Shown piece by piece: positions 1 to 34,977 of a stretch of 34,977 nucleotides of DNA (within the stretch, counting starts at the first letter, position 1; the number at the start of each line of letters is the position of its first letter). Origin of the DNA: a virus; IMG/VR virus record IMGVR_UViG_3300005096_000051, positions 1 through 34,977 of that record, one strand, 5' to 3'. The position numbers were made by a program, and so were the translations under genes. A model generated the notes under the pieces. It was not told where the DNA came from. It saw nothing but the letters and a program-made list of their open reading frames with translations, and ran no database searches.

Positions 1-529
1 CCGGTTGAGGGGTAGGCTGAGGCTGCTCCTGAACGGGCTGGGGAGCCGGTTCAGGCTGCGCGGGCGCCTGTTGCGGCTGTGCCGGGGCCTCCTGCTGGGC
101 CGGCTGCTGCGGGACGGGCTGAGGCGCTTCCTGCGCGACCGGAGCCGGCTGCGGAGGCACAGGCTGCGGACTCGGTGGAGGGACCGGCTGAGGCGCGGGC
201 TGCGGAGCGGTGGGCTGGGGCGCGGCCTCTACCGGAGTCTCCGTCTGCTGCGGGGCGGCGGGCTGCTCGGGAGCGGGAGGATGGACCTGTGGCTGGGCAG
301 GCGGGGCCGGAGGCTGTTCGGCCTGCTGAGTCGGCTGCGTGGGAGCCGGGGCTGGAGTCTCCTGGGGAGTAACGGGAACGGGTGCCGTGGGAGGCTGCTG
401 CGGGGTTGGTTCCTGGGGGGCCGGCTGGTCGGTTGCAGCACCGTCGTAACGTGGAGCCATTTCACTTTCCTCCTGGTTGCTCCCCGCGATGCGGGTAATG
501 AGGTTCTTCGCGCTACTCAAAAGTCCCAT
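1..529 (-). CDS. Proline/glutamine/alanine-rich protein, partial at left edge
   Basis: This frame is open from an ATG at 527-529 to the window edge, so the 3' end is missing. The first 23 codons encode a probable amphipathic helix (MGLLSSAKNLITRI...) followed by a Glu-rich stretch. A second in-frame ATG at 458-460 has a perfect AGGAGG eight bases upstream. Because CAG-GAG-GA (Gln-Glu) codons make that motif easily in this protein, I keep the longer start but cannot exclude 460. From about residue 28 onward the visible protein (about 150 residues) is almost only Pro, Gln, Ala, Glu, Thr and Val, with repeated PQP, PAP and QQP units, so it is intrinsically disordered. The DNA here is much richer in GC than elsewhere because of CCN and CAG codons. 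No function can be assigned. Disordered virion or scaffold-like linkers are possible, but that is a guess. Confidence 0.72.
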   Translation of the reverse strand, partial: MGLLSSAKNLITRIAGSNQEESEMAPRYDGAATDQPAPQEPTPQQPPTAPVPVTPQETPAPAPTQPTQQAEQPPAPPAQPQVHPPAPEQPAAPQQTETPVEAAPQPTAPQPAPQPVPPPSPQPVPPQPAPVAQEAPQPVPQQPAQQEAPAQPQQAPAQPEPAPQPVQEQPQPTPQP

Positions 530-565
530 AGCCGCACCTACTGGTTCGGGTCAACGTTGAGGGGA

Positions 566-595
566 ATCGTATGCCAGAACTGCCAAATCCGTCAA
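566..595 (-). promoter_or_regulatory. Weak sigma70-like promoter candidate before the P/Q-rich gene
   Basis: On the minus strand, TTGACG (595-590) is followed after 18 bases by TACGAT (571-566), about 37 bases before the ATG at 529. It lies in the short non-coding gap after the 91-residue gene. It lacks the TTATTCA dyad found in the other candidate promoters of this window. The match is modest and could be chance. Confidence 0.25.
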
Positions 596-605
596 GCTAA
601 GCGGA

Positions 606-881
606 TTATGGTGTGATCACCAGATTCGGGTCTGACAAGGCGAGCGCACGGGCAAGGGGGTGGATTTTCTTCAACCCAGTCAACTGAACATGGTCGCCGG
701 GCTTGACGATGATTTGCTTCACACCGATCACCTGCCCGGCCTGTTCGTACACGTACAGGTAACGGTCGGGGTCCGTAGTCGGAACAGTCGTGCGGTCGTA
801 GTCGATGCTGTAGAGCGTCGAGAAGTCTTCGCTCGGCGGGATGTAACGGTCTTCCAATGAGTCGTAGTTCACCTTCGCCAT
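606..881 (-). CDS. Small hypothetical phage protein (91 aa)
   Basis: This gene encodes 91 residues and has a good ribosome binding site (AAGGAG, nine bases before the ATG). No membrane segment, signal peptide or recognised motif is visible. The N-terminal half is rich in Asp and Tyr (YIPPSEDF, SIDYDR). The C-terminal half (about residues 48-80: QVIGVKQIIVKPGDHVQLTG) looks like beta strands. It has its own upstream dyad element (995-1026) and an unusually long leader of about 110 bases, unlike the tightly packed genes around it, so it may be expressed separately from the tail genes. I do not recognise the family. Its position after the tail fibre suggests a virion or assembly role, which is inference only. 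Confidence 0.7.
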   Translation of the reverse strand: MAKVNYDSLEDRYIPPSEDFSTLYSIDYDRTTVPTTDPDRYLYVYEQAGQVIGVKQIIVKPGDHVQLTGLKKIHPLARALALSDPNLVITP

Positions 882-917
882 CGTCTCATCTCCTTGCTAA
901 AGGGAAGGCGGGTTTTC

Positions 918-952
918 TTGAACAAGGCGCGCTGCTCCCAGGTCTTGTTCAA
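918..952 (-). other. Inverted repeat in the leader of the 91-aa gene
   Basis: TTGAACAAG (952-944 on the minus strand) and CTTGTTCAA (926-918) form a 9-bp inverted repeat around a 17-base loop, inside the leader between the dyad element and the small gene. No U-run follows, so it is not a standard terminator. The right arm plus its preceding C (CCTTGTT) can instead pair with the region around the ribosome binding site (AGCAAGG, 899-893), so two exclusive folds are possible. A regulatory role is speculative. Confidence 0.35.
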
Positions 953-994
953 TCCCCTTTCAACAGCACGTGAACAACCTGTCCAATCTGTCCA

Positions 995-1026
995 TCCTTA
1001 TTCAAACTGAATAGACTTTAGTAAAT
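995..1026 (-). promoter_or_regulatory. Dyad promoter-like element A
   Basis: The dyad TATTCA-AAC-TGAATA is at 999-1013 on the + strand. Read on the minus strand, a -35-like TTTACT and a -10-like AATAAG flank it with a 17-base spacer. The -35-like part overlaps the stop codon of the fibre gene (TAA at 1018-1020). It is one of eleven copies in the window. It should serve the 91-aa gene and perhaps the P/Q-rich gene. Confidence 0.6.
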
Positions 1027-2259
1027 TCGCATGATCCAGACCATCACCACGTGTGACGGCGCCGTTTCGTTCCCGGCACGAGGCACACCGTTCGTACCGT
1101 TATCGGTCGGTGCGAGGTTCAAATCTTGGAACGCCGTCCCAGGGTCCACCACCAGGTACGTTCGACTGCCGGCCCCGTCGGCTTGTCCAAGCGTGTTCAG
1201 ATTCACGTGCCCCTGCACTTGGTTCTCCAGGGGGTGCGCGTGTCCTTGGAACGTGTCGTCAACCGGCGCGTCACTTGACGACAAACCGCCTCGGATAAAC
1301 ACGCCGTTGGCATTCCACGCGCTCGCTGGGTTATTCAGATTCGGAGCGGTCTGCCCGTTATACGGACTGAGGGGCTCGTTGATGGTTTGCCCGTTGCATT
1401 CAATCCAGTTGGGAGGAAGGGAAGGCGTGGACGGAAAGTTTTTGTGCCACGGGAGAATGGTACCGACAGGAGGCTCGACGAAGGCGGTGGTCTTGAGTGT
1501 CTGAACGTCCTGGTCCAACGAGTCCAGAGCGTCCTTCACGTTGTCCACCGTCCCCGGAATGGATTGCGAGCCGGACGGTTGGTATCCGACGTCCTGGGCA
1601 CCCTGTGGCTGATGGGCCTTCTTCTCCACCACCCGCGCCTTGATGTTGTTCGAGACGTTGTCGATGGCGTCGGCTGGATTGTCCGGCGTCCCGACGTAGT
1701 CAGCGTCCGCAGCGGCGGGGTTGTAACCGAGGTCGCGGCTACCGTCAGGAGAAAATGATTTTCTCGGGACGTACCGCCCGTCGTGGTCAGCAGTAGCCGC
1801 GTCGGTAGGGTCAGCGGAGTGCAAGCGAACGTCGTCGCCAGCCGTAACGGTCCCTGACGTGGAACCCTTCTTGATTCCGAGCGTCTGCGCCGACGGCGTG
1901 TTGAGCAAGGAAAGCTCGGGAGAACCGGGGTCCAACACCACTGGCGCGTGGATGGTTCCACCCTTGTGCGTACCGTCCGCGTTGTGCTCCTGAGACAGGA
2001 GAAGCTCCAGCGACGCTTGAGGGGTGGCGTGACCGGACTCGGACGTTCCGGTGAGCGTGGACCCCTCGAAGGCGTTGTTCAGTTCGTCGATGGCGTTGTT
2101 GAGCGCGTCACGAAGTTGGACGTCTCGTTCGGCCAAGTTGTGAATCGGACGGTTGGCATTGGTGTAGTCAACCGAGTCCGTGTTGGGGATATAGTCGATG
2201 TCGCCGCCCAAGTACGAGATGGGCTGACCATCAGGAAAGTTCGGTTTGCTGATTCCCAT
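1018..2259 (-). CDS. Tail fibre with C-terminal collar domain
   Basis: A 413-residue receptor-binding or fibre protein. The start is set at ATG 2259 because GGAGG lies just upstream; an in-frame TTG at 2271 overlaps that binding site. Residues about 5-180 form an adaptor closely similar to the N-terminus of the spike encoded at 3025-5346 (NFPDGQPIS, GGDIDY, NANRP, RDVQLRD, GHATP, NADGT are shared). The middle contains spaced repeats ending in NVKDALDSLDQDVQTLK, probably a trimeric coiled coil. From about residue 265 comes a phage tail-collar domain: VGTILPWHKNFPS, PPNWIECNGQTIN, APNLN, FIRGG, QGHAHP and a final MVWIMRIY, all typical of that family. It is preceded by a terminator-like hairpin and followed by element A. 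The shared adaptor implies that this fibre and the spike dock to the same or an equivalent baseplate site. Confidence 0.9.
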   Translation of the reverse strand: MGISKPNFPDGQPISYLGGDIDYIPNTDSVDYTNANRPIHNLAERDVQLRDALNNAIDELNNAFEGSTLTGTSESGHATPQASLELLLSQEHNADGTHKGGTIHAPVVLDPGSPELSLLNTPSAQTLGIKKGSTSGTVTAGDDVRLHSADPTDAATADHDGRYVPRKSFSPDGSRDLGYNPAAADADYVGTPDNPADAIDNVSNNIKARVVEKKAHQPQGAQDVGYQPSGSQSIPGTVDNVKDALDSLDQDVQTLKTTAFVEPPVGTILPWHKNFPSTPSLPPNWIECNGQTINEPLSPYNGQTAPNLNNPASAWNANGVFIRGGLSSSDAPVDDTFQGHAHPLENQVQGHVNLNTLGQADGAGSRTYLVVDPGTAFQDLNLAPTDNGTNGVPRAGNETAPSHVVMVWIMRIY

Positions 2260-2277
2260 TCCACCCTCCAATCGTGA

Positions 2278-2318
2278 ACGAAAATCGCTCAGGAGCAGTG
2301 TACCACCCCTGAGCGATT
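2278..2318 (-). terminator. Intrinsic terminator after the lipoprotein gene
   Basis: On the minus strand AATCGCTCAGG (2318-2308) and CCTGAGCGATT (2293-2283) form a perfect 11-bp stem with a 14-base loop, followed by TTCGTT so that the transcript reads GAUUUUCGUU. It lies 24 bases after the stop codon at 2343 and before the fibre start at 2259. The U-tract is short, so termination may be partial. No dyad element is present between this hairpin and the fibre gene. Confidence 0.7.
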
Positions 2319-2342
2319 ACGCGAACCTCTCACGGTCGCGTC

Positions 2343-3068
2343 TCAAGGAACCAAGAACGTTCCTTCAACCGTGTATTGGCTCGACAATCCTGGATTGCCG
2401 CTGAGATACGGGCCGAAGGGCGTAACGCCCCGATAGAACGTGTCAACCTCGTAGCCGCTGTTGTAGTAGGTGTAAGTTGGCAAGTAGAAACGCAGCCAAA
2501 TGAGCCCGAGATTCGTGCTGTAGTTCCAACCCATCACGACCTCGATGGTGTATGGATACCCGAGGTAGCGGATCAACGTCGTGAACTTCAGGGCGTTCTT
2601 GCGGCAATCGGTTCCCATGCCGGAGCCGTAGATGCCGGTCTGCCCCACGTTCTCCGGCCACGTCTTCGAGCGAAACGGCGAGTTCAGATAGACGTTTGGG
2701 TTCCCTTGCTGCTGAGTCGTTGGGCTTCCCCAAAGGAAGTCCTCGATTCGCTGAAGCTCCACGCCCATTTGCCCGCTGTTGACCACGTTGTCCCAGACAA
2801 TCCAGGTACGCGGATCGTCGATGTTCGGATTGAACGTAGGGTAGTAGTCGGTGATGTAACCGATTGCGAGATTGTTCACCTGGTTGGCGTACGTCGGGTC
2901 GTCATACCAGAAAACCTCCGGCTGCGTCGGCATTGACCAAGCCGGAAGCGGGTCCGGTGTGTTGTTGACTTCGTTGCTGCACCCAAGCGTCCCCAGAATC
3001 AACACCAGGGAGATGAAGAAGCCGTTACGCAGTGAACGCGAAATTCTGTCCGGTGTTCCAAGCAGCAT
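2343..3068 (-). CDS. Lipoprotein with degenerate transglutaminase-like core
   Basis: A 241-residue predicted lipoprotein. Residues 8-15 carry arginines, residues 16-29 are hydrophobic (FFISLVLILGTLG), and Cys30 would be the lipidated residue. The lipobox TLGC is slightly atypical. At residues 150-180 the segment GMGTDCRKNALKF...IRYLGYPYTIEVVMG resembles the nucleophile region of transglutaminase-like cysteine peptidases (Cys155). The His that should follow in the W-x-R-F-Y-L-P strand is not seen, although a later VD is, so activity is doubtful. An AGGAGG lies 11 bases before the ATG. The start overlaps the end of the spike gene by 44 bases. A membrane-anchored host-envelope protein among fibre genes suggests superinfection exclusion or envelope modification, by analogy with lipoproteins such as T5 Llp. 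This is inference. Confidence 0.72.
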   Translation of the reverse strand: MLLGTPDRISRSLRNGFFISLVLILGTLGCSNEVNNTPDPLPAWSMPTQPEVFWYDDPTYANQVNNLAIGYITDYYPTFNPNIDDPRTWIVWDNVVNSGQMGVELQRIEDFLWGSPTTQQQGNPNVYLNSPFRSKTWPENVGQTGIYGSGMGTDCRKNALKFTTLIRYLGYPYTIEVVMGWNYSTNLGLIWLRFYLPTYTYYNSGYEVDTFYRGVTPFGPYLSGNPGLSSQYTVEGTFLVP

Positions 3069-5346
3069 TGTTCTCGAATCCTCCTGTTCCAGTCAGGCGG
3101 TATCCAACGGAGTAGATCACGCCTTGCTTTGTTCCAGACCCGACGGCTGTATTCGCCTCGAACGCGGGGATGGTGGAGTTCAGTTCCACGTATCCACCGG
3201 CAACGACCACTCGGATGACGTTCGCTGTTGCGTCCGCCGGGTCCAACTTCACCACGTAATCCGAACCGGCGTTGGGGTTCACCAACGTAAAGTCCGAGAT
3301 TACGACTCCCTTGATCGTAGCGGAAATGGCCTGGAGGGTAAATCCGATTTTCTCGGATTGACATTCCGAAGCCACGATGTCGCTCAGGTCGTGCTCCGCT
3401 GTAACGTCCAGGATGCTCGCCAGATTTTCGGTTTTCACGTTCTCGAAGGACCAGCGACCGGAAGACACTGCACCCCCGATGACCTTCAAACTGAAAGCAT
3501 AGATGCTGCTCGTTCCCCGCACGATGATGTTTTCGGCGCGGAGGTCGTTGATGCTGATGTTCGAGCCGGTAGTGCCGAACGCGGCAACCTCGCTATGAAC
3601 CCGGACGTCATCCAGGCAAATGCGTTCCAGCGTGATTTGTGCGGTACTGGACGAAAAAAGGAAAAGGCGACGGACGCGCGCGGAAAGCCCCGCGTAGGCG
3701 TCCACGTCCTGAGCGTTCACGTCACGCAGCGTAAATGAATTTGTGGTGGTGATGAAGATACCGAGTCCGCCGTCCAGATTGCTTGACGCCGTAACGTCTG
3801 CGGAGGTCATGTTCGCCAGGGCGATTCTCCGTAAGGTGAGCCCGGAAATGCTGGTGACGGCGTTGCGGTCGTTGGTCACGATGGCGTGGACGTAGGCGGC
3901 GTCCACGTCTTCGATGGTCAGGCGTTCAACCGCTCCGGTAACGAACACCAAGACGCCCGCACCGGCACCCGCTGCCGCCAAACGCATGTCCACCTTTGCG
4001 ATGATGACGTTCCGGCAACCGGACTTCACCACGACGGGGGCGTCGATGCTTCCGGTCGTGGACGTGGCGCCTCGGAAGTCGCAGTTTCTCAAGGTCGCCC
4101 CGACTGCGTTTTCCAGGATAGCGAAACTCGTCATCCCGGAGCCGAGAACGCAGTTTTCGATTTCGTTGCCGGAGCCGCCGACGTACAGCGCCGTAACCAC
4201 CGACGCCGAGTACAACGTGCTGAGGACGTTCTGGATTCCGGTAACACGGATTCGATAGTCGGTAGAGGTGATTCCCGTACCGGAATCGACCTGTGTGAAA
4301 ACGCCGAAGGCGTGATTGTACGAACCGGGAAGCGAGAGAAGGGCTTGTCCGTTCACCGCCCCGGCTCCGGTAACGATTTCGCGTACGTTGCGGATGAGGT
4401 TGTAGCTGCCGTTGATGACCAGACAGGCGGTCTTCGTAGCCGGTACGTTCTGGAAAATGAGATTTTCGAGGACGCACCCGGAAGCGTTGACGGTTACGTC
4501 TCCGGTATCGACGAGCAAGTTGCGAACGATGGAACCGTTTCCGTCGATGGTCAGTCCATCATGTTGCCACACCGCGTTCTGGTCCTCTCCCAGAATGAAC
4601 AATGGCTCGGAGACGGTCATCATTCCCTTGCCGGTGTCGTTCACCGTTCCGAACACGCGGATGCGCCGGCAACCTGCGGCGATGGCGTCGTATATGGAGG
4701 TGAAGTGTCCGGTCTTGCCGACGACCGCCCACGCGCCCTGTTCCAGCGCGTCGATCATCTGCTCCACCGTACCGAGCGTGGTCGGTACGTTCGTGTAGGC
4801 GGAAGCGTCGAGTCCGAGACGGGCGGCGCCGTTCGAGTCGAAGTTGACCTCTGGGATGTAGCGGTTGTCGTGGTCGTTGTTGGCGCTGTTGGTCGGGTCG
4901 CTGGTGTGGAAGCGTGAGTCGTTGCCTACCGCAAGCGTGTTGGGTCCGGTTCCGACGGATACGCTCAACTGCTGTTCGGTCGGCGTGGTGACAAGCTGAA
5001 GCTCCGGGGATTGGACGGTGACAGGCGGGTGAGCCGAACCACCCTTCAGCGTACCGTCCGCGTTCAGTGAAACCGCCAGCATCTCTTCCAGCGACCCGAG
5101 AGGCGTCGCATGACCGGGCTGAGAGTTCGGGATGAGGAAGTTGTTGCCGGCGAAGGCGTCGTTGATTGCGTCGATGGCTTGATTCAAGCCGTCCCGAAGC
5201 TGAACGTCTCGATACGACAGGTTGTGGACAGGGCGGTTGGCGTTCGACGCATCAACCGCGTCCGAATCCACCAGGTAGTCGATGTCACCGCCAGCGTGGG
5301 AAATAGGCTGACCGTCAGGGAAGTTGACGTTTGGGATGGTTGCCAT
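3025..5346 (-). CDS. Beta-helical tail spike with fibre adaptor domain
   Basis: A 773-residue tail spike. Residues 1 to about 180 are the adaptor shared with the collar-domain fibre at 1018-2259. From about residue 200 the sequence becomes a right-handed parallel beta-helix: GHFTSIYDAIAAGCRRIRVFG marks the usual entry (the pectate-lyase-like spike pattern), followed by many short turns such as GNEIENC, VGATLRNCDF and NVIIAKVDM over about 450 residues. The C-terminus (GVIYSVGYRLTGTGGFEN) may be a trimerisation end. No catalytic residues can be assigned, though such spikes often bind or cut host surface polysaccharide. Two dyad elements lie directly upstream, and AAAAAGGAAT before the ATG is the ribosome binding site. 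The last 44 bases overlap the lipoprotein start. Confidence 0.85.
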   Translation of the reverse strand: MATIPNVNFPDGQPISHAGGDIDYLVDSDAVDASNANRPVHNLSYRDVQLRDGLNQAIDAINDAFAGNNFLIPNSQPGHATPLGSLEEMLAVSLNADGTLKGGSAHPPVTVQSPELQLVTTPTEQQLSVSVGTGPNTLAVGNDSRFHTSDPTNSANNDHDNRYIPEVNFDSNGAARLGLDASAYTNVPTTLGTVEQMIDALEQGAWAVVGKTGHFTSIYDAIAAGCRRIRVFGTVNDTGKGMMTVSEPLFILGEDQNAVWQHDGLTIDGNGSIVRNLLVDTGDVTVNASGCVLENLIFQNVPATKTACLVINGSYNLIRNVREIVTGAGAVNGQALLSLPGSYNHAFGVFTQVDSGTGITSTDYRIRVTGIQNVLSTLYSASVVTALYVGGSGNEIENCVLGSGMTSFAILENAVGATLRNCDFRGATSTTGSIDAPVVVKSGCRNVIIAKVDMRLAAAGAGAGVLVFVTGAVERLTIEDVDAAYVHAIVTNDRNAVTSISGLTLRRIALANMTSADVTASSNLDGGLGIFITTTNSFTLRDVNAQDVDAYAGLSARVRRLFLFSSSTAQITLERICLDDVRVHSEVAAFGTTGSNISINDLRAENIIVRGTSSIYAFSLKVIGGAVSSGRWSFENVKTENLASILDVTAEHDLSDIVASECQSEKIGFTLQAISATIKGVVISDFTLVNPNAGSDYVVKLDPADATANVIRVVVAGGYVELNSTIPAFEANTAVGSGTKQGVIYSVGYRLTGTGGFENNAAWNTGQNFAFTA

Positions 5347-5363
5347 CGCTGAAATTCCTTTTT

Positions 5364-5392
5364 CTTATTCAAACTGAATAACCTTTTGTCAG
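5364..5392 (-). promoter_or_regulatory. Dyad promoter-like element B1
   Basis: On the minus strand CTGACA (5392-5387), a 17-base spacer and AATAAG (5369-5364) contain the perfect dyad TTATTCA-AAC-TGAATAA (5365-5381, + strand). The spike gene start follows, its leader carrying AAAAAGGAAT. Its centre is 41 bp from that of B2. Confidence 0.65.
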
Positions 5393-5404
5393 AAAATCCT
5401 TTTC

Positions 5405-5433
5405 CTTATTCAGATTGAATAAGCATCTGTCAG
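5405..5433 (-). promoter_or_regulatory. Dyad promoter-like element B2
   Basis: On the minus strand CTGACA (5433-5428), a 17-base spacer and AATAAG (5410-5405) contain the dyad TTATTCA-GAT-TGAATAA (5406-5422, + strand). The -35-like hexamer overlaps the stop codon of the 187-aa gene. It is in tandem with B1. Confidence 0.65.
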
Positions 5434-5993
5434 AAGATGATCCGGTGCCGAAACTCCAGTCGGAACGAGTTGTTCTTCGTGATTGGCGCGAAATTCTTTT
5501 TGGCGAACATCAGTTCGTTCGACGTACCGAACAAGGCGTTGAACAAGCCCTCCTCGCTGAACGTCTCACCGTTCGCTTCCGAGAAATCGACGTTGGCTAT
5601 GAACTCGATGGACTTGTCCCCAGGAGGCGTGCCCGGGTAGTTCACGCTCACCGGCTTACCCGACGGCAAACTGGTGAGTGGTACGGAAATCGTTTCCTCG
5701 GAGGGAGAGACGACGAGAGGCGTACCGGACGTCGGGTTGTGACCACCTGACCCGAACACCATCGTCGTAACGAACAGGTCGCCAACGCCGCTGATATTCA
5801 CCGTCCGTCCACCGTTCGTTTGGATGGTAGCCGAGGGATTCCCTCCCAACAGACGGCTCATCATCTGGCGACCTGTCGTCACCACCAAGTTTTCGCCTTC
5901 GTCACGCCGCCACAGGACCGAACCATCACGCGCATACGCAATGATGATCAGCGTTCCCGTGACCTTCCCGAAGTGATCAACGAAGTTCGGCAT
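5430..5993 (-). CDS. Tail/baseplate-associated virion protein (187 aa)
   Basis: A 187-residue beta-rich protein. Residues 5-50 (FGKVTGTLIIIAYARDGSVL...NLVVTTGRQMMSRLLGG) and the end (SEEGLFNALF..., LMFAKKNFAPITKN, FRLEFRHRIIF) match a pattern I associate with small phage tail proteins and fibre N-terminal modules: an introductory strand, an 'unclamped until' loop and a closing 'ArKtF-pi-K' strand. I cannot name a family with certainty. The ATG lies three bases after the stop of the tail protein I gene, without a clear ribosome binding site, so translation is probably coupled. It directly precedes the tandem elements B2 and B1 and the spike, so it may connect the baseplate and the fibres. Confidence 0.7.
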   Translation of the reverse strand: MPNFVDHFGKVTGTLIIIAYARDGSVLWRRDEGENLVVTTGRQMMSRLLGGNPSATIQTNGGRTVNISGVGDLFVTTMVFGSGGHNPTSGTPLVVSPSEETISVPLTSLPSGKPVSVNYPGTPPGDKSIEFIANVDFSEANGETFSEEGLFNALFGTSNELMFAKKNFAPITKNNSFRLEFRHRIIF

Positions 5994-5996
5994 GGC

Positions 5997-7757
5997 TTAT
6001 ACCGTGATTGGATAACCAGGAAGCAGGTTGTTCAGCGTGTCGAACGCTGAAATCGTCGTCTGGTCGCCATCATACCATGACGACCCATCCCCGTAAGTGA
6101 AACCTCCCGCCGCCATCGCCCCGTAGGTGATGACGTCGCGGAACGGCGGTCCGATCTGTGGACGTTCCTCGAAGTCGAACGACTCGTCCGTAAACGGATC
6201 ACGGTCCCCGGCGTACTTCAGATAGACGAGGGGCGGAGGACCAGAGGAACTGTTGAACCGGACTGGTGCGCGGGTGCCGTTGAAGTATTGCAGTCCGACA
6301 CCAGCGGTGGGAATCCAAGCCGGCTGGTCGATTCGGTCATGCGGAACGTACTGGGTGTTCGGGTCGTACGTTCCCTCGACCGTCATTATCGGATAGACGC
6401 TTACCGTCACGTCCTCGTCATCCGGCACGTCGAACGAATCCACGTTCAGCACACCGGGAATGACGTCCCGAATCAGCACGTGGATGGGACGAACCTCCTC
6501 GGCGTACTCAAGAAGCTGGGTGATGTTCGTCGGGTCAATCGGGGAGTTCGAGTCGAACCGAAGGACAGTGAGGTCGATCCGTGAATGCGGCATCCAATCC
6601 ACACCGAGGTCGGAGTCGGAACAGTTGAACCCGTCCGTCCACAACTCAGTGATGAACGCCTCGTACCCCAAGGCGGCGAACCTCGCCATGAAGGACCCTT
6701 CCAAGCCCTTGTCCTTGTACCACTGGATAGCTTGGCGCAACTGCCTCCGTCGAATCGCTACAGGGAAGTTCTGGTCGATCCGCATGGCAATCCGGTTCGC
6801 CAACAGATGCAACCAGTGCGGAGGCGCCTTCTCGACGTCGTACAGGTCCTCGAAGTCGAGAATGTCCTTCGCGTTGCGTATGCGGAACGCCTCGACCAAG
6901 TCAGCGTAGAACTTGATGACCGAGTCCGGGTCGTGCTGGTACACCGGAAGCGGAACGAGTTTCGGAACCCAGCCGTCCTTGACGTTCTCGACCCAGAACG
7001 GTTCGGAGAGGAAGTAGTCACCTTCCTCGTACGGGTCCTTTGGCTTCCCGCGAAGCGTCACACGACCCGAACGAACGTCCTCGTCGCTTTTCCACGCGAA
7101 AACATGGTCTACACCACCGGAAGCGTTTGGGAGCGTTGACAAACCTACCCGCCCGTCGCCTCCAGAACCCTCCGTACAAGGCTTCCAACTCTTCCCGTCG
7201 TCCAGGGAATACTCGAACTCGATGTCAACCGGGTCGGACTCCTCGTCTTCCAGGTTGTACTGAACGAGGATGGTTCCGGTCTGCAAGGCAACCGGCGTAG
7301 GGGACGGGCTGGTGGAAGGATTGGGGAAAATGAATTTACCTACGGGTTTGGTGTTGTTGAGAACGAACACCCCGGGCCAGACCGTAGGACTTCCGGCGAG
7401 CGTCGAGTTCACGAAGGAAAATGAATTTGTGAGGATGGTCGTAACACCACCCACGCCGTCATCGGCGGTTATTTCGATTATTACGGTTGCTATGAGTGCC
7501 GACAAGTCGAACTCCGCGTCCCAAACAAACCGATGGGAAGCAGGACTACCGGACGGTCCCGTGGAGATGTTCAACGTTCCTTCGCTGGAAGGATCAACGG
7601 ATTCAGAGCACACGTTGAAGGTCGTGCCACCGTCCGTGGAGTACCGGAACTGCATCGTCACCGGATGAACGCTGGCATCCTCGACGGTGTAGTCGATGAC
7701 TACGTCGCCGGACTCTGGGCTGGGGATCGGTGTGAATGTCAGAACTGGTTGGGCCAC
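5997..7757 (-). CDS. Tail protein I (gpI-like) with N-terminal Ig-like repeats
   Basis: A 586-residue protein starting at GTG (7755-7757), with GGAGG six bases upstream. Residues about 1-125 and 130-255 are two Ig/FN3-like modules with the signature Y-S-x-D-[GD]-G ... W (FRYSTDGGTTF, FEYSLDDGKSW) and a closing H-x-F-x-W strand. Residues about 265-370 carry the tail protein I pattern of P2-like phages: LPVYQHDPDS, a helical stretch with DFEDLYDVEKAPPHWLHLLA, then RRRQLRQAIQWYKDKGLEGSF and GYEAFITELW. In P2 and related contractile systems gpI is a baseplate wedge component that links to the tail fibre, which fits the fibre genes that follow. The C-terminal 200 residues are beta-rich and unassigned. 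The Ig modules resemble ones inside the preceding LamG gene, indicating module sharing. Confidence 0.85.
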   Translation of the reverse strand: MAQPVLTFTPIPSPESGDVVIDYTVEDASVHPVTMQFRYSTDGGTTFNVCSESVDPSSEGTLNISTGPSGSPASHRFVWDAEFDLSALIATVIIEITADDGVGGVTTILTNSFSFVNSTLAGSPTVWPGVFVLNNTKPVGKFIFPNPSTSPSPTPVALQTGTILVQYNLEDEESDPVDIEFEYSLDDGKSWKPCTEGSGGDGRVGLSTLPNASGGVDHVFAWKSDEDVRSGRVTLRGKPKDPYEEGDYFLSEPFWVENVKDGWVPKLVPLPVYQHDPDSVIKFYADLVEAFRIRNAKDILDFEDLYDVEKAPPHWLHLLANRIAMRIDQNFPVAIRRRQLRQAIQWYKDKGLEGSFMARFAALGYEAFITELWTDGFNCSDSDLGVDWMPHSRIDLTVLRFDSNSPIDPTNITQLLEYAEEVRPIHVLIRDVIPGVLNVDSFDVPDDEDVTVSVYPIMTVEGTYDPNTQYVPHDRIDQPAWIPTAGVGLQYFNGTRAPVRFNSSSGPPPLVYLKYAGDRDPFTDESFDFEERPQIGPPFRDVITYGAMAAGGFTYGDGSSWYDGDQTTISAFDTLNNLLPGYPITV

Positions 7758-7769
7758 GGTTATCCTCCG

Positions 7770-10700
7770 TTATGGATTCCAACCAAAGAAGTCGGGCTCG
7801 TCGTCAGTAGGCGGATCGTACGGAGTCGTGTGGTATCCGTCCCATACGCGCAACGCGGACAGGAAAATGTCCCCGCTTCCGCTCGGGAACGTCAGAGAGA
7901 ATCCTGGTCCGTACGAGAAAAGATAAGGAAGCGCGGACACAAAAAACCGGAGTGGTTGTCCGCCATCAACGCTGATGTTCAAAAGGTAAGGATCGGATTT
8001 TCTGATCGACAAGCGGAAATGATGCCAGTTTGAGTCGCTCGGGATGAAGTTTGCTGGAATCGTAAATGTATCGAACGCCGCAGCAGACGTGTAAACCGAA
8101 CACGAACCTCCAGAAACGGACGACGAGAAGTTTATCAAGGTTTGCGGAACGTTGCTGTCGGAGATGAGCAAACCGATAGGGTCGGTCGGCACATCCCGCT
8201 TCACGAAGAACTCAAAACCGACACCGTGCTTGAAGACGACCCCCCGAATGAGTCGGTTGTCTGGAAAGCGCACTCCGCCTGAACCGTAGCGCAACCCAGA
8301 AGTGAATGGCCCATCAGTGAAGAGCACGTTGTTCCCGAAATGGTCGCGCAACACCCCGTCCAAGGACTGAGGTTGCTCCTCGTACAGATCAAGATTGCGT
8401 GGGTCAGTGCGCGCGGGCATCGTGACCAACGTGTTGTGGAACCAGTTCGTCAGCAAAACCTGATCGAATCTTACCACTTCGGACGCCGCTGGGCCTTCGG
8501 CACGCAACACTACGCGAAATCCGTAGTCCCCAAGACTACCAAACAGCGCCGCACGTCTTGGGTAGGTGAAATCGAAAGCCTTTCCACTGTTCGTGTAGGC
8601 CACCATCCGCAGCGATGAGGAACCAACATCAGCCAAAGAGAAACTCAAGTTCTTCCAAGCCCCTCCGATGATCGTCGCTTGGACAACAGGCGGAATCGAA
8701 ACGGACCCGTATTCACTCTCGTCGATAGCGATTTCGGGAACGCTTATCTCCTGCGACGCCTGGTCTATCACCAGCCGCAACAGCTTCCTCCCACGATATG
8801 CGCTCAAGATTTCGATGGCGGCGTTGGCCTGGGTGGTTTCCAAATAGTAGACAAGGTCAACCGATAAGCCTTTACTGAATTTGTCTCGCGTGAACAGGTC
8901 AAACGGCACGGGAAGTGCAGCTTCACCAGATGCGTCCGTAGTCAACTTCAGGTAGGAACTTCCCGACCACAATGGAGCCGTAGCGTCAATTTCGGCTGTA
9001 CCTGTAGTTCCAGCATTACCAGAAAACTCATTTACTGCGCCTGCCGGTACAGCGCGTGAAACCGAAGGAATCGCTCCGAGAGCATCCTCGAACGTCCACG
9101 CTGAAACGAGCGGTTCGTTGAACCGATAGTCCGCCACGACACGTGCGTCGTTGTCCTCTTTCTTCTTCGGCGTAATGCGGAACAGCGCCCACTTTGCTCG
9201 AATGCCGGTCGTGTCCCACTTGAAGACGTGGGCGACGCCGGAGGGACTGGACGCCAATCCAGTCGCACCGCTCCCTCCAGGGCCGGAGACGGCAGGGAAC
9301 CATTCGTTCGAGCCGTCCAAACGGTACTCTGGTACGATGTCGCAAAGCTGACTGTCACGGTCGTACAGCGTGAAATCCACGTCCACGACGCCGCTGACAG
9401 GACTGACCAGCGTGAGCGGGTGATCTACCGAAGGGATGGACTGCTCGGGTCCAGCCAGATTCTTTACTGCATTGGCTCGCGGACTCGTCCAGTCCGTCAC
9501 GTTGGCCGAGGCGCTCCTGGCGATGACAGCGATGTAGAGGTCACGTTCCTCTTGCGAGATGATGCCGCGAATATCGAACACGTAGCTGTACGAGGGCGCC
9601 GTCGCGTCTGCGGTCAGTCCGGTTGTCTGGTTGGCGGACGACCCGGATGGAGCATCCCGCCAAAGCTCCCCGTCGAACGAGTAAAGGACGCGAATCTCCA
9701 CGTCCGTCAGCGAAAACGGATAGTAGAGGTCGAAAGACACCGTCGCCAAACGGTTCGGATAGTCGAACGTCGGTTGGATGTTCCGTACGGAAACGGTCTG
9801 CTTCTCGTTGAAGCGCAACCGCGTGAACTGTTTGTCGATTTGCGGGACTTCGTACGTCCCGTCGTCCGTGTAGGCTTCCGTACCGGCGTGATAAACGACG
9901 TCGTTCACATCCCACCAACGACTAGGGTTCGAGCCGTCGTGGTAGATTTCCAGATAACGGAACTCCGTAGGGATTGGCGCCTTCGCCAAGTCCAAAGCTA
10001 TTCCGTATTTTCCTTGCGAAAATTCAGGAATCTGAGCAGTGGATGTCTGCGGAACCGTATACGACCCACCAGACGGGTCCAACGCCGCGTCCCATACGCG
10101 GAAGTTGCAAAGGCGCGCCTCGGTCCCGCCGGTAAGGCTGTACGCGGCAAGGACGACCTCCATTCGCTTCGCCTGGTCGATACTCTGCTCGGTGAAAGCG
10201 AGAGGAAATCCGTACAGCGTCCCGTCAACGCCTACCACCAACTGCTCATGCACGAACGAGTAGCCGAATATGACGTGCTTGAAGCCGGTAAGTCCCGGAA
10301 CGTTTATGGTCGCGTTCTGAGGCGCTCCCTGTGCGTCTCGATACGTGATCGTGAAGGCGTTTAGCGGATGGACACGTACGAGGCGGAGGAACGTGGCGCC
10401 GAGTTCCTCAAGACGAATATCGACCGAAGCGTCGAAATCGACCACGAAGTCAACGAACACACCTCCGTTTCGGAACAACGTGTCGTGTGACCACCCAAGA
10501 TACAGCGTGGAGAAGTGGCGAAGGCGAACTCCGTCGGTCAAGTCGGAGAAGTGCCGAATGAAAAAGCTACCAAGCTCAGCCTTTCCGGTCACTTGTGCGG
10601 AACCGCTTTGGTTCCCTAACTGGTCCACAGGGTACTGCGAGGACGATCCAACCAACGTGACGTCGTCGTCCAAGCGGTAGTGCATCATCAAGCGAGGACG

Positions 10701-11054
10701 CTGGGAAAAGAAAACACCTTCCGTACCGCCGGCGATGTTTTCTCGGGAACACCCGAAAAGCAACGTGGCGAAACCAGCGTCTTCCCTACGCACAAGACTG
10801 ACACGATGATGAGCATCCCTGCCGGAGAAAGGACGGAGCCCAGTCTTGTATGTCGTCGGTGCGCCTAACGTGTTCGGATAGACGGTTACGTTTCCGTTGC
10901 TATCCCACTCCAATGCGGGGGCTGTGGGGGAACCCGGTTGACCGAGAATGCGAAAACGCAGTTTCGTATCGGAGAGGAAAAACCTCTCCCAATAGTCCAG
11001 GGTGAACGATTCGCCTTGGGGAATCGAAATCTGGTTGAACGGCAGACGAATCAT
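7770..11054 (-). CDS. Giant LamG/Ig-like virion protein, downstream half
   Basis: A 1094-residue protein made of beta-sandwich modules. Residues 1 to about 115 begin in the middle of a LamG (concanavalin-like) domain (RLPFNQISIP, FTLDYWERF) whose first half is the end of the preceding gene. Further LamG-like units start near residues 120 (LMMHYRLDD), 650 (VSAWTFEDALGAIP) and 880. Two Ig/FN3-like modules at about 430-640 (YSFDGELW, YRLDGSNEWF with HVFKWD) match those of the tail protein I gene. The ATG is in the same frame as the upstream gene, separated only by TAG-AGC. GGAG six bases before the ATG permits separate initiation. The role is probably a long fibre or baseplate-associated glycan-binding appendage. 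The alternative is the second half of a read-through product. Confidence 0.8.
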   Translation of the reverse strand: MIRLPFNQISIPQGESFTLDYWERFFLSDTKLRFRILGQPGSPTAPALEWDSNGNVTVYPNTLGAPTTYKTGLRPFSGRDAHHRVSLVRREDAGFATLLFGCSRENIAGGTEGVFFSQRPRLMMHYRLDDDVTLVGSSSQYPVDQLGNQSGSAQVTGKAELGSFFIRHFSDLTDGVRLRHFSTLYLGWSHDTLFRNGGVFVDFVVDFDASVDIRLEELGATFLRLVRVHPLNAFTITYRDAQGAPQNATINVPGLTGFKHVIFGYSFVHEQLVVGVDGTLYGFPLAFTEQSIDQAKRMEVVLAAYSLTGGTEARLCNFRVWDAALDPSGGSYTVPQTSTAQIPEFSQGKYGIALDLAKAPIPTEFRYLEIYHDGSNPSRWWDVNDVVYHAGTEAYTDDGTYEVPQIDKQFTRLRFNEKQTVSVRNIQPTFDYPNRLATVSFDLYYPFSLTDVEIRVLYSFDGELWRDAPSGSSANQTTGLTADATAPSYSYVFDIRGIISQEERDLYIAVIARSASANVTDWTSPRANAVKNLAGPEQSIPSVDHPLTLVSPVSGVVDVDFTLYDRDSQLCDIVPEYRLDGSNEWFPAVSGPGGSGATGLASSPSGVAHVFKWDTTGIRAKWALFRITPKKKEDNDARVVADYRFNEPLVSAWTFEDALGAIPSVSRAVPAGAVNEFSGNAGTTGTAEIDATAPLWSGSSYLKLTTDASGEAALPVPFDLFTRDKFSKGLSVDLVYYLETTQANAAIEILSAYRGRKLLRLVIDQASQEISVPEIAIDESEYGSVSIPPVVQATIIGGAWKNLSFSLADVGSSSLRMVAYTNSGKAFDFTYPRRAALFGSLGDYGFRVVLRAEGPAASEVVRFDQVLLTNWFHNTLVTMPARTDPRNLDLYEEQPQSLDGVLRDHFGNNVLFTDGPFTSGLRYGSGGVRFPDNRLIRGVVFKHGVGFEFFVKRDVPTDPIGLLISDSNVPQTLINFSSSVSGGSCSVYTSAAAFDTFTIPANFIPSDSNWHHFRLSIRKSDPYLLNISVDGGQPLRFFVSALPYLFSYGPGFSLTFPSGSGDIFLSALRVWDGYHTTPYDPPTDDEPDFFGWNP

Positions 11055-11057
11055 GCT

Positions 11058-13064
11058 CTACTCCGCAAACAAGCGTAGAACGCCTGTGATTCCCGAATGA
11101 CCGAGAGCGGCCGGCGCGATGGTAACAGAACTGGCCTGCGCGTTCCCGTCCATATTTCCGAGAACGTCCGCCGGAACCGTCGGGCTGTTGTTTGGTACGG
11201 TTCCGAAGAACCCACCGAAACCGAACGACAACTTCCCGTAAGGGGTATGAGCGACACTTATGCGAAATCTAGTACGCGGCGACGTTTTTCCCTCCGAATC
11301 GATGACTTGCACCTCGAAAGCGTACTCCCCTAACCCTGACGCTATGCCGGAAATCGCTCCGAGTGACGCATCAAATGACAGACCAGGAGGCAACACGCCG
11401 TCCAACAACACCCAAGTCAGCGGAGGAACGGCGTTGGCAGCGTTCAGTTGGATTGATGCCACGTCGCCTAGTTCGAGGACGAGGTCGGTCGGGTCAACGA
11501 AAACGAACGGCGGTGTAGAACCGCTGATTCCGATGACGTTTTCCGAGTTGGATGGATTGTAGTCACCGAACTGAACGTACGGAATAACCGACAGCCGATC
11601 AATGTCTATGTACTCGGTGTCAGGGAGGGTTTTGATGGCGAGGATGGTCAAAGTGATTTCATTTGCCAACGCGATGTCCGGCGTATTGAGGCTGACAAAA
11701 GACTCCCGAGCCCGTTCCACGCCGTCTATGTGCATCGTGACGACGCCAGAGTTTGAGCGCAAAACACCGATTCGGAAATTATGCCAGTCGTCCAGCGTAA
11801 GCTCGGGGTCGATGGTACCCGATTTCAAGAACGTACGGTTCCCAGAAACGACCTGAAATGACCAATAGACCCGCGAAAGAGAGATGGTCAAAAGCTGTGT
11901 TCCGTTCGTGGCGTTCAGATAAACCAGAACCGTCTGTCCCTGGTCAAGCTGTTGTGCCTTGAACCGAACGAGAAAGTCCAGGGATATTCCGTTTCCTATG
12001 CTTGGCGCCAGCGTAAGTCGGTTGTTCGGGTGGGGAAGGCGGAGTAACGCACTCGGATTCGGCGTAAGACGTAAACACCCGCTACCGAAGCGCGGGCTGT
12101 CGTTCGAGATTTCCACGGAACTCAAAAATGCGTTTCCGTCACGATTCTCGCGGGCAGTGTGGTGGGAGTATCCGACTTCAGCCGGGATGTCCGGCGAACC
12201 GGATGGCATAGGAGGCGTATCGTTGAACGTCCAAAGAAGCAGCGGTTCTACGGATTCAAGCCGGAATCCTAGTTCCTGCGTCCCATCCGTCAGTTCGTAG
12301 ATGGGATCGCCGCCCGTTGAGAACGTAGTCGGTACGACCACTCCCGGTACGTTGTTGTCGCCTTCGTCGAATGCGTCCAGGACGGCAAGATTGTCCAGGT
12401 CAACGGAGAACGGCGCGATTCCTCCGGCATCTTCTACACGCGCGCTGAAAACGATTTTTCCGTCGGAGGCGCCCCGGAACATCTGTGGGAGAACCCCACT
12501 GAACGATACCGTAGAAAGCTCATACAGAGTGCCGCCGACAGCGATCATCCGACGTGTCTGCACGTAGGACTTGCTGATACCGAAACGTGCGTGATACCAG
12601 TTGCCTACCGAGATGCCGATAGAAGTCGTTACGACGACCGGAGGGTCGCCGGTGTTGCCAACGAGGGAAAGAGACGCAGTGGCGTTGCTGGCGGCGTCAA
12701 TTTCCACCGTCACCGAGAAAAACTCGTTTGTCAGGGTTGACCCGTCGTACGCGCCGATCTTCAGACGTGTGCCGATATTTGGAATCCTGACGAAAAAATC
12801 GAGGGTCAGCCCGTTCTTCAGAGCGTTGGCGTCAATCCGCACCCCTGGGGGCGGGAAGATGATGCCTTGAGACGCACCGGAACCGGAAAGCTGGAGGTAG
12901 TTGCCTTGTACGCCTCCGGCAACGATGGTCGGTGAACCAGTCGAGAGAATGTCGTTGCCGTCGGCGGCGCCGTCCTCGTCGGGAACCGTATTGCTTCCGG
13001 CTGGAATGGCTCCCACGGCGTCGTTGAACCGCCAGAGAAAGCGTGGGGTGACAAAGTTTCCCAT
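11058..13064 (-). CDS. LamG-repeat virion protein, upstream half, ending at an amber inside a LamG domain
   Basis: A 668-residue protein. LamG-like domain 1 starts at about residue 8 (FLWRFNDAVGAIP) and domain 2 at about 275 (LLWTFNDTPPMPSG). Both contain the N-G-[LI]-[TS]-L-D-F-[FL]-V-R strand. A putative Ig (He_PIG-like) domain at about 520-600 has PPLTWVLLDGVLPPGLSF and GEYAFEVQVIDSEGK. A third LamG starts at about 608 but stops at the TAG at 11058-11060, after GVLRLFAE. The missing continuation is encoded in frame immediately downstream. Elements C1 and C2 and an AAAAAGGAAT ribosome binding site lie upstream of the ATG. It probably forms an extended carbohydrate-binding appendage. LamG modules commonly bind glycans, but no binding residues can be assigned here. 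Confidence 0.82.
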   Translation of the reverse strand: MGNFVTPRFLWRFNDAVGAIPAGSNTVPDEDGAADGNDILSTGSPTIVAGGVQGNYLQLSGSGASQGIIFPPPGVRIDANALKNGLTLDFFVRIPNIGTRLKIGAYDGSTLTNEFFSVTVEIDAASNATASLSLVGNTGDPPVVVTTSIGISVGNWYHARFGISKSYVQTRRMIAVGGTLYELSTVSFSGVLPQMFRGASDGKIVFSARVEDAGGIAPFSVDLDNLAVLDAFDEGDNNVPGVVVPTTFSTGGDPIYELTDGTQELGFRLESVEPLLLWTFNDTPPMPSGSPDIPAEVGYSHHTARENRDGNAFLSSVEISNDSPRFGSGCLRLTPNPSALLRLPHPNNRLTLAPSIGNGISLDFLVRFKAQQLDQGQTVLVYLNATNGTQLLTISLSRVYWSFQVVSGNRTFLKSGTIDPELTLDDWHNFRIGVLRSNSGVVTMHIDGVERARESFVSLNTPDIALANEITLTILAIKTLPDTEYIDIDRLSVIPYVQFGDYNPSNSENVIGISGSTPPFVFVDPTDLVLELGDVASIQLNAANAVPPLTWVLLDGVLPPGLSFDASLGAISGIASGLGEYAFEVQVIDSEGKTSPRTRFRISVAHTPYGKLSFGFGGFFGTVPNNSPTVPADVLGNMDGNAQASSVTIAPAALGHSGITGVLRLFAE

Positions 13065-13078
13065 GTTTATTCCTTTTT

Positions 13079-13107
13079 CTTATTCAAACTGAATAGACTT
13101 TTGTAAC
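13079..13107 (-). promoter_or_regulatory. Dyad promoter-like element C1
   Basis: On the minus strand GTTACA (13107-13102), a 17-base spacer and AATAAG (13084-13079) contain the dyad TATTCA-AAC-TGAATA (13081-13095). The LamG gene start follows, with GAAAAAGGAAT in its leader. Its centre is 38 bp from that of C2. Confidence 0.62.
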
Positions 13108-13116
13108 GATGGGTGT

Positions 13117-13145
13117 CTTATTCAGATTGAATAGACTTTCGTCAT
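13117..13145 (-). promoter_or_regulatory. Dyad promoter-like element C2
   Basis: On the minus strand ATGACG (13145-13140), a 17-base spacer and AATAAG (13122-13117) contain the dyad TATTCA-GAT-TGAATA (13119-13133). The -35-like hexamer overlaps the stop codon of the baseplate J gene. Confidence 0.6.
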
Positions 13146-14803
13146 GGGCACGAGCCTGTTACCGTGGGCGTCTGCTCTGGCGTCACCTTGTACGTTGCCG
13201 TGATGGTTCCAATGACGAGAAGCTCGTTTGCCGCAGACGTCACGTCTCCGGTCGGAGTCGATACCCCGTCGAAGTAGTCCACCCCGTCCACGTCATTCAC
13301 GGCTTCGTAAATGTCCGACAGACGGAGCGTACTGCCTGGTTGATGGTCGAGGCGTTTGAACAAGTCCTTCAGCGCCGTCTCGACTTGGGTCTGGACCTCG
13401 GAGAGTTCGTAGTCCGGGCTGACGAAAACGTTTCCGAGGTCGATGTCAACCGGCGTCGTGATGCCGTCCTGAACGCACACGCGCACCGTGATGAGGGAGC
13501 GGGCGTCCAGGTAAGCCGTCAGGTCGTCCTTCAGGGCTTGAGACGTGTTGGCGAACGTGTCGCCAGAGGGTGCCCACACGTACACGTCCACCAGGTTGCC
13601 GGAGAAGAACGCCGGCGTCGGTACGAACTCCCACGTCGAACCGTTCCACTTATACATCCCCGGACCGGACGGCGCGGCACTGTCCGTATCGAGGATGATG
13701 TAGATGGAACCGATTGGTGGGTAAGGATTGGACGGAGAACCGTCGGGCAGGAGCGTATACGACGTGAAGATGTCGAGAATGCGGGGACCCGTTCCACTGT
13801 CCCGAAGCAACGCCGTGCCCTTACCGATGGTCCCGTTCGGACCGGAGTAACCGAGGATGAGCGTCACGTAGTCCTGTTGCGTGATCGCCTTGTCCACCGA
13901 CCGAATGAACAGCGGGATGAAGCGCCGCAAGTGCGCCAACGACTCGCGGTCGGATTCACCGGACGAGGCACCCGGGTTTGTGACGTTCAATGTGACCGTA
14001 CTCGTCAACGGCGGAATGCCGAGAATGCCGGTGATCTGTTGGTTGATGGTGTTGCCGGCGATGGCTCCCGCCGCGCCTTGCGTCGTACGGTAGCGAATGG
14101 ACACGTCCGCACCGTCAGGTGGGATATTCCCGTACGTGCCGTCTCCGAACAAGACGATGATGCGATTGTCGTTGTCGTACCGAACGCGATAGACGTTTTC
14201 CGTCTGGGCATTCAGCAGGTTACTGACTTCCTCCCACTCGATGCCGTTCACGAACACGGACCAAGAGCCGTCCGCCACGTTCGTCTGCGTGCTGGTGAAC
14301 TCTTGGTTGGGAATCCCGACGCTGGTGAACGTGTCCTCGAACTCAACGCCCTCAACAACCGTGAAGGTCACATCGGTCGTACCGGCAGGGAAGACCCAGT
14401 CGCGTGTCGTCTCGAAGACAAGCTGTCCCGCCGACACGCGCGTTCCCTTTGCGATGGTCAGTTGGTCTGGCGTGGGGTTTGATGTGTCATAGTCCTGGAC
14501 CTTGATGTCAACCGTCGCGGGCGTAGGCCCGGCGGGACGGTATCCGACCGACTCGGCAAATCGAAGCGCCGAGGCATACCGCTTCGCCGTCGAAATGTTG
14601 ACCTCCTGCCCCACGCGGTCGATGGAGAAGGACAGGACGTCTCCTACGTACGCCACGATCTCGATGAGAACCTGTCCGAGATTCGACTCGAAGAAATCCG
14701 TCCACAACTCCGGTCTGGCGGCGCGTACGTACTCTTCGAGCGCCTCCAGGATGGTAGCGAACTCCCGAGCGGTGTACCGGATTCTGGGTTTCGTCGCAGC
14801 CAT
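13142..14803 (-). CDS. Baseplate J-like / gp6-like wedge protein
   Basis: A 553-residue baseplate wedge protein of the J/gp6 type, which forms the ring around the hub and controls sheath contraction. The N-terminus has RIRYTAREFATILEALEEYV and the DFFESNLGQVLIEIVAYVGDVLSF segment seen in large phage J-like proteins, followed by AKRYASALRFAESVGYRPA. The diagnostic LFGDGTYGNIPP motif lies near residue 215-230, then a G-A-S-S-G-E-S-D-R-E segment and the RFIPLFIRSVDKAITQQDYVTL region. The C-terminal part (VPTPAFFSGNLVDVYVWAP, PVDIDLGNVFVSPDYE, PGSTLRLSDIYEAV) fits the family's terminal domains. It follows the gp25-like gene, the standard order. It ends under element C2. Confidence 0.93.
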   Translation of the reverse strand: MAATKPRIRYTAREFATILEALEEYVRAARPELWTDFFESNLGQVLIEIVAYVGDVLSFSIDRVGQEVNISTAKRYASALRFAESVGYRPAGPTPATVDIKVQDYDTSNPTPDQLTIAKGTRVSAGQLVFETTRDWVFPAGTTDVTFTVVEGVEFEDTFTSVGIPNQEFTSTQTNVADGSWSVFVNGIEWEEVSNLLNAQTENVYRVRYDNDNRIIVLFGDGTYGNIPPDGADVSIRYRTTQGAAGAIAGNTINQQITGILGIPPLTSTVTLNVTNPGASSGESDRESLAHLRRFIPLFIRSVDKAITQQDYVTLILGYSGPNGTIGKGTALLRDSGTGPRILDIFTSYTLLPDGSPSNPYPPIGSIYIILDTDSAAPSGPGMYKWNGSTWEFVPTPAFFSGNLVDVYVWAPSGDTFANTSQALKDDLTAYLDARSLITVRVCVQDGITTPVDIDLGNVFVSPDYELSEVQTQVETALKDLFKRLDHQPGSTLRLSDIYEAVNDVDGVDYFDGVSTPTGDVTSAANELLVIGTITATYKVTPEQTPTVTGSCP

Positions 14804-14814
14804 ATGGCGTCCCT

Positions 14815-15240
14815 CTAACCGATGATCCCACCAAGCGTCTTCATATCGACGACGAGACGCTTCGTGAACTGGCCTTGCTGTCCAACCACGCGGTACGTAA
14901 CGAAGACCGCGATTTTGTTTTCTTCTTCCAGCGTACGTACGTCAACGAAATCGACGGAAAGCCTGGGGTCCCACTTCGGGACCTCTTTGATGACGGCTTC
15001 CTTCACTGCTGTCTGTGCCACTGGAAGGAACTCGAAAAGTTGATGAGACAAACCTCCGCCGAACTCCGGGAGCATCACACGGAAGTTCTTCGGTGTGAGC
15101 AGAATCATCACGATGGAAGACCAGAGAAGGTCGTGGAGCGTCTTGGACGCAAAGTACCCGCCTTGGGACTTCACGACCGGCAACGCAAGTCCACGATACT
15201 CGATGCGCCCGTCTTCTGGATTCATCCCGTCGTGAGCCAT
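14815..15240 (-). CDS. gp25-like baseplate wedge protein (GPW/gp25 family)
   Basis: A 141-residue wedge protein of the W/gp25 family, which nucleates sheath assembly on the baseplate. The core motif is intact: KTLHDLLWSSIVMILLTPKNFR then VMLPEFGGGLSHQLFEFLP (residues about 33-74), including the conserved E-F-G-x-G-L. The C-terminal strands (DPRLSVDFVDVRTLEEENKI, FVTYRVV) also fit, and the length is normal. The start has no convincing ribosome binding site. It lies seven bases after the stop of the previous gene, so coupling is likely. It is followed 11 bases later by the baseplate J gene. Despite the historical 'lysozyme' label of the family, no lytic activity is implied. Confidence 0.93.
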   Translation of the reverse strand: MAHDGMNPEDGRIEYRGLALPVVKSQGGYFASKTLHDLLWSSIVMILLTPKNFRVMLPEFGGGLSHQLFEFLPVAQTAVKEAVIKEVPKWDPRLSVDFVDVRTLEEENKIAVFVTYRVVGQQGQFTKRLVVDMKTLGGIIG

Positions 15241-15247
15241 CGGTCGT

Positions 15248-15850
15248 TCACAGCGGCAAGTGTTGGTGAGTGGAACCTGAGACTATCGGCGGCGTAGTCG
15301 AGCCATCGATCAGAACTGCATCAACCAACGCCTCTGACAGACCGTCTATGTAGTCCGGCAGTTTACATACCGGATGGTTCAAATCGAAGTCTGGATTGGA
15401 AAGAAGCGGAGCTTTTACGAGTCCGGCCAACGTCGTTCCGGTCACACCGAACCAGGAATGCGTATGCGCCAGATCGTTACCGTCCTTCACGTCGGTAAGC
15501 ACGGTCAGGAAATGCGTGCCTACGCCATTCGACCAGGCGGACACGAAAGCCGGCCACTGGGCGTGTTGATTTACGTCGAAATCGGTAAGCAACGACAGAA
15601 TGCGTGCCTCCAGTGCCGGTCCGGTAAGGATTCCAGGCGTGAGTGTGTGCGTGTGCGGTTGCGCCGAACCGGGATTCGGGCCGTTTGCCGGAATCGTTAC
15701 GGCTACGCTCCACAAGTCAACGAACGATTGGCTCAACGCCGTGAGCATCTGGTCCTGGTGCGGACCGGCGCCGGGAGGAGAAATAGAGAAGCCTCGCGCC
15801 TGTAAGGCGGTAACGAATCGCTGCTTCAGGCTTGAGGCGCTGATGCTCAT
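15248..15850 (-). CDS. Histidine-motif baseplate protein next to the spike (200 aa)
   Basis: A 200-residue protein of unknown family. The N-terminal helix region (residues 5-50) is followed by three His-x-His pairs: H66/H68 (PHTHTL), H129/H131 (AHTHSW) and H195/H197 (THQHLP, five residues from the end). There are about ten histidines in all, far above its neighbours. One Cys (162) is present. Its start overlaps the spike stop (ATGA), so the two are translationally coupled. In spike apexes of P2 gpV and phage phi92 gp138, His-x-His motifs bind iron at the tip. The parallel suggests metal binding, possibly at or near the spike, but the motifs are spread over the sequence rather than at one apex. 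It could instead be a hub or wedge adaptor. Confidence 0.72.
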   Translation of the reverse strand: MSISASSLKQRFVTALQARGFSISPPGAGPHQDQMLTALSQSFVDLWSVAVTIPANGPNPGSAQPHTHTLTPGILTGPALEARILSLLTDFDVNQHAQWPAFVSAWSNGVGTHFLTVLTDVKDGNDLAHTHSWFGVTGTTLAGLVKAPLLSNPDFDLNHPVCKLPDYIDGLSEALVDAVLIDGSTTPPIVSGSTHQHLPL

Positions 15851-16638
15851 TGCTTCGCTCGAACGCTCTGGGAGTGATCAGGGAATGGCTTTCCGGTGAA
15901 CGGGTCGATGTTCTCCCCGGTGACTACACCGGCAGTCGGGAGCAGCGCGGAGTTTCCAAGGAAAATGTTGCCGGACGCTTCCACGTTGCAGTCGCCGGAA
16001 ACCTTGATCGTCACCTGTGAACCAGACCCGTTGATTTCGATACGAGTCTGATCGTTGACCGCCAACGTTACGCCGGCGTCTTCTCCACTCCCAGCATTCT
16101 GGGGGGAATCACGCAAAACCAGTTTCACGCCGTTCTTCGTCTGGATGACGATTTCCTCGTCACCAGCTTTGTCACGTACGACGAATTTGTGGCCTTTCGG
16201 CGTGTAAAATCCGCGAATCTGGGGAGTATCGGCACCGGAACCGTACTGGTCGTCCTGGAACTCCTGCGGAAGTTGTGACGTGTCGTTCGGTGCCTTGGTG
16301 AGACTGCCGAACCAGATTGGACGCCGATAGTCTCCCTCGATGAACGTCACCCAAACAAAGTCGTTCTTCGCAGGCAGACTGAAATCGCCGTAGTTGTTGC
16401 CGGACGCGAAGAATGCCGGCTCCGCCCAGGGAAGGACACTTTCATCGGTTTCGCGTCCGCTAGCGTCACGTTCTGGGTGAATACCGAAAATCCGCACACA
16501 GACACGACCTTTTTTCTTCGGGTCGTCTATGGAAATGACTTTGGCTATGAAAAAATCATTTATCCTACGGAAGTTCCTTCCGAAGTATTCCTCGCGGTAG
16601 CGGATGAGGTCCAATATGTCTGGTGCGGCTTCGGGCAT
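15847..16638 (-). CDS. Baseplate central spike, gpV/gp5-like
   Basis: A 263-residue central spike protein that would form the membrane-piercing tip. Residues about 25-125 fit the OB-fold of gpV/gp5 proteins (FFIAKVISIDDPKKKGRVCVRIFG, LPWAEPA, GDFSLPAKNDFVWVTFIEGDYRRPIWFGSL). After it come GFYTPKGHKFVVRDKAGDEEIVI and short beta-prism repeats (QVTIKVSGDCNVEASGNIFLG). The end, GVVTGENIDPFTGKPFPDHS, resembles the closing signature of many trimeric phage spikes. No lysozyme domain is present, unlike T4 gp5. The ATG overlaps the TAA of the hub gene, with GGAGGA upstream. The next gene overlaps its stop. Confidence 0.92.
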   Translation of the reverse strand: MPEAAPDILDLIRYREEYFGRNFRRINDFFIAKVISIDDPKKKGRVCVRIFGIHPERDASGRETDESVLPWAEPAFFASGNNYGDFSLPAKNDFVWVTFIEGDYRRPIWFGSLTKAPNDTSQLPQEFQDDQYGSGADTPQIRGFYTPKGHKFVVRDKAGDEEIVIQTKNGVKLVLRDSPQNAGSGEDAGVTLAVNDQTRIEINGSGSQVTIKVSGDCNVEASGNIFLGNSALLPTAGVVTGENIDPFTGKPFPDHSQSVRAKQ

Positions 16639-18164
16639 TACTCTTCCTCCTCCGGTTGAACAGGACGAGAACGCTGCTGCGGTTGCGTACGCGGTGTAGG
16701 AAGCGGTGGAGAAGTCGTCAGATTCGGTGCGCGTACCGGCGCGTTACGTCCGCTCGTGTCGGGAACGAAGATTTCTCGTTCGAGGATGCGGTCGCCAAGT
16801 GTTACTGTTTGCTGACCTTCCTCTGGGAGAATGACGACGGGGCGTCCGTTCCGTCTGTTGGAGAACCGACCAAGGCGCTGTCCGGTTTCCCCGAGTTCAG
16901 GACTGAACGAAACGGCGGGAAGACCACGCATTTCCAGCGCGCTACGGCTTCCCATCAGATCGAACGTCGTAACCCCAGCTTCCGCAAGGTCACGTCCGCT
17001 GATGGCGCTACGGATGCCTTGGATGCGGGTTACGAAGTTGTCGCGTGATACATCATGCTCGACCGACCTGATGGTGTAGTAGCCGGACATGTAGTGCGGG
17101 GTGCCGTCACGCTTCAGAAGGCGCAGGTAAATGGTGTCGCGCAGCCTGATGAGGGGGTCGCCTATCAGTTCCACGTCGATGATGAAGTTGTACTCCGCGT
17201 AGAGACGCCACCGCTGAAGCGCACGAAACTCCGCTTCACGTTGGTTGATCGACAGGTCTTCTTGCGTAACCTGACCGCCGGAGATGATTCCCAACTGTTC
17301 GAGAACGGAACTGAAAGACGAGCCGTCCATGACCGTGCCGCGTTCCCGCGCTTCCCGCTCAGCTACCGAAGCTACATCGGCGGCGTCAGGGTCATCCGGG
17401 TTGGCGAAACGAACGACGTTTTCCCCAGCCCCGGCGAGAGACATCATCGGTCGTTGATCGGAGAGACTTACCGACAACACGCGACCGTCGCTCGCAAACC
17501 CGAAAACGTAAGCGTCGTAGAGGCGAAATCGTCCGTAGCGGGTGGTGGAGAACTCGAACTTGCCGTCCTCTCGGAACCACGCCTCATACGAACCGCTTCC
17601 CTGATCGCGTGGTCGGGCTAATGGCTTTATCGTGTCCAGCCATCCACGAAACGTCTGTCCAAGTGAGCCTGTCCACGGATGGATTGTAAATCTCTCGCCG
17701 TTGGTGGGCTCTATGACGATGTCGTCCTCGGGTATGCCGGCCGCCAATGCGGCAGCATGAACCGCGTCATCAACCGTTTGCTCCCCAGGGAACACGACGT
17801 CACGCTTCACGTACGAGAGACTGGCGTACGGCGATTGGATGACGACGTTCACCGACTCACCACCAGCCGAATATCGCGTCTCGTAATACTTCACCAAACC
17901 CTCGTACCAGGGGGACAGACGCTCGTGACTCCAACCCCAACGGAACTTGAACACCGTACCGAAACCCCCGCCGTGGATGAGGTTCTCCAGGAAGTCGTAG
18001 TTCGGGTCAAACAGGTCGAATGTCGCGGTGAAGGCTTTGTGTACGCCGAACTCGTACTTGAAGCCTTGGAGCATGTCACTCTGCAAAATCTGGTCCTCCT
18101 CCCCACTAAAGGGGTTGATGACGCGCAGTTCCACGACTGGAAACCGATACGTGACAGAGGACAT
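16638..18164 (-). CDS. Baseplate hub protein, gp27/gpD-like
   Basis: A 508-residue protein fitting the tail hub (late control gpD / T4 gp27 type) that joins the tube to the spike. Residues 1-125 form the first tube-like domain (FKYEFGVHKAFTATFDLFDP, KFRWGWS, YEGLVKYYE). A second domain follows (VDDAVHAAALAAGIPEDDI, GQTFRGWLDTIKPLA, WFREDGKFEFSTTRY). Residues about 330-385 (RLYAEYNFIIDVELIGDPLIRLRDTIYL, YYTIRSVEHDVSRDNFVTRIQGI) are the typical last hub strands. The final 60 residues are Pro, Gln and Arg-rich, ending in EEEE, and are probably disordered. It is preceded by elements D1/D2 and an AAAAGGAAT ribosome binding site. Its stop overlaps the spike start (TAATG). Confidence 0.88.
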   Translation of the reverse strand: MSSVTYRFPVVELRVINPFSGEEDQILQSDMLQGFKYEFGVHKAFTATFDLFDPNYDFLENLIHGGGFGTVFKFRWGWSHERLSPWYEGLVKYYETRYSAGGESVNVVIQSPYASLSYVKRDVVFPGEQTVDDAVHAAALAAGIPEDDIVIEPTNGERFTIHPWTGSLGQTFRGWLDTIKPLARPRDQGSGSYEAWFREDGKFEFSTTRYGRFRLYDAYVFGFASDGRVLSVSLSDQRPMMSLAGAGENVVRFANPDDPDAADVASVAEREARERGTVMDGSSFSSVLEQLGIISGGQVTQEDLSINQREAEFRALQRWRLYAEYNFIIDVELIGDPLIRLRDTIYLRLLKRDGTPHYMSGYYTIRSVEHDVSRDNFVTRIQGIRSAISGRDLAEAGVTTFDLMGSRSALEMRGLPAVSFSPELGETGQRLGRFSNRRNGRPVVILPEEGQQTVTLGDRILEREIFVPDTSGRNAPVRAPNLTTSPPLPTPRTQPQQRSRPVQPEEEE

Positions 18165-18178
18165 GACTTATTCCTTTT

Positions 18179-18207
18179 CTGACAGAAGGTTATTCAGTTT
18201 GAATAAG
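18179..18207 (+). promoter_or_regulatory. Dyad promoter-like element D1, inverted orientation
   Basis: Here the pattern reads on the + strand: CTGACA (18179-18184), 17 bases, AATAAG (18202-18207), around the dyad TATTCA-GTT-TGAATA (18191-18205). Every other copy has the pattern on the minus strand. If it is a promoter, it points rightward, against all genes. If it is an operator, the dyad makes orientation irrelevant. Its centre is 41 bp from that of D2. Confidence 0.5.
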
Positions 18208-18219
18208 GAAAATGAATTT

Positions 18220-18258
18220 CTGACAGGATTTTATTCAATTTGAATAGACTTATGTCAT
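18220..18258. promoter_or_regulatory. Dyad promoter-like element D2, symmetric form
   Basis: The dyad TATTCA-ATT-TGAATA (18232-18246) is flanked on both sides by TGACA arms: TGACA at 18221-18225 and TGTCA at 18253-18257, both centred on 18239. Both strands therefore show a -35-like hexamer, a 17-base spacer and a -10-like hexamer (minus: ATGACA/AATAAA; plus: CTGACA/AATAGA). It overlaps the stop codon of the gp53-like gene and lies upstream of the hub gene. Confidence 0.6.
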
Positions 18259-18596
18259 CTACCAAGGAAGTTCTGAACCGCAATCCGCCTCGGGATGGTG
18301 ATTGTCTTGTTCGGCTCGCCATCCTTCGGCTCCAGGTCCTCTACCTGGTCCCGAATCCCGTTCACCAAGGCAATCGCCCACCACGCATGGACGGAGTTGA
18401 AGAACGTGTTCGCAACGAGATCAAGACGCCCGACTTCGTGACCCGCCACTACGTACGATTGGAGCGTACCACGATCACCCGCCACGTCTGGAGGCTCCAC
18501 CCACAAGTCGAAAAACACGTTCCCATCCGCGTCTTCGAGGATAGGCGTGTCCTTGTACCGACTCGTCGTCGGAAGAAACTCGGTTTTCTCTGCCAT
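18255..18596 (-). CDS. gp53-like baseplate wedge protein
   Basis: A 113-residue protein matching the T4 gp53 / LysM-like wedge pattern. SRYKDTPIL near residue 12, a W-x-E-P-P segment, then RLDLVANTFFNSVHAWWAIALVNGIRDQVEDLEP at residues about 57-90, where the 'RlD-lA...-WW-iA--NgI-dp' signature is clear, and a final IPRRIAV. The length is typical for phages with a short gp53-like protein. The ribosome binding site is AGGAG shortly after the previous stop. It lies between the paralogous tube/baseplate pair and the hub, where LysM/gp53-type proteins clamp the hub region in many contractile tails. Confidence 0.85.
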   Translation of the reverse strand: MAEKTEFLPTTSRYKDTPILEDADGNVFFDLWVEPPDVAGDRGTLQSYVVAGHEVGRLDLVANTFFNSVHAWWAIALVNGIRDQVEDLEPKDGEPNKTITIPRRIAVQNFLGR

Positions 18597-18605
18597 GACG
18601 TACTC

Positions 18606-19235
18606 CTACGGGTTTGGTAGCGTCAGGAATCTGAACGCATCGTAGTCCCCAAGGTCTTCCGCCACGATGAACTCAATCGTTACCGGAACCTGCCCGGTAA
18701 TGAGAGTACCATCATCCAACGCCACCAAGGGCGCCATCTTGGTGATTTGGACCTTGCCCAGCACACCAACCACGTTGATGAACGACTCTGGGAAAATCTG
18801 CAACGTGAGGCGCGGAGGTGGATGGACTACTTTGTTCCCAGGCGTCGGTTCGTCCTTCCACGGAAGACACAATGCTTGCAGAAGTCTCGCGGCATCAAGA
18901 GCATATCCGGCGTAATCCGTATCGAACATCAAGGCGTTGAACTTGATCACCCGCTGACTCACGCCTGTAAATTCAAGAAAGGCATTCTGGCGACCGAGAA
19001 CAGAATACGTGTTGTACTCAGGCGAGAATGAATCCTCGATAGTTGATAGATCGAGGTAGCGGAACGGAAATTCGTCCGGCACAAGCGGGTAAATAGAGCG
19101 GTTGGTAGGCGTGAAGTTGCCGTGCGGAAGTTCACTTCTGAGATTCTGTAGGCCAGCTACCTGAGAACGGCTGAAAAACTCGTCTCTGGCACGCGGTTGC
19201 ACTATAAGTCTAGCGTCAATGGTCGGGTCAGACAT
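18606..19235 (-). CDS. Tube/baseplate-junction protein, paralogue 2 (209 aa)
   Basis: The start is taken at ATG 19235 (MSDPTIDAR), which overlaps the previous stop and has GAGGG just upstream. A longer in-frame ORF extending to 19409 lies inside the previous gene and is rejected. The 209 residues are paralogous to the gene at 19228-19845: both contain a segment like RRLQAFMMPW / RLLQALCLPW, then H-[PF]-P-P-P-R-L or Y-P-P-P-R-L, a hydrophobic F-I-x-V strand and a final IEF(I/M)V(A/D) strand. Proteins placed between the tape measure and the hub with such P-P-R-L motifs correspond by position to T4 gp48/gp54, which start tube assembly on the baseplate. The role is therefore inferred from order and pattern. 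Confidence 0.78.
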   Translation of the reverse strand: MSDPTIDARLIVQPRARDEFFSRSQVAGLQNLRSELPHGNFTPTNRSIYPLVPDEFPFRYLDLSTIEDSFSPEYNTYSVLGRQNAFLEFTGVSQRVIKFNALMFDTDYAGYALDAARLLQALCLPWKDEPTPGNKVVHPPPRLTLQIFPESFINVVGVLGKVQITKMAPLVALDDGTLITGQVPVTIEFIVAEDLGDYDAFRFLTLPNP

Positions 19236-19845
19236 TGAACACCCTCTTGAACAGAAAATCTGAAGCGTTGTATTCAACGAACCCGTCAACCATGAACTCA
19301 ATCGCCGCCACAACCTGCTGCGGTCTGGCGTTTCTGGCGTCGTCGATTGAGTAAGCACCTCCAAAATCAATATCGCATCTAGTAAGGTATCCAGACAGAA
19401 TAACTTCAATGAAATCCAAGCCTAAAACCAAACGAGGAGGAGGATAGAATTCAACTGTATACCAGTCTCCAGGGGCGCTGTTCCTCCACGGCATCATAAA
19501 CGCTTGGAGACGCCGCGCCTGTTGCAAAGCCTCACCTTGCGTATCCTCGTCGTGAAAAATCGCGGAGAACGCGATTCGTCTGTTCTCCGTGCTGGAGTAC
19601 ATAACGTAGGGTAAAGGTCGCCCCTGCGCCCTTATCTGATTGAGGACCGGAACGATTTGATCGTCGATGCCGGATTGGTAATCAACGAACTGAAAAAACA
19701 CTTGGGTTGCTACTGATGACAATCGCTGACCCGCAGGCGTCCCAAAGACTGCCTGTCTAGTAAGCCGTCTATCTACTTCCTCGCTGAACAAGCGGTCCTG
19801 ATCCCAAACCGCAATAAATGCGTTGACGTCACGGTGGAGTGCCAT
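19228..19845 (-). CDS. Tube/baseplate-junction protein, paralogue 1 (205 aa)
   Basis: A 205-residue protein whose ATG lies two bases after the tape-measure stop, with GAGGA seven bases upstream. The middle (ENRRIAFSAIFHDEDTQGEAL, RRLQAFMMPW) and the WYTVEFYPPPRLVLGLDFIEVILSGYL segment align with the neighbouring paralogue. The end has AAIEFMVDGFVEYNASDFLF. The fold is probably tube-like beta. The two paralogues probably form successive rings that join the tail tube and tape measure to the hub, as gp54 and gp48 do in T4. No enzymatic motif is seen. That they are tail components is well supported by position; the exact homology is not proven. Confidence 0.78.
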   Translation of the reverse strand: MALHRDVNAFIAVWDQDRLFSEEVDRRLTRQAVFGTPAGQRLSSVATQVFFQFVDYQSGIDDQIVPVLNQIRAQGRPLPYVMYSSTENRRIAFSAIFHDEDTQGEALQQARRLQAFMMPWRNSAPGDWYTVEFYPPPRLVLGLDFIEVILSGYLTRCDIDFGGAYSIDDARNARPQQVVAAIEFMVDGFVEYNASDFLFKRVFNV

Positions 19846-19847
19846 CG

Positions 19848-22800
19848 CTAGGTCCTCAGCATCACGTCACGCAACAGACTACTAGTCCGACGAGCCGCTT
19901 CCTTCTTGGCGTCAGTTGCTTGTGATTTCAGGACGCCGAGAATGTTGGCGAGCAAGGCTTCGATTTCCGGCGACCTGATTTCGCTGGCGGTCTTCTTCCC
20001 TCCCTGCTCGTCCTTCTCTACGACAACCACCTGGACGTTGTTGTTCTCCGGCTTCTCGTAGCCGTATTCCGTCCGGGTACGCATCTCTCCAATGGGCGTA
20101 GGCTGTTCGCCGCCCATCATGTAGTGCGTTTGGACGATCTTCTTCCCAGGCGTCGTGTAGTTGACTACGGCCGTCTCGCACGCGATTTCCGCGTACTTGA
20201 CCTTGAACGAGAAAACGTCGGTGAGTTTCCCGATGGAAGACGCGGACTTCTCATTCCCGCCCTCTTCCCGGTACCTACGAAGCAGTCCTTCCACGCTATG
20301 CGCTTCAGGTACCGCCCAAATAACTAACGACAATACGCTCTCTAAGCTCTCCTGAAGTAGCCTAACGTCCGCAGCGGTCATGCGACGCAAAAGAATATCA
20401 GTCAATCGACGAACGTCTTCTTCTCCCAGTCCAGGATAAAGCCCCATTGCACGCCTCATACTTACAGTCAGCATCGCACTGCGTAGGGGCATTCCTTCTT
20501 CGCGCAGTCGATCTACCGCTCGCGTCAACTCCGCAATCTCAACGGCGCGTTCCGCAACTGTTAAAGACGACAACAAGTCCATATACGACGACAGAACATC
20601 TACGGCTTGTTGGTACGATTCCACCGACGCCATCAAGCTCTCAGCTAACGCACGGTCATCGCCGCTAAGGACGTGCAAGTTATCAGATAACGCGCGAAGA
20701 CGCACGTTCAACTCTTCCATAGCTGACTCGCGCGCTCGCACTTCTCGTCTGAGAAACTCAGCAACCGTTAGACCCTCTGCACCAATGCCTTCACGTAAGT
20801 CAGAAATACCGTACCGCAAGGCGTCGCGGAACGCGGCCCTTGTAATAGCTTCTATTCGCGCCCTCGTGCGTTCTTCCTCCGGCAACTGCATAAATTCACG
20901 TACTGCTTCTCGTCCTCTTATGCCCATAAGAGTCCGTATGTACGCTTCCACAGCTTCACGGCTACCCAAAGTTTCTAACAATTGTGCGATCAAGCGCCCT
21001 TCAGGAAAACTGGTCGCAGGGCCTACCTGAGTTATCCTTCCTCCTCGCGCCTCCGCCACCATAGAACCAAGCGTTGATACCACACCAGAAATCGCATTCC
21101 TGTACGCCGACTCGAAATAGGCGTGCGCTTCAGTAATCGTCAACCCTCGGCGCTGCTGCTGTTCATCAACCAAAGAGTTCATCGCGTCCGCCGCGTTATC
21201 CATCGCGTTGGCACTAGCCATTTGAGCTTCTATCGCCTCACGCTGCCGTTCCTCCGCACGACTTCCAAACGGCCAGAAAAAGTCGGTCAAGGTCCCCCAA
21301 ATGTCCGTACCGAAGATAGTGTCTATGATGTACGTAAGAAGACGAATAGCTCCTACTATCAACCCGGCAACTATTGCGAATTCTATAAATGAAGCCACAA
21401 GGGTCCAAACACTAGCGGCAAACTTCCCTGCTGCAAGGTTGTTTATAAAAGCAAACTTACCGAACATTCTCGTGCCCTGCAAAAACTTGTAAATGTTTAT
21501 AGTCGTCGCCCGTGACCATTTCGCCAGCCCCACTACCAAATCAACAGTCACGGCCTTCACAAAAGAATATGTACTAACAGCAAATAGCTTCATAGCCGGC
21601 CAAATCATACTGAGCACCCCGCCCATCGCGGCAATACCAACTAGCGCCGAAACCACCTTTGAAAACGGTCCGAGGAACTCAGACGTCTTTGAAATTATCG
21701 TGTTGAACGAGTCAAGCATGTCCGTAACGAAAGTGACAGCGGGCAGGAAAATCCTTTCGCCCAGCACCTTCGCTGCTTGTTTCAGTCTATTAAGTGCCTG
21801 GTCAAGCGTTGACACTCCCTGACCGAATGCCTCGTTCAAAGCGTTAGCGTTGTCTCGTCCTTCCTTCAACGCCTGACCAGTCTGACGTAACCGTGTAAGA
21901 ATCGTCTTATCGGCGCGGATTGCTTGAACGGCTTCTCGCTCCAAGCCGATAATAGAGAGGAGGTCCGTACCAAACTGATGAATCTGTTCTTCTGGAATCT
22001 GCTGTAACGCAGTAATAAGCGCCGTAACCGCTCCCATGAAGTCCCCAGTGCGTACCATGTTTTCCAGCGTTTCCCTGGTCACACCGGAATACTTTTGGAG
22101 CGTCGTGATAAGAGAACTCACGGGGCCGGAGAACTGCGCTGGGTCCGCGATGGCGGTCAGCATGTTCATAATGCCGGAGACGGCACGTACAGACGATTGC
22201 GCGTCTCCCATGCTACGGCTTAGAACCTGAGCCGCAGCCGAAAACCGTCCGAGCCGCGTAACACCATCGTCAGACGAAGACCCAAGAAGCTGCAACCACT
22301 GTATGTTCTCGCTCAGCAGTTGGTTGATGTCTTCAATCTGAAGGGACCCCTGGCGCCCGGTCAAGAGGAGTTGATTGAATGCTCGGTCGAAGTCCTCTAC
22401 CTCGATGCCGAGACGCGGGAACAGATAGCCTGCCAGGGTGTTGAGTGTATCGGTAGTGGCTCCTAGTCCTTGGAGCGCAATGCGGGCTTTGGAGACGCTC
22501 TCAGCAAACTGACGCATCATTTCCGGCGTTTCACCGAATCCACGCCGGGCGCCGATCATCATTATCTTGTTCAGGTCTTCAAGGGTCAGACCAGTTTCGA
22601 CACGAATATCCTGAGTGATGTCTCTAAACTTAGACCACATTGCGCCTGTAGCGCCGAGGCGCTGCTGGACGTTGATGAACATAGAGTCCAGCTTCCCGGC
22701 AATCTTGATGCCGGACACCGTCAACATCGCCGGGATTAGGGCGCGGAGATTGCGCTTCAGATCAAGAAGTTGTCCGCTTAGTTCCTTTATCGTGTCGTCA

Positions 22801-25100
22801 AGAGACTTCGTTTTCTTGGCGGATTTTTCGGCTTCATCGTGCATACGCTCGAAGCCTTCCGCTGCCGCCATCAATGAGAGGTAGAGATTGTCAAACTTAT
22901 TTCCAGTTTCTTCAAACTGCTTCCCCGCTTTCTTCTTCAAGAAGGCGATCATTCCCTTCATCGCCTCTGAGGACTTCTCGAAGGCTTCCCTTCCCTCTTT
23001 AGTCTTGAGATTCGCCTTCTTCATCGCAGCGGCGAGACTGCTCATAGTCGAGGAAAGCGCATCCGCCGCATTGTCGTAGTTCTCGTAGGCTTCAGTGACC
23101 TTCAACGAGATGTTCGCCGCCTCCCCGAACATCTCGTTGGTGCGGGCGATAGCATCGGCGGCCGCAGCTATGCGCTCAAGATCAACGTAATAAACCTTCT
23201 TCAGTACCTCTTCGTCACCGAATTTCGCGGCTTCTTCCCCAAAGGCTATTTCTTCGGGCGTTGTAGCCTTGGTGAGTAGTGCCTGTTGGAAAGCCAGTTG
23301 GAGTTCAGGCACAAACGTCTTCAATGCCGCTGCTGCGTCAAGCATCTGCTCCGACAACTTGTTGCCCGCAGTCTTCTTCAGCGCATATTCTTTCAACCCA
23401 CCAACGGCGATGGCTCCGGTAGCTCCGTACGGAACACCGACTAGCGGCTTCAACGCCTCTTTCAGCTTTTCGATAAACTCTTTGTTCTTTCCCTGTATTT
23501 CTTTCGTCAACTCCTTGATCAGATCGTTCAGTGCATCATCCGCCGTAACAGTTTTGATTTCGTTCTCGAACTTACGCAGAACCTCCTCGGTGTTGTCGGC
23601 TACTTTCTTGAGGACAGCAGCCACTCCGACGACGGTGAAGCTGGTGAGGACGAACTCACCGATATGGAGATTGGCAAATACAGACTTCGCGTCGCCCCTT
23701 TTCGGACCTTTCCCGCCGCCTGGAGCCCCTGGTGCAGTTACAGTACCGCCCTGTGCGAAATGCGGGAGGTTGCTGAAGAACTTTCGGACTACTTCGCCAA
23801 TGGAAATAACCGTCTCTCCGAGCGCCGTACCGCCCGCTTCCTTTTCCACTTTACCGAGGCGAGGTTGAATGGCGTTGACGAGCCGTTGGAACGACTCCTT
23901 GTCAACGTCCTTCAGTTTTAGTGCCTCAACGAGCGCCTGAGCGATGTTATGGCGGATTTCCTCGAACGACGCTCCCGATTCAAAACCTTTAGCTAAAATA
24001 TCCTTGATCGTCTTCTCTTGTCTCTGCAAGACAGAGGGCGTTACATAGCGTGCAGCAGTTCTCTTTTCGCCCGTGTGGAATCCCTGCAACTTTATACCGC
24101 CAAACCTCGCACTCCCTGGCGGTGCCCCCGGCTCTCTTGTAAAAACGCCCTGGAACGCCAGGCCGACTGGAGCCCCCGTCATCTGCGCGATGGTCATGCC
24201 GACGCGAATGGCGGCGTCATGGATTGTGCGACTGAACAGCGCGGCTGAATCGTAAACTATCGAGTGGAAAACGTCGGCGGCTTCGGAGGCTTTTTTGTAG
24301 AGACTGTCCCCGAAATTCTCCGTGTTCTTGTCGAAACATTCCGTCAGTGCCTTGCAGAACTCCTCCACCGCGTCCAGGAGGTTGATGCCGAAGCCGACGG
24401 CGGAGTCCTCCAGTTCTTCATTGAGAGTCTCCACCGCCGCTTCCACCGCCCGCATGAGGGCGTTCCTGAAGCGCGTCTTCTCTTCCTTCGAGATGACGAG
24501 CCGTACTTCTATAGGAAGACCGTTCTTTCCGGCTATCTTCTTCTGAAGGCGTTCACGGAAGCCGCTCAAGTCTCCGCCGAAGGTGCGTCCGCTCACCTTG
24601 TTGGAGAATACTAGGGGAATCGGTTGGCGGCTGAACCGCTTGATGATGGCGTTGCGTAGGTCAGTGAGCTTTGTGTCTTCTATGTCGAACTTGGCGACCT
24701 TGATTTGGAGGTCGTAATCGAATTTCTTGGTTTGGAGCTTGCCCGCCTGTTCACCGATCAGCTTCCCCGCGATGAGTGCTGCTAAAGCTGTAGAAGCTCC
24801 GGCTATGGTGACGTCGAACTCCAGGGGTACTCGTATTGCCTCTTTCGTTTTCAGCCGCTTGTTGAGGGTACGGATTCCTCTGACGAAGTTCTCGTGAAGG
24901 TTCTGGAAGCTGAACGCCTCCTTGATTTCCTCGCCAATCGACTCAAGCGCTTTGGTAACGCCCTCTACGAGATTCTTGGTGAGTCCGAGGATTGACTGTT
25001 TGAACGCACGGAACGATTTGCGCGACGCTTGCAGAGTCGGCGTCATCATGTCGTTCACTTGCAGAACGAACTCGATGGCGTTGAGTGCTTTGTCTGCCAT
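19848..25100 (-). CDS. Tail tape measure protein
   Basis: A 1750-residue tape measure that sets tail length and is ejected with the DNA. It starts with a helical N-terminus. At residues about 440-500 a Gly-rich linker leads into KRGDAKSVFANLHIGEFVLT, a segment typical of tape measures, and a hydrophobic helix (FTVVGVAAVLKKVA). Long coiled-coil regions follow. Residues about 830-1130 fit the TP901-type tape-measure core (LTGRQGSLQIEDINQLL, GDFMGAVTALITALQ, TLDQALNRLKQAAKVLGERIFLP). Hydrophobic, possibly membrane-inserting segments lie near 1140-1165 (VVSALVGIAAMGGVLSMIW) and 1230-1255 (FAIVAGLIVGAIRLL). The helical C-terminus ends in a cluster of Lys and Arg. At about 1.5 A per residue the tail would be roughly 260 nm. 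Element E lies upstream. The ribosome binding site is weak. Confidence 0.93.
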   Translation of the reverse strand: MADKALNAIEFVLQVNDMMTPTLQASRKSFRAFKQSILGLTKNLVEGVTKALESIGEEIKEAFSFQNLHENFVRGIRTLNKRLKTKEAIRVPLEFDVTIAGASTALAALIAGKLIGEQAGKLQTKKFDYDLQIKVAKFDIEDTKLTDLRNAIIKRFSRQPIPLVFSNKVSGRTFGGDLSGFRERLQKKIAGKNGLPIEVRLVISKEEKTRFRNALMRAVEAAVETLNEELEDSAVGFGINLLDAVEEFCKALTECFDKNTENFGDSLYKKASEAADVFHSIVYDSAALFSRTIHDAAIRVGMTIAQMTGAPVGLAFQGVFTREPGAPPGSARFGGIKLQGFHTGEKRTAARYVTPSVLQRQEKTIKDILAKGFESGASFEEIRHNIAQALVEALKLKDVDKESFQRLVNAIQPRLGKVEKEAGGTALGETVISIGEVVRKFFSNLPHFAQGGTVTAPGAPGGGKGPKRGDAKSVFANLHIGEFVLTSFTVVGVAAVLKKVADNTEEVLRKFENEIKTVTADDALNDLIKELTKEIQGKNKEFIEKLKEALKPLVGVPYGATGAIAVGGLKEYALKKTAGNKLSEQMLDAAAALKTFVPELQLAFQQALLTKATTPEEIAFGEEAAKFGDEEVLKKVYYVDLERIAAAADAIARTNEMFGEAANISLKVTEAYENYDNAADALSSTMSSLAAAMKKANLKTKEGREAFEKSSEAMKGMIAFLKKKAGKQFEETGNKFDNLYLSLMAAAEGFERMHDEAEKSAKKTKSLDDTIKELSGQLLDLKRNLRALIPAMLTVSGIKIAGKLDSMFINVQQRLGATGAMWSKFRDITQDIRVETGLTLEDLNKIMMIGARRGFGETPEMMRQFAESVSKARIALQGLGATTDTLNTLAGYLFPRLGIEVEDFDRAFNQLLLTGRQGSLQIEDINQLLSENIQWLQLLGSSSDDGVTRLGRFSAAAQVLSRSMGDAQSSVRAVSGIMNMLTAIADPAQFSGPVSSLITTLQKYSGVTRETLENMVRTGDFMGAVTALITALQQIPEEQIHQFGTDLLSIIGLEREAVQAIRADKTILTRLRQTGQALKEGRDNANALNEAFGQGVSTLDQALNRLKQAAKVLGERIFLPAVTFVTDMLDSFNTIISKTSEFLGPFSKVVSALVGIAAMGGVLSMIWPAMKLFAVSTYSFVKAVTVDLVVGLAKWSRATTINIYKFLQGTRMFGKFAFINNLAAGKFAASVWTLVASFIEFAIVAGLIVGAIRLLTYIIDTIFGTDIWGTLTDFFWPFGSRAEERQREAIEAQMASANAMDNAADAMNSLVDEQQQRRGLTITEAHAYFESAYRNAISGVVSTLGSMVAEARGGRITQVGPATSFPEGRLIAQLLETLGSREAVEAYIRTLMGIRGREAVREFMQLPEEERTRARIEAITRAAFRDALRYGISDLREGIGAEGLTVAEFLRREVRARESAMEELNVRLRALSDNLHVLSGDDRALAESLMASVESYQQAVDVLSSYMDLLSSLTVAERAVEIAELTRAVDRLREEGMPLRSAMLTVSMRRAMGLYPGLGEEDVRRLTDILLRRMTAADVRLLQESLESVLSLVIWAVPEAHSVEGLLRRYREEGGNEKSASSIGKLTDVFSFKVKYAEIACETAVVNYTTPGKKIVQTHYMMGGEQPTPIGEMRTRTEYGYEKPENNNVQVVVVEKDEQGGKKTASEIRSPEIEALLANILGVLKSQATDAKKEAARRTSSLLRDVMLRT

Positions 25101-25123
25101 GACGCGCTTAGACTTGGCGGATG

Positions 25124-25152
25124 TCTATTCAAATTGAATAGACTTTGGTAAA
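25124..25152 (-). promoter_or_regulatory. Dyad promoter-like element E
   Basis: On the minus strand TTTACC (25152-25147), a 17-base spacer and AATAGA (25129-25124) contain the dyad TATTCA-AAT-TGAATA (25126-25140), a perfect palindrome apart from the central base. It lies 24 bases before the tape-measure ATG, as a single copy. Confidence 0.6.
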
Positions 25153-25162
25153 CCGAGGGAGA

Positions 25163-25234
25163 GGCGCTGAGCGGTGTTGAGTTCCTCACATGTCTCTCAC
25201 ACCTCTTCTCTGGGAAACCCTCACGCTCAACGCC
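25163..25234 (-). repeat. Inverted repeat between chaperone and tape measure
   Basis: GGCGTTGAGCG (25234-25224 on the minus strand) can pair with CGCTCAGCGCC (25173-25163), giving 11 pairs with one G-U across a 50-base loop. The left arm contains the stop codon of the frameshifted chaperone extension. No U-tract follows. This could be a transcript-processing structure or a loose terminator, or coincidence. The gap 25153-25226 holds nothing else recognised. Confidence 0.35.
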
Positions 25235-25472
25235 GTCTCCCCCTACCGGCACGAGCAGACGCCGATTTCATCTTCGCCTGCTGCATCGCTTCCTTGTGGC
25301 GCTTGTTCTGCTCCTCTATCTCGGCGCTCAACCTCCTCACGTAGAACAGGCGTTCGGGGATCAGCATGTCCATCACGAAGTTTCCGTCCATCTTCCCGTG
25401 ATAGACCAGGTAGAAAATCTGATCCCGAAAATCCTTTATGCTATAGGGAGGACGGACGAAAGAACTCGACGG
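25227..25472 (-). CDS. Tail assembly chaperone extension, reached by +1 frameshift
   Basis: This frame is open from just after a TGA at 25473-25475 to the TGA at 25227-25229 and overlaps the end of the chaperone gene in the +1 frame. It encodes IKDFRDQIFYLVYHGK, then MDGNFVMDMLIPERLFYVRRL, a charged helix (EIEEQNKRHKEAMQQAK) and a basic tail ending in GRGRRR. The conserved-looking core has no ATG, GTG or TTG upstream of it. The first ATG (25391) already falls inside it and has no ribosome binding site. A +1 shift near TCC-TCC-CTA-TAG gives the smooth fusion FFRPSSYSIKDFRDQ, continuing the upstream protein. Frameshifted chaperone pairs just before the tape measure are a hallmark of tailed phages, usually -1, though +1 cases are known (for example Listeria phage PSA and SPP1). 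Confidence 0.75.
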   Translation of the reverse strand, partial: PSSSFVRPPYSIKDFRDQIFYLVYHGKMDGNFVMDMLIPERLFYVRRLSAEIEEQNKRHKEAMQQAKMKSASARAGRGRRR

Positions 25473-26334
25473 TCATCGGCAACACGAACGTCGTTTCCGC
25501 ACCGCACTTCGGGCAGTTCTTCGAGATTTCGTTTTCGATGCCCGGTTCGACGGCATCCATCGCGTTCGAGAGAGCGATGGAATCCGCCATCAGCATCGTG
25601 TCGTAGAACTGCAACGCGGTGTTGAAATCGACCTCCTTGTCGTCGATATGGGTGATGGCGGCAGCCGCGCGGTAGGACGGTTTGGTGTCGTCGTCCTGGG
25701 ACCCGACAGCGGTTCCGCGTGCCTTCTTGCGCGCCATCGACATCGCGCGTGCGTAGCGGCGGATGGTGAACTGGTCCTCGAAACGGAGAAGACGGAAGCC
25801 GATTCGGCGTTGGGAAATGGGGAGGGTAAACCAGAACGGCTGTTCCACGTCACGCGCGAGGTACTTCATCGACAGGTCAGCGGCGAGGTCGATGTGGACG
25901 TCAGACGATGCCCCGCAATACTTGCAGGTCATCGGAACGTCGTAACCTCCGCCGAACGAGTGGATGCGAAGTGAGAGGAGGATGAAGTATTGGTCGCAGA
26001 CGAGAAGGTTCTTGCAGTTGACGCCTTCCGTCACGATGCAGTTGTCGATGATCCGCACCACCTTTTCGAGAGAATCGGAACCCTGGGTGAACAGGATGTT
26101 CTCTTCGCGGGTGGTGAGTGGACGAAGGACGATGCGGCCGTCTTCCGACAGCAGCGGGCGTCCTTCCTGGTCCTTGTAGAACAAACCGCGCGACGGTAGT
26201 TGTTCGGCGTACTCGTGGGAGAGAGGACGTCCTTCCCAGATTTTGCTGGTCGGGATGACGTCGGCCTCGCTGACCACAGTGACCTTCTCGACATCGGTTC
26301 CGATGCCGGTTTTTGTACTTTCTTCGATTGTCAT
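25441..26334 (-). CDS. Tail assembly chaperone / T4 gp26-like zinc-motif protein
   Basis: A 297-residue protein that by position, just upstream of the tape measure, would guide its assembly. The N-terminal 50 residues are Thr/Glu-rich. LPSRGLFYKD, then LRPLTTREENILFTQGSD and LLVCDQYFILLSLRIHSFG (residues about 60-125) are typical of the T4 gp26-like baseplate/chaperone family. CKYCG near residue 138 and CPKCG near residue 275 probably form one zinc site that brackets a helical insert (RRIGFRLLRFEDQFTIRRYARAM, ITHIDDKEVDF). The protein ends EFFRPSSL at a TAG (25441-25443). A +1 shift before this codon would add a further 70 residues or so. The ribosome binding site is TAGGA. It sits between the tube proteins and the tape measure. 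Confidence 0.82.
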   Translation of the reverse strand: MTIEESTKTGIGTDVEKVTVVSEADVIPTSKIWEGRPLSHEYAEQLPSRGLFYKDQEGRPLLSEDGRIVLRPLTTREENILFTQGSDSLEKVVRIIDNCIVTEGVNCKNLLVCDQYFILLSLRIHSFGGGYDVPMTCKYCGASSDVHIDLAADLSMKYLARDVEQPFWFTLPISQRRIGFRLLRFEDQFTIRRYARAMSMARKKARGTAVGSQDDDTKPSYRAAAAITHIDDKEVDFNTALQFYDTMLMADSIALSNAMDAVEPGIENEISKNCPKCGAETTFVLPMTVEFFRPSSL

Positions 26335-26403
26335 GGTGTCCTACCTCGCTTGAGGAAGGGTTGGAGAAACGGAGAACTGTGAAACGAAACCGTCTCCTCT
26401 ATA

Positions 26404-27015
26404 TCACTGCGTCCCTGGAGCAGGCGTGGTTACTCCGGCAGTAATGTCCACGAAACCTTCTTGACCAGTCAGAACCGCCTCAGAGATACGATCAACACTG
26501 AGGGTGATCGTCATTTTGATGAAGTCCTCGGACGTCATGTCGATGTCGCCAGGGTCCATCGAAGTCGGCCACAACCCTTCGACCTTCCACTGGCGCTGAA
26601 GACTCCCATCGGGAGCAAACAAAACGACGAATCCACTCTTTTTGTAATTCTTCGCCAACCCGACACCGCCGGTCGGTATGTTGCTCACCGCGACGTCAGT
26701 AGGATTGTAAACCTGTCGTCGCCAATTCAGGAGTACCTGCGCAACTCTCTTGTCCACGAAGTCCTTGACGACGACTTCCATGTCCTCGACGTTCGCTGGA
26801 CCGGCGAACTTGCGCCGCTCGTTCATCCAGCGTGCCTCGATGACAGCGTTGTTTTCCTTGGGAAGCGGGAAGCTCTCCAGAGAAAGAGTTACGTCTGCGC
26901 CGTCACTTCCCCAACCATCAAGAAACGGAACGTACAAAATGGCGTTGTTGGCGCGCTGCGGTTCATACGCACCGCCCTGTGCCGCGATATGCTGTGCCGT
27001 GAGTTTCAGGGCCAT
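26404..27015 (-). CDS. Tail tube protein, paralogue 2
   Basis: A 203-residue tube-type protein, clearly paralogous to the gene just upstream at 27048-27701: both begin [KQ]LTAQHIA-x-Q-x-G-x-[YF]EPQRANN, share an [ED]VVV[KR][ED]F-[AV]-DK segment, and share G-[RV]-GLA-[RK]-NYKK-[TS]-G followed by a D-P-S-G-G or D-G-S strand. It follows the tail sheath, the standard place for the gp19-like tube. The C-terminal 20 residues (TAGVTTPAPGTQ) are flexible. AGGAG lies about nine bases before the ATG. One paralogue probably builds the main tube and the other a terminal or initiator ring, but which is which cannot be told from sequence. Confidence 0.85.
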   Translation of the reverse strand: MALKLTAQHIAAQGGAYEPQRANNAILYVPFLDGWGSDGADVTLSLESFPLPKENNAVIEARWMNERRKFAGPANVEDMEVVVKDFVDKRVAQVLLNWRRQVYNPTDVAVSNIPTGGVGLAKNYKKSGFVVLFAPDGSLQRQWKVEGLWPTSMDPGDIDMTSEDFIKMTITLSVDRISEAVLTGQEGFVDITAGVTTPAPGTQ

Positions 27016-27047
27016 AGGAGGCGTCTCCTGTGGTTAGAGGGGGTCGG

Positions 27048-27701
27048 TTACACAAGCTCCAAAATGTCCTCGAAACGGTCCGGGATCGAACCAAGAGGCA
27101 CGTACTGGATGAAGTCGATGGAGAGGTGAAGGGTGCCCTTCAGGATTTCCTCCGACTCCATATCAATCCTACCAGGAACCCACCGATAGGGGAAGATGCC
27201 AAAGGCGGCGTACGCTCGTACATTTCCTCCAGACGGGTCGGTGAGAAGAATCACGCCGGTCTTCTTGTAGTTCCTCGCCAACCCTCGGCCGCCGGGAGGC
27301 GGCTCTCCGCCGCCGAACACCAGCGACGCTGGGTTGGTGATGAGGTTCTGGGCGAAGTTGAAGACCTGCCAGCCGTCGTTCACGTCGTAGTTGTGGACTT
27401 CACGCACCCAAGCCCACACGGCTTGCGAGGTAGGCTTGTCCGCGAACTCCCGGACGACCACCTCGATGTCGTTGAAGCGGACGTTGCCGATGACCTTCCG
27501 TACCTGGCCTTGCCAGTGAAGCTCCGTCACACCACCCTCGAAGGCGGGAAGGTCGAACGCTTCGATTGACAGCGAAAGATGACCGGACGGGAGGTTCCAG
27601 CCGCCAACGCCGAAAATGATTATCTGTCCGTTGTTGGCACGCTGGGGCTCGAACCCCCCGTCCTGTTCTGCGATATGTTGCGCTGTCAGTTGAATCGGCA
27701 T
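27048..27701 (-). CDS. Tail tube protein, paralogue 1
   Basis: A 217-residue tube-type protein. The start is taken at ATG 27701 (MPIQLTAQHIAEQ) because it aligns exactly with the paralogue's MALKLTAQHIAAQ. A GTG three codons upstream (27710) is also open. No clear ribosome binding site precedes either start, which is unusual for a highly made structural protein. A segment with GGGEPPPGGRG (residues about 135-150) is an extra loop compared with paralogue 2. Element F lies 40 bases upstream, so this gene probably starts its own transcript after the sheath. In T4 gp19-type tails one tube protein stacks as hexamers inside the sheath. Two related copies in tandem are less usual. Confidence 0.85.
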   Translation of the reverse strand: MPIQLTAQHIAEQDGGFEPQRANNGQIIIFGVGGWNLPSGHLSLSIEAFDLPAFEGGVTELHWQGQVRKVIGNVRFNDIEVVVREFADKPTSQAVWAWVREVHNYDVNDGWQVFNFAQNLITNPASLVFGGGEPPPGGRGLARNYKKTGVILLTDPSGGNVRAYAAFGIFPYRWVPGRIDMESEEILKGTLHLSIDFIQYVPLGSIPDRFEDILELV

Positions 27702-27741
27702 GACGACCACGCTTGCAGTCGGTTGGAGGAAATTCGTTTTT

Positions 27742-27770
27742 CTTATTCAGATTGAATAGAACTCTGTCAG
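27742..27770 (-). promoter_or_regulatory. Dyad promoter-like element F
   Basis: On the minus strand CTGACA (27770-27765), a 17-base spacer and AATAAG (27747-27742) contain the dyad TATTCA-GAT-TGAATA (27744-27758). It lies 14 bases after the sheath stop and upstream of tube paralogue 1. It is followed by the AAGAAAAA leader seen at other copies. Confidence 0.62.
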
Positions 27771-27782
27771 AAAACGAATTTC

Positions 27783-29381
27783 CTAGATGTTGCCGGCAAC
27801 GGCCTCGGAGAACTGCGCTCCGGTGCTGGTGAGGACGAAGCCGATCTCGATGACCTCGGCAGCCCGCGTGGGCTGGAGGATGATGCGTCCGACGGCACGA
27901 CCCTGAGCACGCACGTCGTCCGGGTTGGTGCTGGCGTCCATGATGACCTCGTACCGCTCCAATCCTCGGTCAGCGGCAATCTGACGCAGGATTGGATTCA
28001 CGAGGTTCTTGAACTGCGCCCACATCACCGGGTCGTTCTGCTCGAACACCAGGAATCGCACAGCCTGGTTGATGGACTTCTTCAAGACCGCGAGCATCCG
28101 ACGCACGTTGACGCTCTGGAGAGCCGTGGTGCGCCGCTGGAGGGTCTTCTGACCCCAAACGGTGATGCCCTGACCGGCGAACGCCACGATGGGGTTGATG
28201 ACGTTCCCGCCCGTGTAAAGCTGATCACGCTGCGACGGAGAGGGAGACATCTCCAGTTCCTCACCGGGACGAATGATGCCGCGCGAGAACCCGGCGGGAG
28301 CGTACCAGGGAGCACGCTGACGGTCGTTGAAGGCGTACACCGCCGAAACGAACCCGGAGGGCGGAGCGAAGACGGTGTTCTTGGTGTACTTGTCGAAAAT
28401 CCGAATCCAGGGCCAGTACAGAGCCCCGTAACTCGAATCGAACGCCTGGTGCGGGTAGCCGACGCCGTTGTGCCAGTCGATCACCTGCGAGACGTCGAGG
28501 CCGAAAGGCGGGTCGATGAGTGCGATGCAGTCTCCACGGTCCTGGCAGAGATCAAGCATCTCGCTGATGATGTCCGCCGAGAACAGCCCGGGCACCGCCA
28601 CCACGTTGATGTCCACGGTTTCGGTGTTCCGCAAGGCTTTCAAGCCGGTGGCCTTCTGGCCCACGAACGAACCGATGTAGTGGCCGGAGTTGAGTGACGA
28701 AACGCCGTCCGCCCCCGTCGTAGCCGAACCGAGCAGATAGGTCTGCTCGTCGGGCTGGAGGTCGGCGTTGAACGTCACCTCCACGATGCGCGAGGCGGGG
28801 AACTCTCCGAGTTTGCCCTCGTTGATGACCAACTCGAAGAAGTTGGGGCTGTTCGGGTTGGTGGAGAGCTTGAGTTCGGCCTGGTTGCTCCGCCATTCCT
28901 CGGCAACGCGGTAGCCGGTGGGCGGGACGGTGTGGTCAACCGGGACCTCGACTTTCGCGTTGAAGACCCAGGAGCCAGCGTACGTCGGGTCGGCTTCCAC
29001 GTCGGAGACGACGAAGCGAACGTAGTTGCCCCACGTTCCCGGCGTCTTGGCAGCGACCGTGGCGACCGTACCCGTACCAGGGGCCGCTTCCGAAATGGTC
29101 GTTGTGGCGGTGGCCTCGTTGCCGTCGGCCACGCGGATGAACACGAGGCGTCGTCCTTCCCGCAGATAGTGGGTGGCGGACAACGCTCCGTACCCATACT
29201 GACCAAGCTGCGGAGGACCGAACGTCTGGACGAACTCTTCCTCGCTCCCGACGACGGTCGGCTCGTTCACAGGACCTTTGATGGCGCCGCCCAACATGGC
29301 AACGATGGTCCCAGACACCGCCTCTGCATACGCGGAGAGGTCGAGTTCACGAAGTACGACGCCAGCGGCTTGTGCTGCCAT
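27783..29381 (-). CDS. Tail sheath protein
   Basis: A 532-residue contractile tail sheath protein. The N-terminus has the family pattern: GVVLRELDLSAYAEAVSG, then GGAIKGPVNEPTVVGSEEEF and FGPPQLGQYGYGALSATHYL, LVFIRVAD (residues about 6-85). The middle has the ALIDPPFGLDVSQVIDWHNG segment and WIRIFDKYTKNTVFAPPSGFVSAVYA (about 285-365), the conserved sheath core. The C-terminal domain has GQGITVWGQKTL, NVRRMLAVLKKSINQAVRFLVFEQND, and a closing IEIGFVLTSTGAQF strand that links to neighbouring subunits. AAGGAG precedes the ATG. The length is typical of large-phage sheaths. Its presence defines the contractile tail. Confidence 0.96.
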   Translation of the reverse strand: MAAQAAGVVLRELDLSAYAEAVSGTIVAMLGGAIKGPVNEPTVVGSEEEFVQTFGPPQLGQYGYGALSATHYLREGRRLVFIRVADGNEATATTTISEAAPGTGTVATVAAKTPGTWGNYVRFVVSDVEADPTYAGSWVFNAKVEVPVDHTVPPTGYRVAEEWRSNQAELKLSTNPNSPNFFELVINEGKLGEFPASRIVEVTFNADLQPDEQTYLLGSATTGADGVSSLNSGHYIGSFVGQKATGLKALRNTETVDINVVAVPGLFSADIISEMLDLCQDRGDCIALIDPPFGLDVSQVIDWHNGVGYPHQAFDSSYGALYWPWIRIFDKYTKNTVFAPPSGFVSAVYAFNDRQRAPWYAPAGFSRGIIRPGEELEMSPSPSQRDQLYTGGNVINPIVAFAGQGITVWGQKTLQRRTTALQSVNVRRMLAVLKKSINQAVRFLVFEQNDPVMWAQFKNLVNPILRQIAADRGLERYEVIMDASTNPDDVRAQGRAVGRIILQPTRAAEVIEIGFVLTSTGAQFSEAVAGNI

Positions 29382-29399
29382 GTTAGTCGTCTCCTTTTA

Positions 29400-29741
29400 T
29401 CAGGCAGTAACGGACTTCAGTTCGATGCGACCGTTCTGCTCCAAGGCGCGAATCTGAGGAGTCAATTCAACCTCGGAGACAGGGCCGTACTCGGAAAACG
29501 GTTCGAGACGAATCTGTTCTTCCTCTCCGTCGCGCAGAAGCAGAATGGGCTGCTCGAAACGCTCACGGCTCTTGATTACATACTGGTCAGTCACCAGAGT
29601 TTCCTCCTTCGTCTCTTGGGGGCTTTCCTTCTCCTCAACGGACGTCTCCTTCTGTTCCGATTCTTCGCTCCGCTGAGGCGTCTCTTCTTCATCACTCCCT
29701 GCTGACAGCGTCCAGTAGCCGGAATCGTCTCCTCCACCCAT
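29400..29741 (-). CDS. Small acidic protein upstream of the sheath (113 aa)
   Basis: A 113-residue protein with two parts. Residues 1-50 are disordered and dominated by Glu, Ser, Gln and Lys (EEETPQRSEESEQKE). Residues 55-113 are ordered, with beta strands (EQPILLLRDGEEEQIRLEP, FSEYGPVSEVELTPQIRALEQNGRIELK). It has a strong ribosome binding site (AAGGAGAAGGAAG) and stops 19 bases before the sheath ATG, so it is probably made together with the sheath. I do not recognise the family. A role in neck or sheath completion is possible by position only. Confidence 0.75.
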   Translation of the reverse strand: MGGGDDSGYWTLSAGSDEEETPQRSEESEQKETSVEEKESPQETKEETLVTDQYVIKSRERFEQPILLLRDGEEEQIRLEPFSEYGPVSEVELTPQIRALEQNGRIELKSVTA

Positions 29742-29758
29742 CTTCCTTCTCCTTCACG

Positions 29759-31498
29759 TCACAGCGGGATATGAGTTCCGTACACCGGCGCCGTAAACTC
29801 CCGCAGTGACAGGCTCCTCAGAGTAATCGAAGCATTCGCAGTGAGTGCTTCGATGCGCGCCTTCATCTTGTTGTTCGGAGGCAGCGGGGCGCTCACCAAT
29901 CCGAAATTCTCCCAGTTCTCGCCTATGTCTAGCGTTACCGTGTCGGTAGGGGCGGTCGCGTCGTTGTCGAGCAATATACGCCACTGACCTGAAATCTGCA
30001 ATATGCGCCCAAGCAGCAGCACGAACCCGACGGTATCCGTGATTTCGATTTCCTGGGACACTCCGTCTCCGGGAACCGTAACCGCCACCGACAACCCTTG
30101 AACGCCGTTCACGGTCGTCTTCGTCAGCGACGGAAAACCGATTGGCGTCCACGCAGACGTGTCGGGAGCCTGCATGTCCGCGTCGGTAACGTACTCGTTC
30201 TGCTGCCAGTTCGCGTGGCGGATGATGAAGGACACGTTTTGCGCCTCCATCACCGTCTCGTCCGTAAAGACGAAACGGAAAGCCACGTCGTCCTTCACCG
30301 CCGCCCACCGCTCCAGGCGGTTCCACTTCCCGGACACGTACTCCAACTTGTGCCGCTGAACGACGTGGTAGCTGGGGATGTACCGCGCGACCGGATCGCC
30401 GGGAGAATCCACGTCCCAAGTTACGCCCAGCACCTCCAGGAACACGTCCCCGTTGATGGTCGGGAAGCGGTAATCAAGCCTCAACTGAAGAACGGTCGGG
30501 TCGTCTATGCGAAGCAGCGGATATGGAAAATGCCAGATGGTTTGAGCAGACCCACCTCCTGATGGTGCCGTCAGCACGAACCGATGAAGCTCCTTTCCTT
30601 GGGACGCTTCGTCGTACTTGGCGGTCATGCCGTCCGACAACTCGAAGTAGGGAGCGCCGGTGTAGTTCAGCAGATTCGACGTCGTAACGCCGATGCCGAG
30701 AGACTCGAACCGCCTCCCCGAGAAAAATGAGTTTTCGTCCTCGGTGAGTTCGCGCTCGCACTGCGTGTCGATTTCGACGGCTACGCCGCCCTCGGATGGG
30801 GTAAGCGGATGAAACACCCAACCACGTACGGTGATGAGCAAGCTGAGACGCAGCGTACGGACGTCTATCTCCGCCTGTTCCACGTCGCTGACGTCGGTGA
30901 TGGCATCGACGTGGACGGAATGGAGTTTTCGTCCGTACACCGGAACGCCGGAGTAGATGATGTCGTCCGGGAAACGGTCGTGGTCAACCGTGATGTAGAA
31001 CTCGTTGGCTGCCGCGCCCCGTCGTCCGATCTGCTTGGTAATCCACTCCAGAATATGCGCCTCCGTGTACCGCTTGAGGCACCAGAACGTGATTTCGTAG
31101 GGAATCTCAAGCGGCGTGGGGTAGTCCGCACCGAGCCAGTTTCCCTTGTGGTCACGCAAGAGGTGTTTGTAGCGTCCCGGTGAGTGCTGCATCGCGGGGC
31201 GGTACAGCGGACCCATCCGGTAGAACGACGCGATGGGGAGCGGCCAGTTTTGCAGGCGGTCCGTCTCTTGGTGGTCTTGCATCCATCCACGCCTCACGAG
31301 CGTTTGCCCTACGGACGAGGCGAGACGCTCGGGCGTAGCCTGGACGACGATGATTGGTTCGAGCGTTGACTGGTGCTGCCGTACCGTACCGAATTTCTCA
31401 CGTACGGTGCCGTAATCCACGATCAGCGTGGAAAGCCAATCGTGGATGGCTCCGTCGTAAGCACGAAAAGTATTTTCGTAGGTATCGGGACGGCTCAT
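29759..31498 (-). CDS. Virion protein near the sheath, possible terminator-like N-terminus (579 aa)
   Basis: A 579-residue protein. Residues 1 to about 250 form a conserved-looking domain: NTFRAYDGAIHDWLSTLIVDYG, ERLASSVGQTLVRRGW, LPIASFYRM, then TPLEIPYEITFWCLKRYTEAHILEWITKQIG. The last segment recalls tail completion or sheath terminator proteins, where a short protein of this kind caps the tail (T4 gp15/gp3 type), and its place before the sheath fits. The resemblance is weak, so I rate it as a possibility. Residues 250-579 are beta-rich with Trp and Asn-rich strands (YHVVQRHKLEYVSGKWNRLERW, ENWENFGLVSAPLPP), like jelly-roll or carbohydrate-binding modules. It follows the previous stop within a few bases. 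Confidence 0.8.
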   Translation of the reverse strand: MSRPDTYENTFRAYDGAIHDWLSTLIVDYGTVREKFGTVRQHQSTLEPIIVVQATPERLASSVGQTLVRRGWMQDHQETDRLQNWPLPIASFYRMGPLYRPAMQHSPGRYKHLLRDHKGNWLGADYPTPLEIPYEITFWCLKRYTEAHILEWITKQIGRRGAAANEFYITVDHDRFPDDIIYSGVPVYGRKLHSVHVDAITDVSDVEQAEIDVRTLRLSLLITVRGWVFHPLTPSEGGVAVEIDTQCERELTEDENSFFSGRRFESLGIGVTTSNLLNYTGAPYFELSDGMTAKYDEASQGKELHRFVLTAPSGGGSAQTIWHFPYPLLRIDDPTVLQLRLDYRFPTINGDVFLEVLGVTWDVDSPGDPVARYIPSYHVVQRHKLEYVSGKWNRLERWAAVKDDVAFRFVFTDETVMEAQNVSFIIRHANWQQNEYVTDADMQAPDTSAWTPIGFPSLTKTTVNGVQGLSVAVTVPGDGVSQEIEITDTVGFVLLLGRILQISGQWRILLDNDATAPTDTVTLDIGENWENFGLVSAPLPPNNKMKARIEALTANASITLRSLSLREFTAPVYGTHIPL

Positions 31499-31502
31499 CC
31501 CG

Positions 31503-32480
31503 TCAATACTCCCCCACTATGTCCCTGAACACGGCGCCGCAGAACGTGCTTCCCTGACTTCCGTATTTCCCTACGGCGAAACAGATGCGGGCGGGTCCAG
31601 GCATGAAGTTCTGCATCGTCAGCGTACGAGTACGGTTCACACCGGGCTCATACGACCGGAGCGTAACGTCGGCACCGCAGCGTTCGATAACGAGCACCGC
31701 TTCTGATGCGTCCTCACGCTCGGCATACGACGGGACGGCGATGTACGACGAGGTGTTCCAGTCGTACACGCCTTCCTCGTTGCCGTCACCGAGGAACGTG
31801 AACTCCCCGTGCAGCGTTGGGTTCTTCAGATTGACGCCGTGGTGGAATAGGCGCTCGAAAATCGGAACCTCCTGCTGCGCGCCGGAGACGAGTGGTTCGT
31901 TCGGGTTGTTCTTGCGGCTCATCATCAGCCGTGCAAAGTGCGTTTCCTGCACGGCGCTCTGGATGATGATTCCCGCCCAGTCGTTGTTGTCGAGGGCGCC
32001 GTCCGTCTTCACGGTCACGGAGATCAGGAAGTCTCCCTTGAACAGTTGGCGCAACTGAACGTACGGACCGCGTTCGTAGTTCCACCAGTCGATGTCGAGG
32101 TTGGAACGCGGTTTGATTTTGATGACGAACACGTTGTGCCCGCGCGACCAGGAGAAATCGTCCGTAGCCACGGCTTTCGGGCGCCTGGTCTTCGGGTCGA
32201 GGGAGACGTAGTTGGGGATGAACTCCATGTCACGCATGGGGATTGCCGTGATCTGGAGTTTTCGCTCAGGGTGTGGGTCGGAAGCGTCGCCGGTGGCAAA
32301 GTCACGCACCAACTTTCCTGAGTCGATGAGGTCCAACGTTTCCCTCGGGATACGGTTGACGTTCACCGACCCACCCGGCTGAAGGCGGACCTTCTTCCGG
32401 GCGTTCCCTGTGTGCGAGGCGAACAGGGAAACCCAGAGCGGGGAGTCGGTGGCGTTTTTCAGCGTGACCGTGAGAGCCAT
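31503..32480 (-). CDS. Virion protein with lectin-like fold (325 aa)
   Basis: A 325-residue virion-type protein. Residues 1-70 (LKNATDSPLWVSLF, VRLQPGGSVNVNRIP) form a small N-terminal unit. Residues about 115-325 read like a concanavalin-type beta sandwich of the DUF1349 or LamG class: VFVIKIKPRSNLDIDWW, GDFLISVTVKTDGALDNNDWAGIIIQS, THFARLMMSRKNN, VLVIERCGADVTLRSY, and PARICFAVGKYG. The W-A-G-I-I-I-Q strand after an N-N-D turn is the clearest marker. These are often surface decoration or glycan-binding parts in large phages. It sits in a run of virion proteins, with 36 bases to the previous gene and GGGAG about ten bases before the ATG. No catalytic residues are identified. Confidence 0.78.
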   Translation of the reverse strand: MALTVTLKNATDSPLWVSLFASHTGNARKKVRLQPGGSVNVNRIPRETLDLIDSGKLVRDFATGDASDPHPERKLQITAIPMRDMEFIPNYVSLDPKTRRPKAVATDDFSWSRGHNVFVIKIKPRSNLDIDWWNYERGPYVQLRQLFKGDFLISVTVKTDGALDNNDWAGIIIQSAVQETHFARLMMSRKNNPNEPLVSGAQQEVPIFERLFHHGVNLKNPTLHGEFTFLGDGNEEGVYDWNTSSYIAVPSYAEREDASEAVLVIERCGADVTLRSYEPGVNRTRTLTMQNFMPGPARICFAVGKYGSQGSTFCGAVFRDIVGEY

Positions 32481-32516
32481 CAGTTTGTCACTCCCGGCTT
32501 AGGAAAAGAAAAGGCG

Positions 32517-33074
32517 TCAGATGAGGTTGCCGCTCCCGAACACCCAAATGGTCGCCTCCAGCGCGTTCGCCGTAGCGGGCGAGGACGGAATGACGAACAG
32601 TTCGGTCGGACCCGTGAGGATTTTGCTCTTTCCAGCGATGAAATTCAGGAACGTGTCACCGACCTGAAGGACGTTGGTGAGCGTGAACTCCTGCACGAGA
32701 TCATTGTAGTTGGGCGAGACGACGCCGAGGCTGATGCCCGCTGGAACCGTCGCCGTGTCGGAGAGCGTGATGCGAACGAGAACCTTTTCGAGCAGGAACT
32801 CCTCGCCGCTCTGAAGTTCCAGAACCTTGCGGGCATTCCCGGCGGTGAGGTCCACGTTCGCCACGAAGCCGCTTCCGGCGTCCTGGGAAGCGACGGTCGA
32901 AGTGACCTGCAACAGACCGTTGGTGATCTGTGCTTGCATGGTGGGGCCGATGTCCCCGTCGTCGATGGTGAAGACCTCGTTCGCCTGAATGGTAATCGGC
33001 GTCACCGTTCCTCCGACGAGCTTGTCCGACGGGAGAGACTGGCCGATTTTGTTCTGGATGGTGAGTGCAGCCAT
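32517..33074 (-). CDS. Virion structural protein (185 aa)
   Basis: A 185-residue beta-rich protein with no Cys, signal or membrane segment. Low-complexity Thr/Val strands (PITIQANEVFTIDDGDIG, LQVTSTVASQDAG, FVANVDLTAGNARKVLEL) and the end TANALEATIWVFGSGNLI fit a capsid decoration, tail or fibre-type protein, but no family is recognised. AGGAG lies eight bases before the ATG. Elements G1 and G2 lie directly upstream, so this gene starts a transcription unit that continues to the sheath. Confidence 0.78.
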   Translation of the reverse strand: MAALTIQNKIGQSLPSDKLVGGTVTPITIQANEVFTIDDGDIGPTMQAQITNGLLQVTSTVASQDAGSGFVANVDLTAGNARKVLELQSGEEFLLEKVLVRITLSDTATVPAGISLGVVSPNYNDLVQEFTLTNVLQVGDTFLNFIAGKSKILTGPTELFVIPSSPATANALEATIWVFGSGNLI

Positions 33075-33112
33075 CTCGGTTCTCCTGTGGGGTCCTGGAA
33101 ATTCCTTTTTCT

Positions 33113-33141
33113 GTTATTCAAACTGAATAAGCATCTGTCAA
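33113..33141 (-). promoter_or_regulatory. Dyad promoter-like element G1
   Basis: On the minus strand a consensus TTGACA (33141-33136), a 17-base spacer and AATAAC (33118-33113) contain the dyad TTATTCA-AAC-TGAATAA (33114-33130). This copy has the best -35 match. Its centre is 41 bp from that of G2. Confidence 0.66.
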
Positions 33142-33153
33142 AAAATGGTTTTT

Positions 33154-33182
33154 CTTATTCAGATTGAATAGACTTCCGTCAT
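33154..33182 (-). promoter_or_regulatory. Dyad promoter-like element G2
   Basis: On the minus strand ATGACG (33182-33177), a 17-base spacer and AATAAG (33159-33154) contain the dyad TATTCA-GAT-TGAATA (33156-33170). The -35-like hexamer overlaps the stop codon of the 309-aa gene. Confidence 0.6.
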
Positions 33183-34108
33183 GCCAACACGAACACCAAG
33201 CTGGCGGTCAGACTGTCGGCGTCGCCATTTCCTCCGACGCTGGTCAGCGAAAGCTCGATTTCCGAACCAGGGGACACACCGTACGCCGTGGTGTCGATGC
33301 CGACGTCCGTGTTCGACACCCAGTTCGCAGCGGACGGCTTCGGACCGTTCCCGGCGGTGTCGGTGCTCACGGCGGAACCGTCGATGGTCACGTTCACGGT
33401 CGGCTGGGTGGCTCCGGTGTCATCGGCGCGGTGGATGACGTCGAACGCCACGAGGAACGCCTGACCGTGCTGCCAACGGTTCTTGGTGCCCATGATGTTC
33501 CAGAGCATCGCGGGCTCGACGGAGGCGTTGTAGTTGCCGGCGATGAACAGGTCCTCACGAATCACCATCTCGGGACGCCCCACCCAGAGAGCCTGGATGG
33601 TCCCGTTCATCGGAGCGCCGTTGATGGTGACGGTGTACGGACCCGCGCCCGTGACGCCGACGGCAAGACCGTAGTACGTGGTGCCGCCGATCATGTACGC
33701 CAGCGGATACCCGGGACGGATGAGGTTCGCGTCGGGAACGCCGTCGAAAGCAGCCGGGTTGACGGGAGTGGCATTGAACTGCGCCGAAGACAGGGCCTTC
33801 CAACGCGGGTCAACCGGAGGACCGAGGACAATCCAGGTGGTGCCGTTCCAGGCAATCTCGTCACCGGCTTGGAACGTCAGACCCGTGTTCGTCTTGGTCG
33901 CGTCGTTGTCCGTGACCGTCTGTTTGACGACGTACACATGCCCGTTCGATACCGCACTGGGAGCCGGGAAGTCCGCCGCCGCGTTGATCTCGCCCTGGAA
34001 CTGAAGGGCACCACTCAAGTTTCCGAGGATGTCGGATACGGTGCCTTCCTTTTCCAACCCGGTCGTCCCGTCGAGCACGGTGATCTTGTCGGTTCCGATC
34101 AGAGCCAT
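33179..34108 (-). CDS. Fibre- or decoration-like virion protein (309 aa)
   Basis: A 309-residue protein. The start is ATG 34108, five bases after GGAGG; a GTG at 34114 overlaps that site and is rejected. Residues about 1-90 contain a module common in phage fibre and structural proteins: LQFQGEINAAADFP, NGHVYVVKQTVTDND, then LTFQAGDEIAWNGTTWIVLG. The middle (MIGGTTYYGLAV, YTVTINGAPMNG) and the end (EIELSLTSVGG, SLTASLVFVLA) are beta-rich. About residue 195-230 comes WNIMGTKNRWQHGQAFLVAFDVI. No enzymatic motif is seen. It probably belongs to the virion surface or neck, and its order before the sheath-side genes gives no more detail. Confidence 0.78.
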   Translation of the reverse strand: MALIGTDKITVLDGTTGLEKEGTVSDILGNLSGALQFQGEINAAADFPAPSAVSNGHVYVVKQTVTDNDATKTNTGLTFQAGDEIAWNGTTWIVLGPPVDPRWKALSSAQFNATPVNPAAFDGVPDANLIRPGYPLAYMIGGTTYYGLAVGVTGAGPYTVTINGAPMNGTIQALWVGRPEMVIREDLFIAGNYNASVEPAMLWNIMGTKNRWQHGQAFLVAFDVIHRADDTGATQPTVNVTIDGSAVSTDTAGNGPKPSAANWVSNTDVGIDTTAYGVSPGSEIELSLTSVGGNGDADSLTASLVFVLA

Positions 34109-34178
34109 GTTCACCTCCAGAGAAAGGTTCTGCCGTCAAGGCGCGGTCATCTTATCCCAAGGGGGCGATTTCGTACAG

Positions 34179-34977
34179 TCACTCACGAACCGACGTGCAG
34201 TGGAACGCCACGCTCGCCATCGTTCCGTTCGCGGGGACGTCGTTTTCGAGTTCGATCCAAAGCTCCATGTTCAGAGACGCCCGGAGGTCGCGGGTGCGCC
34301 GGTAATCGAACTCGTACAGGTAGTGGTCAACCAACGTTCCCCGCATCGAACCTCCGAGCGGCGGGGACGAAGTGACACGCACCGCTTCTTCGAGGAGTTG
34401 GGAAAGCGTCTTGTAGTAAACCGGAGTCGCAACGTCCACCGGCGTCGTGTCGGCGTCCTTGACGATGCGGAAAATCACTGTGTCGTTGTACGTGAAATCG
34501 GCCGACAGAAGCAGTTTGGCCGAGTCGATACGGAGAATCTTCCCAGCCTTCGGACGCATCTTCCACCGCCCAGTGGTCGCGTAGCTGTAGCTGACCAGCA
34601 CAGACGCACCAGCCTGGGACACATCGAACGTGATTTTCCCATTCACGTAGTCAACGACGAAGTCGCCACCAGTGGAAGCGAATGGAGCGCGTTCGGCTTT
34701 CACGACGCCGTTGACTTTCACCACCACGCCGTACCCATGCCCGCTCGGTTCGTCAGAGATGACACGGTTCTCGTTCCAGCACTTCCCATGCTTGAGGTCG
34801 ATGAGGTTGGAGTGCGCCAAGTTCCACGTCAGACCGTCACCACTATCAACCGCCGCTTCGTCCGTCACTCGGACGGACTCGGTGTACCAAGTGGTCTTGT
34901 CCGCGAAATTATGAGTCGTGTAGATCGTCTCCGAACCGGCTGGAGTGATAGCGGACACAAGAATCTCGCCCGTATCG
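34179..34977 (-). CDS. Virion protein, 5' end beyond the window
   Basis: The frame stays open from the stop (34179-34181) to the right edge. A GTG at 34958 is the first start inside the window, but the codons before it (DTGEIL) continue naturally into VSAITPAG and no ribosome binding site precedes the GTG, so the true start is probably outside. The visible 266 residues are beta-rich: TWYTESVRVTDEA, LTWNLAHSNLIDLKHGK, YGVVVKVNGVVKAE, VVDYVNGKITFDV, VLVSYSYATTG. A later part (ILRIDSAKLLLSADFTYNDTVIFRI) and a C-terminal SLNMELWIELENDVP strand follow. It resembles structural proteins of large phages but no family is recognised. Confidence 0.75.
   Translation of the reverse strand, partial: DTGEILVSAITPAGSETIYTTHNFADKTTWYTESVRVTDEAAVDSGDGLTWNLAHSNLIDLKHGKCWNENRVISDEPSGHGYGVVVKVNGVVKAERAPFASTGGDFVVDYVNGKITFDVSQAGASVLVSYSYATTGRWKMRPKAGKILRIDSAKLLLSADFTYNDTVIFRIVKDADTTPVDVATPVYYKTLSQLLEEAVRVTSSPPLGGSMRGTLVDHYLYEFDYRRTRDLRASLNMELWIELENDVPANGTMASVAFHCTSVRE

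Follow-up and report, generated by a model that had tools for sequence, protein, structure and literature searches.

An in-frame amber codon between two fibre-like genes of an uncultured contractile-tailed phage probably marks a coupled gene junction

Translational coupling between neighbouring genes is strongly limited to short distances, and gene pairs at -8 to +10 nt are enriched for subunits of one complex; most of the coupled pairs in operons of bacteria and phages have an overlap of 1 or 4 nt (PMC10666635). In Qbeta, the A1 protein is an in-frame extension of the coat protein, made on the coat's start codon at a low rate when UGA is read as Trp (PMC8067240). In the crAss-like phages that use code 15, TAG is read as Gln, and this recoding is located in the structural genes (PMC9523058). 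No paper on amber read-through or split fibre genes in tailed phages was found to describe the case presented here. In the present study, an amber codon lying in frame between two giant fibre-like genes, here called A and B, was analysed against these systems.

The window, that is, the whole stretch of DNA analysed, is a fragment, 34,977 bases long, from an uncultured virus. Its minus strand carries the tail genes of a phage with a contractile tail, namely tape measure, baseplate hub and wedge, baseplate J, tail protein I, fibre-like genes and a sheath gene recognised by its homology to annotated sheaths of phages. The baseplate J gene (13142..14803) lies upstream of gene A (11058..13064, an ORF of 668 aa ending in TAG), which is followed by gene B (7770..11054, an ORF of 1094 aa ending in TAA), all on the minus strand like every feature of this module given below. 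Gene C (5997..7757) encodes tail protein I (Tail_P2_I, Pfam PF09684, E=2.8e-7) with two N-terminal Ig/FN3-like domains, and starts in frame with gene B, 12 nt past its TAA. Gene D (5430..5993; phrog_5417) follows in frame, 3 nt past the TAA of gene C. Genes A, B, C and D (5430-13064) thus all lie in one frame, separated by 3, 12 and 3 nt, for which the chance is 1 in 27, and this common frame may have been left by domain shuffling or fission over the whole module. A and B are probably two tail-fibre or adhesin proteins.

A palindromic element, TTATTCA-nnn-TGAATA(A/G) (CTATTCA at 25124), occurs in 11 copies in the window, at 997, 5364, 5405, 13079, 13117, 18190, 18230, 25124, 27742, 33114 and 33154, with 0.0 copies expected in simulated sequence. 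The copies are all intergenic, often paired 38-41 bp apart and accompanied by TGTCA about 10 nt off, and the element is likely a promoter, operator or terminator of late operons. Two palindrome pairs flank the A-B-C-D genes and the gap from A to B contains no copy, an arrangement suggestive of one transcription unit.

In L002, a syntenic relative, tail protein I directly follows J without A and B in between, which indicates that A and B are a fibre module added in the lineage of the present phage. In the relatives found via sheath and baseplate J, J lies near tail protein I wherever both were read, and the repeat profile detected no LamG-like gene in the relatives' stretches that were read. 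Protein and profile comparison with 28 records of related phages found no homologue of A or B, and neither did tblastn in phage records, where the matches listed at E up to 10 fell mainly on or beside the Ig-like domain; IMG/VR gave none for A, B or the third repeat joined across the stop, and the genome contigs none for B. Pattern-based scans detect only close relatives, so these results are weak evidence that homologues are absent. The repeats align too divergently for their alignment to serve in scanning a collection.

Several other features of these tail regions were observed. Two neighbouring genes of the window (26404-27015 and 27048-27710) match, at 48% and 35%, one and the same L002 protein, whose gene comes directly after that of the sheath, and are probably two tail tube paralogues. 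A short gene (2343-3068) overlapping the fibre gene at 3025-5346 begins with a signal peptide and a lipobox-like start (LILGTLGC), as a lipoprotein within the fibre region, and had no match in Pfam or PHROG. In L002, a fibre-like gene (13896-15890) made of many 'VSTVDSKVDSVG' repeats is followed in the tail region by a glycosyltransferase-like gene (15981-17126).

The junction of A and B reads, on the minus strand, GGA ATC ACA GGC GTT CTA CGC TTG TTT GCG GAG TAG AGC ATG ATT CGT CTG CCG TTC AAC CAG. The initial annotation had described a gene ending in GVLRLFAE and TAG, one AGC codon and a same-frame start at MIRLP, and this proved exact in the raw sequence, with the TAG at 11058..11060, the AGC at 11055-11057 and the ATG of B at 11052..11054, 3 nt from the stop. 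The frame is open for 1095 codons past the TAG up to the next stop, and the joined frame holds 1764 codons with the stop counted, in agreement with the length of about 1764 residues given before. A GGAG Shine-Dalgarno core (11061..11064) overlaps the end of A, 6 nt ahead of the ATG of B. Within A and B, such a core precedes only 2 of the 12 in-frame ATGs, and these are the starts of A and of B themselves; over all genes of the window, it was present at 17/25 predicted starts versus 16/139 internal ATGs. Separate initiation of B from a plausible GGAG, one of three options originally offered for this junction, was the best supported of them.

Self-comparison of the two proteins revealed a divergent family of lectin-like repeats of about 180-230 residues, of which two lie in A, three more lie in B and a sixth starts where A ends, so that repeats of the same family fill both proteins. 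Gene A carries unit 1 (12375..13043), unit 2 (11574..12248), which is the best match to the split unit, an Ig-like He_PIG domain (11253..11492; Pfam PF05345, residues 525-604, E=1.5e-7) and the first ~60 residues of unit 3, a pre-core part at its C-terminus placed by a profile match (11061..11243). Gene B opens with the rest of unit 3, which a low-confidence model presents as a probable jelly-roll core (10689..11054), and continues with unit 4 (10041..10703), Ig/FN3-like stretches, unit 5 (8427..9119) and unit 6 (7821..8399). One Ig/FN3-like stretch of B (9060..9434) is related to the domains with which gene C begins (33% over 129 aa, E=5e-11), and the occurrence of such domains in both B and C fits domain shuffling inside the module.

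The repeats had previously been called LamG domains. Their best sequence match, Laminin_G_3, reached E=0.017 and 15.7 bits, below the Pfam cut-off of 27.6, although the name fits the low-confidence model of unit 2, which resembles ConA-like lectins. In Foldseek, this model (pLDDT ~40) gave E ~1e-3 to galectins, neurexin, agrin and alginate lyases, and re-alignment to galectins and alginate lyases gave Z 8.0-8.7; the model of unit 3 joined across the stop, also at pLDDT ~40, gave Z ~7-8.4 against galectins. The AlphaFold models were poor (mean pLDDT 42.5 and 39.7), with the N-terminal third hardly modelled, because the alignment consisted of six divergent rows, and the fold matches are accordingly only suggestive. 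"LamG-like" is therefore a fair but unproven name.

It had also been claimed that the sequence across the stop aligns as one continuous domain, and this claim held with certainty on one side only. Residues 605-668 of A matched a profile built from the five remaining repeats at 12.7 bits, a score that none of 2000 shuffles reached (best 6.7), whereas the first 130 residues of B alone were not significant against the repeat profile, with 168 of 2000 shuffles as good. When the unit-2 alignment was extended over the stop, its score rose from 57 to 76; this gain of 19 was matched by 0.2% of shuffled B sequences and 0.7% of other phage proteins, and correcting for the five units in the comparison leaves at most a few per cent. 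The gain in profile score on crossing the stop stood at the 4.8% level, and units 4 and 5 gained nothing there. The continuity on the side of B is thus modest and confined to unit 2, and a split repeat, real on the side of A, is likely overall.

The weak models also bear on where the stop falls. In the unit-2 model, the part matching known lectin cores covers residues 67/68-225, and Met1 of B aligns with unit-2 residue 68. In the model of unit 3 read through the stop, in which Met1 of B is residue 64, many matches begin at 61-63 and others at 32-39, and many end short of the galectin C-terminus. The stop thus seems, in these models, to be placed at the edge of the lectin core and not through it. 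With a jelly-roll core beginning almost at its first residue, B alone might make nearly the whole core, which in the low-confidence model appears short by about one C-terminal strand.

Taken together, A and B probably form two separate fibre or adhesin proteins, the second produced by termination-reinitiation, and derive from a lectin-repeat array by fission or recombination. Their genes lie back to back in the operon A-B-C-D, as an insertion that separates baseplate J from tail protein I, and would be translated by a ribosome that stops at the TAG, after which the same or a neighbouring ribosome would start B at the ATG 3 nt on. The GGAG overlapping the last codons of A would guide this start, combining termination-reinitiation with ordinary Shine-Dalgarno initiation, and such coupling would yield A and B in matched amounts. 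The pair most likely originated through fission of one longer lectin-like repeat array or through recombination between its repeats, both of which are possible, after which A would have kept the part of repeat 3 that precedes the core, and B the jelly-roll core. We infer the fibre or adhesin function, the coupling, this history and any contact between the tail of A and the first domain of B. Four observations weigh against two separate genes: A ends in an orphan repeat piece, which would be odd for a long-established protein end; the unit-2 continuity over the stop is nominally significant, as read-through would likewise predict; the searches gave no homologue in which the two genes stay separate; and RNA folding past the TAG is slightly better than average. 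We also considered, as a speculative and improbable proposal, that the stop and restart serve to divide a single lectin domain over two chains, the exposed tail of A donating the strand that the shortened first jelly-roll of B lacks, so that the two coupled fibre proteins would snap together.

A second possibility, less favoured but one to be taken seriously, is that A and B are unrelated in origin at the junction, recombination having joined the cut end of a repeat to a gene that starts near another core. This is a variant of the two-gene arrangement and compatible with it, and the apparent continuity would be a by-product of the common repeat family. It agrees with the first domain of B scoring no better alone than shuffles against the profile, with its seemingly missing last strand and with a continuity found with unit 2 only, but the two pieces match unit 2 with a register offset of no more than one residue, which speaks against it.

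The initial annotation had also raised programmed leakiness of the stop, in which some ribosomes insert an amino acid at the TAG and make a 1764-residue fusion of A and B besides A (and B), giving fibres of two sizes. The shared frame, the repeat aligning with unit 2 over the stop and weakly stable RNA beyond it speak for such read-through, yet we regard it as unlikely, since the TAG acts as an ordinary stop elsewhere, B has a strong separate start signal and the RNA structure does not stand out clearly within these genes. Specifically, folding downstream of the TAG of A was mildly stable (z -1.8 to -2.0), a value equalled by 8% of windows in A and B, folding across the TAG was unremarkable (z=-0.5), and no recognisable recoding context was present at this codon. 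TAG also terminates five other structural genes in the window, including tape measure, sheath and baseplate genes, and reading past these stops yields short unrelated tails or a separate next gene, with no added domain. Among close junctions (gap -30 to +30 nt), 5/12 are in frame, near the one third expected by chance, and include A|B, B|C, C|D and 18606|18255, so the shared frame of A and B carries little information. At the last of these, on the minus strand, the TAG of gene 18606-19409 (18606..18608) is overlapped by a Shine-Dalgarno sequence (TAGGAG) and the next gene (18596-18255), a conserved baseplate wedge gene, starts in frame 9 nt on, in the same layout as at A|B; another in-frame TAG junction thus leads into a baseplate gene. 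The listed TTG start of gene 18606-19409 overlaps the previous gene by ~180 bases, and an internal ATG (MSDPTID...) just past the previous stop is the likelier start. Furthermore, a suppressor tRNA, which had been proposed as a check, was not encoded in the window, where no tRNA genes of any kind were found.

The third option was a recent nonsense mutation or an assembly or sequencing error within one giant fibre gene. The locus is known from a single contig, the repeat looks continuous and zero relatives are available for comparison, all of which such an event would allow, but we judge it quite improbable from the position of the stop, one codon ahead of the sole internal ATG with a Shine-Dalgarno core in the 1764-codon frame. 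Only about 2% of positions have an in-frame ATG at a distance of 3 codons or less, and a core accompanies about 11% of internal ATGs, so that a random stop would fall in such a place with an estimated chance of ~0.2%; so low a chance favours a maintained start over decay or error. Finally, that TAG is read as an amino acid throughout the late genes, as in the code 15 crAss-like phages, is scarcely credible even in a class of genes where those phages recode, since the five other late genes end in TAG with unrelated tails or a separate gene beyond, the genes are full length under the standard code and the window holds no suppressor tRNA.

In conclusion, the A|B boundary is at present best regarded as an ordinary operon junction, a further instance of a widespread arrangement, and it cautions against taking a common frame with an intervening amber codon as evidence of read-through in phage fibre genes. 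If one domain is truly common to both chains, such a split would offer a simple genetic route to join two fibre proteins non-covalently in equal numbers. Compared with known systems, the locus resembles the coupled gene pairs of bacterial and phage operons in its 3-nt gap, its Shine-Dalgarno sequence overlapping the stop and products that are plausibly parts of one structure, and departs from them in that it lacks the usual overlap and has a protein repeat astride the junction. It shares with Qbeta a structural protein with an in-frame extension past a stop, which is here TAG and not UGA, and B has its own start signal, unlike A1. As in the code-15 phages, a TAG stands within a frame that may originally have formed one late structural gene, but here TAG ends other late genes, only a single such site was found and a suppressor tRNA was not seen in the window. 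The nearest likeness in content is to fibre or adhesin proteins with ConA-like (Laminin_G_3) repeats and He_PIG domains, which A and B match as beta-sandwich repeat arrays between baseplate genes, although their sequences are without detectable relatives in the collections searched.
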